From Kutzneria kofuensis (GTDB taxonomy: Bacteria > Actinomycetota > Actinomycetes > Mycobacteriales > Pseudonocardiaceae), in NCBI RefSeq assembly GCF_014203355.1, contig NZ_JACHIR010000001.1:8248038-8312037 (forward strand): a stretch of 64,000 nt of DNA, written 5' to 3'. The position numbers and the translations under genes are program-made. Shown here piece after piece: positions 1-64,000 of the stretch (position 1 is the stretch's first letter; each line of letters begins with the position of its first letter). The notes under the pieces are model-generated. The model made no database searches. It saw nothing but the letters and a program-made list of their open reading frames with translations, and had not been told where the DNA came from.

Positions 1-3000
1 AGGATGCGGGTGGAGGCGCTTGCGCACGCCGAGTTCACCGGCGTCGGCGACCTCTACCGGAAGGTTGCGGCCGAGGCGGGCCTGCGCCAGGGCGACCCCG
101 CGGTCCACGACTTCCGGGCCTGGCTGGAACAACTGCCGACCCGAGCCCACGAGCTGTTCGGCGGTCAGGCGGTGCGGGAGCACTTCGCCTTCAACGGCGG
201 CAAGCCGGTCGAGGTGACCGTGGCCCTGCGGGCCCGTGGCGAGGAGGCCGGGTCCCACGGCAAGGCCGCGCCCGGCTGGAGCGGCGAGGTGAGCACCCTG
301 CCCGGCGGTGTGGCGAGCCGGGCCGAGCGTGCCAGCGGCGAGACCATCTCCGGTCAGTCCTACACCCGCCGGCACGGTTTCAGCCTCACGTTCGCCGTCG
401 GTCTGCTCAGCAAACCCACCGGCGGTTACGCCGGTGTCTTCTACAACCGCTTCGACAACACGATCACCGGCAGCAACATCGCCGAACGCCACGGCAGCGA
501 GCTGAAGTTCAGCTACAAGGACACACTGGAGCGCCTGCAGACCGACCTGACCTACGTCGTCAGGATCGGCGACGACACGCGCAAGGCGTCGGGTACCGAC
601 ACCGGCATCGCCCGTGACCACGTCCTCAACCAGCCGGACAGCGGCGCCGGTTCGAAGGTGCGGCCCTACCGGCCGGAGCGGGTCAAGGTCGCGCACCGCG
701 AGGCGGAGCACGTGATCACCGCCGACGGCGCCGCGACCGCGTGGTTCCGGCCCGAGGACAAGATGCTCAAGGCGCCGGACGACGCGGCGCAGTCCCCGGA
801 GGCGCCGCGCCCGGCCGACCCGCCGGGCGGCGACCGGTTCGAGGTGCCCGACCGACTCGGCGCCCGCTTCCGGCTGGACCGGGCCACCGCCGACACCATC
901 GTCGGCCCGGTGCTCAACGAGCTGCTGGCCGCCGGCGCGATCCGTGCTGCCGAGGTGCCCCGGCTGGTGGACCGGTTCCGGATGTTCCTGGACGACCACG
1001 CCCGGGAGATCGTCAACGGTGACGGCGCCCGCTTCCCGCTCAGCGCCTGGCGCAAACACGCTCCGGACGTCTTCGTCCGCGGCGCCCTGGACCGGGCCGC
1101 GGGACGGCATGTCGGCGAGGTGCCCTCGGAGACCGTCGAGGGTTTCGTCTCGCTCAGCCACACCCACTCGGTCGAGGTGACCAGGGAAGCCGAGCGCGGC
1201 TTCGGGGTCACCGCCTCCGCCTTCGGCGGTCCGGACACGGCGAGCAAGGCCGGCAGCCACCTTCCGAAGGGGCTGGGTGACGACGCGGAAGCGGCCGGGA
1301 TCATCGCCGGCGCGGCGCGCGACGGCCACCCGGACATGTTCTCGGCGGCCGGGGCGGTGGCCGGGGCGGCCGACGCCGACCACAAGAAGAAGCCGCGTGC
1401 GGTGTCCACCGGTGGCAGCCTGACGCTGAGCCGGGACAACACGAGCCGCGACATCGACAAGGTGGGGCAGCAGGTCGCGATCGAGCGGGACATCGCCGAC
1501 GGGGACAAGGTGCACCGGTTCACCTACCCTGCCCGCTTCGAGGTCCGCATCGGCGGCCGCTGGTCCCAGCCGGATACGGCCGGGTGGCGGCACGGCCACG
1601 AACCCGGCCGCCGGGTCGTGCACAGCCCGGGGACGGTGGAGATCGACGCCCCGCTGCGCGGCGGCGAGGACGTCCCGGTCGACACCGAACCGAGCCGGGC
1701 CGACGAGCCGGTCACCTGGCACGAGGGCCCGCTGCCCGCCGACCGGGACCACTCGCTGGGCGAGCTGCCTGCGGGCTTCGAGATCGAGACGCTCAAGCCG
1801 GTCCCCGGCCTGCGCAACGCGATCGCGGAGCTCGTCGGTGTCCCACCGAAGAGCGGATGGCGCCACGTCCTCACCATCCCGTTCAGCGGCACGCTGCCGC
1901 CCCAGTTCGACGAGCACAAGGGCCGACGGCGCTACGACCGGCAGCTCGGGCAGCTGGACGAGCGCAATGTCGCCCTGGACGCGCTGGAGGAGTTCGCGAG
2001 CCCCGTCGCGCGCGCCACTCGGTTCGAGTCGGCTGTCCTGTTCCAGGACACCTTGCGGCTCAAGGCACACAGCCTCCCCGGTCTGCTCGGCACCCGTGAG
2101 CACACGGCCCGGGTGGACCTGAGCACCCGGCTCGGCGCCCCGCGGATCGTCGCCAAGGACGACGCCCACACCTTCCACGGCACCCGCCAGATCGACGCGT
2201 CCCGGGAGAACGCCGCGGAGACCACCGCCGAGACCAAGGCGCGCCTCAGCGTGTTCCGCACCGAGCCGGTCAGGGGTGTGTTCTCCACCGGCGCCGACCT
2301 CGGCCTGGGCATCGGCAAGCAGCACACCGACGGCATACTCGTGGGCGGCAAGGGACCGGTGAAGGCCGAGCACGAGCACACCGAACGCGGCTACCTCGTC
2401 AGTTTCGACGCGACCTACGAGGTGCGCGCGGACGTGCGACGCAACTTCGGCGACGTGGTCGGGTTCTGGCGCGAGCACGATTCGCTGCGCGGGCAGCGGT
2501 GGGCGGAGGTGCCGGATGCCGTGCGGGTGTGGGTGCCCGCACACGAGATCCACCACATCGGCGCGCTGTCGGACGCCGAGCTGGCCAAGCTCGACCCGGC
2601 CGACGCCGAGCACCACCGGACGAACCTGCCCGGCGAGCCCGGGGCCGCGGCGCCGGCCAGGCCGGCGCCGCGCCGTTCGGATGTCGGGCGCATGCCCGAC
2701 ATCGCGGAGGGCTCCGAGCACTCGTCCGCCGAGGGCGAGTCGCCCCACGGGACCGCGTCGCCGCAGGCCCAGTCGGAGCAGGCCGAGCACGAGGAGCGAC
2801 CCGCCGCCGCACCGCGGCGCGACGAGGACGACCACGAGCCGGTGGGGGCGCCCGCCGAGGTCGGCCGCGGCGTGGGCAAGGTCGAGCTGTACCGGCTGGC
2901 CGCCGGCGCCGAACTGGTCCGGCAGGTCGAGGAGCGGCTGCGGCACTGGACCGGGAACAACGGCGGTGCGCTGTCCACGAGCAGGCTGGAACTGGCGGCG

Positions 3001-6000
3001 AAGACCCTGGTCGGCCCGTACGACCGGCTGCTGCCGCGGCACCCGTTCGAGCCGATCAACGAACGCCTGGTGCAGGACGTGCTGGGGCCGACGCTCGCGG
3101 GCAGCGTCGCCGACGCCGCGATCGAGGACATGCTCACCGGCGGCCGGTCGGTCTTCGTCGAGGGCGCGACCCCGTTCGGCAAGGTCGAGCAGCTTGTCGT
3201 GCTGCGCGCCGAACTGGGGGAGGGCCGGTACCACCGGACGATCAGCGAGGCCGTGGAGAAGACGAGCATGGAGGCCGAGCACGTCGCCGGCACCAGCGAC
3301 CTGCGGCGTTGGCGCTGGGACGTGGGCCTGCGGTTGCTCGGCAACGTGAGCAAGTCGGGCCAGCCGGGCAGCCTGATGGCGGGCGGGCCCGGCCTGACGC
3401 ACCGCGCCGGAACGAAGACCGAGGTGAGCCTGTCCCGGCGGGAGGGCGTGAAGACCGAGCGGACCGGCGAGGCCGTGCAGTTCGTGCACGACCTGCACAT
3501 CACGATGGACGTGCACCCCTACGCCCGCGCTGGCCACTACAGCAAGGTGCTGCCGGACTGGATGCCGAAGCCCGGGCCTCGGCCGGTCGACGAGGTCTGG
3601 ACCACCAGCTTCTCGCTCGCCGGTGCGGTCCGCTCGACGGTGCCGGCGGAGGACACCGTCCCGCCGCACCCGGAACCGGAGAAGATCCTCGACCGCGCCG
3701 AGGGGTCACTGGCGGACCTCGAGCGCGCGAACGACCAGGCCGTGCTGCCCGACGACGCTGTCCTGGTGGTCCGGCCGTTCGCCGCACCCGAACTCCACCA
3801 CGCCCTGGACACGATTGTCTCCGGCGGCGACGGCAGGCCCGGCCTGCGCCCGCGGGCGGAGCACCAGGTGCGGGCGGCGGGCAGCACGACCGCGCTGCGG
3901 GCGAACCTGCCCACGCTGCTGTCGGACCGCGGCTACATGATCAAGGTCAACGGCGACGCGGTGTCCAGTGTCCGGATCAAGGCCGACCTCGTGGACCGGC
4001 AGCTGCTCCGGGTCCTCGACAAGCCCGTCGAACAGGAACTGCGCACCGACCACGAGGTGAAGATCACCGCGGACCGGCGCGGCGAGGTCAACGTCGCGGC
4101 CTCTGTGGACCTGCGCGCGGTCAGCGTGGACCACGTGCGCAGCCGTCCGACGATCCCGCTCGCCGACATCACCACGCCGGTCCTGCCGTGGACGGTCAAG
4201 GACAGCGCCACGATCAGCAGCACCGACAAGACCCAGGGCGCCGACGGCGGCGACCGGCGCTACCTCGTCAAGGTCCACCCGGTGTGGGAGGTCACGCCCG
4301 GCTACCGGTCGAAGCGCGCCCCGGAGGCCTGGAGCCAGCCACTGAAGACCGCGCCGGACAAGCCGATCCTGCTCGAGGTGAATCGCGCGGGCCTGGAGGC
4401 GCTCGGCCTGCGCGACCCGGACCCGGAGGCGCCCCTCAAGACCGACGAGAGCACGAGTGCCCCCGGGCACAGCCACTCGGATGTCGACGCTGCGTTCTCG
4501 GCCTTCGCGCCCCGGCGGACCCGCAGCCGACTGCGCTCGGACGGCGGCTGGGACTCCTTCGGCGCCGTCGGCGGTTTCTTCCTCGGCTTCCGCAGCCTGG
4601 AGCACACCGCACGCGACCTGGGGCCGCTGCCCGGTGCGATCGGAACCGACGGGCTGGCCGGACTCACCGACGGCGGCGAGATCCGCCGGTTCGCCCCCTC
4701 GGACGTGCGGACGCATCCGCTGGTCCGGCGCGGGGAAACGATCGGCATGAGCTTCCTGGCCGACCAGGAGCTCCGCTACGACCGCACGTGGGCCAAGGGG
4801 TACGTGCCCGCCGACGAGGTCACGCACTACTACGCCCCGGGCGTCCGGCCGACCTTCGACCGGGGTTGGGGCCACGACGTCCGCCGCACCCCGGCGCCCT
4901 GGCCGGACAAGCCGTTCTTCATCAGCACCCACGGGCACCCGGACTCGGTGGCGGTGCGGCTGACCGATGGCACCCGCCTGCGCGTGCTCGGTGACACGTT
5001 GGCCCGGCTGGTGGCCACTTCCGAGCCTTTCCGCAGCGCCGTCGGCCGCGACGACCCACGCGCGATCGCCCTGCTGGTCTGCTACGCGGGAACGGACGCC
5101 CGACCGGGAGGGGTCGGCTTCGACTTCCAGCACACGCTGGAGTCGGAGTTCGGCCACCGGCAGCCGGTCGTCGGCGCCACTCATGTCGTGGACCTCTGGC
5201 AGGACCCCAAGTACGCCAAGGGAAACCAGGTCAAGCGGTGGGTGCGCGGGCTGTTCACCGGCGACCTGCCGCGGCCGCGGGTGCCGTCCCGCACCGGGGT
5301 GATCGAGGGCGGCCACTGGCGGGTGTTCTCGTCCGGTTCGGCGGGCCTGCTCGGGGCCGATTCCACCGGCCGGACCCGCCATTTCACGCCCGCCGAGGTC
5401 CAGGCCACCCCGCTGGTCCGCGACGGCAGGACGGTCGGTGTGTCGTTCCGGCCCGACGCCACCGGGGAGGCCCCCGCGGCACGCGAGGGCTCGTTCCTCG
5501 TGGACGCGTCGACCGTGGGCGGCCAGTTCAGGCTCCGGCTGGCCGACGGCCGGACCCTGCTCGCCGAGGCATCCGCACTGGCCAAGGTCGTGACGCAGTC
5601 CGAGGCGTTCCGGGCGGCGGCCGAAGCCGGTCCGGTCGACTCGATCACCCTGCTGGCCAAGCCGAGCAACCCGGTGTTGCTGGGTCGCGCGCCGCACCCG
5701 ATGGGCGACTTCCGGGAGGCACTGACCCACGCGTTCGGCTTCGACCGGCCCGTGCACGTGCCCGAGGAAGGCGGGTGGCGCACGGCACCCGGCCACGAGG
5801 CACGTCCCGAGCCGGTCGTGCTCGCGGGCGAGGTGTCCCACGGGCGCGCCCTCGACACCGCGGAACCGTCGTCCCAGGCCGCCGTGCCGGAGCCCGCACC
5901 GGTACAGCTGACGGGCAAGAACACGGCCACCGACCAGCCGCACTGGTTCCACCCGGAGGACGTCGGGGACAGCGAGCTGAGCGGGGACCGCGGAGGGCTG

Positions 6001-9000
6001 CACGGCACCGGCGCGGCCGGCCGGCTGTCGCTGTTCCGGCGCAGCGAGGTGGCGATGAGCCCGCTGGAACGTGGCGACCGAGCCGTCGGCGTGTCGTTCC
6101 GAACCGGCGACGACCTGAGCGCGGTCAAGTCGTGGGCCGCCGGCACGGAAGACCCGAGCGTCACTCACACGGTGGACATGAGGGCCTGGCGAGTGCACAC
6201 GGAGCGGGCGCCGTGGACGGGTCACGCCTTCTATGTCGACACCCGGCACTCCGCCATCCAGCTCCTGGACGGCCGCGAGACGGGGGTCGACGGGGACACG
6301 CTGGCGAGGCTCGTGGTCAAGTCGGAGGCGTTCGGCCGGGCCCAGCACGTGGACGGGTTCGTGCTGCTGTCGTCCGCCGCGGGCGAGGGAGCGTTCGCCC
6401 ACGACTTCGGCCGTGCGCTGGCGGAGCGGTTCGGCCGGGAGGAAACCCTCCACGCCCCGACCGGCGATCTCGACCTGGTGCCGGAGGATGCCGACACGGG
6501 CCGTCCGTCGCTGACCGTGGTCTGGGACGGCCGCTGGCGGCGCTTCCCCGCCATCGAGGCAGCAGGTCCGGATGGCGGGCCGATCCTCCGGGCGGGGTCG
6601 ATCCCAAGCGCCCTGAGCGCGGTGGGCGACGCTGTGTCGGGCCTGCTGCACGGGACCGACGAGTCGGGCCAGATCCGGCACTTCCAGGCCGACGAGGTGG
6701 TCGTCGCACCGCTGACCAAGCGGGGGCGGCTCATCGGGGCCACCTTCACGCCCGACGAGGCCGGGCGTGCGCAGGACCTGCGCTGGGCCAGGGGCACGGG
6801 CCGTCGCCACACCTTCGTGCTTCCCGGCGGCGCCCGGTCCTATGACGCTGCCCGCGTCGCAGGCCTGACCCGGCAGGAGCGGCCGCCGTGGACGGGCAAC
6901 GCCCTGTACCTGATGACCCACGGGCTGTCGAACGTGTTCCAGGTCGCCCTCGCCGACGGCACCCAGGTGGCTGTGGACGGCGCGACCTTCGCCAGGGTCG
7001 TCACCAGGGCAGGGGTGTTCCAGGACGCGCTGGCCGAGCTGCGGCCGGACTCGATCGCTCTGGTCATCTGCCTGGCGGGAGCGATCGACCGGCCCGGTGG
7101 CGCGGCCTTTGACTTCCAGCACACCCTGGCCACCGAGTTCGGGCACCGCCAGCCGGTGGTCGCGGCGACTCAGTCGGTCGAGCTGGTGCTCGACCGCTCA
7201 GCCGGTTCGCCGCTCGACCGGCTGACCGGGGCCGAGGTGTCGCGGACCGCGGTGCTGTTCGGAGGACACTGGCGGGTGTTCGCGTCGGGTCCGGCCGCGC
7301 TGCTCGGCGCCGACGCCGCCGGCCGCCCGCACCGCTTCGAGCCCGGTGACGTGCGGATCCGGGAGATCGTGGACGGCGGCCGTGTCGTGGGCGTCTCGTT
7401 CGGGCGGGGAACCCCGAGGCTGCCGGCGGGCTTCGCGGCTGACGCGTTCCATGTGGACGCTGCCGTGCGCGGGCACGGCTTCGAGGTCAGGCTCGCGAAC
7501 GGCGCGACGCGCATCGTCGACGGCCGGGCGCTGGCGCGGCTGGTGGCCGAGTCGCGGCCGTTCCACGACGCGGCCCCGCACCGGTCGCCGAGTGCGATCG
7601 TGCTGCTCGACGCTGCCCCGGGGAGCGGCGATCGCGGTCCGCTGAACGACTTCCGGAACGCACTGGCCCGGCACTTCGGTCTCGAGCAGCCGGTGACCAC
7701 AGTGGACGGTGCCCACGCCGCCGGTTTCGTGCGCGAGCCCGTGCCGCCCCGGCCGGTCGACACACCGCCGGGGACGATCTTCCGCGGCAAGGCTTCCCGC
7801 GTCGTTCTGACCGGCGTCGACGCCCGGGGGCGGGAACACCGGTTCGGCCCGGAAGCGGTCGAGGTGATCCCGATGCGCCGCGACGGCAAGGTCATCGGCC
7901 TGACCTTCGACGCCGCGGACTTCCGGACCGACCTCGAGTGGGCCCGCCGGGACCCGGCCGAGCAGCAGGTGACCTATCAGCTCCTCAGCGGGCGGAGCGC
8001 GGAGGACGTGTTCCACGGCCCGGACGCCCGGCGTGTCCCGTCGCCCTGGCCCGACGGCCCGTTCTTCGTCAGCACCCATGGCTTGCCCAAGTTGTTCCAG
8101 GTCAACCTGGTCGGCCGGCCCGACATCAGAATGAGCGGGACCGAGTTCGCCCGACTGCTCGGGTCGCTCGACCGTTTCCGGTCGGCGCTCGGACCGACCG
8201 ACCGGCGTGCGATCGTGCTGCTGGTGTGCAGTGCCGGCACCCTCGTCGGCGAAGGCGGTGCGGCGCACGACTTCCAGCGCACCCTGGCCGCCGAGTTCGG
8301 CCACCGGCAGCCGGTCGTCGCCCCCAGCGCGAAGATGTACCAGGACACGGTGGGCGGCTTCACGCTCCTCAGCCCCGGGGACGAGTGGCGCACGTTCACC
8401 TCGGAGCGTTCGGATCTGCTGGGCGTGGGTGCGGACGGGCGCACGTACTACTTCCACCCGGGCGAGGTGCGGGCCGCTCGGTTGGTCGACGGTGGCCGGA
8501 TCGTGGGTGTCTCGTTCGGACGTTCGCCCGGCCGAGAACCGGCCATTGTGGATGGCGCGGCACGGGCTGGGACATTCCACGTCGAGACTGCGCTGAGCGG
8601 TGGTGAGTTCCGGGTGTCGCTGCCGGGTGGTCGGGCGGTGCATCTCGATGGGGCGACGTTCGCCCGTGTGGTGGCGGTGTCGGCGCCGTGGCGTGTGGCG
8701 GGTCGTGGTGCGGGGTCAGTGGTGCTGCACGTGAGCGAGCCGCGCCGGCTCGACACGCGGCAGGATGAGGGCCCCACGGCGGCGCTTGAGGGGCTCCGGC
8801 AGGCGCTGGCGGCCGAGTTCGGGCACCACGGGGCCGTCACCATCGCCGGCGATGCCTGGCAGGGCGCTGCCCGGCCGCAGACCCTGGCTTTCCAGGGCAC
8901 CATGAGGTCGGGCCACGTCCGCGAGTTCGAGGTCTCCGACGTCGTGGTCGGGCCGCTGGTCAAGCAGGGCAAGACGGTCGGGCTGACGTTCCGCGGCAAG

Positions 9001-10119
9001 CGGTACGAGCAGGTACTGGACCAGCAGTGGGCCCGCGGCCGGGGCAAGAGCGAGACCGTCGAGCTGCCGCCGGAGGAGAGCCGGTACTTCGAGGCACGGC
9101 ACCGCGGCCTGGCGCACCCCATCCGCGCCCCGTGGACCGGCAACGCCCTCTACGTGGTGGCCCACGGGCGCCCCCACAGCGTCCTGGTGTCGCTCAACGA
9201 CGGATCCGACGTGCCGGTGGACGGTGCGACGTTCGCGCGGATCGTGGCCGGCACGCAACTGTTCCAGGACGCGTTGGCCGACCGCCGCCCGGACTCCATC
9301 GTGCTGCTCAGCTGCTCCTCGGCGGCTGTGGACGGCCCCGGCGGCGCCGCCTACGAGTTCCAGCGGACGCTGGCGGACGAGTTCGGCCACCCGCTGCCGG
9401 TGACCGCTCCGACCACCGACGTGGAACTGGCGCCCGACCAGCCCGCCAGCGAGCTGGTGGAGCGGGTGATCGGGTACCCGTCGCGGACGGCGGTCGCCCG
9501 GGGCGGCCGGTGGCTGGTGTTCTCGACCCCGCCGGCCTCGCTGCTGGGCACCGACTGGCTCGGCCGCTACCGGCGGTTCGATGCGGCCGACGTGCAGCGG
9601 ACCGAGATCGTCGACGGCGACCGGATGGTCGGTGTGTCCTTCGCCGCCGGCGCCGCGCGCCTGCCCGAGGACAGTCCGGCGGGAGTGTTCCATGTGGACA
9701 TTCGTGCCGGGAGCCGCGGGTTCGAGGTGTCGTTGGCCGACGGCTCCCACCGGGGCGTGGACGGCCGCGCGCTGGCCCGGCTGGTGGCCGAGTCCCAGCC
9801 GTTCCTCGACGCCGTCGGCGACGGAGCGGCGCGGGCGGTCGTGCTGCTGACTCCCGGCGCCGGGAACGGCCCCGCACTGGACTTCCGGTCGGTGCTGGCT
9901 CGGCATTTCGGGCACGACGTGGCGGTCGTCGCCCCGGAGGGGCCCGTGCCGCAGCGACTCGGCCCGGACTTCGACGTGCTGACGCCGGACACGGGCTGGC
10001 AGGTGTTCCACGCTGCGGACGGCCCGGAACCCGTGAATGATTCCCCCGAAACTGTCTCGTCGAGGTCGCCGCGGCCCGCGCTGAGCCTGCGCCAGTTCCT
10101 TAATGGAGGGGGCGCCTGA
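1..10119 (+). CDS. Giant repeat protein with HG/Cys ('lonely Cys'-type) units, 5' truncated
   Basis: The frame is open at base 1, so the true N-terminus lies upstream; about 3,372 residues are present. The first ~1,500 residues hold several beta-rich segments. A Pro/Ala/Glu/Ser-rich linker lies near residues 880-960. From ~1,550 to the end there are about nine related units of ~180-200 residues. Four carry a His-Gly ending one hydrophobic strand and a Cys ending another exactly 50 residues later: H1643/C1693, H2306/C2356, H2692/C2742 and H3054/C3104 (numbered from the ATG at base 4). The interleaved units keep the fold-like pattern but lack both residues. HG plus Cys is the layout of clan CD peptidases. 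RefSeq uses the name 'lonely Cys domain' for similar giant actinobacterial proteins; I recall this and have not searched. Each unit ends in a DFxxTLxxEFGH-like motif. The next gene, type VII-associated, starts on this stop codon, so a role in export or as a secreted effector is inferred, not shown. Confidence 0.8.
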   Translation, partial: RMRVEALAHAEFTGVGDLYRKVAAEAGLRQGDPAVHDFRAWLEQLPTRAHELFGGQAVREHFAFNGGKPVEVTVALRARGEEAGSHGKAAPGWSGEVSTLPGGVASRAERASGETISGQSYTRRHGFSLTFAVGLLSKPTGGYAGVFYNRFDNTITGSNIAERHGSELKFSYKDTLERLQTDLTYVVRIGDDTRKASGTDTGIARDHVLNQPDSGAGSKVRPYRPERVKVAHREAEHVITADGAATAWFRPEDKMLKAPDDAAQSPEAPRPADPPGGDRFEVPDRLGARFRLDRATADTIVGPVLNELLAAGAIRAAEVPRLVDRFRMFLDDHAREIVNGDGARFPLSAWRKHAPDVFVRGALDRAAGRHVGEVPSETVEGFVSLSHTHSVEVTREAERGFGVTASAFGGPDTASKAGSHLPKGLGDDAEAAGIIAGAARDGHPDMFSAAGAVAGAADADHKKKPRAVSTGGSLTLSRDNTSRDIDKVGQQVAIERDIADGDKVHRFTYPARFEVRIGGRWSQPDTAGWRHGHEPGRRVVHSPGTVEIDAPLRGGEDVPVDTEPSRADEPVTWHEGPLPADRDHSLGELPAGFEIETLKPVPGLRNAIAELVGVPPKSGWRHVLTIPFSGTLPPQFDEHKGRRRYDRQLGQLDERNVALDALEEFASPVARATRFESAVLFQDTLRLKAHSLPGLLGTREHTARVDLSTRLGAPRIVAKDDAHTFHGTRQIDASRENAAETTAETKARLSVFRTEPVRGVFSTGADLGLGIGKQHTDGILVGGKGPVKAEHEHTERGYLVSFDATYEVRADVRRNFGDVVGFWREHDSLRGQRWAEVPDAVRVWVPAHEIHHIGALSDAELAKLDPADAEHHRTNLPGEPGAAAPARPAPRRSDVGRMPDIAEGSEHSSAEGESPHGTASPQAQSEQAEHEERPAAAPRRDEDDHEPVGAPAEVGRGVGKVELYRLAAGAELVRQVEERLRHWTGNNGGALSTSRLELAAKTLVGPYDRLLPRHPFEPINERLVQDVLGPTLAGSVADAAIEDMLTGGRSVFVEGATPFGKVEQLVVLRAELGEGRYHRTISEAVEKTSMEAEHVAGTSDLRRWRWDVGLRLLGNVSKSGQPGSLMAGGPGLTHRAGTKTEVSLSRREGVKTERTGEAVQFVHDLHITMDVHPYARAGHYSKVLPDWMPKPGPRPVDEVWTTSFSLAGAVRSTVPAEDTVPPHPEPEKILDRAEGSLADLERANDQAVLPDDAVLVVRPFAAPELHHALDTIVSGGDGRPGLRPRAEHQVRAAGSTTALRANLPTLLSDRGYMIKVNGDAVSSVRIKADLVDRQLLRVLDKPVEQELRTDHEVKITADRRGEVNVAASVDLRAVSVDHVRSRPTIPLADITTPVLPWTVKDSATISSTDKTQGADGGDRRYLVKVHPVWEVTPGYRSKRAPEAWSQPLKTAPDKPILLEVNRAGLEALGLRDPDPEAPLKTDESTSAPGHSHSDVDAAFSAFAPRRTRSRLRSDGGWDSFGAVGGFFLGFRSLEHTARDLGPLPGAIGTDGLAGLTDGGEIRRFAPSDVRTHPLVRRGETIGMSFLADQELRYDRTWAKGYVPADEVTHYYAPGVRPTFDRGWGHDVRRTPAPWPDKPFFISTHGHPDSVAVRLTDGTRLRVLGDTLARLVATSEPFRSAVGRDDPRAIALLVCYAGTDARPGGVGFDFQHTLESEFGHRQPVVGATHVVDLWQDPKYAKGNQVKRWVRGLFTGDLPRPRVPSRTGVIEGGHWRVFSSGSAGLLGADSTGRTRHFTPAEVQATPLVRDGRTVGVSFRPDATGEAPAAREGSFLVDASTVGGQFRLRLADGRTLLAEASALAKVVTQSEAFRAAAEAGPVDSITLLAKPSNPVLLGRAPHPMGDFREALTHAFGFDRPVHVPEEGGWRTAPGHEARPEPVVLAGEVSHGRALDTAEPSSQAAVPEPAPVQLTGKNTATDQPHWFHPEDVGDSELSGDRGGLHGTGAAGRLSLFRRSEVAMSPLERGDRAVGVSFRTGDDLSAVKSWAAGTEDPSVTHTVDMRAWRVHTERAPWTGHAFYVDTRHSAIQLLDGRETGVDGDTLARLVVKSEAFGRAQHVDGFVLLSSAAGEGAFAHDFGRALAERFGREETLHAPTGDLDLVPEDADTGRPSLTVVWDGRWRRFPAIEAAGPDGGPILRAGSIPSALSAVGDAVSGLLHGTDESGQIRHFQADEVVVAPLTKRGRLIGATFTPDEAGRAQDLRWARGTGRRHTFVLPGGARSYDAARVAGLTRQERPPWTGNALYLMTHGLSNVFQVALADGTQVAVDGATFARVVTRAGVFQDALAELRPDSIALVICLAGAIDRPGGAAFDFQHTLATEFGHRQPVVAATQSVELVLDRSAGSPLDRLTGAEVSRTAVLFGGHWRVFASGPAALLGADAAGRPHRFEPGDVRIREIVDGGRVVGVSFGRGTPRLPAGFAADAFHVDAAVRGHGFEVRLANGATRIVDGRALARLVAESRPFHDAAPHRSPSAIVLLDAAPGSGDRGPLNDFRNALARHFGLEQPVTTVDGAHAAGFVREPVPPRPVDTPPGTIFRGKASRVVLTGVDARGREHRFGPEAVEVIPMRRDGKVIGLTFDAADFRTDLEWARRDPAEQQVTYQLLSGRSAEDVFHGPDARRVPSPWPDGPFFVSTHGLPKLFQVNLVGRPDIRMSGTEFARLLGSLDRFRSALGPTDRRAIVLLVCSAGTLVGEGGAAHDFQRTLAAEFGHRQPVVAPSAKMYQDTVGGFTLLSPGDEWRTFTSERSDLLGVGADGRTYYFHPGEVRAARLVDGGRIVGVSFGRSPGREPAIVDGAARAGTFHVETALSGGEFRVSLPGGRAVHLDGATFARVVAVSAPWRVAGRGAGSVVLHVSEPRRLDTRQDEGPTAALEGLRQALAAEFGHHGAVTIAGDAWQGAARPQTLAFQGTMRSGHVREFEVSDVVVGPLVKQGKTVGLTFRGKRYEQVLDQQWARGRGKSETVELPPEESRYFEARHRGLAHPIRAPWTGNALYVVAHGRPHSVLVSLNDGSDVPVDGATFARIVAGTQLFQDALADRRPDSIVLLSCSSAAVDGPGGAAYEFQRTLADEFGHPLPVTAPTTDVELAPDQPASELVERVIGYPSRTAVARGGRWLVFSTPPASLLGTDWLGRYRRFDAADVQRTEIVDGDRMVGVSFAAGAARLPEDSPAGVFHVDIRAGSRGFEVSLADGSHRGVDGRALARLVAESQPFLDAVGDGAARAVVLLTPGAGNGPALDFRSVLARHFGHDVAVVAPEGPVPQRLGPDFDVLTPDTGWQVFHAADGPEPVNDSPETVSSRSPRPALSLRQFLNGGGA

Positions 10120-10868
10120 TGAACACGAGTAAGAAGGCCGAGGAGGCTGTGATGGCGGAGACCGGCACAATCGAGGAGACCCCCGTCAAGCTGGAGGGCG
10201 ACCAGTGGGTCTTCCTGATCGACCCCGCGTGGCAGGCCGAGAACGCCGCGAAGGCCGAGGCCGGCGAGGGGGAGCCGACGCGCCCGCCGCTGGAGGTCGT
10301 GGTCGGTGGCTGGTTCGTCGCCGAGGACGGCGAGACCGGTCGGTTCCACGCCAACCCCGCCTATGAGCCCTCCTCGCCGGACTCGCCGACCGATCCCGTG
10401 GACGCCACCCTCCAGCTCGTGGTGCGCGGTGACGGCGACGCCGACCAGCTGCTGTCGACGATGCGGGAAAGCGCCTTCGGGATTGCCGTGAACGCCGAGA
10501 ACACGCCGGTGGTGGTGCTGTCGCCCGACGAGGTGCCGTGCGTGCTGGTGGCCACGGCGCCGGCACACAGCCGGCGGATCGCGGAGGTCGAGGGGCTGTC
10601 GGACGTCGCGGCCTGGGTGGAGGTCACCCTCGACCAGTTGGTGGGCCTGCTGCCCGAGGAGGGGGTGGACGTGCTGCTCAACCCGGGCGCGCCCGCCTCG
10701 ATGCGCCTGTTGGCCGCCGCACTGCGGGAAACCGTGGCCGAGGTGGGCGACGCCGCATCGGAGCAGCCGCAGGCGCGGCCGGCGACCGAGTCGGACACGC
10801 CGTCCAAGACGTCGGCGAAGCGAACCCGGTCCCCGAAGGCGCAGGTCGACGCCACAGCCGCGGGCTGA
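10119..10868 (+). CDS. Type VII secretion system-associated protein
   Basis: A 249-residue soluble, acidic protein whose ATG overlaps the TGA of the giant gene (TGATG) after a GGAGGGGG ribosome site, so the two are translationally coupled. The N-terminal part has the pattern FLIDPAW...PPLEVVVGGW...NPxYxPS...PTDPVDA. This is typical of actinobacterial proteins annotated as type VII secretion system-associated. The C-terminal part contains VDVLLNPGAPASMRLL, which resembles the SseB-type domain. The last ~35 residues are a basic, Thr/Ser-rich tail. No signal peptide or membrane segment is visible. A second in-frame ATG at 10152 is a possible alternative start. The biochemical role of this family is unknown; its link to ESX loci rests on genomic context. 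Confidence 0.7.
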   Translation: MNTSKKAEEAVMAETGTIEETPVKLEGDQWVFLIDPAWQAENAAKAEAGEGEPTRPPLEVVVGGWFVAEDGETGRFHANPAYEPSSPDSPTDPVDATLQLVVRGDGDADQLLSTMRESAFGIAVNAENTPVVVLSPDEVPCVLVATAPAHSRRIAEVEGLSDVAAWVEVTLDQLVGLLPEEGVDVLLNPGAPASMRLLAAALRETVAEVGDAASEQPQARPATESDTPSKTSAKRTRSPKAQVDATAAG

Positions 10869-10927
10869 CGGCCGGCCGCTACGGTCCTTACCGAGGCAGG
10901 CTCATCTTGTTCGAGAGGAGGGTAACT

Positions 10928-11464
10928 GTGTCGGATTTCCCTTCTGACGCCCCAGGTTCCGGTCCGTCCGCGGGTGGACCGCCGCTGTGGACCGGGTGGG
11001 TGGCGTTCGGGTCGGGGGCCGTCGTGGCGTTGAGCGTGGCCGGCGCACTCGCCCTGTCCCCGGTCGACCCCCGCTCGCCCGTCGTCGACGGTCGGGCCAC
11101 CGCCGCGACGACCGCACCGTTGCCGCCCGGCGTCACCCCACTGCCGGCCCCCGGTGGCGGTTCGGCACTGGACAACCTGGTGATTTTGCCCGCCACGCCG
11201 GGAGATACGACGGGTGAGGCGCTGCAGCGGCCGGGGATCGGTCAGCGCCGGGCCGTGTCGGTGGTGTCGACCGGCCGACGGCCCCTCGTCGCGAGGCCGG
11301 CCCTGCCCCAACCGATCGCGCCGCCGCAGACGCCCACCGACCCGAAGACGAACACACCACCGCACCCGGTGCACAAGGCCAAGGGGCACAAGCCGACCCA
11401 CCACCGAGCGCCGAGCCGTCACCGTCCAGCGGCCGGCGATCCGTGCCGGCACAAGCCGCAGTGA
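10928..11464 (+). CDS. Small single-pass membrane protein with Pro/His-rich tail
   Basis: The GTG start follows a GAGGAGGG ribosome site. The 178-residue product has a short Gly/Pro/Ser-rich cytoplasmic N-terminus, then one hydrophobic segment at about residues 23-43 (GWVAFGSGAVVALSVAGALA). The remainder is a Pro/Thr/His/Lys-rich region, presumably extracytoplasmic. I recognise no enzyme domain. It lies 59 bp downstream of the type VII-associated gene in the same direction, so it may belong to that unit. It ends 7 bp before the stop codon of the convergent LuxR gene; a short GGGATG/CATCCC dyad spans the junction. Confidence 0.6.
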   Translation: MSDFPSDAPGSGPSAGGPPLWTGWVAFGSGAVVALSVAGALALSPVDPRSPVVDGRATAATTAPLPPGVTPLPAPGGGSALDNLVILPATPGDTTGEALQRPGIGQRRAVSVVSTGRRPLVARPALPQPIAPPQTPTDPKTNTPPHPVHKAKGHKPTHHRAPSRHRPAAGDPCRHKPQ

Positions 11465-11471
11465 GGGATGC

Positions 11472-14105
11472 TCATCCCGTGAACTGGCCGCTGAGCATGG
11501 CCGTGGCCAGTTCCACCCGGCAGTGGTAGCCCGTGCGGGCGAACAGCCTCGACAGCCGCCCCTCCACGCTCTTCTCGCTGGCCTGCAGCGCGGTCGCTAT
11601 CTGTTTGTTGCCGAGCCCCTCGGCCACCAGCACCGCCAGCAACCGCTCGTTCTCGGCGACCGTGGCCTGCCGTCCGGGTATCGATATGCCGTTGCAGCGC
11701 ATCGTGTTGCGCAGCCACGCCCGGCTCATCAGCGCGTCCAACCCGCCGAGCAGGTCGTACGCCTCGGCCAGCAACGCCGGATCGGCCACTCCGTAGCGCA
11801 CCAGTCGTTCCAGGAGCGAGGCCAGCTCCATGGGCTGGCCACGCCGCCGCGCCAGGTCGATCCCGGCCTCGGCCGCCTTCGGGTCCTTGTCCACGAGCGC
11901 GAGTAGCGCGAGACGGTTCAGCTCGGCCCGCCCGGTACCCATCTGCTTGGCCACCAACTCGACCTCACGCAGGCACTGCGGAACTTCCTCCTGGCACCCG
12001 GTGCGGACGGCGAGGTCGGCCAACGCGGTCCACAGCACGTCGGTGTGGACGACCAGGCCGTCGTCCTCGGCCTGGTCCAGGGCCTCCCGCAGCACCGCGC
12101 GCGCCTGCGCGGTCCGCCCGAGCGCGACCTCGATCAGCGCCTCCGGCACGGCCAGCAGGTGCCCCAGCGCGGGCCGCCCCGCCCGGCCCGCCGCCAGCAG
12201 TTCCCTGGCCCTCGCGAGCTTCCCGCGACTGGCCAGGATGGTCGCCGCCACCTGGTACATGCCCGCCTGGCCCACGTCGCTGCCGAACGGCGGCCCGGTG
12301 GCGATGCTCTTGCGGGCCAGTTCCAGGGCCTCGTCGAACCGGCCGCGCTCGGCCGCGACGAGGACGCGTCCGGGCAGGCGGAGGTGCTCGGCCGCGAGCC
12401 CGGTCTCGGCGAGCAGCTGCTCGGCCCGTCCCAGCTCGCCGAGGGTCAACAGCGCGCCGGCGTACCAGCAGGCCTGCTGCGGTCGCTGTCGCGGGTCGCC
12501 CGCGCCGGCGGCCAGGGCGGCCGCCGAGTTCTCGAACTCGGCCGGCTCACCGAACCAGAGCCGGACGAGCGCGCGCAGGGACGTGAACGCCGGGTCGAGG
12601 TCGTCGGCCGCCAGCAGGTCTCGTGCCTGTCGCCAGCGGTTGAGCAGCACCAGGGCGAGCAGCCGGAAGCCGCTGCGGTGCGGCTGCCCTCCCGGTCCGG
12701 GCAACCAGCCCTCGTCCGCGATCCGTTCCAGCACGGCGGTCTCGCCCGCCTCGTGCAGGGCGGTCAGGTGCACGAAGTAGACCTCGAGCAGCTGCCCGGG
12801 TGTGAGCTGGCCGGCCAGCGACAGCAGCAGGGCCTGCGAGGACTCGAGCGCCAGCAGGGGAGTGCCGCGGGCCAGGCATAGTCGTGCCTGCGTCAACAGG
12901 ATCTGGGCCCGTTCCTGTGTGTCCGAGCTGAGGTCGGCGGCGGCCCGCAGCCAGCGGACAGCGCGGTCGGTGTCGATGAAGGACCGCCGGCCGGCGATGG
13001 CGAGCAGCGTGTCCTTGGCCCGGTCGGCCGGCGCCATCCGGCCGGCGCTCATCAGCAGGTCGGCCAGGTATCTGGCGTCCGGTTCGGGGGCCTCGCCGGC
13101 CCAGACCGCGGACACGGCGACCTGCGCCATCCGGTGTCGCTCGTACGGGCCGAGCACCCAGCGCAGCGCGAATCCCAGCAGGGGCGGCCGAAAGCTCCAC
13201 GTCCGCTGTGCCCGGCGGAAGCGGAGCACGCCGGCGGCCTCCAACCCGGCCAGCAGCCGCCGGGCCTCGCTCTCGGGTACTCCCAGGGCATCGCCCACCA
13301 GCCGCGGTGCGGCGTCACCGAGCGGGCCGAACACCGCGGCCGCCTTGGCCGCCGCCCACACGTCCCGGCCCATCCGGCGGATCGGCAGCACCAGGGCGTC
13401 GCTGTCGGGCAGGTGCGGCGCACCGTCGACGGGCCCCAGGAAGGCGTGCCGGTCGACGAACCGGACGAGGTCGTGTTCACGCATGATCCGCAAAGCCGCC
13501 GTCACCGTGGCCGGCCAGCCCCGGGTGGCCCGCCACAACAGGGCGGCCAGCTCCGGCGCGGGCTTGGCCCCGATCGCGCCCGTGACCAGCGCGTCGAGCC
13601 GGCGCGGCGGTAGCGGGCGCAGCCGCACGTGCTCGGCGAGTCCGTCCCGTCGCAGCCGCGCCAGCATGGCGACCATGGCGGGCTCGACGGCCGACGGCAG
13701 CGGCAGGGCGACCGTGCACAGGCTCCGCGTGCCCGTGGCGGCGAGTTGCCGCACCAGCCCTTCCAGACCACCCACGGCCGCCGCGGCGACGCGTTGGATT
13801 TCCTCGACGACCAGCAGCGTCGGAGTGTTCCGCCGGTCCTCGAAAGAGGGGATCCGATCAGCCAGGTGGAACAAAGGTGTATTTTCGCTGAACGGAAGGT
13901 TAACTGTCGTCAGGCCTTGTTCCTCCGCGCAGCTGCGCATTTCGGACAGCGCGCGGGACAGTTCGGCGCCCGCGGGCCCGCTCAGCACCACCAGCGGGCG
14001 GCCCGGCATCCGGAGCTTGTCAACGATGTCGACGACGAGATCTCGGAAATCGCCGGCTTCGCCTTCCGGCGTGTGGCCACTGGGCCGGGGCATCGGTCGC
14101 GTCAT
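11472..14105 (-). CDS. LAL-type LuxR family regulator with degenerate P-loop
   Basis: An 877-residue protein of the usual length for LAL regulators: N-terminal NTPase-like domain, long helical (TPR-like) middle and C-terminal LuxR helix-turn-helix (GNKQIATALQASEKSVEGRL) in the last ~60 residues. The expected Walker A reads GPAGAELSRAL at about residues 43-53, so the GK[ST] core is missing. A Walker B-like LLVVEEIQ is present near residue 100. The divergent neighbour has an intact P-loop, so the two form an asymmetric pair of paralogues. Loss of the Lys suggests that this one does not hydrolyse ATP. Targets are unknown; the flanking type VII-type genes are the obvious candidates. Confidence 0.85.
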   Translation of the reverse strand: MTRPMPRPSGHTPEGEAGDFRDLVVDIVDKLRMPGRPLVVLSGPAGAELSRALSEMRSCAEEQGLTTVNLPFSENTPLFHLADRIPSFEDRRNTPTLLVVEEIQRVAAAAVGGLEGLVRQLAATGTRSLCTVALPLPSAVEPAMVAMLARLRRDGLAEHVRLRPLPPRRLDALVTGAIGAKPAPELAALLWRATRGWPATVTAALRIMREHDLVRFVDRHAFLGPVDGAPHLPDSDALVLPIRRMGRDVWAAAKAAAVFGPLGDAAPRLVGDALGVPESEARRLLAGLEAAGVLRFRRAQRTWSFRPPLLGFALRWVLGPYERHRMAQVAVSAVWAGEAPEPDARYLADLLMSAGRMAPADRAKDTLLAIAGRRSFIDTDRAVRWLRAAADLSSDTQERAQILLTQARLCLARGTPLLALESSQALLLSLAGQLTPGQLLEVYFVHLTALHEAGETAVLERIADEGWLPGPGGQPHRSGFRLLALVLLNRWRQARDLLAADDLDPAFTSLRALVRLWFGEPAEFENSAAALAAGAGDPRQRPQQACWYAGALLTLGELGRAEQLLAETGLAAEHLRLPGRVLVAAERGRFDEALELARKSIATGPPFGSDVGQAGMYQVAATILASRGKLARARELLAAGRAGRPALGHLLAVPEALIEVALGRTAQARAVLREALDQAEDDGLVVHTDVLWTALADLAVRTGCQEEVPQCLREVELVAKQMGTGRAELNRLALLALVDKDPKAAEAGIDLARRRGQPMELASLLERLVRYGVADPALLAEAYDLLGGLDALMSRAWLRNTMRCNGISIPGRQATVAENERLLAVLVAEGLGNKQIATALQASEKSVEGRLSRLFARTGYHCRVELATAMLSGQFTG

Positions 14106-14191
14106 GGCGGCTGGTCACACTCGTCTCACCACCCCTGGATCGGTGTCCGCTCATATGCGTGGAGGAACTTGTGAGGGAAGTCCCCATTGTG

Positions 14192-14205
14192 AGCGAACTT
14201 TCGCT
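14192..14205. promoter_or_regulatory. Perfect dyad in divergent LuxR promoter
   Basis: AGCGAA-CT-TTCGCT, with outer CCCC and GGGG runs at 14182-14185 and 14206-14209. It lies in the 223-bp gap between the two divergent LAL regulators, so it is a candidate operator or hairpin. Confidence 0.4.
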
Positions 14206-14259
14206 GGGGCGGCCTAGTGCGTCTACGGACCGTGACAGACTATCCCCGCCTGTAGGTGA

Positions 14260-14287
14260 GCGCTATGCCACCTTTAGTGGTATGCGC
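14260..14287. promoter_or_regulatory. Imperfect inverted repeat, candidate operator
   Basis: GCGCTATGCCAC and GTGGTATGCGC arms flank a short CTTTA spacer, about 40 bp upstream of the plus-strand LuxR start. One base is bulged and one mismatched. Its position between two divergent LuxR genes fits autoregulation, which is an inference. Confidence 0.45.
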
Positions 14288-14328
14288 CGCTCATCGGGTG
14301 AGCGTGTGAACAATTGAGGAGGCGGCCA

Positions 14329-16989
14329 GTGTCCCGGGAGTGTGGTGCCTTGTCGGGGCGGGACGAGGAGATCGCGAGAGTCGACGAGCTCGCCGGCCGG
14401 CCCGTGCTCATGCTCGTTCGAGGTCCGGCCGGAGCAGGCAAAACGTCCGTGCTGGCCGAGGTGCGGCGCGGCTGGGACGGCCGTGGCGTGAAAACAATTC
14501 ATGTTCGCTTTTCCGATGACGTTCCGAGCTGGGACCAGTTCGGCGCGCTGGCCGTGGTGAGCACATTCCGCGAAAGGTTCAACCAATTCGGTGATTCGCG
14601 GATGGCCGCGGCGTTGGCTGCGGTGAGTCGACTCTGTGTGCCCGAGACCTACTGTTCCGGACGTGCGCGTTCCGCGCTGTTCGCCGAGTTGGTGCGACTG
14701 TTCGGCAGTCTCCGGCACAACGAGCTCTCGGCCGTGCTGTTCGACGACCTGCACGCCGCGCCCAACCCCGGCCTCGTGGTGACCGCCGCCCGGCACGCCG
14801 GGTGCACCGTGGTCGCCGCCTGCCGGGAGGACGGAATCGCGGAGCCGACCTCGCTGGGGATGCTCGCCGACCATGTCCTCGACCTGCGGCCGCTGACGGA
14901 GGCGCAGGTGGACGAGCTGATGACGGGGGCCGTCCGGGGCGTGCTCGACCAGTCCGTGGCGCCCGCGGTGCGCACCGCCCTCGGTTCGCTGTGCGGTAAT
15001 CCGGGCGCCGTGCTGTCCGTTCTCGAATCACTGCGACAGCAGGGGCGGCTCGTGCCGCTCCGGGGCATGGTGTGCCTGGCCGACCCGGACCAGCCGATCG
15101 CACTGCCCGCCGATCACGAGCTCGTCCGCCTGGTGGAGCGGCTGACCGACACGGGGCCGCAGTTGGTCGCGCTCGCCGCGACCGCCGACCGGTTCCGGGT
15201 GGACGATCTGCTGGCATTCGCCGAGTCCACGGGCCGGGACCTGGGGGCCTGCGGCCGGACCGTCGACCTGCTGGTCGCCGCGGGCATCCTGGCCTGCGAC
15301 TCGCAGGGCGCGCTGTCCGTGAGCTGCCCGGCGCTGGCCACCACGGTGCTGGCCGGCCTCGGCGAGCACGCGGTGCTCGCTCTGCACGGTGGGATCGCGG
15401 AGCACCTGCTGCGCGCCGGCCACCCGCGCCTGCCGCAGCCGGCACTCGTGGCCGACCATGTCGCACTGGCCGGCGCCGCGTTGCCCCCGACCCCGGACGT
15501 CGTGCCGCTGCTGTGTGCGGAGGCGACCAGGGTGCTGGCGGCCAAACCCGAACTGGCCGCGCGGTGGTACCGCGCCGCGCTGGCGCACTGTCGGGCGGAC
15601 GACCCGGCTCGGGCACGGGAGTTGACCGGATCACTGCTGCGCCTGCTGGTGCGGATCGGGCGCTACGACTGGCTGGGCGACTTCGTCGCCGAGGTGGTCG
15701 CGGCGGGCGTGCCGGACGGGCAGCGGTACGAGGTTGCTGTCGGCGCGGCGTTGGCGGCCCTGCACACAGGGGCCCCGGTGCCGTCGAAGGTGTGGGATGA
15801 GCTGGTGGCAGACCCGGCCGGCCGGGCGCCGCTGGAGTTCACCACCCGCTGGTTCGAAGGCCGCGAGGAGATCCGGCTCGACGAGCTGGCCGCCGCCTTC
15901 GCCCCGTTCCGCGTCGGAGACCTGCCCGACGGGCCGCAGCCGACGCCCGACGACTGGGGGATCGCCGCCGGCCGGCACGACCTGGTGGTCCTGTTCGGCT
16001 ACCTGCTCGGTGACGAGTACGGGCGGCCGCGCGGCGGCCCGCTGGGGCTGTACCACCGGGTCATCACCGGATACCACCGCGGCGAGTGGGCCGAGGTGCT
16101 GTCGGCGGCCCGGGCGCTGGAGCTCTGCGGGCCGGCGCACACCCCGGTCCACCAGCTGTCGCGCCTGCTAGCCACCGAGATCCGGGCCTGCGAGGGCGAG
16201 CTGAAGCTCGCGGCGGAGTGGCTGGCCGAGGCCCGTGAGGACTGCCCGTTCCCGGCCATGTGGAGCTGGGCCGAGATCGGCCTGCTGTGGCGGGCCGGCG
16301 AGGTGCAGCGGGCGATCGACGCGGGCTGGCGGGGATACGAGCGGGCCGCGGCGGCGGCCGAGCGGGGCACGGTGGTGGGGCTGCACTGGCTCCTTGTCCG
16401 GCTGGCGATGCTGGAGTCCGAGGCCGGCAACGTGGACAAGCTGCTGGAGCTGAGCGAACTGGCCCGCAAGTGGTACGGGCGCTACGGCGGCCGCCGGCTG
16501 CAGATGGCCGAGCTGATGCTCGGCGGCCTCGCCGAACGGGACTTCGCCAGCGCGCACACCGCCGTCGAGGTGCTCCGCAAGCACGACAACCAGAGCGAGC
16601 TGATGCGCGCGTGCCTGATCGCCTCGTCCGTCGCCGACGAACCGCGGCCCTGGCTGCACGAGGCGTACGACATCGCCAAACGGCTCGGCGGGGACCGGCT
16701 GCGGATGGTGATCAAGGCGAGGATGCGGGAGTGCGGGGTGACCCCGCCCCGACAGCGGGCCGCCAGCCAGGAGCTGTCCGAGGTCGAGATACGCGTCATC
16801 GCGCTGATCCAGCGCGGGCTGACCAACCGGCAGATCGCCGCGGCGGAGCGGGTCAGCGAGAAGACGGTGGAGAGCTACCTGACCCGGCTGTTCGCGAAGA
16901 CCGGCTGCCGTTCGCGGCTGGATCTCGCCACGGCGAGCCTGGAGGGACGTCTCACCCTGCCCGGGTGCGACCGGAGCGGGACGGCGTGA
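14329..16989 (+). CDS. LAL-type LuxR family regulator with intact P-loop
   Basis: The GTG start at 14329 is chosen because GAGGAGG lies six bases upstream; an in-frame TTG at 14314 overlaps that ribosome site. The product has 886 residues. Walker A is GPAGAGKTS near residue 30 and a Walker B-like LFDDLH lies near residue 140. A long helical repeat region follows. The C-terminal LuxR HTH reads LTNRQIAAAERVSEKTVESY at about residues 826-845. It is a paralogue of the divergent protein at 11472-14105. The AAA+/beta-helix gene starts 19 bp downstream on the same strand and may be co-transcribed. Confidence 0.88.
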   Translation: MSRECGALSGRDEEIARVDELAGRPVLMLVRGPAGAGKTSVLAEVRRGWDGRGVKTIHVRFSDDVPSWDQFGALAVVSTFRERFNQFGDSRMAAALAAVSRLCVPETYCSGRARSALFAELVRLFGSLRHNELSAVLFDDLHAAPNPGLVVTAARHAGCTVVAACREDGIAEPTSLGMLADHVLDLRPLTEAQVDELMTGAVRGVLDQSVAPAVRTALGSLCGNPGAVLSVLESLRQQGRLVPLRGMVCLADPDQPIALPADHELVRLVERLTDTGPQLVALAATADRFRVDDLLAFAESTGRDLGACGRTVDLLVAAGILACDSQGALSVSCPALATTVLAGLGEHAVLALHGGIAEHLLRAGHPRLPQPALVADHVALAGAALPPTPDVVPLLCAEATRVLAAKPELAARWYRAALAHCRADDPARARELTGSLLRLLVRIGRYDWLGDFVAEVVAAGVPDGQRYEVAVGAALAALHTGAPVPSKVWDELVADPAGRAPLEFTTRWFEGREEIRLDELAAAFAPFRVGDLPDGPQPTPDDWGIAAGRHDLVVLFGYLLGDEYGRPRGGPLGLYHRVITGYHRGEWAEVLSAARALELCGPAHTPVHQLSRLLATEIRACEGELKLAAEWLAEAREDCPFPAMWSWAEIGLLWRAGEVQRAIDAGWRGYERAAAAAERGTVVGLHWLLVRLAMLESEAGNVDKLLELSELARKWYGRYGGRRLQMAELMLGGLAERDFASAHTAVEVLRKHDNQSELMRACLIASSVADEPRPWLHEAYDIAKRLGGDRLRMVIKARMRECGVTPPRQRAASQELSEVEIRVIALIQRGLTNRQIAAAERVSEKTVESYLTRLFAKTGCRSRLDLATASLEGRLTLPGCDRSGTA

Positions 16990-17008
16990 CAGGGAAAGGA
17001 CAGTGCAC

Positions 17009-19420
17009 GTGGCGCACGACGTGATCATGGTGACGCAGACCGCCGCGCCGGGGCACCGCTCCATCACGGACGCGGTCGAGGCGGCCCGCGACGGCTCGGT
17101 GATCATCGTGAGCGCCGGCCAGTACTACGAGAACCTGGTGCTGACCAAGGCCGTCACGGTCGCCGCGGAGGACGGCCCCGGCACCGTCCGGGTGGTGGCG
17201 CCGTCGGGGCCCACCGTGGTGCTCGCCGCCGACTCCGCGGCCCTGTCCGGGCTGACCGTCGAGGCGCAGGACGAGGAGAGCCCCGCGGTCGTGGTGGCCT
17301 CGGGCCAGCTCGGCCTCACCGAGTGCCGGGTCACGGCATCCGGGTGGTCGGCGGTGTACGCGCTGGACCGGGGGGCGGTGCTGATGCGCGGCTGCGACGT
17401 GTGGAACCCCGCCGGCGCCGGGATCGTGGTCACCTCCGCCTCGGGCAACATCGTCGACTCCTGCACGGTGCACGACGTGGGCACCTCCGGCGTCGTGGTC
17501 GCCGAGCACGGCGAGCTGGTGATGCGCGCGTGCTCGGTGCGCGACGCCGGCGGCAACGGCATCTGCCTGAACGGACACGGGCGGCTGACCGCCACCGACA
17601 CCACGGTGACCGCGACGGCCAAGCCGGCGGTCGCGATCGAGCAGCACGCCGGCGCCACGGCCACCCGGCTGACCGTCTCCGACGTGCCCGGGATCGGCGT
17701 GTACCTCGCGTCCTCCGGCAGCATCCTGCTGGAGGACGGGTCGGTGACCGGTTCGGGCGCCGAGGGTGTGCTCACCACCGAGTCGTGCGCGCCGGTGCTG
17801 CGCCGGTTCCGGGTCAACCGGGCCCGCGAGCACGGGTTCCTGTTCAGCGGCCGGGCCGCGGGCAGCGCCGAGGAGTGCGAGGCCAGCGACATCGCGGGCG
17901 CCGGCGTGAGCGTCCGGGAACGCAGCACCACCGAGTTCACGCGGATGACCGTGTCGACGTGCACGGCGAGCGCGGTCAGCCTGGACGGCGCCGCGGACCC
18001 CTTCTTCCGCCGGCTGCGCGTGGTCGGCTGCGACGGCGCCGCTGTCGAGGTGGCGGACAACTCGCGGGGCCGCTTCGAGAACGTCGAAGTCGACCGATGT
18101 GGCCGCAGCGCGTTCGTGGTCAGCGGCGGCGCGCGCACGGAGGTGACGGGTCTGAGCGCACGCGGCGCCGGCGCGGCCGGGGTGCTGGTCGAGCAGGCGG
18201 CCGTCGCGTTGACCGACTGCGACATCGCCGAGGTCGGCGGGGACGGGCTGCACTTCGGCGCCGGCGCGGAGGTATCGGTGACCCGGTGCCGGGTGCGCGA
18301 GAGCAAGGCCAGCGGGTGCCACGTCGCCGAGGGGGCCAGCGCGACGGTGGAGGAGTCGGAGTTCGCGGCCAACGTCGGCGACGGCATCCACGTGCTCAGC
18401 CAGGACATGGTCCGGCTGGTGGCGTGCACGGTGCGCGACAACGGCGGATCCGGCCTGCGGCAGGCGCGGCCGAGCGCCAACCTGACCGTCGACGACCTGC
18501 GCAGCGGCACCAACGGGGTGCGCGATGCCTACGGGTCGGCCGCCGCCGCGTCCGCGGTGGCCGAGGCCCCGCGGCCGGCCGAGCAGCTGTCGTTCGCCGG
18601 ACGTCCGCCGGGCGATCCGCTCAGTGAGATGAACTCGTTGGTGGGCCTGGATGGCGTCAAGCGCGAGGTCAACTCGCTGGTCAACCTGAACCTGATGGCC
18701 AAGCGCCGGCAGGAGGCGGGGCTGTCGGCCCCGCCGATGGCCCGCCACCTGGTGTTCGCCGGTGCGCCCGGCACCGGCAAGACCACGGTCGCGCGCCTGT
18801 ACGGCGCTGTCCTGGCCGATCTGGGGGTGCTGCGGTCGGGGCACCTGGTCGAGGTGGCCCGGGCGGACCTCGTGGCGCAGATCATCGGCGGCACCGCCAT
18901 CAAGACGACCGAGGTGTTCACCAGCGCGATGGGCGGTGTGTTGTTCATCGACGAGGCGTACACGCTGAGCATGGGGCAGGGCGGCACCGGGCCCGACTTC
19001 GGCCGCGAGGCCATCGACACCCTGCTGAAGCTGATGGAGGACCACCGCGAGGACGTGGTGGTGATCGCCGCCGGGTACTCCCTGCAGATGCGGGACTTCC
19101 TCCAGGCCAATCCCGGCCTGGAGTCGCGGTTCAGCCGGACGATCGAGTTCGAGAACTACACGCCCGACGAACTGGTGACGATCGTCCGCATGCACTGCAA
19201 GCGGCACGACTACCGTATCGAGGACGCCGCGGCGGACGTGCTGCGCGACTATTTCGAGCGAATTCCCAAGGACGGTACGTTCGGCAACGGACGCACCGCG
19301 CGCAAGGTGTTCGAGGTGATGGCCGACCGGCAGGCCTCGCGGCTGACCACGGCCGGTACGGTGGCCACGGCGGAGCTCACGCTGCTGACCGCCGAGGATT
19401 TCGACGAGTCGATGGTCTGA
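17009..19420 (+). CDS. Right-handed beta-helix protein fused to EccA/CbxX-like AAA+ ATPase
   Basis: About 803 residues. Residues ~1-510 are short repeated strands of the pectate-lyase/beta-helix kind (repeating G..V....G..V..C.V..). Residues ~530-803 are a CbxX/CfqX-type AAA+ domain: Walker A GAPGTGKTTVA (K591), Walker B GGVLFIDEAYTL, and a sensor region SRFSRTIEFENY. The same AAA+ family includes the C-terminal domain of EccA from ESX systems, which supports a type VII accessory role; what the beta-helix binds is unknown. GTG at 17009 (VAHDVIMVTQ) is preferred on ribosome-site spacing (AAGGA 8 bp upstream), but GTG at 17003 is possible. A hairpin follows the stop codon. Confidence 0.82.
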   Translation: MAHDVIMVTQTAAPGHRSITDAVEAARDGSVIIVSAGQYYENLVLTKAVTVAAEDGPGTVRVVAPSGPTVVLAADSAALSGLTVEAQDEESPAVVVASGQLGLTECRVTASGWSAVYALDRGAVLMRGCDVWNPAGAGIVVTSASGNIVDSCTVHDVGTSGVVVAEHGELVMRACSVRDAGGNGICLNGHGRLTATDTTVTATAKPAVAIEQHAGATATRLTVSDVPGIGVYLASSGSILLEDGSVTGSGAEGVLTTESCAPVLRRFRVNRAREHGFLFSGRAAGSAEECEASDIAGAGVSVRERSTTEFTRMTVSTCTASAVSLDGAADPFFRRLRVVGCDGAAVEVADNSRGRFENVEVDRCGRSAFVVSGGARTEVTGLSARGAGAAGVLVEQAAVALTDCDIAEVGGDGLHFGAGAEVSVTRCRVRESKASGCHVAEGASATVEESEFAANVGDGIHVLSQDMVRLVACTVRDNGGSGLRQARPSANLTVDDLRSGTNGVRDAYGSAAAASAVAEAPRPAEQLSFAGRPPGDPLSEMNSLVGLDGVKREVNSLVNLNLMAKRRQEAGLSAPPMARHLVFAGAPGTGKTTVARLYGAVLADLGVLRSGHLVEVARADLVAQIIGGTAIKTTEVFTSAMGGVLFIDEAYTLSMGQGGTGPDFGREAIDTLLKLMEDHREDVVVIAAGYSLQMRDFLQANPGLESRFSRTIEFENYTPDELVTIVRMHCKRHDYRIEDAAADVLRDYFERIPKDGTFGNGRTARKVFEVMADRQASRLTTAGTVATAELTLLTAEDFDESMV

Positions 19421-19433
19421 TCGCCGAGTCATC

Positions 19434-19470
19434 GGGGCCGTGGCACGCGTGACGTGTCGCGGCCCCTTCT
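19434..19470 (+). terminator. Likely intrinsic terminator after AAA+ gene
   Basis: GGGGCCG pairs with CGGCCCC across a partly paired loop and is followed by TTCT. It lies 14 bp after the stop codon. Confidence 0.6.
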
Positions 19471-19648
19471 CGTGTGGCCGTGTCGTGTATACGACTGCTG
19501 AGGGTTTTCCCGCTTCCGGCCGGCCGACAACGCGGCGGCACTCACCGTCGCCAGGGCGTTTTCTAAAATGAATCGGTGAACCGGCGGCGCCGGCAATTCT
19601 CGTGCGAATTCACTCATATGTCGTGCGGCTGATGGACGGGACTTCACG

Positions 19649-20827
19649 ATGACGGTGCTAGACGACCGACCTGGCCCGCGGTGGCCGCGCCCGGTGACGG
19701 TGCTGGACGAGCTGACCGAACTCGCCGACCGGCTGAGCAAGGGCGTCCTGCCCGTCGAGGCCCGGCCGGCGGCTCGGGTCCTCTACGGCGAGGCGATCCG
19801 GATCTACGCGCGGGTCCTCGACGGGGAGCCGGGGGTCGGCCCGGACCAGCGGGCCCGGGTGCGTGCGGCCGGCCGGGCGCTGGTGGCCGCCGGTGGCTCC
19901 CCGGACACGGCGGCCGACCATCTCGGCCGGGTGCTGTCGCACCTGGTGGAGGTCGCGGTCGCGGAGCAGCGGCCGCAGCGTCTGTCCACTGTGGTCAGCG
20001 TCGGGAACCTCGTGTTGCGCGACCTGCTGACCGGGGCGCGGGACGCCGGTCCGGAGCGGGGGAGCCGACCGCGGTGGGAGGTCGTCCAGCGGTTGGTCGC
20101 CGGCGAGGTCCCGCCCGGCGCCGAGCACGAGCTTGCCGCCGGCTACGACATCGTCCTGCTGCGGCCGTCCGAGGACGTGCCCCGACCGCGGCTGGCCGAA
20201 CTGCTCGACGAGTTCGAAGGCCTCGGCGTGCTCGGCGCGCCAGTGGACGCGAGTGTCGTGCTGCTCATTCCGGCCACCCTCGACTACTCGCCCCAGCGGG
20301 CGGTCGAGCACTGGGCGGCCCGACTGGGCGCGAGCCCGTGGTGCGCGACGGCGCACCGGTCCCGAGACCGGATCGCCTCCGGGTACGAGGAGGCGGCCGA
20401 CATCCTGACGCTGGCGGTGGCGTCGGGTCGCCCGCCGGGCGTGTTCCGCCTCGACGACTTCCTGATCGAGTACGCCGTGCTGCGCCAGTCCGCGGTCACC
20501 GACAGCCTGTTCGCGATCGTCAAGCCGGTGCTGGCCAACGACATGTTGCGCGAGACGCTGTCAGTGCTGATCGAGTCGGACTTCAACCGCAACGCCGCGG
20601 CGCAGGCCCTGTACATCCATCGGTCCACTTTGGACTATCGGATCCACCGCATCGAGGAGGCCACCGGCTACAGCCCGATGAGCGGCCGGGGCGCCCAGGT
20701 GCTCACCGTGGCGATGACCGCGAGCGCGGTCGCGGACGTCGTGCGCAGGCGCGAAGTCCCCGCCTCACCGACGCGTGATGCCGTAGCCGGTCAGGGTTTC
20801 GCGTACGGCAAGCGCTGTAGCCAGTAG
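19649..20827 (+). CDS. PucR-type helix-turn-helix transcriptional regulator
   Basis: 392 residues. The C-terminal ~70 residues carry the PucR/CdaR HTH (NAAAQALYIHRSTLDYRIHR, then IEEATGY). The upstream part is a variable sensory region without a recognisable ligand domain. Its 3' end overlaps the next, convergent gene by 63 bp. It is the first of three related regulators in 3 kb. The ribosome site is weak (GGACGGGA). The ligand and targets are unknown. Confidence 0.8.
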   Translation: MTVLDDRPGPRWPRPVTVLDELTELADRLSKGVLPVEARPAARVLYGEAIRIYARVLDGEPGVGPDQRARVRAAGRALVAAGGSPDTAADHLGRVLSHLVEVAVAEQRPQRLSTVVSVGNLVLRDLLTGARDAGPERGSRPRWEVVQRLVAGEVPPGAEHELAAGYDIVLLRPSEDVPRPRLAELLDEFEGLGVLGAPVDASVVLLIPATLDYSPQRAVEHWAARLGASPWCATAHRSRDRIASGYEEAADILTLAVASGRPPGVFRLDDFLIEYAVLRQSAVTDSLFAIVKPVLANDMLRETLSVLIESDFNRNAAAQALYIHRSTLDYRIHRIEEATGYSPMSGRGAQVLTVAMTASAVADVVRRREVPASPTRDAVAGQGFAYGKRCSQ

Positions 20828-21448
20828 GCCGAGTCCGCGCGGGTTGGTCGGTCGGTGTCCGCTGAGCTGTTCGATCCGCCGCAGCCGGTGGTCCAGGACG
20901 CCGCGGTCGACCCCGAGATCGGCCGACGCCCTGGCCAGGTCCCCGTCGGCCGAGATCACCGCGCGCAACGTGGCGTGCAGGGTCAGGTCGCCGACCAACC
21001 GCCCGGCCATCGCCGACAGCCGGTGGGCAACCGCCGGGTTCCTCGCGGCGGCGTACTCGACGAGCACGTCCTCCACGCGATGCACGCCCGCGGCCTTGCC
21101 GGTGAACAGGGCGAGTGCCGCGACATGGCGGGCCTCCTCCTCGGCCGATGCCACGTCCCGCCCCGACCACGCCACACCGAGCCACGTCCCTGATCGCACG
21201 CGATCCGGCAGCATGGCGAACGCCTCGCCGCACCGTCGCACGCCGTGCGGCTTGTCCTCCGCCGGCAGCACCAGCGCCCCGTCGGCCGTCCGCCGCACCG
21301 ACCCCAGCCGGTGCGCAAGCCCGCCGAGCGGGTCGGCGCCGGCCGCCTCGTGACATGTGCGCGCCGCCACGACCACAAACACGTCCGCACCTGATGTCAT
21401 GGTCGGCACGCTAGTTCCGCGCACCGGGACTGCGTCGGTGACCGACAT
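20765..21448 (-). CDS. Short PucR-type HTH regulator
   Basis: 227 residues, much shorter than its neighbours. It keeps the C-terminal HTH (LGVDRGVLDHRLRRIEQLSG) and a partial upstream domain only. A perfect 15-bp palindrome (TCCGCA-CGG-TGCGGA) ends five bases before the start codon, in a position to control initiation directly. It converges on and overlaps the 19649-20827 gene. It may be a shortened duplicate of the adjacent PucR gene. Confidence 0.72.
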   Translation of the reverse strand: MSVTDAVPVRGTSVPTMTSGADVFVVVAARTCHEAAGADPLGGLAHRLGSVRRTADGALVLPAEDKPHGVRRCGEAFAMLPDRVRSGTWLGVAWSGRDVASAEEEARHVAALALFTGKAAGVHRVEDVLVEYAAARNPAVAHRLSAMAGRLVGDLTLHATLRAVISADGDLARASADLGVDRGVLDHRLRRIEQLSGHRPTNPRGLGLLATALAVRETLTGYGITRR

Positions 21449-21452
21449 CTCT

Positions 21453-21467
21453 TCCGCACGGTGCGGA
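21453..21467. promoter_or_regulatory. 15-bp palindrome TCCGCA-N3-TGCGGA, copy 1
   Basis: A perfect 6+3+6 palindrome immediately upstream of the short PucR gene. Related copies occur at 22775, 23870 and 23928, so a common regulator site is likely. Confidence 0.6.
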
Positions 21468-21505
21468 CGTTCTTCCGGCTGCCGAGGAACTCCGGGCCTT
21501 GGGCG

Positions 21506-22624
21506 TCAGTCGCCGTCGGGCAGCGGCAACGGCAGCGGCGGCAGGGGTCGCGCCGCCGCCTCGTACGCGGTGAGCGCGGTGCCGAGCACCTGCAGCCTGC
21601 GCGCGGAAGTCGGGTCGTGACCGGTGAGTTGCTCGATGCGGCGCAGCCGGTAGTCGAGCGTGCTGCGGTGGATCATCAGGTCGGTGGCCGCGCGGGACCT
21701 GTTGCCGTCGGCGGCCAGCAGCGCCCGCAGCGTGGCGAGCAGCACCGGGATGCGGGTGACGGGCTCGATCTTCGCGGCGAGCAGTCCCGCCACCGACGGG
21801 TGGGTGAGCACCGCGTACTCCACGGGCACGTCGCCCAGCAGGTAGCAGCCGGGTCTGCGCCGGGCGGCCAGGGCGGCGGCCACGACGTCGACCGCCTCGA
21901 TCCGGCCTGCGGGCACCCGATCGACCTGCTGCCAGGAGACGCCGGCCCAACTGTGCTCGGGCAACAGGGCGTGCAGGCCCGTGCATCGTTCGAACCCGGC
22001 GTTCTCGTCCTCGGCGGGCACGAGAACGTAGCCGCCCTGGGCACACACGGCGGAGAGCACGTCCGCCCCGAGTTTGCCCATCACGGTGCGCCGTGCCGCC
22101 GGCGACGCGACCGTGCGGAACGCCATCACCGCGTACGCGCGGGCGAACCGGCCGTCCGCGGCGTCGACCTCTCCCCGCAGCAGCGCCGCCGCAGCCTCGT
22201 CGTGCGACGGCCGCCGGTGCGACCCGGCGGGCTGCACCTCCTGGAAGCCGTGCAGCAGTTCACGCATGAACCGGTTGCTCGCCTCGGCGAGCGCCCTGAG
22301 CCGCTCGGTCGACGCGCCGGGCACCTCGGCACGGGCCGCGACGGCTTCCTCGCACACCTTGCCCTGCAGTTCGAGCAGTTGGTCCAGCGGCCACTGCTCG
22401 ATCGCCCAACTGTGACCCATCGTGCGGACGGCGGCGACCTTCCGAGCGTCCCATTCGTCGCCCATCCCGCGAGCACCGTCCGAGCAAAGCAGTCCGATGG
22501 ACAGCCGCACCATGTCCGCTGCCTTGGCGCGCTGGGCGGCGGGGAGCCGGTCGAGTTCGCGGAGCACACGGCACCAGACAGTGGCGTGGAGGCCGTTCAC
22601 CGGCGTTTTCCCCTGCACGGACAT
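21506..22624 (-). CDS. PucR-type helix-turn-helix transcriptional regulator
   Basis: ATG at 22624 (MSVQGKTPVNG) is preferred over an upstream in-frame start at 22660 because AAGGGGA lies about ten bases before it. The product has 372 residues. The C-terminal HTH (DLMIHRSTLDYRLRRIEQLT) matches the two neighbouring regulators and is preceded by an N-terminal helical domain of unknown ligand. It is transcribed in the same direction as the short PucR gene, 57 bp away. Confidence 0.78.
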   Translation of the reverse strand: MSVQGKTPVNGLHATVWCRVLRELDRLPAAQRAKAADMVRLSIGLLCSDGARGMGDEWDARKVAAVRTMGHSWAIEQWPLDQLLELQGKVCEEAVAARAEVPGASTERLRALAEASNRFMRELLHGFQEVQPAGSHRRPSHDEAAAALLRGEVDAADGRFARAYAVMAFRTVASPAARRTVMGKLGADVLSAVCAQGGYVLVPAEDENAGFERCTGLHALLPEHSWAGVSWQQVDRVPAGRIEAVDVVAAALAARRRPGCYLLGDVPVEYAVLTHPSVAGLLAAKIEPVTRIPVLLATLRALLAADGNRSRAATDLMIHRSTLDYRLRRIEQLTGHDPTSARRLQVLGTALTAYEAAARPLPPLPLPLPDGD

Positions 22625-22774
22625 CAATAGCGGATCCCCTTCACACACGGGCGCGCGCACTCTCGGCGCGGATTGCCGGGCGGCGATTGTGATCGCAGTG
22701 TAAGCGTTGCATCCCTATCCGTCGTCGGCCGACAGTCGAATGTGAGCAATGGTTCAGCCGTTTCCCGAAAGCCG

Positions 22775-22789
22775 TCCGAAGAATGCGGA
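22775..22789. promoter_or_regulatory. 15-bp palindrome, copy 2 (one mismatch)
   Basis: TCCGAA-GAA-TGCGGA, in the gap between the third PucR gene and the LacI-type gene. Confidence 0.45.
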
Positions 22790-22809
22790 ACCCGCCGTCT
22801 CGGGCCGAC

Positions 22810-23814
22810 TCACGCGCCGCGGTGTGGGCCGGTTGTCGCCCGTCGCACGAGCGTGGTGGGGAAGACGACCTCGGTCGGCGGCCGCTGGTGCCGCAGCTCG
22901 TCCAGCAGGAGCTCGGCGGCCCGTGCTCCCTGCGCCGCGACCGGCTGCGCCACCGTGGTGAGGTCCAGCGCCGCGGCGAGCTCATGGTCGTCGAAGCCGA
23001 CCAGCGAGACCTCCTCAGGTACCGCGACCCCGTTGCGGCGCAGCGCCCGCAAGGCGCCGAAGGCCATCTCGTCGGACATCGCGAACACCGCTGTCGGCTG
23101 CCCCGGGCCGGCGAGCAGCCGTGCCATGGCGGCCTCGCCACCGCCCGCGGTGAAACCGCCGGCAACCTGCCAGCCGGGTCCGGGCTCGATCCCGGCTTCG
23201 GCGAGCGCCCGCAGGTATCCGAACCGGCGCAGCGCCGGTGTGGTGAAACCGTGCGGGGCTGGATCGGCTTCGCCGATCAGCCCGATGCGGCGGTGTCCCA
23301 GGTGGACCAGCAGCCGCACCGCTTCCGCCGCGGCGGACAGGTCGTCGATGCGTACCGAGGAGAAGCCCGGCACGGCCGCGCCGACGAGCACGACGGGCAC
23401 CCGCAGGCGACGCAGGGCGTCGGCCTCGCGGTCGGTGAGGGGCAGGCACAGCACCAGGACGGCGTCCACCCGCCGGCGCAACGGCATCTGTTCGAAGAAA
23501 CGGGACCTGCTCGGGGCGTCGGCGACCCCGTACACGACCAGGTCGAGCCCCGCCTCGCGCAGGACCGCCTCGGCCCCGGCGATGACGGTGCCGAAGAACC
23601 ACCGGGCCACGTAGGGGACCACGATCCCGACCGAGTTCGTGCGGCCCGACGCCAGGCTGGCGGCGTTGAACGGCGCGACGTAGTCCAGCTCGGCGGCCGC
23701 GTGCTCGACCCGCGCCCTGGTCGTCGCGGTGACCGAGGGCAAGCCGCGCAGCGCCCGCGAGGCGGTGGCCGTGGAGACCTGTGCGCGCCGGGCGACGTCG
23801 CGGATCGTGGGCAT
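22810..23814 (-). CDS. LacI family transcriptional regulator
   Basis: ATG at 23814 follows GGGAGGTGGCG. The 334-residue product starts with the LacI HTH and hinge (TIRDVARRAQVSTATASRAL), then a periplasmic-binding-protein-like sensor (SVGIVVPYVARWFFGTVIAG) of normal family length. LacI proteins usually bind sugars or sugar derivatives. The hemicellulase island nearby makes a saccharide inducer plausible, though this is inference. Two copies of the 15-bp palindrome lie 56 and 114 bp upstream of its start. Confidence 0.87.
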   Translation of the reverse strand: MPTIRDVARRAQVSTATASRALRGLPSVTATTRARVEHAAAELDYVAPFNAASLASGRTNSVGIVVPYVARWFFGTVIAGAEAVLREAGLDLVVYGVADAPSRSRFFEQMPLRRRVDAVLVLCLPLTDREADALRRLRVPVVLVGAAVPGFSSVRIDDLSAAAEAVRLLVHLGHRRIGLIGEADPAPHGFTTPALRRFGYLRALAEAGIEPGPGWQVAGGFTAGGGEAAMARLLAGPGQPTAVFAMSDEMAFGALRALRRNGVAVPEEVSLVGFDDHELAAALDLTTVAQPVAAQGARAAELLLDELRHQRPPTEVVFPTTLVRRATTGPHRGA

Positions 23815-23869
23815 CGCCACCTCCCGGAACACCGACGCTACCGATTCGGACGTGGACGACGCCGAGAAT

Positions 23870-23884
23870 TCCGCACAACGCGGA
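23870..23884. promoter_or_regulatory. 15-bp palindrome, copy 3
   Basis: TCCGC-ACAAC-GCGGA, upstream of the LacI-type gene and of the divergent plus-strand pseudogene. Confidence 0.5.
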
Positions 23885-23927
23885 GCAGATTGCGTGGAAT
23901 GCGGTCGACGGCTGCGGTGGAAACAAG

Positions 23928-23942
23928 TCCGCACGATGCGGA
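23928..23942. promoter_or_regulatory. 15-bp palindrome TCCGCA-N3-TGCGGA, copy 4
   Basis: A perfect TCCGCA-CGA-TGCGGA, 58 bp from copy 3 in the same divergent promoter region. Confidence 0.6.
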
Positions 23943-24045
23943 ATCGCGGCCACGTGAAGCGCGCGGACCGTGCCGGCCGGATATTACGGTCGCCGACATC
24001 GAGATCGGCCCGTCACTGGTATTCCCGTGCAGAGAAGGCGGCTGT

Positions 24046-24739
24046 GTGAACGTCAAGGTCCTGCAGGTGCAGCAGTGGGCCAATGCGACCTACGGCGCCG
24101 TCATCGGCTACAACCGCTGCCCCGAGGACGGCCGGGTCGGCTGGTCGACGCTGTACTCGCTGACCAGAGCCCTGCAGCATGAGCTGGGCATCACGGCACT
24201 GTCGGACAACTTCGGACCGATGACGCTGGGCAAGCTCGCACAGCGCGGCGGCGTTCCCGTCACCGAGCCGAACCAGAACATCGTGCGGATCGTGCAGGGC
24301 GGCTGCGTCTGCAAGGGCTACGGTCCGGGCGAGTTCACCGGCTCCTTCGCCGCGGGGCCTCGTGCAGGCCACGATCCTGGCCATCCAGTTCGAACTGGGC
24401 ATGAGCGACGACGACGCGACCGGCGCGGTCGGTCCGCTCACCAGAGCGGGACTGCGTCAGCATCCCCTCGCCGTCGGATCGACCGGCGTGTGGGTGAACC
24501 TGTTCAGCACGGGCATGGTGCTCAACGGACGGGCGTCGTTCACGGACACCTTCGGCGAGGACATGGCCTGCGCGGTGCGGGAGTTCCAGAGCTTGTCGGC
24601 GCTGCCCGTCTCGGGGCGGGCCGACCTGGCCACGTGGGCGCAGACGATGGTGTCCACCGGCGACCCCGACCGACCCGGCGCCGCCTGCGACTGCGTCACC
24701 ACGATCACCCCCGAACGGACAACACGGCGCCCTGACGGT
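24046..24739 (+). pseudogene. Frameshifted, 3'-truncated peptidoglycan-binding/DUF1906-type protein gene
   Basis: The GTG at 24046 has a good ribosome site (GAAGG, 8 bp upstream). The first frame encodes VLQVQQWANATYGAVIGYN and continues to about 24355. The homologous sequence then continues in another frame from about 24361 (VQATILAIQFELGMSDDDAT to ITPERTTRRPDG). One surplus C in GGGGCCTCGTG at 24353-24363 would explain the shift. The two halves match, from memory, the N-terminal repeats of actinobacterial proteins that carry a C-terminal Rv2525c-like glycoside-hydrolase (DUF1906) domain. Similarity stops at the 'CDCVT' boundary just where that domain should begin, so the catalytic part is gone. 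No signal peptide is visible. Confidence 0.68.
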
Positions 24740-24890
24740 CCTTTGTGGACTGGACAGAATTCGCGCAGACCCGGCGCGCTCAGCCAGGCACGGCTGGGTG
24801 CCGGCGAGGTCGCCGAACGTCCACTTCGGACGCCAATGCCGAACGCCGCCAACGGCAGTCGAGTTCCCGTCGGCGGTGCGTGACGCGAGC

Positions 24891-24924
24891 GAGGCCGGGA
24901 GGATTTGCGGGTCCTCCCGGCCTC
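24891..24924. terminator. Strong hairpin terminator
   Basis: A perfect 13-bp stem (GAGGCCGGGAGGA / TCCTCCCGGCCTC) with an 8-base loop. It lies between the plus-strand pseudogene and the 3' end of the minus-strand secreted-protein gene and could serve both. Confidence 0.6.
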
Positions 24925-24948
24925 TGCTCACGAACGATGTTGAGAAAG

Positions 24949-25341
24949 TCAGTTGTCGTTGCAGGGCGTGATGGGCCCGTCAACCCTTCCGTTCCCGCTG
25001 GCGGGGGCGCGGAAGCAGTAGTTCTGGTTGTTGTCGAGGGTGACACCCTTCATCTGCTGGCCGCGGTCGGAGGCCGTGAACCTCGTCTGGGTGGCGTTGG
25101 CGGGAACCCGGTACACGTACTTTCCGCCGGCCGCACCGGCCGGCCACGTCGTGCACTTCTGCTTGATGTCCCGCCCCGAGGCGTCCCACGACCTGAAGCA
25201 GATCTTGAAGACGACGGACTTGTTGGAGAAGAGAATGAAGTGGTCCCCCGTCGCCGAGGCCGCAGGAGCGCCGACCACCGCGGCCGTGAGCGTGAGAGCG
25301 CTCGCCGCGAGACCCACCGCGATCTTCTTCATGGCGTTCAC
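24949..25341 (-). CDS. Small secreted protein with four cysteines
   Basis: The GTG at 25341 (VNAMKKIAVG) is chosen because AAAGGAAAGG lies eight bases upstream; the ATG three codons later is an alternative. A classical Sec signal peptide (MKKIAVGLAASALTLTAAVV) is followed by a likely signal peptidase site after ASA. The mature domain of about 100 residues has four Cys (KICF, QKCT, NYCF, TPCN), enough for two disulfides, and many aromatic and polar residues. I recognise no family. A perfect GACAAGG-CAAA-CCTTGTC palindrome lies 42 bp upstream of the start. Confidence 0.7.
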   Translation of the reverse strand: MNAMKKIAVGLAASALTLTAAVVGAPAASATGDHFILFSNKSVVFKICFRSWDASGRDIKQKCTTWPAGAAGGKYVYRVPANATQTRFTASDRGQQMKGVTLDNNQNYCFRAPASGNGRVDGPITPCNDN

Positions 25342-25739
25342 TGGAATCGCCTTTCCTTTGTTGCCTGTAATCGATCGGTAAAGACAAGGCAAACCTTGTC
25401 ACACTGTCGTGTTTTGGACAATAAGAATAATTCGGGTTGTTGTCCTCAGTCTGCGGAGGCGGCCGCGCGGTGCGAATAGGTATCGCCGTTGCGCGGGGCC
25501 GCCTTGCTGCAGAGCTCCCGACTGGCGCTGACGGGTCGTGTCGCCGTAATGGCCGCCGCTGTGGCGGTTGCCCGCTGTGCGAGAGGTGGACGGGCGGTCG
25601 AGGGAATGCGGTTTCCCTCGGGAACCTTTGTGGTCGGACGGCGGTCTGTCGACCCGATTGTGTAGTGCTGGAAGCACTTACCTACGTAGTTGACGTGTGG
25701 CCGCGTGATTACCGCTGCAGGTGACAGGGGTGATTCTCG
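25342..25739. other. Gene-less stretch between secreted protein and glycosidase remnant
   Basis: About 400 bp without a convincing coding frame. It holds the palindrome at 25383-25400 and a short hairpin at 25602-25621 (GAGGGAA/TTCCCTC). Its composition is less GC-rich near 25400-25450, as expected of a promoter region. Confidence 0.5.
25383..25400. promoter_or_regulatory. Perfect inverted repeat upstream of secreted protein gene
   Basis: GACAAGG-CAAA-CCTTGTC, seven-base arms with a four-base spacer. It sits where an operator for the minus-strand gene at 25341 would be expected. Confidence 0.5.
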
Positions 25740-26436
25740 ATGCGTGTTCTCACGGCGATTTCCCTGGCCGCGCTGTGTTTCGGGGCGGCCGCGTTGATCC
25801 CGCTGGCGGTGGCTGGTCAGCCCGGCGCACCGCCGCTGGCAGGTGTAGGTCGCATTCATGCCGATCGGCCGGGACGATGCCCACGGCTGGTCGTCGTGGC
25901 AGGAGGATTCGTATCAGGAGGACTGGAGTCTCGTCCGGAACCTGCACCCGATCATTGCGGCGGCCGGGGTGCGGTACCTGATCGACCTGCTCAACGAGGG
26001 CATGCCGATGTCGAATGAACCAGTGCTGCGGCAATACGGGACCCGCCTGTGGATCGACTACACGGCGAACTTCGGCGCGAGCGACACCGTGGGCTTCTCG
26101 ATGACGACCTGGATCGCCGACCGGGCCACTCGGATGACCGCGGTGTACGGCACGAACCCGCCCGCCGTCTTCGACGTGCACCTGTATGGCGACAGCTGGA
26201 ACGGTGACGAGTACTCGCAGTTCGTCGACGCCGACAGGAAGATGACCGAACTCGGCTACCACCAGGACTGGATCATCGGTAAGACCTATTTCGACGACGC
26301 TACGGCCGCCGACGGGATCAGGCGCGCCACCGGTGAGGCGGGCCGCGTCATCCGGTTTCTCACCCGGTGGCCGCTGACGAGTATGCCGGGGCACAGATCT
26401 CCGTGGTGGTGCTCGCCCCACGCTGACGTCGAGTGA
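25740..26436 (+). pseudogene. Broken secreted glycosidase-like gene
   Basis: The ATG at 25740 (AGGGGTGA upstream) opens a clear signal peptide (MRVLTAISLAALCFGAAALI) that soon runs into non-coding-like sequence. A different frame from 25858 to 26436 encodes a domain-like stretch with YLIDLLNEG and VFDVHLYGDSWNG, resembling the acid and nucleophile strands of TIM-barrel glycosidases. A TAG at 25846 closes this second frame just upstream, so the signal peptide and the body cannot be one protein. The N-terminal part of the barrel seems to be deleted. The family is not identified. Confidence 0.5.
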
Positions 26437-26478
26437 CAGCACGCCCACCCACTGGGCTGCCGCTACGACGAAGGCAAG

Positions 26479-26522
26479 TCCAGCGCCGCGCCCGTGTCAT
26501 CATGCGCGGGCGCGGCGCTGGA
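26479..26522. terminator. Very strong hairpin terminator of the hemicellulase operon
   Basis: A perfect 16-bp G/C-rich stem (TCCAGCGCCGCGCCCG with its complement) around a 12-base loop. It lies 15 bp past the stop codon of the SGNH hydrolase gene on the minus strand. Confidence 0.7.
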
Positions 26523-26536
26523 TCCGTTGTGACGCC

Positions 26537-27814
26537 TCAATGAGTGAACAGGGTGTACGGCAGGGCATCGGCGAGAGCCAGGTACCCGGCCGGGTTGAGG
26601 TGCAGATGGTCGCCGGTGTCGTAGCTCGACCGAAGGTGGCTGGGGTTGGCGGGGTCTCGCACGACCTGGTCGAAGTCGGCCACCGCGTCGAACTGGTTGC
26701 TGGTGCGGATCCACGAGTTGACCGTCTGGCGGGCGGCCTCGTGGGTTCCGGCCGGGTCGTCGTAGCTGTTGCCACCGAACGGTGTGATGGTCGCGCCGTA
26801 CACCTTGATGCCGGCGGCGTGGGCTTTGGTGATGAATTGCTGGTACGCGGCGATGAGGCCGTCGGCGGTCTTGGGGGAGCCGTTGCCGCCGAGATCGTTG
26901 ACGCCCTCGAAGACGATCAACCATTTGACGCCGCTCTGGCCGAGGACGTCGCGGTCGAAGCGGGACACCGCGGTGGGGCCGAGTCCGCCGCTGAGCACCG
27001 CGTTGCCGCCCGCGGCTTCGTTCACGACGGCGACGTCCGCGGTGGCGCCGCGCTTCTGGAGCCGGGCGAACAGGTCGTCGGGCCAGCGGTCGTTGCCGTT
27101 GGTGGTGGAGCCGCGGCCGTCGGTCAGCGAGTCGCCGAGCATCACCGCCGCACCGGTGTGCGGCGGCGCCCACACGTCCAGGCCGCTGAGGAAGTACCAG
27201 TGGTCCACCGGCGTCGTGCCGGTCAGGGTGGTGTCGGTGAGGTGGTTGCCCTTGGTCAGGTACGAGGTGGTGCGCGAGCCGGGGTGTGAGGTGATGTGGC
27301 TCGATGCCTGGCCTTGGGCGAGATAGAGCGTCACGGTGAGGTTGGATCCGCTCGGCACGGTGACGTTCAGCGGGTCGGAGATCGTTTCCTTGCCGACCGC
27401 GACGGTGACCGATTTCTGGCCGCCGAAGGTGACTGTCTTGGCGGTGCCGGCCTGGATTCCGCTCACCCCGGCGGCGCCGCCGGTCGGCGTCGCCACGGAC
27501 GCAGCGGTGATCGGCAGTGGCGCACCTCCGAAGATGTTGTTCAGGTGCAGCCGGAACCGGGAACCGCCGACCGAGACGTGAATGGTCTGGCGCAGCGTGG
27601 CGTCCACCATGACCTGGTTGCCCTGCGTGTACGGGGCGGGCGGCATGTTGGACGCCTCGGTCAGCTGCGGCATCGACGTCCAGGTCGCCACCCAGTGGTC
27701 GCCGCCCGCACCGGTCGGCGGTTTCATCGGCGCCGCGGCGGCGACCCCACCGGTCGCGCCGACGGCGAGGACGGTCACCGCCGCGAGCCAGAGCCTTCTG
27801 CGAGCGAGCTTCAT
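26537..27814 (-). CDS. Secreted SGNH/GDSL hydrolase
   Basis: ATG at 27814 follows GGAGGATCC. The 425-residue product has a Sec signal peptide (RRRLWLAAVTVLAVGATGGV, cleavage after VAAAA). An N-terminal beta-rich domain of ~180 residues comes next, then the SGNH hydrolase domain: block I GDSLTDG, Asn block FEGVNDLG, and the catalytic Asp-His in DHLHLNPAGY near the C-terminus. The arrangement fits secreted esterases acting on plant polysaccharide or related esters; the substrate is inferred from its position as last gene of the GH62-GH30-CE15 operon. No truncation is seen, so it appears to be one of two intact genes in that operon. Confidence 0.85.
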   Translation of the reverse strand: MKLARRRLWLAAVTVLAVGATGGVAAAAPMKPPTGAGGDHWVATWTSMPQLTEASNMPPAPYTQGNQVMVDATLRQTIHVSVGGSRFRLHLNNIFGGAPLPITAASVATPTGGAAGVSGIQAGTAKTVTFGGQKSVTVAVGKETISDPLNVTVPSGSNLTVTLYLAQGQASSHITSHPGSRTTSYLTKGNHLTDTTLTGTTPVDHWYFLSGLDVWAPPHTGAAVMLGDSLTDGRGSTTNGNDRWPDDLFARLQKRGATADVAVVNEAAGGNAVLSGGLGPTAVSRFDRDVLGQSGVKWLIVFEGVNDLGGNGSPKTADGLIAAYQQFITKAHAAGIKVYGATITPFGGNSYDDPAGTHEAARQTVNSWIRTSNQFDAVADFDQVVRDPANPSHLRSSYDTGDHLHLNPAGYLALADALPYTLFTH

Positions 27815-28680
27815 GGATCCTCCGATGGGACAAGGTTTCACGCGTGGCGGGAGCAACTGCGGTTGGCTACCCGACGGAGCAGGTTGCGGGTCGTGCCCGA
27901 CGCGGACTAGCCACCGGACGTCGTCGGGCCACCGGTCAGGACGGGGGTGGTCCAGTCCCGCCAGCTCGGCAGGTTGCCGGCCTTCAGGCTGGAGATGCGA
28001 AACACGCCGGGAGGGTTGCCCTTCTTCAGCAGGAACGCCTGCAGGCTCTGCTGCAGCGGCGCCTTCCACTCCGGCCGGACCGAGCAGTGCGTACCGTTCT
28101 GCACGTCCGACCAGTAGCTGATGTCGGGTCCGGCGCCGAGCGCCTTGTACACCTCGGCGCCGCCCAGAGCGGCCACGCTGCCGGACCGGGCCGCCAGATG
28201 GTTGATGTGCGGGTTCTCCATGACGAACAACCCACGCGGGGCGACCATGGCGACCATCTCGTGAGTGTCGACCGGCAGCCGGGTCGGGTCGCCGGTGAAG
28301 GAGCCGAACGCGTCACCGAGCCACGGCTGCTCGCCGTAGGCGCTGCTCAACGACTGGGCGCCGGACTCACCGGGGACCCCGCGGAAGATCGGCACGCCGG
28401 CGGTGCCCGACTCGATCGGCATCGTCAGCGCGATGCGCTGGTCGAACGCGCCGGCGACGAACGCGCCCTTGCCGAACCGCGAGCATCCGGTCACGCCGGT
28501 CGCGTCGGCCTTCAGGATGCTGCCGCCGGACTGGGCGATGACATCGATGATCCGGCTCACGCCCCACGCCCAGGCCATCTCCAGCCCGGTGCTGCTGCCG
28601 GAGCCGTAGATGCTGTAGAACGCGCCCTGCTTGTTGTTGCGGGGCGTGCCTTCCTTGCCCACCTGGTACGGGTCGTAGTA

Positions 28681-28704
28681 CGACAACGACAGGTTGTAAT
28701 CTAG
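28681..28704 (+). repeat. IS left terminal inverted repeat
   Basis: It matches the reverse complement of 30021-30044 at 20 of 24 positions, the outer 14 being identical. Confidence 0.8.
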
Positions 28705-28731
28705 GTCCGGACTCTGGTAGTTGATCTTGTT

Positions 28732-29880
28732 GTGTTGGCGGAGATGGTGGCGGACTGGTCGGCGAGCTTCGAGGCGTTTCTGGGCCGGTTCGCCGGCAGG
28801 TTCCCCCGAGTGGAGTCGCGGCGCCGGATGCGCTGGTATGTCAAGGGATTGCTCGCCGAGATCGAGCGGAAGAACGGGTGGACGCTGGCCGAGGCCGCCG
28901 GGGATGCGGGGCCGGAAGGCATGCAGCGGTTGCTGAACTTCTACGCGTGGGACACCGATGGCTTGCGTGACGACGTGCGTGCCGCGGTTGTGGAACGCAT
29001 CGGTGACGGTGAGCAGGGGGTGCTCATCGTCGACGAGACCGGCTTTCTGAAGAAGGGTGCCCACTCCGCAGGAGTCGCACGGCAGTACTCGGGCACTGCC
29101 GGCCGGATCGAGAACTCGCAGATCGGGGTATTTCTGGCGTATGCCTCACCACGCGGTCGTGCGCTGATTGATCGGGAGTTGTATCTGCCCAAGGACTGGA
29201 CCGATGATCGTGACCGGTGCCGGGCGGCTGGCATTGATGACGAGGTGGAGTTCGCGACCAAACAGGTGCTGGCCCGCCGGATGATCGAGCGTGCGCTCGC
29301 GACGGAGGTGCCGTTCGGATGGGTGACCGCCGACGAGTTGTACGGGCAGGACACGAAGTTCCGGCTGTGGTTGGAGACCGTGGACGTCCCGCATGTGGTG
29401 GCGGTGCCCAAGTCGGCGATGGTGGTGTCGATGCACTTGGCCAAGGTCCGGGTTGCGCGGATGATTGCGGACGTCGCGGACGCAGATTGGCAGCGGCTCA
29501 GCTGCGGGGACGGAGTTCGTGGCCCTCGGGTGTCGGACTGGACGGCGGTGGAGATCCGGCCGTTGCGCCGGCGGGGTTGGGGGCACTGGCTGCTGGCTCG
29601 GCGTTCGGTCAGCGATCCGACCGACATCGCCTACTACGTGTGTTTCGGGCCTGCCGATACCAGCTTGGCGGAGCTGGTTCGTGTCGCGGGCAGCCGCTGG
29701 GCGATCGAGGAGTGTTTCCAGACGGCGAAGAACGAGACCGGTCTGGATCACTACCAGGCGCGGGGTTACCAGGCGTGGTACCGGCACGTCACGCTGTCGA
29801 TGACGGCGTTGGCGTTCCTGGTGATCACACGGCCAACCGTTGAAAAGGGGGCTCCGTTGCTGGCGATGGTCAGACCGTGA
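28732..29880 (+). CDS. IS701-family transposase, frameshifted near its C-terminus
   Basis: 382 residues from GTG 28732. DDE-type features: VLIVDETGFLKKG (first Asp), GWVTADELYGQD (second Asp), and WAIEECFQTAKNETGLDHYQ (Glu with the Y/H block). After LVITRPTVEKG the frame ends at 29880. The usual C-terminal segment continues in another frame from 29877 (VIPLSVNEVRRLWNR ... HILHWSRWRL). Adding one G to the AAAAGGGGG run at 29843-29851 restores a continuous protein. That protein would then end on a TAG at 30045-30047, provided by the flanking target sequence. A point indel is the simplest explanation; programmed slippage on the A4G5 run is a less likely alternative. Confidence 0.82.
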   Translation: MLAEMVADWSASFEAFLGRFAGRFPRVESRRRMRWYVKGLLAEIERKNGWTLAEAAGDAGPEGMQRLLNFYAWDTDGLRDDVRAAVVERIGDGEQGVLIVDETGFLKKGAHSAGVARQYSGTAGRIENSQIGVFLAYASPRGRALIDRELYLPKDWTDDRDRCRAAGIDDEVEFATKQVLARRMIERALATEVPFGWVTADELYGQDTKFRLWLETVDVPHVVAVPKSAMVVSMHLAKVRVARMIADVADADWQRLSCGDGVRGPRVSDWTAVEIRPLRRRGWGHWLLARRSVSDPTDIAYYVCFGPADTSLAELVRVAGSRWAIEECFQTAKNETGLDHYQARGYQAWYRHVTLSMTALAFLVITRPTVEKGAPLLAMVRP

Positions 29881-30020
29881 TCCCGTTGTCGGTCAACGAG
29901 GTTCGCCGGTTATGGAACCGGGTCGTGGTCCGTTCCGCCCACACCGTCGATCACATCCTGCACTGGTCACGGTGGCGGTTGGTTAGCCAGGCCCGTGCCC
30001 GAGCTAGCCACCACCGGAGA

Positions 30021-30044
30021 CAACATCACGACCTGTCGTTGTCG
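30021..30044 (-). repeat. IS right terminal inverted repeat
   Basis: The inverted partner of 28681-28704. Its outer 14 bases read ACCTGTCGTTGTCG on the plus strand. Confidence 0.8.
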
Positions 30045-30613
30045 TAGTAGTTGATGGTCGCGACACCGGCGGCGTGAATGGTGGCCGTGTCCGCCCCCAG
30101 GCCGCCGTACACCAGCACCGCCGGGAACGGCCCGGTGCCGCTGGGCAGGCTGACACTCGCCGAGAAGCTTGAGCTCTTGCCGCCGTCCGACACGTTGACC
30201 GTGATGCTTGTCCGCGTCACGGTCCCGGTCACGGCGGCCGGCTTGGCCGGCTTGGTGCCGTAGACATAGCGCTGCGCCAGCTTGCTGATCTCCTCCCGCC
30301 GGCACCGCCAGTCCGACCTCGTGGCGATCCGGCCGCCGTCGATCCGCTTGAACGGATCGGGCAGCTTCGGATTCGCGGTCGGGGAGCCGGGCAGCGACAC
30401 CGGGCAGTCGGCGCCCTCGTCCTCGACGCCCGCAGTCAGGGTGGCGTTCGCGGTCGAAGGTCCCGCTACCGCCACGGTGGCCTCGGAAACCATCAGTGTC
30501 GCCGCGCCGAGCAGACATGCCGCGGCGACCGGAGCGAACCGGCCACGTCCGGGGGAACGGATCATCGTGCTCCTCCTTGGTTGTCGCGTGCCCTGTCTTT
30601 CGAAGAAGTGCGC

Positions 30614-32008
30614 TCAGGGGATCCGGTAGGTGACGAGGGACCGGGCGGGCACGGTCGCGGTGAACGCGTCCGCGCTGAGCCCGATGGCGGCCTGAGCGGC
30701 GGTGCTGTTGCTGGCGTTGGTCAGATACGGGGTGACGGCGCCGGTCGACTTGCCGCTGACGGTGTAGGTGGCGGACACACTGCTCTGTGCGGTGTTCAGG
30801 ACCGCGATCACCGTGGAGCCGTCGCTGTTGCGGTAGGCCGAGACGGTCAGGTTGCTGTCGCCGCTGGTGGCGCCGATCCGGGTCGCCCCGGGGCGGATGA
30901 AGCGACTGAAGTTGGCAAGCGCGTAGTACCGCTTGGACGCCGTCAGGGTCGAGCCGGACAGACTGACCAGGGCGCTGTCGTGGCCGGTCGAGCTGATCCC
31001 CCACCAGTACAGGAAGGCGTTGAGGTTGGCTCGGGTCATGCCGGTCTGGATGCGCTGCGCCCAGGTGAAGCCGGCGCTCGTGCTGCCGTCGTCCCACGAG
31101 GTGTCCCAGCTGCTTCCGTTCACTCCCCACTCGGACTCCCAGACGCTGTGGCCGCCGGAGTTGATGGTGGAGCTCGGGGCGCTCGAGTAGCCGTGGCTGG
31201 TCCACAGCCCGACGTCGGCGTTGCCGACGGCGCTGACGTAGCTGGGCAGCAGGTTGAAGCCGAGAGTGTCGCAGCACGCGGCCTTGGTCGCCAGGCCCGA
31301 CGCCTTCATAGCGGCGGAGAAAGTCGGCATGAAGCTGGCGGCCTGCGACGGGCTCACGAGCATGCTGGCGTAGCTGGTCGTCAGGGAGGGCTCGTTCACG
31401 AAACCCACCGCCGATGGGGTGAGCCCGACCGACGCCCAGTACTTGGCGTGCTGCACCAGATAGTTGGCGTAGGCCTTCCGCCAGTCGCCGGAGGAGCACG
31501 ACGCACCCGAAGTGCCGCACAACGAGCCGCCGTTCGAGTCGCTGCCGTTGGTTTTCATGAACCCGGGAGCGCTCCACGCGACGTTGTAGAAGTTGGTCAC
31601 TCCGTAGGTCTTGGCCTGGCGGGCCAGCCACAGTTGCCCCTGGTCGGTGGCGTCGCTGTTGCCGTTCCAGACGTAGGTGGGGGTGGCCGAGGGGCTGCCC
31701 GGCGACTTCGGCTCGATGGAGTCGCTGCCCGAGGGGATGATGCTGCGCAGGATGCTGAACCCGGCGCCGTTGGCGGTGCCGAACAACATGTTCAGCGCCT
31801 GCTGGCGGGTCGCGCTGCTCGCGTTGCGGATGGAGTTGGCCTGGCCGAACGCTTCGGAGACGCCGAATCCGTCGATGCGCTGGAACGTGGTGCCGGGGTC
31901 GATCGCCACCGTCGTCGCGGCATTGGCGGTCAGTTGACTCGCCCCGAGACAGACGAGCGCGGTGGCCGCGACGACGACCACTCGAATGCGGCGTGCAGTT
32001 CGAGACAT
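30614..32008 (-). CDS. Secreted GH30 glucuronoxylanase/xylanase
   Basis: ATG at 32008 follows GGAGGG. The 464-residue product has a signal peptide (VVVVAATALVCLGASQLTAN, cleavage near NAA). A (beta/alpha)8 domain follows with the acid/base motif GFVNEP and the nucleophile motif VWESEWG, then the C-terminal beta domain typical of GH30. No carbohydrate-binding module is present. GH30 enzymes cut xylan, often next to glucuronic acid side chains, which suits the adjacent CE15 and GH62 genes. It looks intact: full length, both catalytic Glu present. It lies 91 bp after the GH62 remnant and 48 bp before CE15, consistent with one operon. Confidence 0.87.
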   Translation of the reverse strand: MSRTARRIRVVVVAATALVCLGASQLTANAATTVAIDPGTTFQRIDGFGVSEAFGQANSIRNASSATRQQALNMLFGTANGAGFSILRSIIPSGSDSIEPKSPGSPSATPTYVWNGNSDATDQGQLWLARQAKTYGVTNFYNVAWSAPGFMKTNGSDSNGGSLCGTSGASCSSGDWRKAYANYLVQHAKYWASVGLTPSAVGFVNEPSLTTSYASMLVSPSQAASFMPTFSAAMKASGLATKAACCDTLGFNLLPSYVSAVGNADVGLWTSHGYSSAPSSTINSGGHSVWESEWGVNGSSWDTSWDDGSTSAGFTWAQRIQTGMTRANLNAFLYWWGISSTGHDSALVSLSGSTLTASKRYYALANFSRFIRPGATRIGATSGDSNLTVSAYRNSDGSTVIAVLNTAQSSVSATYTVSGKSTGAVTPYLTNASNSTAAQAAIGLSADAFTATVPARSLVTYRIP

Positions 32009-32099
32009 ACAAGCCCTCCAGCCTCGGTAATAGACGAGTCTTCCTCATATGTCGGGCGACGGCGACCGGTCCGCGGCCGCCATCGTCCTCACGCGACTG

Positions 32100-32788
32100 T
32101 CAGCAGGTCGAGTCGGTTTGAGTGAGCATGCCCAGTCGCCATGGCAGCGTGTTGTAGGACCCGGTCGCCGACGGGACCATGCCCTGGTAGACGTACCGCA
32201 TGGCGCAGGGGTTGATGGTGGCGGTCTGGTCGTAGCCGGCGCGGATCATCTCGCCACTGCTGATGTCCTTCGTCCACGGCGTGCCGTTGAAGGTGACGTT
32301 GGCCTGGCCGGCGAACGGGTTGGTCTCGCTGGCGGTCAGCGGCGTCCAGGCGCCGTTGATGGCGGGCGAGGTGTAGGAACGGAAGTAGCGCCGCCCGTCG
32401 GAGCCGATGGCTTCCATGATCAGCAGGTACTGGTTGCTCCCCTGCACCTTGTACACGTTGTCGAGCCGGCCTTCGACCAGTCGGTGAAGTTCAGGTAGAC
32501 CATACTGTAGTTGCCCGATTTGTCCACAGTGGACGCGAACACGTGCCAGCGGCCGTTGCAGTGGACGACCGACGGGTCCTTGATCGCCACGAGGTCGTGC
32601 GCTGCGTGCGACTTCGGGCTGACGACCATGCCGGTGGAACTCCACCGGAAACTGCTGGGCAGCAATCCAGTGCCGTGGACTTCAGTCGACGCGGCGGCCT
32701 GGGTGGGAACCGCCTGGACCACTCCGGCGCCGCCGAAGAGTAGGACGAGTGCGACGGCCAGCCCCGCCCGGCGCTGAATGAATCTCAC
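32100..32788 (-). pseudogene. GH62 alpha-L-arabinofuranosidase gene with internal deletion and frameshift
   Basis: The GTG at 32788 (AGGAGGT upstream) opens a signal peptide, then the GH62 N-terminus (WSSTGMVVSPKSHAAHDLVA, IKDPSVV) up to FTDWSKAG. At about 32465 the frame changes and the sequence jumps to the GH62 C-terminal part (VYKVQGSNQYLLIMEAIGSD ... GEMIRAGYDQTATI ... LPWRLGMLTQTDSTC). Roughly 100 or more residues of the five-bladed propeller are missing between the halves. Two separate lesions, or a single out-of-frame deletion, would explain this. The enzyme cannot be functional. Confidence 0.85.
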
Positions 32789-32990
32789 GAGACCTCCTGG
32801 ATTTCACGACTGCGACGCCAGGTTGTGACCACTCACATCCTGGGCGTGGGGCGGATCGGGTATCGATGGCTCGGCAGGAGGAATGCCAATCCCGGTCAGC
32901 GTGGCAAGCGGCATCACGGGGTCACAAGCATCGGCCGTGGCATCTGCATGTTTGCCGCAGTTCGGGCTATCTTTGGGTGGCGATGTGTTG

Positions 32991-33001
32991 TGAAAGTTTC
33001 A
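32991..33001. promoter_or_regulatory. TGAAAGTTTCA palindrome, candidate xylanase operator
   Basis: A perfect palindrome about 200 bp upstream of the GH62 start. It resembles the GAAAnTTTC elements described upstream of Streptomyces xylanase genes (recalled, not searched). Confidence 0.5.
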
Positions 33002-33298
33002 GCGGCGCACATGGCTGCGGCCACGGTCGGCGTCACGGACACCAACCGGGCGAGCCGCCGTCGAAACGACCGTTGTGTCGGGGCAGGCACATCGTCGGGC
33101 CTCGCATCCTCGTCGCAGCGGCAGGACGACTAACCGTCCTCGGCGAAGCTTTCGGGCGCCGCCGATGTCGTACAAGGCCGCCAAACGGCACGATTTTGTC
33201 GACGGTGAAGAAAGTCGAACCGAAAGAGTGTTCAGTGCTTCGGACTGTAGGGGCGGCCGGGAAGTGCTGTCAACGGAGCTGGCCGGGTGAACAAAGTA

Positions 33299-33314
33299 TC
33301 GAAAAATGTTTCGA
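33299..33314. promoter_or_regulatory. TCGAAA-AATG-TTTCGA palindrome
   Basis: Perfect six-base arms with a four-base spacer. The arms match those of the 32991 site (GAAA/TTTC) with wider spacing. It lies about 510 bp upstream of the operon. Confidence 0.4.
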
Positions 33315-33714
33315 AGGAACCGAGCTTGACTCGGCTGGTCGGTGACTCCTATCGTCAAAAGTCGTTCGTCGGCGCTGGTCGGGAAAACATTTGGATGACG
33401 ATGTCTCCCGCGGAGGTGGGCTGTGTCAGTCCTTCGTATGCTCGACGCTCATCAATGCGCCGCGTCGGAAGCGTCTGGAGATGCTCACAGGACGACGGGT
33501 CGTTCTGCTCACCGCCCTGGCTCGAACTGAAGCGGACCCAATACCTTCGTCCTGTCGGGCAAGCCGGCCCGGGTCATCGATCTGTTCGGGTCCGTGCTGC
33601 GGGAACTGCCACCCACCTACGCCGTGATCGAGGAGCCGCCTTCAGTCGGCTTGCTCAGGCTCACGTCGCGATGAACCACCCGGATCAATCGGCCATGCTC
33701 GGGGGAAGACCTTG

Positions 33715-34119
33715 TCAGCGGGCGAGCCTCGCGCGGGCCTCGTCGGTAAGCGGGGTGAAGAAGTTGACCAGGTTGCCGTCGGGGTCGCGGAACAGCAGGG
33801 AGCGGTTTCCCCACGGCATCGTGGTCGGCTTCTGCACGATCTCGGCGGCGACAGCCAGGCTCGCCAGCCGTTCGTATTCCCGGTCGACGTCGTCGACGAG
33901 GAACTCGAGGATCGCGGTCCGGTTCGACTCGGGCACGGCCGCCCCGGGACTGAACAGCGCCATCGTCTCGGCGCTGCCGATTGCCAGGGTGCACGACGGG
34001 CCGACGAGTTCGGCGAACTGCTCGGCGGGCCGCCGAGCATCGAGGCCGGTGACCTGTTCGTAGAACTCGACAAGGCGGGCGACGTCGCCGGTGATGACGC
34101 GGACGGAGACAAGCTGCAC
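33715..34119 (-). CDS. VOC (glyoxalase/bleomycin-resistance fold) family protein
   Basis: The GTG start at 34119 follows AAAGGATC. The 134-residue product has the two beta-alpha-beta-beta-beta halves of the vicinal oxygen chelate fold (VSVRVITGDVARLVEFYEQV; LFRDPDGNLVNFF). Such small proteins may be metal-dependent enzymes or binding proteins. It is divergent from the WYL regulator with a 109-bp gap, a common arrangement for a regulator and its target. Confidence 0.82.
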   Translation of the reverse strand: MQLVSVRVITGDVARLVEFYEQVTGLDARRPAEQFAELVGPSCTLAIGSAETMALFSPGAAVPESNRTAILEFLVDDVDREYERLASLAVAAEIVQKPTTMPWGNRSLLFRDPDGNLVNFFTPLTDEARARLAR

Positions 34120-34228
34120 GGTGGATCCTTTCTGCGCTGGAGGACGGTTCTGACCCGTCCTCCGGGGACACCGGGCACGCTAGAGGCAATAGTGGACAGG
34201 ATCCGCCCGGTATTGGGAGGATCTTCTG

Positions 34229-35206
34229 GTGACTCGGCCGATCGCCCGTGTACTGGCCTTGCTGGAGATCCTCCAGAGTGGAGGCATCAGGACCGTCGCC
34301 GAGCTCGCCGAGCGACTCGACGTGGACGAGCGCACCGTCCGCCGTTATGTGGAACACCTACTCGACCTGGACATCCCGGTCCGTTCGGTGCGCGGACGCC
34401 ACGGCGGGTACCGCCTGTCCCCGGGCTACCGGATGCCCCCGCTGATGCTCACCGACGAGGAGGCCCTCGCTGTCCTGCTCGGTCTGGTCGCAGGCCGACG
34501 CGCTGGACTGATCAGCACCTCGGTCGCGGCCGCCGAGAGCGCGGTCGCGAAAGTCCGACGAGTGCTGCCCGAAGCCCTGGGGCGCCGGCTCGACGCGCTG
34601 CTGGAGGTCGCCGACTTCACCGCGCCCACACGACCGACACTCACGGCGGAGGCCGAGGTGCTGCTCACCGTCGCGGAGGCGGCGCGGGAACGTCGTCCGG
34701 TCGAGATCGCCTACATCGCCGGCCATGGCGGCGCCAGCGAACGCGTCGTCCACCCGTACGGGGTCGTGGCGCACTCCGGTCGGTGGTACCTGACCGGCTT
34801 CGACTCCACCAGCGGGCAAGTGCGCACGTTCCGCGTCGACCGCATCACGACCGTCGAGATGCGCGTCGGAACGTTCGACGTACCAGTCGGTTTCGACCCC
34901 GCCCAGCAGGTGCTGACCGCGATCGCCGAGGCGCCGTACCAGCACGAGGTGTCGGTGCGCATTCGATCGACGCCCGAACGGATCCGCTCCGTCTTCCCGC
35001 CGTCCGTCGCCACACTGGAGGAGATCGGGCCCGGTACTTCCTGGGTACGGGCGCGGGTGCGGGCACAGCGACTCGAATGGATACCACCGCTGCTTGCCGC
35101 GCTCGATCGACCGTTCGTCGTCGAACAACCCGACACCCTCCGCGACCTGGTGCGGGCGCTGGCCGGTCGACTGGCCAGCCACGCCGACGCACGACAGGGA
35201 GACTGA
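34229..35206 (+). CDS. WYL domain-containing HTH transcriptional regulator
   Basis: The GTG start follows GGAGGATC. 325 residues: an N-terminal HTH_11 domain (TVAELAERLDVDERTVRRYV) at residues ~20-45, a middle linker, then the WYL domain (VVHPYGVVAHSGRWYLTGFD) and the C-terminal WCX-like domain. WYL domains bind small ligands or nucleic acids. The divergent VOC gene is a plausible target. It ends at the border of a sigma-factor gene remnant on the other strand. Confidence 0.87.
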   Translation: MTRPIARVLALLEILQSGGIRTVAELAERLDVDERTVRRYVEHLLDLDIPVRSVRGRHGGYRLSPGYRMPPLMLTDEEALAVLLGLVAGRRAGLISTSVAAAESAVAKVRRVLPEALGRRLDALLEVADFTAPTRPTLTAEAEVLLTVAEAARERRPVEIAYIAGHGGASERVVHPYGVVAHSGRWYLTGFDSTSGQVRTFRVDRITTVEMRVGTFDVPVGFDPAQQVLTAIAEAPYQHEVSVRIRSTPERIRSVFPPSVATLEEIGPGTSWVRARVRAQRLEWIPPLLAALDRPFVVEQPDTLRDLVRALAGRLASHADARQGD

Positions 35207-35335
35207 TCGCGTCCTCGGCGTCGGCCACTGTCCCCAGCAGGCGGTAGGCCCGAAGACCGCCGGCCGATGCGTCTCCCACTCGGCGTTGAGCGCGTCCTCC
35301 CGCTCGGGCGACCGAGGCACATGCCCGTCACTCAT
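35207..35335 (-). pseudogene. Fragment of an ECF sigma factor (SigJ-like) gene, 5' end only
   Basis: An ATG at 35335 with a GAGAGGA site upstream encodes SPEREDALNAEWETHRPAVF. After a frame change near 35250 comes RAYRLLGTVADAEDAI, the start of sigma region 2 in SigJ-type ECF factors. The frame then ends at the WYL gene and the rest of the sigma gene is absent. The indel plus truncation show that this is a relic. Confidence 0.65.
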
Positions 35336-35988
35336 GCGGCCGCATCCTCTCTCGAGTTCGTGGCTCCAGGATGGGGCGGGTTCGGTGGCCGACCCCTCAG
35401 GCTGTCGGACGTGAGTTCGCCGACGCCTGGAAACATCGCCCGCGCGCGACGAACGGCTACCTGTGGTGGGCAACTGCCCCTGCTGATCGTGGACGGCCCA
35501 GGACATCGGTGAGGTTGGCCAGGCCCGGTCAGCGTGGCCAACCGCACACCGCACCAGCCGTACGGACACTCACGCTGGAGGCCGCGTGGACTCGACCGCC
35601 TGCCGGCTGTTCAACCCCGAACTGGCGTCCCCGGAGACCGGCGCAGCAGAATCCGGCACGTGGCCGACCCGCTGGGGCTGGCCGATGTGGAGCCGGCGGC
35701 AGGGGAGACGTTGCCGGGCCTGATGGATCGGCTTACCGAGACCCGCCGCACGCCACATGTGCGGGGGTCCAGTGAGGACGAGGCGTTGGACGACGAGTTT
35801 GTGGCAAGGCTGGCCGAAGTCGCACGCGGGGACGTCATCTACCTCACCCCTGCGGTCGAACCGAAGCCGGCCGTCTTCGATCGGTCACGCGGCGGTGCGA
35901 GAACGGCTTCCCGGGTCGTCGGGTCCGCAGTCGAACAGGCCGGCCTCGGCATTGCCCGGTGTGTCCTGCGCAGGGTTGGGCAGGAGTG
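35336..35988. other. Region without a supported gene
   Basis: About 650 bp before the UDP-glucose dehydrogenase gene. An open frame from 35534 to 35989 could encode 151 residues and its stop overlaps the next ATG. Its product matches no family I know and it lacks a clear ribosome site. It might be a gene remnant or a leader. Confidence 0.35.
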
Positions 35989-37275
35989 ATGGCGACGATC
36001 GCGGTTGTCGGAACGGGCTACGTCGGTCTCGCGGCCGGCGCCTGCCTTGCCGAGCTTGGTCACCGGGTGTCCTGTTCCGATGTGGACGGTGACAAGGTGC
36101 GGCTCCTGCGCGCCGGCAAGGTGGACATCATCGAACCTGGTCTGGGAGAGCTGGTCCGCTCCGGCCTTGCCAACGGCCGGTTGAGGTTCCTGACCACACC
36201 GACCGTTACGGACGCCGACTTCGTCTTCCTCTGCGTGCCAACGCCGATGGCGGCGGACGGAGGCGCCGACCTGAGCGCCGTCACCTCGGTGATGCGCCAG
36301 ATCGGAGACCAGCTGCCGCCCGGCTGCGTCGTGGTGAACAAGTCGACGGTGCCGGTCGGCACCGCGACAATGTTGTCGGAGTCGCTGAACGGCCGGGTGC
36401 CCGTGGTGTCCAACCCGGAGTTCCTTCGTGAAGGCTCGGCGGTGCACGACTTCCTGCACCCGGACCGGATCGTGGTGGGCTCCGATGACCTGACCGCCGC
36501 GCGGCGGGTGGCCGAGCTGTACGCCGCGCTGCCCGCTCCCGTCCTGGTGACGAGCACCGCGAGCGCAGAGTTGATCAAGTATGCGGCCAACAGCTTCTTG
36601 GCGGTGAAACTGTCGTACGCGAATGCGATCGCCGAGCTGTGCGAGCGGCTGGGCGCTGATGTCGCCGATGTGGTCAAGGGCGTCGGCCAGGATCACCGCA
36701 TCGGGGAGTCGTTCCTTCGCGCCGGACCTGGCTGGGGTGGCTCGTGTCTGCCCAAGGACACCAGCGCGTTGCTGCGTACGGCAAGTGCCGCGGGACAACA
36801 TTTCTCCTTGCTGGAAGCGGCGATCGCCACCAACGTGCGTCAACACTCGCGGGTCGTGGCCAAGATTCGCGGAGCGCTCGGAGGTGAGCTCCGAGGAGCG
36901 CGGATCTGCCTGCTGGGCCTGGCTTTCAAGGCCGGAACGAACGACATGCGCGACTCCCCGGCGCTGGCCGTCGCCGCCACGTTGGCGGCGGAAGGGGCCG
37001 AGCTGACCGGGTACGATCCGGTCGTCACGGCGGACGTGCCCGGTCTGCGGGTCGTTGATGACCCGTACGAGGCGGTCAAGGACGCCGGTGTCATCGTGCT
37101 GCTTACCGAGTGGCCGGAATTCCGCGGTCTGGAGTGGACTGCCATCCGAGCGCTCGCGGCCGGTGATGTGGTCGTCGACGCCCGCAACCATCTCGATCCG
37201 ACCGTCGTGACCGCGGCCGGCATGCGATGGTGGGGAATCGGCTGTTCGAGGGGGGTTGACACGCGAGACACGTAG
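35989..37275 (+). CDS. UDP-glucose/nucleotide-sugar 6-dehydrogenase
   Basis: ATG at 35989 follows GGGCAGGAG. 428 residues. N-terminal NAD-binding Rossmann motif VVGTGYVGLAAGACLAELGH, then the central helix domain (SAELIKYAANSFLAVKLSYA). The catalytic Cys lies in GWGGSCLPKD and the C-terminal UDP-binding domain has GLAFKAGTNDMRDSPA. These enzymes oxidise UDP-glucose to UDP-glucuronate (or a related sugar) with two NAD. Its product could feed the glycosyltransferase-like protein in the following transcription unit. Likely the first gene of the biosynthetic region, although a 214-bp gap and a hairpin separate it from the next gene. Confidence 0.9.
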   Translation: MATIAVVGTGYVGLAAGACLAELGHRVSCSDVDGDKVRLLRAGKVDIIEPGLGELVRSGLANGRLRFLTTPTVTDADFVFLCVPTPMAADGGADLSAVTSVMRQIGDQLPPGCVVVNKSTVPVGTATMLSESLNGRVPVVSNPEFLREGSAVHDFLHPDRIVVGSDDLTAARRVAELYAALPAPVLVTSTASAELIKYAANSFLAVKLSYANAIAELCERLGADVADVVKGVGQDHRIGESFLRAGPGWGGSCLPKDTSALLRTASAAGQHFSLLEAAIATNVRQHSRVVAKIRGALGGELRGARICLLGLAFKAGTNDMRDSPALAVAATLAAEGAELTGYDPVVTADVPGLRVVDDPYEAVKDAGVIVLLTEWPEFRGLEWTAIRALAAGDVVVDARNHLDPTVVTAAGMRWWGIGCSRGVDTRDT

Positions 37276-37337
37276 CGACTCCGCCTTCGGGAAGGCTGTT
37301 CAGGTCACCGAGGACCGGCTTGTTCGCTGTGTGTTCG

Positions 37338-37362
37338 AGGGAAGTCGAGCCTTCTCCCTTTT
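37338..37362 (+). terminator. Possible terminator or attenuator before the main operon
   Basis: AGGGAAG pairs with CTTCTCCCT (one bulge) and is followed by TTTT, 63 bp after the dehydrogenase stop codon. Confidence 0.4.
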
Positions 37363-37489
37363 CTTGCTGTGTCAGGGAAGAAGGTAGGTACGGAAAACGA
37401 GTTCGGCTCGGGGATGGGGCTGAGTCCTCGTGTCGGTATGAATTCGGACTTGTCGACGGCTCAGCCGGCGACCGCGTGCAGGGGGAGAG

Positions 37490-38758
37490 ATGAGCGGTAG
37501 TTCCGCGCTGGCAAGTGCGCAGCCCTTCGGGTTCGGTCCCGCGGCGAAGCTCGTGGCCGTTGTCGACCACCTCGGCGCCGCGCGGGCGAGCTTCTACGGC
37601 AACGGCATCGCACTGCGCTACGCCCAGGTCAACGGCGACCACTTCGACGCTGTCGAGGAGTTCGACTTCTCCGACCTCGACGCCGCGATGCACTTGGTCG
37701 GCTCGTTCGACTACGCCCTGAGCGTGATGGAACCCCGACTGGTGCTCGCGTGCGTGCGCCGTGGCGTGCCAGTGATGTTCTTCGACAGCCTCTTCGGATT
37801 CTGGCGCCTCGACCACGACCTCGCTGACCTCGCGGACGTGGCGCGCACCATCCGAGCCGGCGACGACGCGCAGGCCGCGGCGGCTTTCGCCGGGCTGTCC
37901 GTGCACGAGTCGATGGTCGTTTCGCACATGATCGCGACCAGGTCGTACGCCCAGATGTTCCCGGGGGTGGCACGCCGCCGCGATCAGCTCGCCGAGCTGG
38001 GATTCGACACCGTCACCGCGACCGGCTCGATGGCCAACCTGGCCGAGATCGAGCACCTGCGCGGCCTGGAGCCGCGCCTGTCCCGCACCCTCGTGCTGAA
38101 CCTCGGCGGCTTCACCAACGCCTTCCTGGACTACGACCGGCGCGGCGGCTATGTCGACATTCTGATGGCCTGGACGGAGCACGTCGCCCGCACCCGGGAC
38201 GACTTCGACGAGATCGTCATCTGCACGGGGGCGTTCGGTGACTCCTTCGAACGCCGGATCGGCGACGTGGTGCTCCGGTGCGGTCTCGTCCCGCACGCCG
38301 AATTCCTGCGGCTGGTCGCACGCCGGCCGGTGTACCTCACGCCACCCGGGTTGACGTCGTTGCATGAGGCAGTTGTCATTGGCACGCCGGCAATGCTGCT
38401 GCCCAGCCAGCACTACGGTCACGAGTTCAACCGTCGCAGCCTCGACGGCACGTCGGTGGCGCGGTGGAGCGCGTCCTTCGACGGCCTCGGCATCCCGGTC
38501 GAGCTACCGGACGACGATCTGCAGGGCACCCTCGCACTCGCTGAACTGGCCGACCGCATCCGCGCCGACGAGGCACTGCTCGCGGCGTTCGTCGCGAACA
38601 TGGATCGCGAGCTGGACGCCTTCGTCTCCCGTACCGACCGGGACAGCGAACAGTGGATCACTGATCTGGGTGCCGTCTTCGCGGGCGAGCCGATCGCTCG
38701 CGTGATGGCGACGATCGAGGAGGAGGTCGGCCGTGTCCACGCCAGCAAGCCGCTCTGA
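37490..38758 (+). CDS. GT-B-like glycosyltransferase family protein
   Basis: ATG at 37490 with GGGGGAGAG upstream. 422 residues, no signal peptide. The C-terminal half contains PPGLTSLHEAVVIGTPAMLL, which resembles the nucleotide-sugar-binding signature of MurG/UGT-type GT-B enzymes. The N-terminal half is less conserved. It lacks a clearly assignable acceptor domain. Context suggests it attaches a sugar, perhaps a uronate from the upstream dehydrogenase, to the cluster product or a biosynthetic intermediate. The start of the next gene overlaps its end by 26 bp. Confidence 0.6.
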   Translation: MSGSSALASAQPFGFGPAAKLVAVVDHLGAARASFYGNGIALRYAQVNGDHFDAVEEFDFSDLDAAMHLVGSFDYALSVMEPRLVLACVRRGVPVMFFDSLFGFWRLDHDLADLADVARTIRAGDDAQAAAAFAGLSVHESMVVSHMIATRSYAQMFPGVARRRDQLAELGFDTVTATGSMANLAEIEHLRGLEPRLSRTLVLNLGGFTNAFLDYDRRGGYVDILMAWTEHVARTRDDFDEIVICTGAFGDSFERRIGDVVLRCGLVPHAEFLRLVARRPVYLTPPGLTSLHEAVVIGTPAMLLPSQHYGHEFNRRSLDGTSVARWSASFDGLGIPVELPDDDLQGTLALAELADRIRADEALLAAFVANMDRELDAFVSRTDRDSEQWITDLGAVFAGEPIARVMATIEEEVGRVHASKPL

Positions 38759-39695
38759 GCGGCAGGTCGACGAGCAGGCGGTCCGCCTGCTCTCGGCGGC
38801 GTTCGACGGAACGGGGGCGGCCGTGAGTTTCAGGTCATGGACTCCCGTGGGAGCGCGCAAGATCAGGAAGCGTCGGTTCACCATGCTCGTCGCGGACGGC
38901 ACCCCGGCGCTGGTCTGCAAGACCGCACTCGACATCGACGACGCCAAGGTCGGTGCCGAGGCGACCAAGCTGGACACGCTGGACCTGCCGGCGTCCCTCA
39001 CCCGCGCCCGTGTGCTGAGCAGGCACGAGGGCGGGTTCGTCATGACGTACGTACCCGCGCTGGATCTGCCGGACGCGTTGGCCGGTCGGTCCCAGGAGTC
39101 GTTCGCCACGCTGCTCGGCCGCGCCGTCGAACTGGTTGCCGCCCTCCACCGACACTCCCGTGTGGACGGAGATGTGACCCGCCGGCGTGCCGTCGCCGGA
39201 CAGTACGTGGCCGAGGAGTTGCTGCACCGACCGGAACTGCGAGCAGCGGTCGACGTTGCCGTCCTGGCCGCGACCCATGGCGACCTCGCGCCTTGGAACG
39301 TCCGGCACGATCCGGAGACCGACCGCTTGAGCCTGATCGACTGGGAGGACTACCGGCACTGCGGCATCGCCGGCATCGACATCGTCAACCTGCTCACGAC
39401 GCTGGGGCTCGTGGTGTTCCCGGAGTACCGTACGCGCGGCCTCGACTGGCTGTACGACCAGATCTTCGGCGGCAGCCACTGGTACTCGCGGCTGGTCCAT
39501 GACCTGATCGTTCGGTATGCGACCGCGACCGGCCAGGCGCCCGGCGCGGTTCTCGACCTGCTGCCCTTCCACTGCGCGTGGATGACCACACGGATCACCG
39601 CCGAGGGCCGCGATCCCAGTCAGCTCTACTACGCCACCTTCCTTCGCCGCTACGTCTCCCAACCGCCGGGGTGGTTCGATGCTTCCGCCGCCTGA
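38733..39695 (+). CDS. Aminoglycoside-phosphotransferase-fold kinase
   Basis: The GTG start lies inside the end of the preceding gene, after GAGGAGGAGG. 320 residues. The kinase catalytic loop is THGDLAPWNV and the metal-binding motif is LIDWEDY, as in APH/choline-kinase proteins. The N-terminal lobe is present (RRFTMLVADGTPALVCKTAL). Such kinases may phosphorylate an intermediate or confer self-resistance; the sequence does not say which. Overlap with both neighbours shows tight coupling in the operon. Confidence 0.78.
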   Translation: MSTPASRSERQVDEQAVRLLSAAFDGTGAAVSFRSWTPVGARKIRKRRFTMLVADGTPALVCKTALDIDDAKVGAEATKLDTLDLPASLTRARVLSRHEGGFVMTYVPALDLPDALAGRSQESFATLLGRAVELVAALHRHSRVDGDVTRRRAVAGQYVAEELLHRPELRAAVDVAVLAATHGDLAPWNVRHDPETDRLSLIDWEDYRHCGIAGIDIVNLLTTLGLVVFPEYRTRGLDWLYDQIFGGSHWYSRLVHDLIVRYATATGQAPGAVLDLLPFHCAWMTTRITAEGRDPSQLYYATFLRRYVSQPPGWFDASAA

Positions 39696-41127
39696 CACTT
39701 ATGACGCCGTCGTGGTCGGCGGTGGCCCGTCCGGGATCTTCGCGGCCCATGGCGCGGCGCTCGCGGGCGCGCGCGTCCTGTTGCTCGAAGCCGGGGCGCC
39801 GATGGCGGACAGCCTGTGCCCGCGGGTCAAGCTCGACACATCCGGGCGGCTGGTGCGCGCGAGCGAGCGGTTCAGGATGCAGTGCCCTCGCTGCACCTGC
39901 CTGACCGGGCTGGGCGGCGCGGCCTTCCACTTCGACACCAACCTGGGCTACTCGCACGCCCTGACCAGGTCCAAGATCGAGGTGGACGAGACCGGAGAGA
40001 TCCGCCCGTACAGCACCCTCGAGCGTGCCCTGCCGCCGTTCACCCGAGCGCAGGACGCGGTGCGTGAGGTCTTCGACCTGTTGCGGCAGCACGGACTTCC
40101 CGCATCGGACGATTCGGGGCCGGCCGCGGATCCGCCCGGCGCGGTGTCGGAGCTGTTCGAGGGAGTCGACCTGAGCACGTCGCAGGAGATCACGGTCGAC
40201 CGTGCGCTCACGGTGGTCGACTCCGTGATGACCGCGTTCGTCGAGGCGGGCGGCGAGGTGGCGTTCCGGTCCAGGGTCACCTCGATCCGCGCCGGCGACG
40301 TCTTCCGGGTCACCGCCGCGACCCCGGCCGGGGAGCGCGAGGTCACGGCGCGGTCGGTGGTCGTCGCGGGCGGCAAACTGGGCATGTCCTGGATCCGGAC
40401 GGTCGTGGCCGGCCTGGGAGTGGCCCACGAGCCGACCCGCAAGGTCGACATCGGCGTGCGCGTGGAGGGGGCACGGGAACAGTTCGGACCGCTGTCGGCA
40501 TGGTGTGACAACCCGAAGCTGTCCTTCGTGAACGACCGAGGCGAATCGGTCCGCACGTTCTGCGTGTGTGCGGGTGGCCGCATCATGCAGTACGACTTCG
40601 AGGACACCGTGGTGCTGGACGGCCAGCACTGCATGACCAAGCCCACGCGACGGTCGAACTTCGGCGTCGTGACGACCGTTGCCGTACCGCCGGGCACCGA
40701 CGGCACGGAGCACGCGTTGGACCTGGCGCGTGCCGTCTCCAAGCGGGGCGGCGGGAAGCCGGTCGCGTGTACCGTCGCCGAGCTCCGGCGGGAGCGTGTC
40801 GAGGACGTCGCGCTCGACACGAGCCTGATCGACTTCACGCACGCTCCGCTGTCCGAGTGCCTGCCCACCGGTCTGGTCAGCGACGTGCTGGCCATGGTCG
40901 ACCGGCTCAACACGGCGTTCCCGGATCTGGTCGCCGACTCCGCGGTGGTGGCCGCCCCGGTGGTGGAACGGATTTATCCCCGGCTGGTGCTCAGCGAGCA
41001 CATGGAATCCAGCGTGCCCGGCTTGTATTTCGTCGGGGACGCCTCCTCGAAGGTCATCGGGGTGACCTACGGTGCGGCGACGGGCCTGGCCGCGGCGCGC
41101 CATCTGGCGGGGAGCCGCCGGTCATGA
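39679..41127 (+). CDS. FAD-dependent dehydrogenase (COG2509-like)
   Basis: 482 residues. An N-terminal dinucleotide-binding motif VVVGGGPSGIFAAHGAALAG is followed by PRCTCLTGLGGAAFHFDTNL, with a Cys pair, then a central domain. The C-terminal FAD motif is GLYFVGDASSKVIGVTYGAA. The overall layout matches the uncharacterised FAD dehydrogenase family COG2509/HI0933-like. Its stop codon overlaps the ATG of the adenylation protein (ATGA). It may oxidise a carrier-bound or free intermediate; the substrate is unknown. Confidence 0.75.
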   Translation: MLPPPDTYDAVVVGGGPSGIFAAHGAALAGARVLLLEAGAPMADSLCPRVKLDTSGRLVRASERFRMQCPRCTCLTGLGGAAFHFDTNLGYSHALTRSKIEVDETGEIRPYSTLERALPPFTRAQDAVREVFDLLRQHGLPASDDSGPAADPPGAVSELFEGVDLSTSQEITVDRALTVVDSVMTAFVEAGGEVAFRSRVTSIRAGDVFRVTAATPAGEREVTARSVVVAGGKLGMSWIRTVVAGLGVAHEPTRKVDIGVRVEGAREQFGPLSAWCDNPKLSFVNDRGESVRTFCVCAGGRIMQYDFEDTVVLDGQHCMTKPTRRSNFGVVTTVAVPPGTDGTEHALDLARAVSKRGGGKPVACTVAELRRERVEDVALDTSLIDFTHAPLSECLPTGLVSDVLAMVDRLNTAFPDLVADSAVVAAPVVERIYPRLVLSEHMESSVPGLYFVGDASSKVIGVTYGAATGLAAARHLAGSRRS

Positions 41128-43298
41128 GCATCGGATTCACCCTTCCCGCGCTGGACGCGACCTCCGACCCGCTGCGGATCGTCGCCGCCGCGGCCGGGCT
41201 GGTCACCGGCCGCTACGGCATTTCGGGCCGGATCGACCTCGCGCTGGACGACGGGACACGGCAACCGCTGGCCGCGGTGGCCGACCCCGAGGCGCAGCGC
41301 CTCGGCGACCTGCTCGCCCCGACCGAGGCGGCACCGGTGAGCCAGGTGCACCTCGACCAGTTCTGTGTGCTCACGCTCTCGGGGGTGCGAGTGGAGATCT
41401 CCACTGGCACGGTCGATCTACCGTGCGGCGCGGAGTCGTTCGCGGCGCATCTGCGAGGCGTGATCGAGGCCGCCGTGCGGCATCCGGACCGAGTGTTCGG
41501 TGACCACGACATCGTCACGGCCGACGAGCGTCGGCTGTTGCTGGGGGAATGGAACGGGTCGGACGTCACGTACCCGGCGACGACGTTGCACGGGATGTTC
41601 GCCGATCAGGCGCGCCGGACACCGGATGCTGTTGCGCTGGTGGACGAAGAGCGGTCGCTGACCTATCGGGAAGTCGATCTGATGTCCAACCGCGTCGCGC
41701 GGGGACTGCGCGGTCACGTCCCGGCGGCGGGCGTTGTCATCGCGGTGTCCGGGGCGCGATCGATCGACGTCCTGGTGGCCAAGATCGGCGTGATGAAGGC
41801 GGGCGCCGCCTTCCTCTACCTGGATCCGGCGACCCCGGCGACGCGGGTGGCGCAGATCTGTGCGATCGCCCGGCCCGTGGCGGTCGTCCGGTCCCGACAG
41901 GCGCCGTTGCCGCCGCTGGACTCGCCGCAGGTACTGCTCGACGACCTGCTCGCGGACGAGTCGGTGCCGACGGAGCCGGTCCCGGAGATCGCGGACGAGT
42001 CGACGGCGGCGTACGTCCTGTTCACCTCCGGCTCGACCGGGGAACCGAAGGGCGTGGTCCGTCCGCATCGGATGAACACGACGCGGGTCTTCCTCGAGCA
42101 GAAGATGTACGGTCTCGGCCCGGGCGACCGTCACCTGATGAAGTCGGTTCCGTTCTTTCGGGAGTTCTTCTGGGGACTGGCGACCGGCGGCGCCATCGTG
42201 GTCGCCCGTCCCGGCGGTGAGCGCGACGACCGCTACCTGGTCGAGCTGATCCGGCGGATGGGCATCACGGTCTGCTCGTTCGTGCCGTCGATGCTGCGGG
42301 TTCTGCTGGCGCACGACGACTTCCGGACCCCGTACCTGCCGGTCCGACACGTGTTCACCGCGGGCGAGGCGTTCGACCGCGACCTGGAGGACCGGCTGCG
42401 CGATCGCGGCTTCCCGGTGCATGTCACGTACACGTTGGCCGAGGCCGACTACGTCACGCATCGGGGCGCGGCACTACCGCCGGGACCGGGGACGACCGCC
42501 GGCCGGCCGCTGGACATGCGCGTCTACCTGTGCGATCCGCGAGGTCGGCTGGTGCCGCCGGGCGTCACGGGGGAGGTCTACACCGGTGGGCCCGGACTCG
42601 CCGACGGATACGTCAACAGACCGGAGCTGACGGCCGAGCGGTTCCTGGCCAACCCGTTCGAGCCGGATCGGGTCCCGACGGTCTTCCGGACCGGCGACCT
42701 CGGCCGGCACACCGCCGACGGGCAGTTCGAGTTCGTCGGCCGGGCCGACTCCCAGGTCAAGATCCGTGGCCAGCGGGTGGAGCCGACCGAGGTCGAGCAT
42801 GTGCTGCGCCGGCATCCGGCCGTCGAGAACGCCGTGGTGGCCGCACTGCCCGACCCCGACCAGGGCAACGTGCTGGTGGCCTACCTCCAACCGGCGGTGG
42901 GAGACGTGGACACCCGCGAGGTCCGCGCGTTCGCGCATGAGCAGCTGCCCGGGCACATGGTGCCGACCTATCTGGTCGCGGTCGCCGAGCTGCCCATGCT
43001 GGTCAGCGGCAAGATCGACCGGGCAGCGCTCCGGACCGTCGTCGGGACCCGCGCGCCCGAGCTGGGGCCGCCGCTGCCGCCTCGGGGCGACCGGGAACGT
43101 CGCGTGGCGCGGGTGTGGGCCACTGTGCTCGGGATGCGCGAAGTCGGTGTCGAGGACTCGTTCACCGACCTCGGCGGCGACTCGCTCAAGGCGATGCTGC
43201 TGCGGAGCGCACTGGAGACGGAGCTGGGGACGCCGGTGGACTTCGCTTCCGTGCTGTCGGCGCCGACCGTGCGTGACTTCGTCGAGGCGACCTCGTGA
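41124..43298 (+). CDS. NRPS-like protein: partial C-like N-terminus, adenylation domain, carrier
   Basis: 724 residues. About 140 N-terminal residues resemble the end of a condensation domain, without an HHxxxDG motif. The adenylation domain follows: A3 YVLFTSGSTGEPKG near residue 297, A5 YTLAEADYVTH, A7/A8 FRTGDLGR ... GRADSQVKIRGQRVEPTEVE, and A10 LVSGKIDR. The carrier domain has Ser687 in DLGGDSLKA. At A4 the usual pocket Asp that holds the alpha-amino group is Arg346 (SVPFFREFFWG). The substrate is therefore probably not a standard alpha-amino acid. It overlaps both neighbours by 4 bp. No reductase or thioesterase is attached. Confidence 0.88.
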   Translation: MSIGFTLPALDATSDPLRIVAAAAGLVTGRYGISGRIDLALDDGTRQPLAAVADPEAQRLGDLLAPTEAAPVSQVHLDQFCVLTLSGVRVEISTGTVDLPCGAESFAAHLRGVIEAAVRHPDRVFGDHDIVTADERRLLLGEWNGSDVTYPATTLHGMFADQARRTPDAVALVDEERSLTYREVDLMSNRVARGLRGHVPAAGVVIAVSGARSIDVLVAKIGVMKAGAAFLYLDPATPATRVAQICAIARPVAVVRSRQAPLPPLDSPQVLLDDLLADESVPTEPVPEIADESTAAYVLFTSGSTGEPKGVVRPHRMNTTRVFLEQKMYGLGPGDRHLMKSVPFFREFFWGLATGGAIVVARPGGERDDRYLVELIRRMGITVCSFVPSMLRVLLAHDDFRTPYLPVRHVFTAGEAFDRDLEDRLRDRGFPVHVTYTLAEADYVTHRGAALPPGPGTTAGRPLDMRVYLCDPRGRLVPPGVTGEVYTGGPGLADGYVNRPELTAERFLANPFEPDRVPTVFRTGDLGRHTADGQFEFVGRADSQVKIRGQRVEPTEVEHVLRRHPAVENAVVAALPDPDQGNVLVAYLQPAVGDVDTREVRAFAHEQLPGHMVPTYLVAVAELPMLVSGKIDRAALRTVVGTRAPELGPPLPPRGDRERRVARVWATVLGMREVGVEDSFTDLGGDSLKAMLLRSALETELGTPVDFASVLSAPTVRDFVEATS

Positions 43299-46195
43299 GC
43301 GCCGCGTTCGACCAGCCGATCGCCGTCGTGGGCGCCGCGCTGCGGCTGCCCGGGGCGCGGAATCTCGGCGAGTACTGGGATCTGCTCACCGGAGCGCGGG
43401 ACACTGTCACCCGCCGCACGGATGCCGTCCCGGACCCGGCGGCCAGCTCCCTCGGCGTGCCGCCCGACGCCCGGTTCGTCGGCGCCTACGGCGGGATCGA
43501 CGACCCCATGGCATTCGACCCGGCGCGGTTCGGCATGTCCGCGGCCGAGGCCCTGCAGACCGATCCGCAGCAGCGGGTTCTGCTGGAACTCGTCGACGAG
43601 GCGCTCCACGTGGCGTCGGTGCCGGCGGCGGCCCATGCCCGCACCGGTGTGTTCGCCGGCGCCGGTCTCAACTCGTACGCCGACTCGGTCCGCACGGCCC
43701 TGCGTGGCGCGATCGGCGTGGACGACTTCGCCGTGGAGCTGGGCACCGCGCGTGACTACCTCGCCGGCAAGATCGCCTACCGGCTCAACCTGCGTGGGCC
43801 CGTGGTGAACGTGCTGGCCGCCTGCTCGACCGGCCTGGTCGCGGTGCACCTCGCCAGCCGGGCGCTGCTCGACGACGAAGTGGACGTGGCGGTTGCCGGA
43901 GTTTCGGCCATCAGGTACCCGCTGTGGACCGGCTACTGGGCGGTCCCCGGCAGCATCGCGTCGGCGGACGGCGTGTGCCGGCCGTTCGACGTGAGGGCCA
44001 CGGGCACCGTTCCCGCCGACGGCGCCGGCGCCGTTGTGCTCAAGCGGCTCGCGGACGCGGTGAGCGACGGCGACGACGTGCTTGCGGTCGTTCGTGGTTC
44101 GGCGGTGGGCAACGACGGCCGCAAACCGGGCTTCGGACACGTCCGGGCCGACGCGCAGGAGGACGTCATCCGCGCTGCCCTTCGTGCGGCGGGCGTCGAG
44201 CCCGGTGATGTGTCCTATGTGGAGGCGCACGGCACGGGCACCCGCCTCGGCGACGCGGTGGAGTGGTCCACCCTGCACAGGGTGTTCGGCGCGAACGCCG
44301 GTTCGGTGGCAGTGGGGACCAGCAAGGGCAGCCTCGGGCACACCAGGGAGGCCGCCGGCATGGCCGGCCTGCTCAAGGCCATCCTGTGCTTGAGCAACGG
44401 TGTCGTGCCGCCGTCGGCGAACTTCGGGGCACTGCCGCACGATCTTCGCCTGGAGTCCGCGCTGCTGCCGGTCACCGACCCGATCGCGGTGGAGCGCGGG
44501 CTCGGCGGCGTCAGTGCGTTCGGCCTGGGCGGCACGAACTGTCACGTGGTGCTGGAACGCGCGCCTCGGCCGGCGGCACGGCCGGCCGCCCGGCGTTCGG
44601 TCGCCCTGGTGTCCAGCCACAGCGTCGCCGGGCTGGATGAGGAGACCAGGCTGCTGCGCGACGCCGGTGCAGCACAGGACGATCTGGCCGCCGGCTCCCA
44701 GGTTCGGGCACACCACCACCAGTTCCGGCGGTTCGTGGAACTGAGCGCGGACCTCGGCCCGAAGGCGTTGGCCCGCCGCACCCGCAAGGCGCCGCGCCGT
44801 GCGACGGCGGCTGCGTTCGCGTTCCCCGGCGTCGGTAGTGACCACATCGGCATGGTTGCCGATCTGGCGGCGGCGTCCGAGCTGTTTCGCGCGAGCCTGC
44901 GGGACACCGCGGAACTGGCCCGTGCGGTCGGCGTCCCTGGTCTGTTCGCCGAGCTGCCGGCGGAGTCGCCTGTGGACAGTCCCCCGACGCGCGCTGGCGC
45001 CTTGGTGAACCTGAGGATGGTGCTCGGACGGGGCGCGCCGCCGCAGAGTTGCGGATTCACCTCCTTGCCGGTGCGGCATCTGAGTTTGTTCGCGGTGCAG
45101 CTGGCGTTCGTGGACCTGTTGGCATCGGCCGGCGTGCGCCCGGCGGCCGTGGTCGGGCACTCGCTGGGCGAGTGGACGGCCGCGACCGTGGTGGGAGCGA
45201 TCAGTCGGGCCGACGCGGTGCGGATGGTCGCTCGTCGCGCCGAACTCATCCAGAGCGCGCCGCAGGGCATGACCGTGTCCGTCGCCGCCGGTGCCGAGGA
45301 GATCCGGCCTCTGCTGGACGACGGACTGGAGATCGCCGCCGAGAACAGTCCGGTCGCATGCGTGGTGTCCGGCATCGACGCGACCGCGTTCGAGGAACGG
45401 CTCCGAGCACGGGGTGTGGTGCACCGTCGGCTGGACGACCGGTTCGCCTTCCACAACCGGCTGCTCGCCGAGGCCGCCGACACCCTGGCCGGCCTTGTCG
45501 AGGAGGTCGAGTTCACCGAGCCGGCGATCCCGATGGCCTCGGCCGTCACGGGGGAGTGGGTGAAGCAGTTCGACGCCGCGTACTGGCGGGCACAGCTGAT
45601 CGGCACGGTGCGGTTCAAGGACGCGCTGGCCACCCTCGCCCGTGATCACGGCCTGCTGGTCGAGATCGGCCCCGGCAACGTCCGTCCCTGGGCGACGCAC
45701 GCGGCGCCGGATCTTGACACTGTTCGAACGGCGAAGTCCTCCTTCGAGGGAGCACGCGACCGGGACGTGTATGAACAGGCGCTCGCTGAGCTGTGGCTGC
45801 ACGGCCATGAGCCGGTCTGGCCCGTGCCGGCGGCCGACCGACCGCACCGGGCGCCGCGGGCCCTGCCGCCCGTGTTGACGCGGCGCGGCTTCGATCCCGG
45901 CCGCGAGCACGAGGCCGTCCCCGCGGCGCCGGCGGCCGAGTTCCCGCTCCGAGCGGCATCGGAGTTGTCGCAGCGGTTGGCCGAGCTGTGGTGCGCGTTG
46001 CTCGGTCTGGACCACGTCGACGAGGACGACCACTTCTTCGATCTCGGCGGCGATTCGCTGCTGGGCCGGCACCTGATCGCGCTGGTCCGGCAGCACACCG
46101 GCCGTGAGGTCCCGGGCGAGGTGGTGTTCGCGTCCGGCACGGTGCGCGGCATGGCCGATTCGATCCAACGCCACCTGTCGGAGGGAACGCGATGA
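43295..46195 (+). CDS. Type I polyketide synthase, KS-AT-ACP
   Basis: 966 residues. Ketosynthase with triad Cys177 (AACSTGL), His312 (EAHGTGT) and His349 (KGSLGHT). Acyltransferase with Ser623 (GHSLGEW) and His720 in FAFHN, closer to the malonyl-type HAFH than to the methylmalonyl YASH motif. ACP Ser921 in DLGGDSLLG. No KR, DH or ER is present, so one condensation would leave a beta-keto group. The adjacent methoxymalonyl-ACP cassette suggests an ACP-bound extender may be used; AT motifs cannot prove this. The GTG start overlaps the previous stop. Confidence 0.92.
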   Translation: MSAAFDQPIAVVGAALRLPGARNLGEYWDLLTGARDTVTRRTDAVPDPAASSLGVPPDARFVGAYGGIDDPMAFDPARFGMSAAEALQTDPQQRVLLELVDEALHVASVPAAAHARTGVFAGAGLNSYADSVRTALRGAIGVDDFAVELGTARDYLAGKIAYRLNLRGPVVNVLAACSTGLVAVHLASRALLDDEVDVAVAGVSAIRYPLWTGYWAVPGSIASADGVCRPFDVRATGTVPADGAGAVVLKRLADAVSDGDDVLAVVRGSAVGNDGRKPGFGHVRADAQEDVIRAALRAAGVEPGDVSYVEAHGTGTRLGDAVEWSTLHRVFGANAGSVAVGTSKGSLGHTREAAGMAGLLKAILCLSNGVVPPSANFGALPHDLRLESALLPVTDPIAVERGLGGVSAFGLGGTNCHVVLERAPRPAARPAARRSVALVSSHSVAGLDEETRLLRDAGAAQDDLAAGSQVRAHHHQFRRFVELSADLGPKALARRTRKAPRRATAAAFAFPGVGSDHIGMVADLAAASELFRASLRDTAELARAVGVPGLFAELPAESPVDSPPTRAGALVNLRMVLGRGAPPQSCGFTSLPVRHLSLFAVQLAFVDLLASAGVRPAAVVGHSLGEWTAATVVGAISRADAVRMVARRAELIQSAPQGMTVSVAAGAEEIRPLLDDGLEIAAENSPVACVVSGIDATAFEERLRARGVVHRRLDDRFAFHNRLLAEAADTLAGLVEEVEFTEPAIPMASAVTGEWVKQFDAAYWRAQLIGTVRFKDALATLARDHGLLVEIGPGNVRPWATHAAPDLDTVRTAKSSFEGARDRDVYEQALAELWLHGHEPVWPVPAADRPHRAPRALPPVLTRRGFDPGREHEAVPAAPAAEFPLRAASELSQRLAELWCALLGLDHVDEDDHFFDLGGDSLLGRHLIALVRQHTGREVPGEVVFASGTVRGMADSIQRHLSEGTR

Positions 46196-47046
46196 CGGAA
46201 CGGATCGCGGTCATCGGCGCCGGGGTGATCGGCACCAGCGTCGCACACGCCCTGCTGCGCGCCGGTCGTCCCGTCACGCTGATAGACCGTCCCGGCCACG
46301 ACTGGTCGACCGTACGCACGGCGATCCGGCACCACGAGCGGCTGGCCCGCTTCGCCGACCGGGGGTCGAAGCCGGCCGATCTGGACCGCCTCGCGCTGTC
46401 CACCGATCTCGCGGACGCGGCCGGCGCCGGGTTCGTGATCGAGAACGTCACCGAGGACCTCGAGGTCAAGACCGAGGTGTACCACCGGCTGCGCGAACTC
46501 GGCACCTCCGCGCACATCGCGGCCAACACCTCGGCGATTCCCATCGACACGCTCGCGGCAGCCGCCCCCGACCCGGCCAGGGTCGTCGGTGCGCACTTCA
46601 TGAACCCGGTGTCCGCCACGGCGATGGTGGAGGTGGTGCGGGGTCCGCGCACCTCGCCGCGGACCTTGGACGCGATGCGATCGCTGCTGGACGACCTGGG
46701 CAAGCAGGCCGTGGTGGTCAACGACGCGCCGGGCTTCGTGATCAACCGGGTGCTGATGGCCATGGTGAACCAGGCGGCGGTGCTGGTCGAACAGGGCGTC
46801 GCCGAGCCGCACGCGGTCGACGCGCTGTTCAAGGGCTGTCTCGGTCACGCGATGGGGCCGCTGCGCACCGCGGACCTGATCGGCCTGGACACCATCGTCA
46901 AGACGCTGGACGTGCTCGGCGACGCGTTCCCCGACCCGGTGTTCACGCCGGCGGGCAGCCTCGTCGAGATGGTGGCGTCGGGGCGGCTGGGGATGAAGTC
47001 CGGGCAAGGCTTCTACGACTACCGCACGGGGGCGACGGATGATTGA
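46192..47046 (+). CDS. 3-hydroxyacyl-CoA dehydrogenase-like enzyme of the (methoxy)malonyl-ACP cassette
   Basis: 284 residues. N-terminal NAD motif VIGAGVIGTSVAHALLRAGR, conserved IENVTEDLEVKTEVYHRL and AANTSAIPI, and a C-terminal helical domain ending GLGMKSGQGFYDY-like (here RLGMKSGQGFYDY). With ACP, acyl-ACP dehydrogenase and FkbH next to it in this order, it corresponds to FkbK/AsmO-type enzymes. Those oxidise glyceryl-ACP at C3 on the way to 2-hydroxymalonyl-ACP. It overlaps the PKS gene by 4 bp and the ACP gene by 8 bp. Confidence 0.87.
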   Translation: MTERIAVIGAGVIGTSVAHALLRAGRPVTLIDRPGHDWSTVRTAIRHHERLARFADRGSKPADLDRLALSTDLADAAGAGFVIENVTEDLEVKTEVYHRLRELGTSAHIAANTSAIPIDTLAAAAPDPARVVGAHFMNPVSATAMVEVVRGPRTSPRTLDAMRSLLDDLGKQAVVVNDAPGFVINRVLMAMVNQAAVLVEQGVAEPHAVDALFKGCLGHAMGPLRTADLIGLDTIVKTLDVLGDAFPDPVFTPAGSLVEMVASGRLGMKSGQGFYDYRTGATDD

Positions 47047-47287
47047 GGCGACGGACGTACGGGCGACCGTGGCGGCGTTCGTGACCAGGCTGGCGGGCCG
47101 GCCGGTGGACGACGACGAGCCGATCGTCTCGTCCCGGCTGCTGGAGTCCATCGCCGTGGTCCAGCTGGTGGAGTTCCTCGAGCGGACCCTGGCCATCACC
47201 GTCGACGACGACGACCTGGAGATCGGCAACTTCGACTCGGTGTCCGCGATCGTCGCGCTCGCCCGGGCCAAACGGGCGGTGCGATGA
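47039..47287 (+). CDS. Discrete acyl carrier protein (FkbJ-like)
   Basis: 82 residues with the carrier helix pattern. The phosphopantetheine Ser is Ser37 in LLESIAVVQL rather than the usual DSL. In the methoxymalonyl cassette this carrier holds the glyceryl unit supplied by FkbH while it is oxidised. It overlaps the dehydrogenase before it and the acyl-ACP dehydrogenase after it. Confidence 0.85.
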   Translation: MIEATDVRATVAAFVTRLAGRPVDDDEPIVSSRLLESIAVVQLVEFLERTLAITVDDDDLEIGNFDSVSAIVALARAKRAVR

Positions 47288-48402
47288 GCCCGGTCGATGA
47301 GCTCCTCGCTTGCGGCGAGCTGCGGGCGCAGCTGGCCAAGGCCGAGGACGTCGGGGTGATCCCGGACGAGGTCTACCGGAAATGCGGCCGGCACGGGCTG
47401 TTCGGGCTCGCCGTGCCCGCGAAGTACGGCGGCACGACCCGCCCGCTGTCCGAGCGCGTCCGCGTGCATGAGGCCGTGGCGCGGCTGTCCGCCAGCCTGC
47501 ACAGCGTCCTGGTGGTCCATGAGATGGTCGTGCACGCGATCGCGCGGTTCGGCCGGCCGGAGGTGCAGACCCGGTGGCTGCCGGCCCTGGCGACCGGCGA
47601 CGCGCCGGCGGCGTTCGCGCTCACCGAACCCACGGGCGGAAGCACGTTCGACGCCCTGGGCACGACGGCCACCCCCGCCGCCGGCGGCTTCGTGCTCACC
47701 GGGTCCAAGCGCTGGGCCAGTTCCGGTCTGCGGGCACGTGTTGTGCTGGTCGTCGCCGCGACGCCGGGCGGACCGGTGGCATTGCTGGTCGACGGCGACA
47801 GCACGGGGCTGACCAGGCGACCGGCGGAGCCGCTCGCGGCGTTCCGCGCCACGTCCATGGCCGACCTGCGGTTCCACGAGTGTGTGGTGGCCAAGGGAAA
47901 CCAGTTGAGCGCGACCGGATTCGGTCTGCATCGGGTGGCGACCGGATGCCTCACCCTGGGCCGGATCCTCGTCGCGGCGGGCGCTTGCGGGATCGCGGCC
48001 GCGGCCCTGGAGACGGCCGTCGATCACGTGCGGACCCGGAAGCCCGCTGCGAAAGCGTTGGCCGATCACGAGATCGTCCGGGCGGCGATCGCGAAGGAGC
48101 ACGTCGACGTCCGCGCCGGCGTTGCCCTCACCTCGGCCGCCGCGGCCGCCTTCGACGCCGACGAGCCGGATGTGGTGCGAGAGGCGATGATCGCCAAGCT
48201 CGGCGCCACCGCGGCCGCGCGTGGGGCGACGAGCACCGCGCTGCGCCTGTACGGAGCCAGTGGCATGACGCAGGCGGCGCCGGTGCGCCGGTACGCGGCG
48301 GAGGCACAGGTCTACGACCTGATCGAGGGCGGGACCGACGTCCTGCTGTCGGCGCTGGGCGGCGACCTCGTGCGCGCAGAAGTGAGTTGGGGGTGGCGAT
48401 GA
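47284..48402 (+). CDS. Acyl-ACP (acyl-CoA-type) dehydrogenase (FkbI-like)
   Basis: 372 residues. FAD flavoprotein with FALTEPTGGSTFDALGTTAT (substrate/FAD loop), SKRWASSG, and the C-terminal YDLIEGGTDVLLSALGG. In FK520/ansamitocin-type pathways the homologue oxidises the C3 aldehyde stage to 2-hydroxymalonyl-ACP. It has ATGA overlaps on both sides. It is somewhat short, at the lower end of the family. Confidence 0.87.
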   Translation: MSPVDELLACGELRAQLAKAEDVGVIPDEVYRKCGRHGLFGLAVPAKYGGTTRPLSERVRVHEAVARLSASLHSVLVVHEMVVHAIARFGRPEVQTRWLPALATGDAPAAFALTEPTGGSTFDALGTTATPAAGGFVLTGSKRWASSGLRARVVLVVAATPGGPVALLVDGDSTGLTRRPAEPLAAFRATSMADLRFHECVVAKGNQLSATGFGLHRVATGCLTLGRILVAAGACGIAAAALETAVDHVRTRKPAAKALADHEIVRAAIAKEHVDVRAGVALTSAAAAAFDADEPDVVREAMIAKLGATAAARGATSTALRLYGASGMTQAAPVRRYAAEAQVYDLIEGGTDVLLSALGGDLVRAEVSWGWR

Positions 48403-49424
48403 CGACGCTGAAGTGCGTGATCTGGGACCTGGACGACACTCTCTGGCGAGGCACGCTGGCCGAGGGCGACGACGTGGTGCCGGACGCCGCCGCCATCGAC
48501 CTCGTCGACCGCTTGGAGCGGGCCGGCGTCGTGCAGTCCGTCGCCAGCCGCAACGACCACGACCAGGCCGAACGCCGGCTCGCCGAGATCGGCCTCGCCG
48601 ACCGGTTCGTCTACCCGGAGATCTCCTGGTCGGCGAAGTCGGCCGCCGTGCGGCGCATCGTGTCGGCGTTGAACATCGGCTCGGACACCGTGGTGTTCCT
48701 CGACGACTCGGAGTTCGAGCGCGCGGAGGTCAGCGTCGGCAACCCGGGCGTGCGGTGCCACACCCTGGCCGAGTTCCTCGAACTCGACGGCGCGCACGGC
48801 CTGGTGCCCAGCGGCGTGACACCCGACGCGGCCCGCCGGCCGGCCATGTACCGCGACGAGCAGCGCCGCCGGGCGGCCGAGGCCGAGTTCCACGGTCCGC
48901 CGGGCGAGTTCCTGGCATCGCTGGAAATGACGCTCACCGTTCGCGCCGCCGACCGGGCGGACCTGGACCGCGCGGCCGAGCTGACCGAGCGCACCAACCA
49001 GCTGAACACGACCGGCACGACGTACTCGGTCGAGGAACTGGCCGCGCTCGGCGCCCGAACCGACCGCGAGGTGCTGATCGCCGAGCTGACCGACCGGTTC
49101 GGCGACTACGGCCGCGTCGGCCTGGCCGTGCTGCGGCGAGAACCGGGCGTGTGGACCGTCGACCTCCTGCTGGTGTCCTGCCGGGTGATGGGCCGCAACA
49201 TCGGCAGCGCGCTGTTCGGTGTGATCGCGCAGCGGGCGAGCCACCAGGGGGTCGCGCTCCGCGTGCGGTACGTGCCCAACGGCCGCAACCGCCAGATGCG
49301 GATCGTCTGTTCGATGCTCGGTTTCCAGCCGGTTCCCGGCGACGGCCCGGACGTGATCCTCGAACACCAAGCACCCGGTTCGGTGACCGTTCCGGACTAT
49401 CTCAAGCTGGGAGAAGCCTCGTGA
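48399..49424 (+). CDS. FkbH-like HAD phosphatase/glyceryl transferase
   Basis: 341 residues. The HAD motif WDLDDTLWRGTL (Asp10, Asp12) and VVFLDDSEFERAEV lie in the first ~120 residues. A GNAT-like C-terminal part follows (LTERTNQLNTTGTTYSVEEL). FkbH proteins take 1,3-bisphosphoglycerate, remove phosphate and load D-glyceryl onto the discrete ACP. ATG 48399 is chosen for its 4-bp overlap with the preceding stop; GTG 48393 is possible. Its presence is the strongest evidence for a hydroxymalonyl/methoxymalonyl unit. Confidence 0.9.
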   Translation: MTTLKCVIWDLDDTLWRGTLAEGDDVVPDAAAIDLVDRLERAGVVQSVASRNDHDQAERRLAEIGLADRFVYPEISWSAKSAAVRRIVSALNIGSDTVVFLDDSEFERAEVSVGNPGVRCHTLAEFLELDGAHGLVPSGVTPDAARRPAMYRDEQRRRAAEAEFHGPPGEFLASLEMTLTVRAADRADLDRAAELTERTNQLNTTGTTYSVEELAALGARTDREVLIAELTDRFGDYGRVGLAVLRREPGVWTVDLLLVSCRVMGRNIGSALFGVIAQRASHQGVALRVRYVPNGRNRQMRIVCSMLGFQPVPGDGPDVILEHQAPGSVTVPDYLKLGEAS

Positions 49425-50062
49425 GCCACGCCTTCATCGACCGCTGGGTCGACCGATTCGACACCGTCTACGACGAGACCGCGCTCGGCCGGATTCCCTG
49501 GTTCACCGCGTCCCCGGGCATCAAGGTCATCGAGGCGGTGATCACCGGCCTGATCAAGCGCGGCGACCGGGTGGTCGACCTCGGCTGCGGCCCCGGCTGC
49601 GACGCGGTGTTCCTGGCCTCGGCCGGAGTCGACACGGTTGCCTTCGACCGGGACGAGACGGCGCTGCGCAAGGCGCGGCAGCTGGCCGACTGGGCCGGCG
49701 TGACCGTGGAGCTGGTGCAGGGCGACATCCTGGCCACCGGCCTGCCGGCCGAGTCGTTCGACGTCGTGAACGACTCCTTCGTCTTCCACAACGTGCGCGC
49801 CGAGGCCCGCGCCGCCTACGCCGGCGAGGCCGCGCGCATCCTCAAACCGGGCGGGACGCTGCTGGTCAGCGCGTTCTCGGACCGGATGGTGGACGGCACC
49901 GGCCCGCTGCGGATCTCCGCGGCCGAGCTGTTCGACACGTTCCGGCCGGCGGTGTGGGAGTGCCTGTCCCTGGAGAACTACCGCAACCTGCCGACCGAGG
50001 CCCGGCCCGGCCAGTTCCACTGGTTCGGGGTGTTCCGCAAGCGAGAGGAACCGACCGCATGA
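49421..50062 (+). CDS. SAM-dependent methyltransferase
   Basis: 213 residues. Class I Rossmann methyltransferase with the SAM motif VVDLGCGPGCDAVFLASAGV, acidic residue in TVAFDRDET, and DVVNDSFVFHNV. It occupies the place where FkbG-type O-methyltransferases complete methoxymalonyl-ACP, but it is a general class I type and not an obvious FkbG orthologue. It might instead methylate another intermediate. GTG start overlapping the FkbH stop. Confidence 0.82.
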   Translation: MSHAFIDRWVDRFDTVYDETALGRIPWFTASPGIKVIEAVITGLIKRGDRVVDLGCGPGCDAVFLASAGVDTVAFDRDETALRKARQLADWAGVTVELVQGDILATGLPAESFDVVNDSFVFHNVRAEARAAYAGEAARILKPGGTLLVSAFSDRMVDGTGPLRISAAELFDTFRPAVWECLSLENYRNLPTEARPGQFHWFGVFRKREEPTA

Positions 50063-51009
50063 CTCACGCACCTGGCGGTGACCACCTGTGGCGGTCGGGC
50101 CGGATCGTGCCCTCGGCCGAGGCCACCGTGCACGTCCGCTCCGTCGGCCACGCGTCCGTGTCCGCGGTGTTCGAGGGCGTGAACGCCTACCGGGACGACA
50201 GCGGCGGGCTGAACGTGTTCCGGCTGGAGGAGCACCTGACGCGACTGGCGGACTCGGTGCGGCTGTCGCACCTGACGATGTCGTACACAGTGGACGAACT
50301 CTGTGCGGCGACGGTCGAGCTGCTGCGCCGCAACGAGGTCCGCGACGACGTGCACATCCGGCCGTGGGCGTTCGTCGAGGGCAATCCGATCGAGCAGATG
50401 GTGCCGGCCGGCGCCGGCTGCGAAGTGGTGATCGACTGTTGGCCGTTCCGCAGCCGGCTGGCCGAACCGGTCAGCCGCATCGCCGCCGTCACGTCGTGGC
50501 GGCGGGTGGCGTCCGAGTCCATGCCGCCCCGGATCAAGGCGTTCGCGAACTACCACAACGGGCGGCTCGGCAACATCGACGCGCAGAGCCGGGGCGCGGA
50601 CTGGCCGATCTTCCTGGACGACCGGGGCCGGGTCACCGAGAGCTCCGGCGCGACGATCGGCCTCGTCCGCGACGGTGTGTTCCACACTCCCGGCCTGGAC
50701 TGCGGAATCCTGGAGGGCGTCACCAGGGACACCGTGCTCCGGCTGCTGCGCGACGAGCTGGACGTGCCGGTGCGGGAACACGACCTGACCCGTGCCGACC
50801 TGCACCTCGCCGACGAGGTGATGTTCATCGGCACCTCGGCGGAGGTCCTGCCGATCACCGTGCTGGACGGCACGCGGGCGGCCGACGGCGTGATCGGGCC
50901 GGTCACCACCGCGTTGCGTGAGGAGTACGCCGCGGTGCTGCGGGGCCGCCGGCCCCGGTACAAGCACTGGCTCACGCCGGTCTGGGTGGCGGAACCGGCC
51001 GGCCGATGA
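50059..51009 (+). CDS. Class IV (branched-chain-type) aminotransferase
   Basis: 316 residues. Fold type IV PLP enzyme: the probable PLP Lys is in PRIKAFANYHNGRLGNIDAQ; VTESSGATIGLVRDG, GILEGVTRDTV and EVMFIGTSAEVLPI are the usual conserved blocks. It could provide an amino acid, or an amino group on a keto intermediate. 4-bp overlaps with both neighbours. Confidence 0.87.
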   Translation: MTHAPGGDHLWRSGRIVPSAEATVHVRSVGHASVSAVFEGVNAYRDDSGGLNVFRLEEHLTRLADSVRLSHLTMSYTVDELCAATVELLRRNEVRDDVHIRPWAFVEGNPIEQMVPAGAGCEVVIDCWPFRSRLAEPVSRIAAVTSWRRVASESMPPRIKAFANYHNGRLGNIDAQSRGADWPIFLDDRGRVTESSGATIGLVRDGVFHTPGLDCGILEGVTRDTVLRLLRDELDVPVREHDLTRADLHLADEVMFIGTSAEVLPITVLDGTRAADGVIGPVTTALREEYAAVLRGRRPRYKHWLTPVWVAEPAGR

Positions 51010-51827
51010 CCTCTCGCGTCGTGGCCGGGGCGGGCGTGCCGCACGTCCCGGTCTTCCCCCAACTCGTGCGCGACGGCGACCAGGACGTCGCCGGCCGTTA
51101 CGGGGCGGTCGAGGCGGTGCTGGCCGCCGCCGAACCGGACCTGCTGGTCGTCGTCGCCAACGATCACCTCAACGCCTATTTCCTCGACCGGCTGCCGACG
51201 TTCGCGATCTCGCTGGGCGAGGCGGCGTCGGGGCCGCTGGACGCCGTGCCGTCGGTGGCCGCCCATGACGTGCCGGTCGACGCGGGCAGCGCGGCGGCGC
51301 TGGCCGCCCGGCTGGTCGACGCCGGATTCGACCTGACGTTGTGTCGGGACGCGGTGCTCGACCACAGCGTCGTCGTGCCGCTGCACTTCCTCAACGGCCG
51401 CCACCTGCCGGTGGTGGTGCTGCATGTCAACGGTCTCGTCGCGCCGCTGCCCTCCGCCCGGCGCTGTCACGAGCTGGGCTGCGCGCTGCGCCAAGCGGTG
51501 TCGACGTTGCCAGGGGACCGCCGGATCGCCGTGGTGGCCAGTGGCAGCTTCTCCCAGGACGTCGGTGGGTCGCGGGTGGATCCGGGCCGGTCGTGGTCGG
51601 TGCCTCGGCCGGACTGGGCGGAGCAGGTCGCCGCCATGCTGACCGTCGGCGATGTCGACCAGCTGGTCCGCCGCGCCACCCCGCAGATGCTGGCCGAGGC
51701 CGGGTCGGTGGCCGGCGAGCTGCTGAGCTGGATCACGGTCGCGGGCGCGGTGGGACGCGATCTGGCGCCACGGGTGGACTACCGGGCGGGCGAGGCGTTC
51801 GCGTTCGTCGCGTGGACGAAGGAGTAG
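51006..51827 (+). CDS. LigB-like class III extradiol dioxygenase family protein
   Basis: 273 residues. Ligand positions of LigB can be aligned: the first His in GVPHVP, the second in ANDHLNAYF, the Glu in GELLSWITVAGAVG; DHSVVVPL is also conserved. The usual catalytic-base segment (GGLSH) reads GSFSQ, so the His is replaced by Gln. It may therefore bind metal but use altered chemistry. The downstream gene carries the LigA-like partner fused to an SDR. No catechol-forming gene was seen, so the substrate is unknown. Confidence 0.78.
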   Translation: MTSRVVAGAGVPHVPVFPQLVRDGDQDVAGRYGAVEAVLAAAEPDLLVVVANDHLNAYFLDRLPTFAISLGEAASGPLDAVPSVAAHDVPVDAGSAAALAARLVDAGFDLTLCRDAVLDHSVVVPLHFLNGRHLPVVVLHVNGLVAPLPSARRCHELGCALRQAVSTLPGDRRIAVVASGSFSQDVGGSRVDPGRSWSVPRPDWAEQVAAMLTVGDVDQLVRRATPQMLAEAGSVAGELLSWITVAGAVGRDLAPRVDYRAGEAFAFVAWTKE

Positions 51828-51829
51828 CC

Positions 51830-52834
51830 GTGTCCGTTGCCGAAGTGGAGAAGTTCTGTCATCGGCTGAACGCCGACCCGGACCTGCTCGCACTGGCCCG
51901 GTCCGACCTGGACGGAGCGCTGTCGCGGTTCGGCCTGACCGAGCGCGAGCGGCAAGCCGTGCGGACCGGCGACGTCGGGCTTCTGCTTGCGGACGGGGTG
52001 CACCCGGTGCTGCTGGTGCGGTTGCACGTCCATGGCATCGCCGGGCTGACCGAGGCCGAGTACTCCCGCCGCGTGCGTGCCGTCCGGGACGTCACAGTCG
52101 ACCGCCGTGATGAGCCGGCACGTCCGTACTGCCTGGTGACCGGTGCGACCGGAGGACTCGGCAGGGAGCTGGCAGCCGCCTTCTGCCGGGCCGGCTACCA
52201 CCCGGTTCTCACCGCCCGGGACACAGACGCCCTCGACGCCCTCGTCGCCGACCTGCGGCCGCTGGGGCCTGCCACCGCCATCCCCGCCGACATCACCGAT
52301 CCGGTGAGCGTGGTGGAGCTCGGCGAGCGCGTCCGTGCGGTGACCGACGAGTTGGCCGCCGCGGTGGCCAACGCCGGCATCGCCCTCGACCAGAGTTTCC
52401 TGCAGCCACGGGAACCGCTGGCGCGGTGGCGGGAAATGGTCCTGCTCAACGTGTTCGGCACGGCTGCGACCGCCAGGTTGGCGTTGCCGATGCTGGTGCC
52501 GGCCCGGGGCCGGCTCGTGCTGGTCGGCTCCGTCGTCGGCCGCACGGTGGTGCCGGGTGACCTGTACTCGGTGACCAAGAACGCCGTGACGGCGCTGGCA
52601 GCGGCCGTGCGCGCCGAGGCCGAGCCCGTGGGCGTCGGCGTCAGCGTGGTGCAGCCCGGCCTCATGGACACCGCGATGGTCAGTCCGGACCGCAGATCGC
52701 GGCCGATGCTCGCACCGCGCGAGGTCGCCAGGCAGATCGTCCGTCTCGTGGTCGAACGAGGCATTCAGGCGGACGAGGTGGTGCTGCGGCCGGTCGCCGG
52801 CCGCGACGTGGTCACCGAATCGATCGGAGGGTAG
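51830..52834 (+). CDS. LigA-like domain fused to short-chain dehydrogenase/reductase
   Basis: The GTG at 51830 follows AAGGAGTAGCC, two bases after the LigB stop. 334 residues. Residues ~1-85 match the LigA (small subunit) pattern of helices (DPDLLALARSDLDGALSRFG, LTEREREA-like, GVHPVLLVRLHVHGI). Residues ~100-334 are a classical SDR with TGATGGLG, NAG, active-site Ser in VLVGSVVG and YSVTKNA (Tyr/Lys). The fusion suggests that the ring-opening-type step and a reduction or oxidation are coupled. I do not know a described fusion of this kind. Confidence 0.85.
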   Translation: MSVAEVEKFCHRLNADPDLLALARSDLDGALSRFGLTERERQAVRTGDVGLLLADGVHPVLLVRLHVHGIAGLTEAEYSRRVRAVRDVTVDRRDEPARPYCLVTGATGGLGRELAAAFCRAGYHPVLTARDTDALDALVADLRPLGPATAIPADITDPVSVVELGERVRAVTDELAAAVANAGIALDQSFLQPREPLARWREMVLLNVFGTAATARLALPMLVPARGRLVLVGSVVGRTVVPGDLYSVTKNAVTALAAAVRAEAEPVGVGVSVVQPGLMDTAMVSPDRRSRPMLAPREVARQIVRLVVERGIQADEVVLRPVAGRDVVTESIGG

Positions 52835-52836
52835 CG

Positions 52837-54126
52837 GTGCCGGTGCGAATTCTCGGTCGGGAGGGCGAGATCCTGGTCGTCGAGCCGACCAGGATCGGGG
52901 TCGTCGGCTGTGGCGGGCACGCCTATCGGAACGTGTTGCCGTCGGTGCGCCAGATCCCCGAGGCGATCATGGTTGCCTTCTGCGACCTGCATCGCGACAA
53001 GGCCGAGCTCTACGCTCGCTCGCTCGGCACGGACGCGGTGGCCCACGAGGACGTCGACGAGATGCTCGACCAGGGCGGTCTCGACGCCGTGGTGGTGGTC
53101 GTCGGATTCGACGACGAGACGGGCGAGCCGCTGTACCCGCCCGTCGTGGAGCGCATCCTGCGTCGCGGCGTGCCGGTGTGGCTGGAGAAGCCGCCCGCGG
53201 CCGACGTGAGCGGGGTGCGCCGGATGGCGGCGGCAGCGGCCGAGGGCGGCACGTTCGCTCAGGTCGGCTTCAAGAAGGTGTTCTCCCCCGCGGTGCACAG
53301 GCTGGGACAGCTGATCGCGCAACCCGAGTTCGGGCCGGTCACCCAGTACAGCTACAGCTACGACGTGGACATGCCGGCGCAGATCGGCAACCTGCGCTCA
53401 CCGTCCGGCCGTCGGTTCCTCGACGACTTCGTGCACGTCGCCTCGGTGATCGACCAGCTGTTCGGCTCGCCCGCCCGGGTGCAGACGGTGCGCTCGCCGT
53501 CCGGCGCCGGCGTCGTGCTGAACGTGCACGCCGACGGCATCGTCGGCACGGTGAACCTGGCCAACTCCCGGTCCGGGCTGGCGCCGGTGGAGCGGCTGGA
53601 GATCGTCGGCACCGGCGCCAGCGCATCCCTGGAGAACGGGGCGTACCTGCGGTACTACCCGCCCGGCACGCGTGGCCCGTACGGCACGAGCACGAGCTAT
53701 CTGCCTCCGGTGACCGACCAGGCGCCTGCCGACCTGGGACCGCGCGTCTGGGAGCCGGAGTTCTCGCTGGGCAACCTGCACGGCGGCTCCCTGTTCGTGC
53801 AGGGCTACTTCCACCAGATGCGCGCATTCGTGGACGCGGTCCGCGCGGGCACGCCGCCCGAGCGCTGCGGACTGGACGCCGCCGCCCGGGTCATGGCCTA
53901 CCTCGACGCTCTCGTCGGCGACTTCGACAGCTGGCGGCCCGTCGCCGGCCAGCCGGACGTGGCGCACACCCACGAGGTCGACGAGCCGCAGGAGTTCAGC
54001 TGCCCGGACAGCGGCCGCGCGATGGTGCTCAAGGACGGGTGGAACTATGTCTGCCGGGACTGCGGGCGGACCCGGTCCGGCCAGTCGGCGGACGCGATCA
54101 CCTGCGGCGCCGGGGTGCGGACGTGA
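52837..54126 (+). CDS. Gfo/Idh/MocA oxidoreductase with C-terminal zinc ribbon
   Basis: 429 residues from GTG. Rossmann domain VVGCGGHAYRNVLPSV, the EKP motif (VWLEKPPAADVSG), then the alpha/beta C-terminal domain. After residue ~385 an added module carries FSCPDSG and YVCRDCGRT, a CxxC-type knuckle of a rubredoxin-like or zinc-ribbon fold, with HTHEVDEPQ before it. This extension is uncommon in the family and may bind a protein partner or carrier. Substrates are typically sugars or polyols, here unknown. 4-bp overlap with the E1 gene. Confidence 0.82.
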   Translation: MPVRILGREGEILVVEPTRIGVVGCGGHAYRNVLPSVRQIPEAIMVAFCDLHRDKAELYARSLGTDAVAHEDVDEMLDQGGLDAVVVVVGFDDETGEPLYPPVVERILRRGVPVWLEKPPAADVSGVRRMAAAAAEGGTFAQVGFKKVFSPAVHRLGQLIAQPEFGPVTQYSYSYDVDMPAQIGNLRSPSGRRFLDDFVHVASVIDQLFGSPARVQTVRSPSGAGVVLNVHADGIVGTVNLANSRSGLAPVERLEIVGTGASASLENGAYLRYYPPGTRGPYGTSTSYLPPVTDQAPADLGPRVWEPEFSLGNLHGGSLFVQGYFHQMRAFVDAVRAGTPPERCGLDAAARVMAYLDALVGDFDSWRPVAGQPDVAHTHEVDEPQEFSCPDSGRAMVLKDGWNYVCRDCGRTRSGQSADAITCGAGVRT

Positions 54127-56054
54127 CCGGGCCGGACCGCCGCCGGCTGGTCCGCGGCGCCCTGCTCGTGCGGCGGGTCGAGGAGCGGCTGCTCGAGCTG
54201 TACGCCCGGGGCGAGGTGCCCGGCACCGTGCACACCGCGATCGGGCAGGAGTTCAGCGCGGTCGCCGTCGCCGATCATCTGGTCGCCTCGGACAAGGTCC
54301 TGTCCAACCACCGCTGCCACGGGCACTACCTGGCCGTGACGGGCGACGTGCCCGGATTGGTCGGTGAGGTGCTGGGCCGGGCCAACGGGGTCAACCAGGG
54401 CCGGGGCGGCAGCCAGCACCTGCACACCGACCGGTTCGTGTCGACCGGGGTGCAGGGCGGCTGCGTGCCGATCGCCGCGGGCCTCGCGATGGCGAACCGG
54501 GACGACGGGATCGCGGTGTGCTTCATCGGGGACGGCACGCTCGGCGAGGGCGTCGTGTACGAGGTGTTCAACCTCGCCTCCCTGTGGCGCCTGCCGGTCC
54601 TGTTCGTCGTGGAGGCGAACGGATACGCCCAGTCGACCCGGACCGAGGACGCGCTCGCCGGCACCATCGCCGGCCGGGCCGAGGCGTTCGGCATCCGCCA
54701 CGGCCAGGCCGACACCTGGCACTGGGAGGAGCTGTGGGCCACGGCACGAGACGCGGTGCGCGCTGTGCGCTCGGGCGCCGGGCCGTTCGTCCTCGAGGTG
54801 CGCACCGCCCGGCTGGGTGCCCATTCGAAGGGCGACGACGACCGCGACCCGGCGGAGATCGCTCGGCTGCGGTCCCGTGATCCGTTGACCACGCTGATCG
54901 ACGCCGACGACCCCGATGTGCTCGCCGTCCGCGACGAGGTCGAGCGCGTGGTGGACAACGCCACGGCGGCGGCCCTCGCCGCCGGTCCGGGCACCGTCCC
55001 GGTGCCGGCCGAGCCACGGCGGGACATCACGTGGTCGAAGGCGGACGCACCGCGCGCCCGGTTCGTCGACGGACTGCGGTCCGCGCTGGCGGACCTGATG
55101 CGTTCCCGGCCCGACGCGTACCTGATCGGCGAGGACGTCCGCGCCCCGTACGGCGGCGCGTTCAAGGTGACCGGCGGACTGTCGACGCTGCACCCGGACC
55201 GGGTCCGGAACACGCCGATCTCGGAGGCGGCCATCGTCGGTGTGGCCACCGGCCTCGCCCTGGGCGGCGCGCTCAGCCTGGTCGAGGTCATGTTCGGCGA
55301 CTTCGTCACGCTCGCGGCCGACCAGTTGGTCAACCAGGCGGCCAAACTGGGCTTCCTCGCCGGGCAGGGGCCGGACGTGGTGCTGCGGACGCCGATGGGA
55401 GGCGGCCGCGGGTACGGCCCGACGCACAGCCAGTCGCTCGAGCGGATGTTCCTCGGTGTGCCCGGGCTGCGTGTGCTGGCGCACAACGGCCTGGCCGCGC
55501 CGGAACTCGTCGTCGGCGAGGTCGCGCGGGGCGGCACCGGACCTACGCTGCTGGTCGAGAACAAGCAGTTGTACGGGCGTGTGCCGGCGGAGTCGCTGCC
55601 CGCCGGGTTCACGCTGCTGAGGTCGGACGAGCGGTTTCCGACGATGTGGTTGCGGCCCGCCCGGCCGGCGACTGTCACGCTGCTCGGGCACGGTGGCATC
55701 TGCCACGAGCTGGTGCTCGCGTGCGAGCGGTTGTTCACCGAGCACGATGTGATCGCCCAGGTGATCAGCCCGACCCAGTTGTACCCGCTCGACTTCGCCG
55801 GCCTGCGCGAGGCCGTCGGCTCCGCGCCGGTCCTGGTGATCGCCGAGGAGGGGCAGGGCTTCGCCGGCTTCGGGGCCGAAGTCGGCGCGCGGGTGGCCGA
55901 ACGGGGACTGCCGACGGTGGTGCGGCGGGTCGCGGCGGCGCCGCACGGAATTCCCGCCGGCCGGGTCGCCGAGCAGCACGCGCTGCCGGGGGTCGACGAC
56001 GTCGTGGACGCGGCGCTGGACGGAATCAAGGCGGTGAGCACCGATGCCCGTTGA
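54123..56054 (+). CDS. Thiamine-dependent 2-oxoacid dehydrogenase E1, alpha-beta fusion
   Basis: 643 residues from GTG. The alpha half has the ThDP motif CFIGDGTLGEG ... VVEANGYAQ. The beta half begins near residue 305 (RARFVDGLRSALADLMRSRP, LIGEDVRAPYGGAFKVTGGL, and TPMGGGRGYGPTHSQSLE). In central metabolism alpha and beta are often separate; here they are one chain. With the following E2 and carrier protein it forms a decarboxylase/acyl-transfer set. No E3 is in the cluster. Such trios in natural-product loci can move a two-carbon glycolyl unit to a carrier protein (naphthyridinomycin/quinocarcin systems, recalled). Confidence 0.87.
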   Translation: MTGPDRRRLVRGALLVRRVEERLLELYARGEVPGTVHTAIGQEFSAVAVADHLVASDKVLSNHRCHGHYLAVTGDVPGLVGEVLGRANGVNQGRGGSQHLHTDRFVSTGVQGGCVPIAAGLAMANRDDGIAVCFIGDGTLGEGVVYEVFNLASLWRLPVLFVVEANGYAQSTRTEDALAGTIAGRAEAFGIRHGQADTWHWEELWATARDAVRAVRSGAGPFVLEVRTARLGAHSKGDDDRDPAEIARLRSRDPLTTLIDADDPDVLAVRDEVERVVDNATAAALAAGPGTVPVPAEPRRDITWSKADAPRARFVDGLRSALADLMRSRPDAYLIGEDVRAPYGGAFKVTGGLSTLHPDRVRNTPISEAAIVGVATGLALGGALSLVEVMFGDFVTLAADQLVNQAAKLGFLAGQGPDVVLRTPMGGGRGYGPTHSQSLERMFLGVPGLRVLAHNGLAAPELVVGEVARGGTGPTLLVENKQLYGRVPAESLPAGFTLLRSDERFPTMWLRPARPATVTLLGHGGICHELVLACERLFTEHDVIAQVISPTQLYPLDFAGLREAVGSAPVLVIAEEGQGFAGFGAEVGARVAERGLPTVVRRVAAAPHGIPAGRVAEQHALPGVDDVVDAALDGIKAVSTDAR

Positions 56055-57057
56055 GATCAGGTTGGAGCAGCTGAGCGCGAACGATCCCACCGCGCGGATC
56101 ACGGAGTGGCTGGTCGAGGACGGGGCTGCCGTCGCGGTGGGCGACGCGATCGCCGCCGTGGAGACGGCCAAGGTCAGCGTCGACGTGGTCAGTCCGCACG
56201 CCGGCATCGTGGTGCGCAGCGCCGCCGTCGCGGACGTGATCGGGGTGGGGGACCTGCTCGCGTACGTCTGCGCCGACCAGGCCGAGGTCGACGCCATGGT
56301 CCGTGATCGCGCCGAGCCGGTCGAACCGGAGGCGCGCACCGGGCGGTACTCCGCCGCGGCGGCCCGCTACATGACCGAGCACGGCATTCCGGACAGCGCC
56401 TTCGCCGACTACGACCTGGTCACGCTCGCCGACGCACAGGAGGTTCACGGCCGGCTGACCCGGCCGACCGCGACCAAGTCGCTGGAGGTCGCGCGGCTGA
56501 CGGAGGCCAACGTGCTCAATGCCTCCTTGTCGGTCCAGTTCGCCGGCGAACGGATCCGGGCCGACGCGGACACCGCGGATCTGCCCACCGTTCGGCTGCT
56601 CGGCCGCGTGGTCGCCGCGACGGCCCGGGCGCTGGCCGACTTCCCGCAACTCAACGGCTACTACGACGACGGCGTCCGGCTTCGGTCGACCATCGACATC
56701 GGGGTGGCCATCGATCTCGGCGACGGGCTCAAGGTCGGTGTCGTGCGCCAGGACGAGCCGGTCGAGGACCGGTTGATGGAGCTGGTGTCCCGCTACGTCG
56801 ACGGCACCCTCACACCGGCCGACGTGGCCGAGTCGAGCCTGACCATCAGCGACTTGTCCATGGAGAACGTGCTGTTCTTCCAACCACTGCTCAACCACAG
56901 GCAGGCCCTGGCCCTCGGCGTCGGCGGCGACCTGGAGCTGCCCGGGCAGCCTTTGACGCTGACCGCCACGTTCGACCACCGGGTGACCAGTGGTCGTGAG
57001 GTCAGCGCGTTCCTGGCGACGATCCGTCGTCATCTGGCCGTAGGAGGGACATCGTGA
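56044..57057 (+). CDS. Lipoyl E2 acyltransferase
   Basis: 337 residues, overlapping the E1 end by 11 bp. N-terminal lipoyl domain with lipoyl-Lys43 in VETAKVSVDV. A short peripheral-subunit-binding segment lies near residue 100 (GRYSAAAARYMTEHGIPDSA). The catalytic domain has His312 in FDHRVTSGREVSAF, with the usual HRxxDG altered to HRVTSG. It should accept the acyl group from E1 and pass it to a thiol: CoA or, given the adjacent carrier gene, phosphopantetheine. Confidence 0.86.
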   Translation: MPVEIRLEQLSANDPTARITEWLVEDGAAVAVGDAIAAVETAKVSVDVVSPHAGIVVRSAAVADVIGVGDLLAYVCADQAEVDAMVRDRAEPVEPEARTGRYSAAAARYMTEHGIPDSAFADYDLVTLADAQEVHGRLTRPTATKSLEVARLTEANVLNASLSVQFAGERIRADADTADLPTVRLLGRVVAATARALADFPQLNGYYDDGVRLRSTIDIGVAIDLGDGLKVGVVRQDEPVEDRLMELVSRYVDGTLTPADVAESSLTISDLSMENVLFFQPLLNHRQALALGVGGDLELPGQPLTLTATFDHRVTSGREVSAFLATIRRHLAVGGTS

Positions 57058-57299
57058 CGGCTGAGGCATCGCCGGACCTGGTCGCGGACTGCGTCGCGCT
57101 GTGGCGCGAACTGCTGGGCCGGGACGACGTGGACGCGGACTCGAACTTCTTCACCGAGGGCGGCCGTTCGCTGCTGGGCGCCCGGCTGGTGAGCAGGGCT
57201 CGCACCCTCACCGGGGTGCGGGTCGGGCTCAGGGTGCTGATCGAGGCGCCGACGCCGCGCCGGTTCGCCGCGGAACTCGCCGCGGCCGCGGTCGACTGA
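57054..57299 (+). CDS. Discrete carrier protein (ACP/PCP)
   Basis: 81 residues with the carrier signature FFTEGGRSLLGARL; the modified Ser follows GGR (usually GGD or GGH). The ATG/GTG start overlaps the E2 stop, so translational coupling is likely. Candidate acceptor for the E1/E2-derived acyl group. The stop codon lies inside a strong hairpin. Confidence 0.83.
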   Translation: MTAEASPDLVADCVALWRELLGRDDVDADSNFFTEGGRSLLGARLVSRARTLTGVRVGLRVLIEAPTPRRFAAELAAAAVD

Positions 57300-57310
57300 C
57301 GCGGCCGCGG
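57280..57310. terminator. Convergent terminator hairpin over the carrier stop codon
   Basis: A perfect 11-bp stem CCGCGGCCGCG / CGCGGCCGCGG around a 9-base loop holding the TGA. It separates the long plus-strand operon from the convergent C-domain gene. Confidence 0.6.
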
Positions 57311-57318
57311 CCTCGCGC

Positions 57319-58587
57319 TCAGCCGACCGACCGCATCAGCTCCTGTGCCACCGCCAGATACCGGGCGCCGAGTGCCTCGGTCGTCTCGATCCGGTCGGCG
57401 TCGGCCGAGCAGTGCATCAGGGCGACGGACGGATCCTGGTCCGCGAGCACGCGGACGAGCAGGCTCGCGCCCATCCCGGACTCCGACCGGAACGCGGTCG
57501 GCTCGGCGCGCACTCCGGTCAGGGGAAAGGGAATGTCCAGCGCGGCGGTCGCCAGGATGAGCAGGCCCTGCCGGTAGAGATCGGCGTCCGGCCACACCGT
57601 CCTGGTCAACAGCCGCGGCGGGCAGTTCGCGTGGTCCAGGCAGTCGAACAGCGACTCCATGAAGTTCTCGGCCAGCTCGGCCACGTCGCCGTGCAGGGCG
57701 GTCCGAACGTAGATCTCGGTGGTGCACATGCCCACCACCGAGTCGTCCTCGTCGAGATCGCGGTTGGCGCAGTTCATGGTGATCACGCAGCTGTCCGCAC
57801 CGCTGAGGGACCGCGTCGCCGCCAGCAGGATGCCGGCGTACACGGCGAAGGGCGTGACGCAGTGGTCGGCGGCGAACTTGCCGGCCGATGCGGCGAAGCC
57901 GGGCGGCAGTTCCACTCGCGTGGTGTGCAGGCGGTTGCTCGTCGCGTCCTGCCCGAACGCGGGTAGGGGATTGCGGGCCGGCTCCGGGGTGGGGCCGATG
58001 TGCGACCGCCAGTACGAGACCAGCCGGTCCATCTCCGCCGCGTCCAGGGTTTCCCGCTGCTCGACCGACCACGCGGAGAACTGCTTGGCCCGTACGACCG
58101 GCGGTTCGGCGGCACCGCGGACATGGCAGTCGTACCGCTCGCACAGGTCCTGCAGCAGCCGGGTGGCCGACCGGCCGTCGGCCACCCGGTGGTCGACGGC
58201 GAGCACGAACACGTGGTCGGCGGGGCCGAGCCGGATCAGGCCCGCACGGGCCATGGGCGCCACCGCCGGGTGAACGGCCTCGACGACGGCCTCGTGCAGG
58301 CGATCCATCGCCGCGTCCAGGTCCGAGCCGTCTTCGACGAGCAGCGGGATCCGCGCCGACTCGGCGATGGTGGCGGTGAGACGACTACCATCCACCTGGA
58401 ACGACCACCTCAGCGCGTCGTGCAGCACGGGCAGGTCGGCGAGTGCGCCGCGCAGTGCGTCGACCGAGAGGTCACCGGTGATCCGGTAGGACAGGCACAC
58501 CGGACGGCAGGGGCGGTCCCAGACGTGCCCGTGGGAGTCGAAGTACTGCTCCTGCATGATCGCCGGTCGGATCGCCTCGGTGGCCAC
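57319..58587 (-). CDS. Stand-alone condensation-domain protein
   Basis: 422 residues from GTG, with GGAAAGG eight bases upstream. Condensation/acyltransferase fold. The HHxxxDG motif reads VDHRVADG, so the first His is Asp while the second, catalytic, His and DG remain. A later conserved segment has VITMNCANRDLDED. A free C domain can join two carrier-bound units or release a product onto an amine. It is convergent with the main operon and divergent from the LysRS gene. Confidence 0.83.
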   Translation of the reverse strand: MATEAIRPAIMQEQYFDSHGHVWDRPCRPVCLSYRITGDLSVDALRGALADLPVLHDALRWSFQVDGSRLTATIAESARIPLLVEDGSDLDAAMDRLHEAVVEAVHPAVAPMARAGLIRLGPADHVFVLAVDHRVADGRSATRLLQDLCERYDCHVRGAAEPPVVRAKQFSAWSVEQRETLDAAEMDRLVSYWRSHIGPTPEPARNPLPAFGQDATSNRLHTTRVELPPGFAASAGKFAADHCVTPFAVYAGILLAATRSLSGADSCVITMNCANRDLDEDDSVVGMCTTEIYVRTALHGDVAELAENFMESLFDCLDHANCPPRLLTRTVWPDADLYRQGLLILATAALDIPFPLTGVRAEPTAFRSESGMGASLLVRVLADQDPSVALMHCSADADRIETTEALGARYLAVAQELMRSVG

Positions 58588-58693
58588 GTCGGTCGCCTTT
58601 CCACAGTGGTCGGTGCGGGGCCGGTCGCCGGATGGCGCAGGTGGCCCGGGATAATGGGTGTCATCGGTGTTCGTGAAGGGATGTGTGCGGCAA

Positions 58694-60346
58694 GTGGTTC
58701 AGTCGGTGGAGGCGGATTGGGTCTCGCGGTTCGCGGACGAGGTTGTCGCGGCGGCCGATCGCAGGGCCCCGGGAGAACCGATCGTGTGCGCGTCGGGACT
58801 GAGCCCGTCGGGTCCGATCCACCTGGGCAACCTGCGTGAGGTGATGACGCCGCACCTGGTCGCGGACGAGATCGCCCGCCGCGGCCGCGACTGCGAGCAC
58901 ATCATCTCGTGGGACGACTACGACCGGTTCCGACGCGTGCCCGCTGGCATCGACCCGTCCTGGGCCGAGCACATCGGCAAGCCGCTGACCTCGGTGCCCG
59001 CCCCGCCCGGCAGCGAGTACCCGAACTGGGCCGAGCACTTCAAGGCGGCCATGATGACGGCGCTCGACCAGCTCGGCGTGCGCTACCGGGGCATCAGCCA
59101 GACCGAGATGTACACCAGCGGCGCCTACCGCGACCAGGTGCTGCTGGCCATGAGCAAGCGCGCCGAGATCGACGCCATCCTCGCCCGGTACCGCACCAAG
59201 AAGCCGGTGGAGGACCCGGACGCCTCCGGCGACGAGCGCACCGGCGCGGCGTACTACCCGTTCAAGCCGTACTGCACGAGCTGTGGCCGCGACCTGACCA
59301 CGATCACCCGGTACGACGACGAGACGACCGAGATGACCTACACCTGCGAGTGCGGGCACAGCGAGACGGTGCTGCTCTCGGAGTTCACCAGCGGCAAGCT
59401 GGTGTGGAAGGTCGACTGGCCGATGCGGTGGGCGTACGAGGGCGTGCTGTTCGAGCCCTCGGGGGTCGACCACTCGTCGCCGGGCTCCTCGTACGAGGTC
59501 GGCGGCCAGATCGTGGGCCAGGTCTTCGGCGGCACCCAGCCGATCGGCCCGATGTACGCGTTCGTCGGCATCACCGGCATGGCGAAGATGAGCAGTTCGG
59601 CCGGCGCCGTGCCGACGCCGGGGGACGCCCTCAGGATCATGGAGCCCGCGGTGCTGCGGTGGCTGTACGCCCGGCGCCGGCCGAACCAGTCCTTCAAGAT
59701 CGCGTTCGACCAGGAGATCTACCGGTTGTACGACGAGTGGGACGCGCTCACCAACCGGATCGGGCAGGGTACGGCGTCGCCGGGTGACGCGGCGGCGTAC
59801 GACCGCTCGGTCCGCACCGCGGCCGTCGAGCTGCCGGAGACCCCGCGCCGGATCGCCTATCGCACGCTGGCGTCGATCGTCGACATCACCACCGGCGACG
59901 AGCAGCAGACCCTGCGGATCCTGGGCGGGGTGGACACCCAGGATCCGATCACCGACCTCGAGCAGGTCCGGCCGCGGATCGACTGCGCGCAGCACTGGGT
60001 CGACACGTACATGCCGGCCGAGCAGCACACCCGGGTGCTGGCCGAGCCGGACACCGATCGGCTGTCCCGGCTGGACGAGACCGAGCAGCAGATGATCAAG
60101 ACACTGCTGGCCCGGCTCACCGACGAGTGGTCGCTGGACGGGCTGACCACGCTGGTCTACGGCGTGCCCAAGCTGATGGCCGGCCTGCCCATGGACACGC
60201 CGCCGACGCCGGAGCTGAAGGTGGCCCAGCGCGCCTTCTTCGTCCTGCTCTACCAGCTGCTGGTCGGTAGCGAGACCGGGCCGCGGTTGCCCACGCTGCT
60301 GCTCGCCGTCGGCGCCGACCGGGTGCGCACCCTCGTGGGCGGCTGA
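58694..60346 (+). CDS. lysK: Class I lysyl-tRNA synthetase
   Basis: 550 residues from GTG 58694 (VVQSVEADWVSRF). This is preferred because homologues begin a few residues before DWVSRF; GTG 58685 and 58658 are in frame. Class I signature LSPSGPIHLGNLRE (HIGH) and KMSSSAG (KMSKS) are present, a zinc-type YCTSCGRD/CECGHS pair lies near residue 200, and a C-terminal alpha-helical anticodon domain follows. It attaches lysine to tRNA-Lys. Because it sits among biosynthetic genes next to a GluTR-like protein, it may supply Lys-tRNA to the pathway or act as a resistant copy. Some actinomycetes use class I LysRS as a housekeeping enzyme, so a pathway role is not proven. Confidence 0.9.
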   Translation: MVQSVEADWVSRFADEVVAAADRRAPGEPIVCASGLSPSGPIHLGNLREVMTPHLVADEIARRGRDCEHIISWDDYDRFRRVPAGIDPSWAEHIGKPLTSVPAPPGSEYPNWAEHFKAAMMTALDQLGVRYRGISQTEMYTSGAYRDQVLLAMSKRAEIDAILARYRTKKPVEDPDASGDERTGAAYYPFKPYCTSCGRDLTTITRYDDETTEMTYTCECGHSETVLLSEFTSGKLVWKVDWPMRWAYEGVLFEPSGVDHSSPGSSYEVGGQIVGQVFGGTQPIGPMYAFVGITGMAKMSSSAGAVPTPGDALRIMEPAVLRWLYARRRPNQSFKIAFDQEIYRLYDEWDALTNRIGQGTASPGDAAAYDRSVRTAAVELPETPRRIAYRTLASIVDITTGDEQQTLRILGGVDTQDPITDLEQVRPRIDCAQHWVDTYMPAEQHTRVLAEPDTDRLSRLDETEQQMIKTLLARLTDEWSLDGLTTLVYGVPKLMAGLPMDTPPTPELKVAQRAFFVLLYQLLVGSETGPRLPTLLLAVGADRVRTLVGG

Positions 60347-60351
60347 GCCCG

Positions 60352-61548
60352 TCATGTGATCCGGGCCCTGGCATCGGCCAGCTTGGTCGCCACCGCGTCC
60401 GCGTCCGGGCCGGTGGCGATCACCCAGCCGACCCGGCCCCAGGGATCCTCAGGCGGAGGCGCCACCACCTCGCCGACCGCACGGGTCTCCCGGACCTCGA
60501 CGACGTCGAGGTCCGGAGGCACGGTGAGCCCCCGGAACGGACCGGCTGCCCGGGGGTACAGGAAGGCGATGCCCGCCGCCCGTCGCGGGGACGGAGGCGC
60601 GGCCGGTTCGCGCCCGGCGACCACCTCGGCCAGCGCCGTGCCGACCCGCAGCCCCGAGGACATGCCGGCGAGGCGGGGGAGCGCCTCGCCCGCTGGCCGG
60701 CCGTTCACCTCGAGCACGCGCGGCTCGCCGTCGACCCAGCGGAGGTCGACGTTGGCGATCGTCCGGTTCAGGCCGCACTCCACCGCCGCGAGGCACCCGG
60801 CGTGTTCGACGGCCCGGAGCGCCTCCGGGGCGGCGATGCCACGGCCCACCACGCAGCCGGTGTTGATCGCCTGCGGCGCGAAGCCCTTGGTGATCCGACC
60901 GGTGAACAGCGCGCCGGCGCGGCCGTCGAGCACCCAGCAGTCGACGCTGAACTCGACTCCGTCGAGGAACTCCTCGACGATGGCATCGCCGATCGGGTCC
61001 ATGCCGCCGCCCCTCGCATCCAGCCCGAACGCGACCGCGGCCGCGAGCTCCGCCTCGTCGGCCACGACGGTCACGCCCAGGCTGCCCGACATGTTGCGGG
61101 GCTTGACCACGACCGGATAGCCGATGGCGGCCGCCGCGGCAGCCGCGGCCTCGACGTCGCGGACGACCACGGACCGGACCGGGCGCAGGCCGGCGGCCTC
61201 GTTCAGCCGGCTGCGCTGGGCGTGCTTGTCCCGGACGACCAGGCTGGCTGGGTACGGCAGGCCCGGCACGCCGGTGTGTCGGGTCACCTCGCCGACCAAC
61301 GGCAGCAGGATCTCCTCGTAGCTGAGCACGCCATCGACACCGGGGGCCAGCTCGGCCACTGTTCGCACCACGGACGGCAGATCCGTGGGGTCGATCGACA
61401 TCGCCCGGGCCACGAACGGCAGCTGCCACCCGATCTCGCCGGGCTGCAGCAGGGTGACGGCGGCGGCCTCGCCCAGCTCCGCCAGCAGTTCACGGTGCCG
61501 TTGCTCGGATCCTGAGCCGATCAGGATGACGGCGGGCCGGCGGCTCAC
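60352..61548 (-). CDS. ATP-grasp family ligase
   Basis: 398 residues from GTG, overlapping the end of the upstream fusion gene by 4 bp (GTGA). ATP-grasp fold: YPVVVKPRNMSGSLGVTVV (first nucleotide strand), DAIVEEFLDGVEFSVD, and the metal-binding NVDLRWVDGEPRVLEVNGRP. N-terminal pre-ATP-grasp domain with ILIGSGSEQ. Such enzymes activate a carboxylate as acyl phosphate and join it to an amine or thiol. Coupling to the GluTR/AspRS-like protein suggests that they act on the same intermediate. No C-terminal tRNA or carrier domain is present. Confidence 0.85.
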   Translation of the reverse strand: MSRRPAVILIGSGSEQRHRELLAELGEAAAVTLLQPGEIGWQLPFVARAMSIDPTDLPSVVRTVAELAPGVDGVLSYEEILLPLVGEVTRHTGVPGLPYPASLVVRDKHAQRSRLNEAAGLRPVRSVVVRDVEAAAAAAAAIGYPVVVKPRNMSGSLGVTVVADEAELAAAVAFGLDARGGGMDPIGDAIVEEFLDGVEFSVDCWVLDGRAGALFTGRITKGFAPQAINTGCVVGRGIAAPEALRAVEHAGCLAAVECGLNRTIANVDLRWVDGEPRVLEVNGRPAGEALPRLAGMSSGLRVGTALAEVVAGREPAAPPSPRRAAGIAFLYPRAAGPFRGLTVPPDLDVVEVRETRAVGEVVAPPPEDPWGRVGWVIATGPDADAVATKLADARARIT

Positions 61549-63347
61549 CCCTGGATCCCTTCGCGACCCGGCTGCGTGACACGGGAGCGGTCCGTCAGCC
61601 GGTCCAGGGACAGCCGAAAGCCGCCGTGCGGAGGGGCCTGGTCGAGGTGGGCGATGAACGAGTCGTACCGCTGCGCGGGCAACCCGGCCAGCGCCACCTG
61701 CTTGCGTAGCTCATGGGAATCGGTCTCGTGCAGGCCGCCGTCACCGACCCGGTGCCCGTCCAGGACGACGTCGAAGGTGGCGGTCCGTCCCACCGCACTG
61801 CCCCGGGCTGCGGCGAACCGCTGCCGGGACGCCGGGTGGTTGGTGACCACGAACACCCGCTCCCCGATCAGGTCGCCGAGCAGGCGGCGGTGCGCGAACG
61901 ACAGCTCGATCCCGTAGTCGACGTCATGCCCGGCCCGGTTGAGCCGGTCGAGCGCCTCGCCGTAGTCCAGGGTGGACGCCGGCCCGTCCGCCATCGGAAC
62001 GGCCAACCGGACCAGGTCCACAGCGCGCCGCGCCAGATCGCTCAGGTCCACCGGTGCACGCATCTCCACCTGGAGCATCGTCGTTTCCTCGCCGTCCCAG
62101 ACGGGACCGATCTCGTAGACCTTGTCCATGCCGCCGACCACGGCGAGCTGGTGGTGCAGCTGCGCGGACCGCCGGCGGGCCAGCCCCTCCGTGACGAGGT
62201 CGGCGGGCACCAGGCACGGTGTCTGGATCTCGGCGAACCCCTCCGCCGCCAGCTGGTCTCGCCAGTGCGTCAGGACACGTGCGCGGTGCGCCAGCAGCCC
62301 GGGGTCGTCTGGTGGTCGCCAGCTGACGACGGGTGGTGGTGCGGTCAGCGCCGTGATGACCTCCTCGGTCCACTCGCCGACGATCCGGCGCGCCTTGTTC
62401 ACCGACTGCTTGCGTGCGGACAGGTTGCTGGCGGCGTCCTCGGACAGGTGGTCGATGCCGACGACCTCTGCGGTCGTCGTGGCGTCGAGCTGCCGGGTGA
62501 TCGACGGCGAGGACATGTCGATCAGCAGGTGCCGCTCGGTCAGGTGGCCGAACAGCTTGCCCGCGTACGCCACCGTCTCCGGAGTGTTGGTCAGGCACAG
62601 CACGATCACGTCCGCCTCGGCGATGCGGTCGAGATCGCCCCAGTCGACCTCGCGCGCGGCCCCGGCCTTGCCGGGCGTCCGGTTGCACGCGAACACCTCG
62701 TGGGCGGTCTCCTTGCCGAGGATCTCGGCGATCAGCCGACCCGTGCGGCCGAGCCCGACCACGGCGACGGACCGGGCCGACGTGACCCGGGCGATGCGTG
62801 AGCAGGCGACCCGCTCCAGGGAGACGTTGCCCTGTTGCAGCGAGGTGGTGGTGCGGACCGCGTGCAGCAGCGGACGCAGCCGGCGCGCGAGGAGGGTGAA
62901 CGCGGAGTCCTGTCGTCCGGCCGTGCGGGCCTCGGCGAGGCCGGCGACGACCTGGGCGTAGACCTGGGAATCGCCCAGCACCACGCTGTGCAGGCCGACC
63001 GCGACCTCGCCGAGGAACTCGACGGCCTTGGCCCCGCAGTGGTGTTCGACCCGCGGCAGGTGCGGGCCGAGTCCGGGCGCGAGATCGAGCCACCGTCGCA
63101 GCAGCAGATCGCGGGCGAAATGCCGGTCGGTCGGCACGGCGAAGGTCGCCGCCACCATGATCGCGTTGCACTTGTCGATCACCGCGAGGTCGTCGACTGG
63201 GGCGCCGAGTCCACGGCGGAACAGTTCCGAACGGGACGTCTCGTTCCCGGCCGAGATGTGCGCGGCGGCCAGCTGGTCGAGCGCGTCCCGGTTCAGCTTG
63301 CGATGTTCCAGGGCCACGACCTGGAAGCGCGTGCCCGACTCCCCCAT
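61545..63347 (-). CDS. Fusion of glutamyl-tRNA reductase-like and AspRS-like (class II) domains
   Basis: 600 residues from ATG 63347 (GGGGGGCGG upstream; an in-frame ATG at 63434 is less likely). Residues ~1-335 follow glutamyl-tRNA reductase: candidate catalytic Cys60 in VIDKCNAIMV, then HHCGAKAVEFLGEVAVGLHS, VVLGDSQVYAQVV and the NADPH-type motif VAVVGLGRTGRLIAEIL at ~195-210. Residues ~345-600 follow the class II AspRS core: motif 1 FAEIQTPCLV, RRSAQLHHQLAVVGGMDKVY, FVVTNHPASRQRF, and motif 3 GGFRLSLDRL. Motif 2 is damaged: where AspRS has FRAE plus a loop with H..EF, this has PVWDGEETTMLQVEM, so the ATP-contacting Arg and about nine residues are missing. There is no N-terminal anticodon-binding OB domain. 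It thus looks like a thioester-forming/reducing enzyme with a tRNA-binding pseudo-synthetase. Confidence 0.87.
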   Translation of the reverse strand: MGESGTRFQVVALEHRKLNRDALDQLAAAHISAGNETSRSELFRRGLGAPVDDLAVIDKCNAIMVAATFAVPTDRHFARDLLLRRWLDLAPGLGPHLPRVEHHCGAKAVEFLGEVAVGLHSVVLGDSQVYAQVVAGLAEARTAGRQDSAFTLLARRLRPLLHAVRTTTSLQQGNVSLERVACSRIARVTSARSVAVVGLGRTGRLIAEILGKETAHEVFACNRTPGKAGAAREVDWGDLDRIAEADVIVLCLTNTPETVAYAGKLFGHLTERHLLIDMSSPSITRQLDATTTAEVVGIDHLSEDAASNLSARKQSVNKARRIVGEWTEEVITALTAPPPVVSWRPPDDPGLLAHRARVLTHWRDQLAAEGFAEIQTPCLVPADLVTEGLARRRSAQLHHQLAVVGGMDKVYEIGPVWDGEETTMLQVEMRAPVDLSDLARRAVDLVRLAVPMADGPASTLDYGEALDRLNRAGHDVDYGIELSFAHRRLLGDLIGERVFVVTNHPASRQRFAAARGSAVGRTATFDVVLDGHRVGDGGLHETDSHELRKQVALAGLPAQRYDSFIAHLDQAPPHGGFRLSLDRLTDRSRVTQPGREGIQG

Positions 63348-63504
63348 AAACCGCCCCCCGGCAACTCCCGCCGCATGGGCGGGCGACATCCTCGAATCAG
63401 GAAAGATGTTGGCGGACAACCAGCCTGCCCGCATGGCCCCTCGGCGAGTCTAACGCAGACCGTTCCGCCGTCAAGGCCGCGCAATCCGTTGCTCGGCCAG
63501 GGAT

Positions 63505-64000
63505 CTAGACCCGCGCGGCGAGCCGGTTGCGGACGTGCAACGTGGTCGGCGAGCCGCCGCCGTCGAAGCCGCCGAACACCACGAAACCCGAGTGGTAGGC
63601 GAACCTGTGATCGTCCAGCTGGCGCAGCGGCGCGGGCGCCTGCACCGGCTCCTCGAGGTGATAGACGTTGTCGGCCAACAACTTCAGGCCGTCCGTCCCA
63701 TGTGGCTCGACCCGGTACGAGTGGTAGAGGTCGTGGGTGTACGTCCCGGCGTACTTGGCGATGTCCCGGTCTCCGGACGGCCCCGGCTCGGCGTGGCCGG
63801 GGACCGTGAGCCCGTAGAGCCGGTCGAGCATCGCCTGGGACAGGTCGATGCAGACGTGTTCGCCCGCCTCGGAGTTGACCAGTGCCGCGTAGCCGACACC
63901 GGTGTCCACGTCCATGGCGATACTGCCGCTGGTGCCGCGGCCGAACGACTGGTGGAGCAGTAGGTCACGCCCACCCCATGTGGCTAGTTGCCAGCCGAGC
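63505..64000 (-). CDS. Serine hydrolase (beta-lactamase fold), C-terminal part only
   Basis: The frame runs off the window end, so only the last ~164 residues are present. GWQLATWGGRDLLLHQSFGR, GSIAMDVDTGVGYAALVNSE and the following segment match the end of class C beta-lactamase/esterase-type serine hydrolases (the H-x-G region and the last strands). The catalytic SxxK and YxN motifs must lie upstream, outside the window. The C-terminal ~80 residues form an added beta domain (AKYAGTYTHDLYHSYRVEPH). It could be a resistance or maturation enzyme or an unrelated neighbour. Confidence 0.75.
   Translation of the reverse strand, partial: LGWQLATWGGRDLLLHQSFGRGTSGSIAMDVDTGVGYAALVNSEAGEHVCIDLSQAMLDRLYGLTVPGHAEPGPSGDRDIAKYAGTYTHDLYHSYRVEPHGTDGLKLLADNVYHLEEPVQAPAPLRQLDDHRFAYHSGFVVFGGFDGGGSPTTLHVRNRLAARV

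Follow-up and report, generated by a model that had tools for sequence, protein, structure and literature searches.

A Glutamyl-tRNA-Reductase-Like/Aspartyl-tRNA-Synthetase-Like Fusion and an Extra Class I Lysyl-tRNA Synthetase in a Putative Peptidyl Nucleoside Cluster of Kutzneria kofuensis

The stretch of DNA analyzed here (the window, 64,000 nucleotides of Kutzneria kofuensis) carries a biosynthetic gene cluster extending from about 35,959 to 63,347, its genes lying on the (+) strand unless stated. It opens with a UDP-glucose dehydrogenase (35959..37275), a cytosylglucuronate-synthase-like glycosyltransferase, APH-type kinase and FAD oxidoreductase (37553..41127), an A-T protein with a KS-AT-T module (41124..46195) and a set of methoxymalonyl-ACP type (46192..50062) consisting of 3-hydroxyacyl dehydrogenase, ACP (47039-47287, assigned by eye), acyl-CoA dehydrogenase, FkbH and methyltransferase. 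There follow a class IV aminotransferase (50107..51009; nearest to the branched-chain type and below that model's cut-off), a member of the LigB-type extradiol dioxygenase family (51021..51827), a fusion of a LigA-like domain (24.2 bits, below the cut-off of 25.3) with a short-chain dehydrogenase (51845..52834), a Gfo/Idh/MocA oxidoreductase (52837..54126), a fused E1 alpha/beta ThDP dehydrogenase (54123..56054), an E2-like acyltransferase with a lipoyl domain (56044..57057), a stand-alone carrier protein (57054..57299; PF00550) and, on the (-) strand, a stand-alone condensation domain with the motif HRVADG (57319..58587). The last three genes encode a class I lysyl-tRNA synthetase (LysRS I; 58658..60346, GTG start, 562 aa), an L-amino-acid-ligase-like ATP-grasp ligase (60352..61548, (-), 398 aa; PF13535 and LAL_C2 above cut-off) and a protein that joins a glutamyl-tRNA-reductase (GluTR)-like half to an AspRS-like half (61545..63347, (-), 600 aa). 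Pfam and NCBIfam matches in the predicted frames confirm all three, as an initial annotation made from the sequence alone had proposed; its LysRS start, 58694, is in frame, but a longer, GTG-started frame runs from 58658. Between 35000 and 64000, Rfam gave nothing at gathering score.

A sister cluster in the same genus has eleven genes in common with that of the window, nine of them in the same order. Present in both are the glycosyltransferase, kinase and FAD oxidoreductase, the A-T protein and KS-AT-T module, the enzymes of the methoxymalonyl set, and counterparts of the UDP-glucose dehydrogenase and the ATP-grasp ligase. The sister cluster is without LysRS I and without the fusion, and has in addition a split transketolase, a LOG-type gene and a HalD-type halogenase, none of which has a match among the scanned window-cluster proteins; the window has the fused E1. 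The initial annotation had treated LysRS I, the ATP-grasp ligase and the fusion as a three-gene tRNA-dependent module, a proposal that we rejected as stated, the ATP-grasp gene occurring in the sister cluster without the other two.

Because of the gene set (UDP-glucose dehydrogenase, glycosyltransferase, A-T and KS-AT-T proteins, methoxymalonyl set), we provisionally assign the product to the amipurimycin/miharamycin type of peptidyl nucleosides. Published work on that class features the guanylglucuronate synthase MihI (PMC11188666) and proposes a split transketolase (PMC12247030). The glycosyltransferase of the window reaches 45.6 bits against the cytosylglucuronate synthase model TIGR04467, far below the cut-off of 300, and neither it (1e-10) nor the FAD oxidoreductase (1e-20) has a match in the plasmid collection.

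The fusion is a single 600-codon frame holding both halves (an upstream in-frame ATG at 63434 would give 629 aa), in which Pfam profile searches find PF05201 (GlutR_N) at 36.1 bits (cut-off 27), PF01488 at 34.0 (cut-off 24.3) and PF00152 (tRNA-synt_2) at 73.6 (cut-off 25). Third-position GC of 0.92 and 0.90 makes both halves look coding, and the stop of the fusion overlaps the start of the ATP-grasp gene by four bases, which suggests that the two are probably co-translated. PADLOC matched none of the fusion, the ATP-grasp ligase and LysRS I to a defence system.

The fusion is also rare. Searches with E limits of 1e-20 or 1e-15 found it in no further genome among 389 of the same family and 393 of the same class, its own genome matching as a positive control, nor in 392 genomes of one further genus, searched without a positive control. 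A species-wide collection was also scanned with two patterns, the first requiring exact short peptides and the second GC-rich codons with the third codon beginning with G or T, and neither placed it in another genome; nine records of the plasmid collection match it in part, none covering 80% of it. The view of the initial annotation that no system with such a fusion had been described was borne out by a literature search of titles and abstract openings (subscription papers mostly lying outside it), which returned neither such a fusion nor a GluTR-like natural-product enzyme. With no relatives found in the genomes searched, the residue comparisons below refer to one fusion sequence.

The GluTR-like half (residues 1-345; 62313..63347, (-)) was compared residue by residue with 30 true actinobacterial GluTRs. 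It keeps Cys60 (63168-63170), which falls inside the PF05201-matched stretch, Asn61, the GL.S.V.G..Q...Q stretch, and the GLGRTG and NRT of the NADPH Rossmann motif, where PF01488 is above cut-off; Cys60 and the H..G..AV..GLxS stretch are where the initial annotation had placed them. Changed are R53 to A62, E55 to M64 and H100 to F111. At least 95% of the 30 GluTRs have Arg at R53, where the fusion has Ala62, and this Arg following Cys-Asn presumably serves recognition of the substrate Glu. The core His of the family (His99 in E. coli), likewise common to the 30 GluTRs, is replaced by Phe111, and with it the reductase chemistry might be gone. The match to the M. kandleri GluTR spans 105-327, beginning after the Cys region, so that the Cys part of the fusion appears very divergent, and the score against the NCBIfam hemA model is 90.7 bits, below the cut-off of 209.55. 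Pfam did not find in the fusion the dimerisation domain PF00745, a further part that the 30 true GluTRs share; the only match in the whole genome is the true hemA (C1:4615055-4615354), which encodes a separate, normal HemA. A role in heme synthesis, which the initial annotation had set against its own proposal, is rejected for the fusion, given the true hemA and the differences in pocket residues and dimer domain.

Retention of Cys60 and Asn61 with loss of the family His and Arg would also suit an enzyme that passes the acyl group of a Cys60 thioester, without reduction, to an amine of the nucleoside, and amide bonds are required in a peptidyl nucleoside. Such Cys-dependent acyl transfer appears decidedly unlikely, since the NADPH motif is kept and an ATP-grasp ligase and a condensation domain are already available for amide bonds.

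In the AspRS-like half (residues 346-600; 61548..62312, (-)) a synthetase core comes directly after the GluTR half, with no Pfam match to the anticodon-binding OB domain. Pro377 of motif 1, Arg583 of motif 3 and the PPHGGF stretch are retained. The motif 2 Arg is replaced by Asp418 and the loop is deleted, Arg533 stands at the position of a family Glu and His540 at that of the Asp-binding Arg; with the AspRS2 model the fusion scores 76.5 bits (cut-off 353). The ATP site is degenerate, with the motif 2 Arg and other parts gone, and because both that Arg and the loop are missing this half seems unlikely to charge any tRNA. The outline in the initial annotation holds: a GluTR-derived half with catalytic Cys and NADPH motif is joined to a class II synthetase core within a biosynthetic cluster. 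The degenerate ATP site and the lost GluTR His might be taken to mean that the protein is a non-catalytic decoy or sensor, its synthetase-like body binding the product so as to protect the cell or regulate the pathway, and LysRS I, a second candidate for protection, lies nearby; with the catalytic Cys and NADPH motif of GluTR both kept, we think this improbable.

LysRS I itself is canonical. It gives 382.9 bits with Pfam PF01921 and 322.3 with NCBIfam TIGR00467 (cut-off 147.55), has the signature motifs SPSGPIHLGN and KMSSSAG as in the family genome G455, to whose enzyme it is 76% identical, and sits on a short, unaccelerated branch of the same-family LysRS I tree. Class I LysRS occurs in one of the seven genomes analyzed for the genus and class II LysRS in all seven; the copy in the cluster is thus an extra one, unlike the housekeeping (class II) enzyme in kind. 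Within the family 25 of 200 genomes carry class I LysRS, that of the window included, and 19 of the other 24 were checked for class II at E 1e-60 (G415, G422, G427, G431 and G576 were left out). Seven have no class II match; in three the match lies within a frame of 290 to 518 aa, and in nine it occurs only in open frames of more than 1,100 aa, which perhaps are LysX-type fusions, though such a long open frame may hold an ordinary gene; by this comparison class I is demonstrated as the lone LysRS only for seven of the 19. When 19 window proteins were searched (E 1e-5) in 16 LysRS I loci of relatives, two matches besides LysRS emerged, an ATP-grasp protein at 29% in L035 and an A-T protein at 39% in L050. 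Neither was counted as a shared cluster, and a common LysRS I neighbourhood was set aside.

In the initial annotation the cluster may charge a tRNA. LysRS I, a canonical additional copy where the genus already has class II LysRS, is at least as likely, judged from these comparisons, to protect the producer as to supply Lys-tRNA. Along the lines of the initial annotation, the fusion could be a tRNA-dependent amino-aldehyde synthase, LysRS I making Lys-tRNA, Cys60 taking up the lysyl group and NADPH reducing it to lysinal for the pathway. Each half is derived from an enzyme that works with aminoacyl-tRNA, loss of the presumed Glu-recognizing Arg would lead one to expect a different amino acid, and the LysRS gene is only two genes away. 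Against this, the housekeeping class II LysRS would already provide Lys-tRNA, and no dedicated tRNA gene was found in the window or in loci L012, L013, L156 and L157. The GluTR dimer domain, the AspRS OB domain and the motif 2 loop are the parts with which the parent enzymes grip tRNA, and the fusion has none of these presumed contacts. We consider this route rather doubtful.

A slightly better case, if still a doubtful one, can be made for a reductase of carrier-protein or CoA thioesters, in which an acyl group from carrier 57054 or a PKS carrier would pass to Cys60 and be reduced with NADPH, tRNA taking no part. We know of no GluTR relative that uses acyl-carrier substrates, and the fused synthetase core would be left without an evident role. 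The cluster nevertheless offers carrier 57054 (PF00550), a second carrier at 47039 recognized by eye, the E1/E2 pair and the stand-alone condensation domain, and a thioester is GluTR's own intermediate (PMC7242693).

The reading we prefer, at a probability of roughly 0.4, is that the fusion is an NADPH-dependent reductase of acyl or aminoacyl thioesters, a specialized enzyme of the cluster and not of heme synthesis, with LysRS I as a protective enzyme. From the observed gene content, residues, rarity, sister cluster and extra LysRS we infer the catalytic steps, the dimer and protection roles and the type of product. Cys60 would form a thioester with an activated acyl or aminoacyl group, the donor perhaps being an aminoacyl-tRNA (Lys-tRNA the first candidate) or a carrier-protein thioester, and Rossmann-bound NADPH would reduce this thioester to an aldehyde in the manner of GluTR, the substrate being other than glutamate. 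The AspRS-like half would charge no tRNA; it would take the place of the missing dimer domain of GluTR and may help to hold the substrate. The ATP-grasp ligase would couple the nucleoside core with an amino acid. LysRS I would most likely safeguard lysine charging in the producer, since the product would be directed at the cell's own, class II LysRS. In a bolder version, which we hold unlikely, the fusion would be a tRNA-dependent enzyme of a new sort outside heme synthesis, a GluTR with an altered amino-acid pocket that has exchanged its dimer domain for a dead class II synthetase core. It would make the amino aldehyde of a peptidyl nucleoside from Lys-tRNA or from some other charged tRNA, and a horizontally acquired LysRS I would serve twice, as its source of substrate and as the cell's defence against a product that attacks class II LysRS.

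The textbook example of an aminoacyl-tRNA undergoing reduction, and not serving translation, is the reaction of GluTR, and if a descendant of GluTR has a new substrate, the chemistry of aminoacyl-tRNA reduction would extend to natural products. That reaction is counted among the small number of roles that tRNA has beyond protein synthesis (PMC7242693). Self-protection by LysRS I, if true, would reveal class II LysRS as the target of the product, and the two clusters of the same genus provide a ready comparison for the genes that set the variable part.

Among known systems, GluTR (HemA/GtrR) shares with the fusion the Cys nucleophile followed by Asn, the GLxS..G..Q core and the NADPH Rossmann motif; the fusion differs in lacking the Arg after Cys-Asn and the core His, and in having a synthetase core in place of the dimerisation domain. 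The GluTR mechanism consists of a thioester and then its reduction (PMC7242693, PMC3778395). The archaeal-type AspRS2 is similar in its class II core, motif 1 Pro, PPHGGF and motif 3 Arg, whereas the OB domain, motif 2 Arg, loop and Asp-binding Arg are absent from the fusion. LysRS I resembles the class I enzymes of its family in full length, intact motifs and high identity, but accompanies a class II LysRS as an additional copy and lies within a biosynthetic cluster. PEARLs use tRNA. They and the tRUEs of the L/F-transferase type offer a parallel in the idea that aminoacyl-tRNA may be borrowed for small-molecule assembly (PMC11212132, PMC10548850), but they belong to other protein families, SnaE making a peptide bond and the tRUE being an L/F-transferase, neither a relative of GluTR. 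The closest likeness of the cluster as a whole is to those of amipurimycin and miharamycin, with a UDP-glucuronate supply, a candidate glucuronate nucleoside synthase-like gene, an NRPS/PKS extension and a ThDP enzyme as points of resemblance (PMC11188666, PMC12247030); LysRS I, the fusion, LigB, LigA-SDR, E1/E2 with its carrier and the stand-alone condensation domain may set the window cluster apart.

The class I lysyl-tRNA synthetase (LysRS), ATP-grasp ligase and fusion protein named in the initial annotation are all real genes, with their family domains matched in open frames: the LysRS at 58658-60346 (+; 322.3 bits, cut-off 147.55), the ATP-grasp enzyme, L-amino-acid-ligase-like by profile match, at 60352-61548 (-), and the fusion at 61545-63347 (-). 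The claimed joining of a GluTR-like to an AspRS-like half also holds: PF05201, PF01488 and PF00152, each over its cut-off, lie in a single open frame, and GC at third codon positions is 0.92 in one half and 0.90 in the other. The start of the ATP-grasp gene and the stop of the fusion overlap by four bases.

Compared with 30 actinobacterial GluTRs, including that of the same genome, the fusion retains the catalytic pair (C51>C60, N52>N61; GluTR numbering first), the GL.S.V.G..Q...Q core (G118, L119, S121, V123, G125, Q128, Q132) and the NADPH motif (GLGRTG, NRT); Cys60 and an NADPH motif had been ascribed to it at the outset. Replaced are T50>K59, R53>A62, E55>M64, H100>F111 and D109>H120, and the entire dimerisation domain is absent; the sole match to that domain in the genome belongs to a normal hemA elsewhere (C1:4614107-4615357). 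In the Methanopyrus kandleri GluTR, the Arg following Cys-Asn recognizes the substrate glutamate, so that its replacement in the fusion leads us to expect a different substrate. Alignment shows a very divergent catalytic subdomain: the match to the M. kandleri enzyme starts no earlier than residue 105. The Arabidopsis enzyme aligns from residue 51 onwards, a stretch that covers Cys60.

The AspRS-like half is closest by profile comparison to archaeal-type AspRS and keeps the motif 1 Pro377, PPHGGF and the motif 3 Arg583. The motif 2 Arg has become Asp418, with the following loop deleted; the Glu of the ATP site and the Asp-binding Arg have become Arg533 and His540, respectively; and the OB domain is absent. 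Amino acid activation by this half is unlikely. A second AspRS-like gene in the genome (C1:1607335-1608225), also closest to the archaeal type, scores 321.1 bits, under the model cut-off of 368.4, and a longer one lies at locus L008.

GluTR itself is described as working through a thioester (PMC7242693, PMC3778395). The best reading of the fusion is as a Cys/NADPH reductase, which would reduce some activated acyl group whose donor may be an aminoacyl-tRNA or a carrier protein; jointly with the miharamycin/amipurimycin cluster type, we tentatively give this a probability of about 0.4.

The fusion was matched only in its own genome, both among 390 genomes of the family and among 394 of the class sample, and in none of 392 from the genus of G018, a search run without a positive control. 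Two pattern scans, both of which overlook AT-rich codon use and distant relatives, gave 74 stretches from 84,980 species genomes with no relative among them (peptide pattern), and 17 GluTR-like stretches in which the codon after Cys-Asn starts with G or T, and hence is not Arg, the matched Cys-Asn being the GluTR catalytic pair in none.

The window LysRS is the only full-length class I copy in its genome (two further PF01921 matches fall under cut-off), which also encodes a class II LysRS in a frame of about 500 aa. The six other genomes searched from the genus all have class II (frames of 499 to 557 aa) and none has class I. Across the family, class I occurs in 25 of 200 genomes drawn; of 19 of these carriers tested, seven have no class II match, nine have one only inside open frames above 1,100 aa, and three in shorter frames. 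Class I thus looks like the housekeeping enzyme in at least seven family genomes, including G455 and G402, from other genera. The window LysRS nests within the family's class I enzymes beside these two (support 99/97 for the trio). Its branch length is 0.13, its motifs are unaltered, and it was probably acquired by transfer. Self-protection is commonly signalled by an unchanged extra synthetase of another class inside a cluster, and by analogy the window LysRS may serve that purpose. Class I LysRS reportedly excludes lysine analogues from the code. In G402 it adjoins, by eye, a putative LysR-type regulator and LysE-type exporter (L036:11006-12538).

Nine genes of the window cluster recur in the same order in a sister cluster (L156:187-19401 and L157:1-2466) of the same-genus genome G618: glycosyltransferase (37% identity), kinase (42%), FAD oxidoreductase (53%), A-T (51%), KS-AT-T (42%), 3-hydroxyacyl dehydrogenase (56%), acyl-CoA dehydrogenase (41%), FkbH (56%) and methyltransferase (51%); in G618, FkbH and the methyltransferase share a single frame. 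An ATP-grasp gene (36-40%) and UDP-glucose dehydrogenase (43%) lie farther along in a different relative order; apart from itself, the window ATP-grasp finds its top match among 390 genomes in this cluster (2e-70; runner-up 1.5e-54). In addition to these shared genes, the sister cluster carries a HalD-type halogenase, a split transketolase, a short-chain dehydrogenase, a LOG-type gene and an MFS transporter. At E 1e-6, the 38 kb searched there gave no match to the window LysRS, fusion, aminotransferase, LigB, LigA-SDR, Gfo/Idh, E1, E2 or C domain, and the whole genome has no match for the fusion or LysRS. The HalD gene sits at the border of this stretch; BesD is of the same halogenase type. 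Because BesD is described as chlorinating lysine (PMC8659048), there is a hint that lysine might be the amino acid that goes into the product of the sister cluster.

Within the window, a LigA-like domain (under cut-off) joined to a short-chain dehydrogenase (51845-52834) adjoins the LigB gene, and the Gfo/Idh oxidoreductase (52837-54126) ends in a Cys-rich tail, by eye a possible metal-binding knuckle. Genes for plant cell-wall degradation (GDSL esterase, glucuronoyl esterase, GH30 and a short, 118-aa GH62 frame; 26537-32456) surround a DDE transposase (28732-29880), and an open frame of more than 10,000 codons, an NRPS by guess, spans L014 and window 1-10119. Directly past the window end lies a second NRPS/PKS cluster (L012:6561 to L013:6398). 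It encodes a free-standing LanB-like N-domain protein (PF04738), after which come genes for ABC transporters, and its gene content is like that of the sna cluster, where SnaE is described as forming a peptide bond (PMC11212132).

By published description, the window cluster resembles the miharamycin/amipurimycin logic in UDP-glucuronate supply, a cytosylglucuronate-synthase-like transferase and NRPS/PKS extension. Assignment to this type is provisional, since it was matched to descriptions rather than cluster sequences and the glycosyltransferase scores only 45.6 bits against the cytosylglucuronate synthase cut-off of 300. The E1/E2/carrier set resembles the two-carbon supply of naphthyridinomycin. 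In the known pathways, MihI is described as forming guanylglucuronate and a PKS as taking part in high-carbon sugar assembly (PMC11188666), with a split transketolase proposed to add the branch (PMC12247030). A tRNA synthetase would not be a far-fetched target for this class, by analogy, because amipurimycin contains cispentacin, an analogue of which is described as inhibiting IleRS (PMC10698177).
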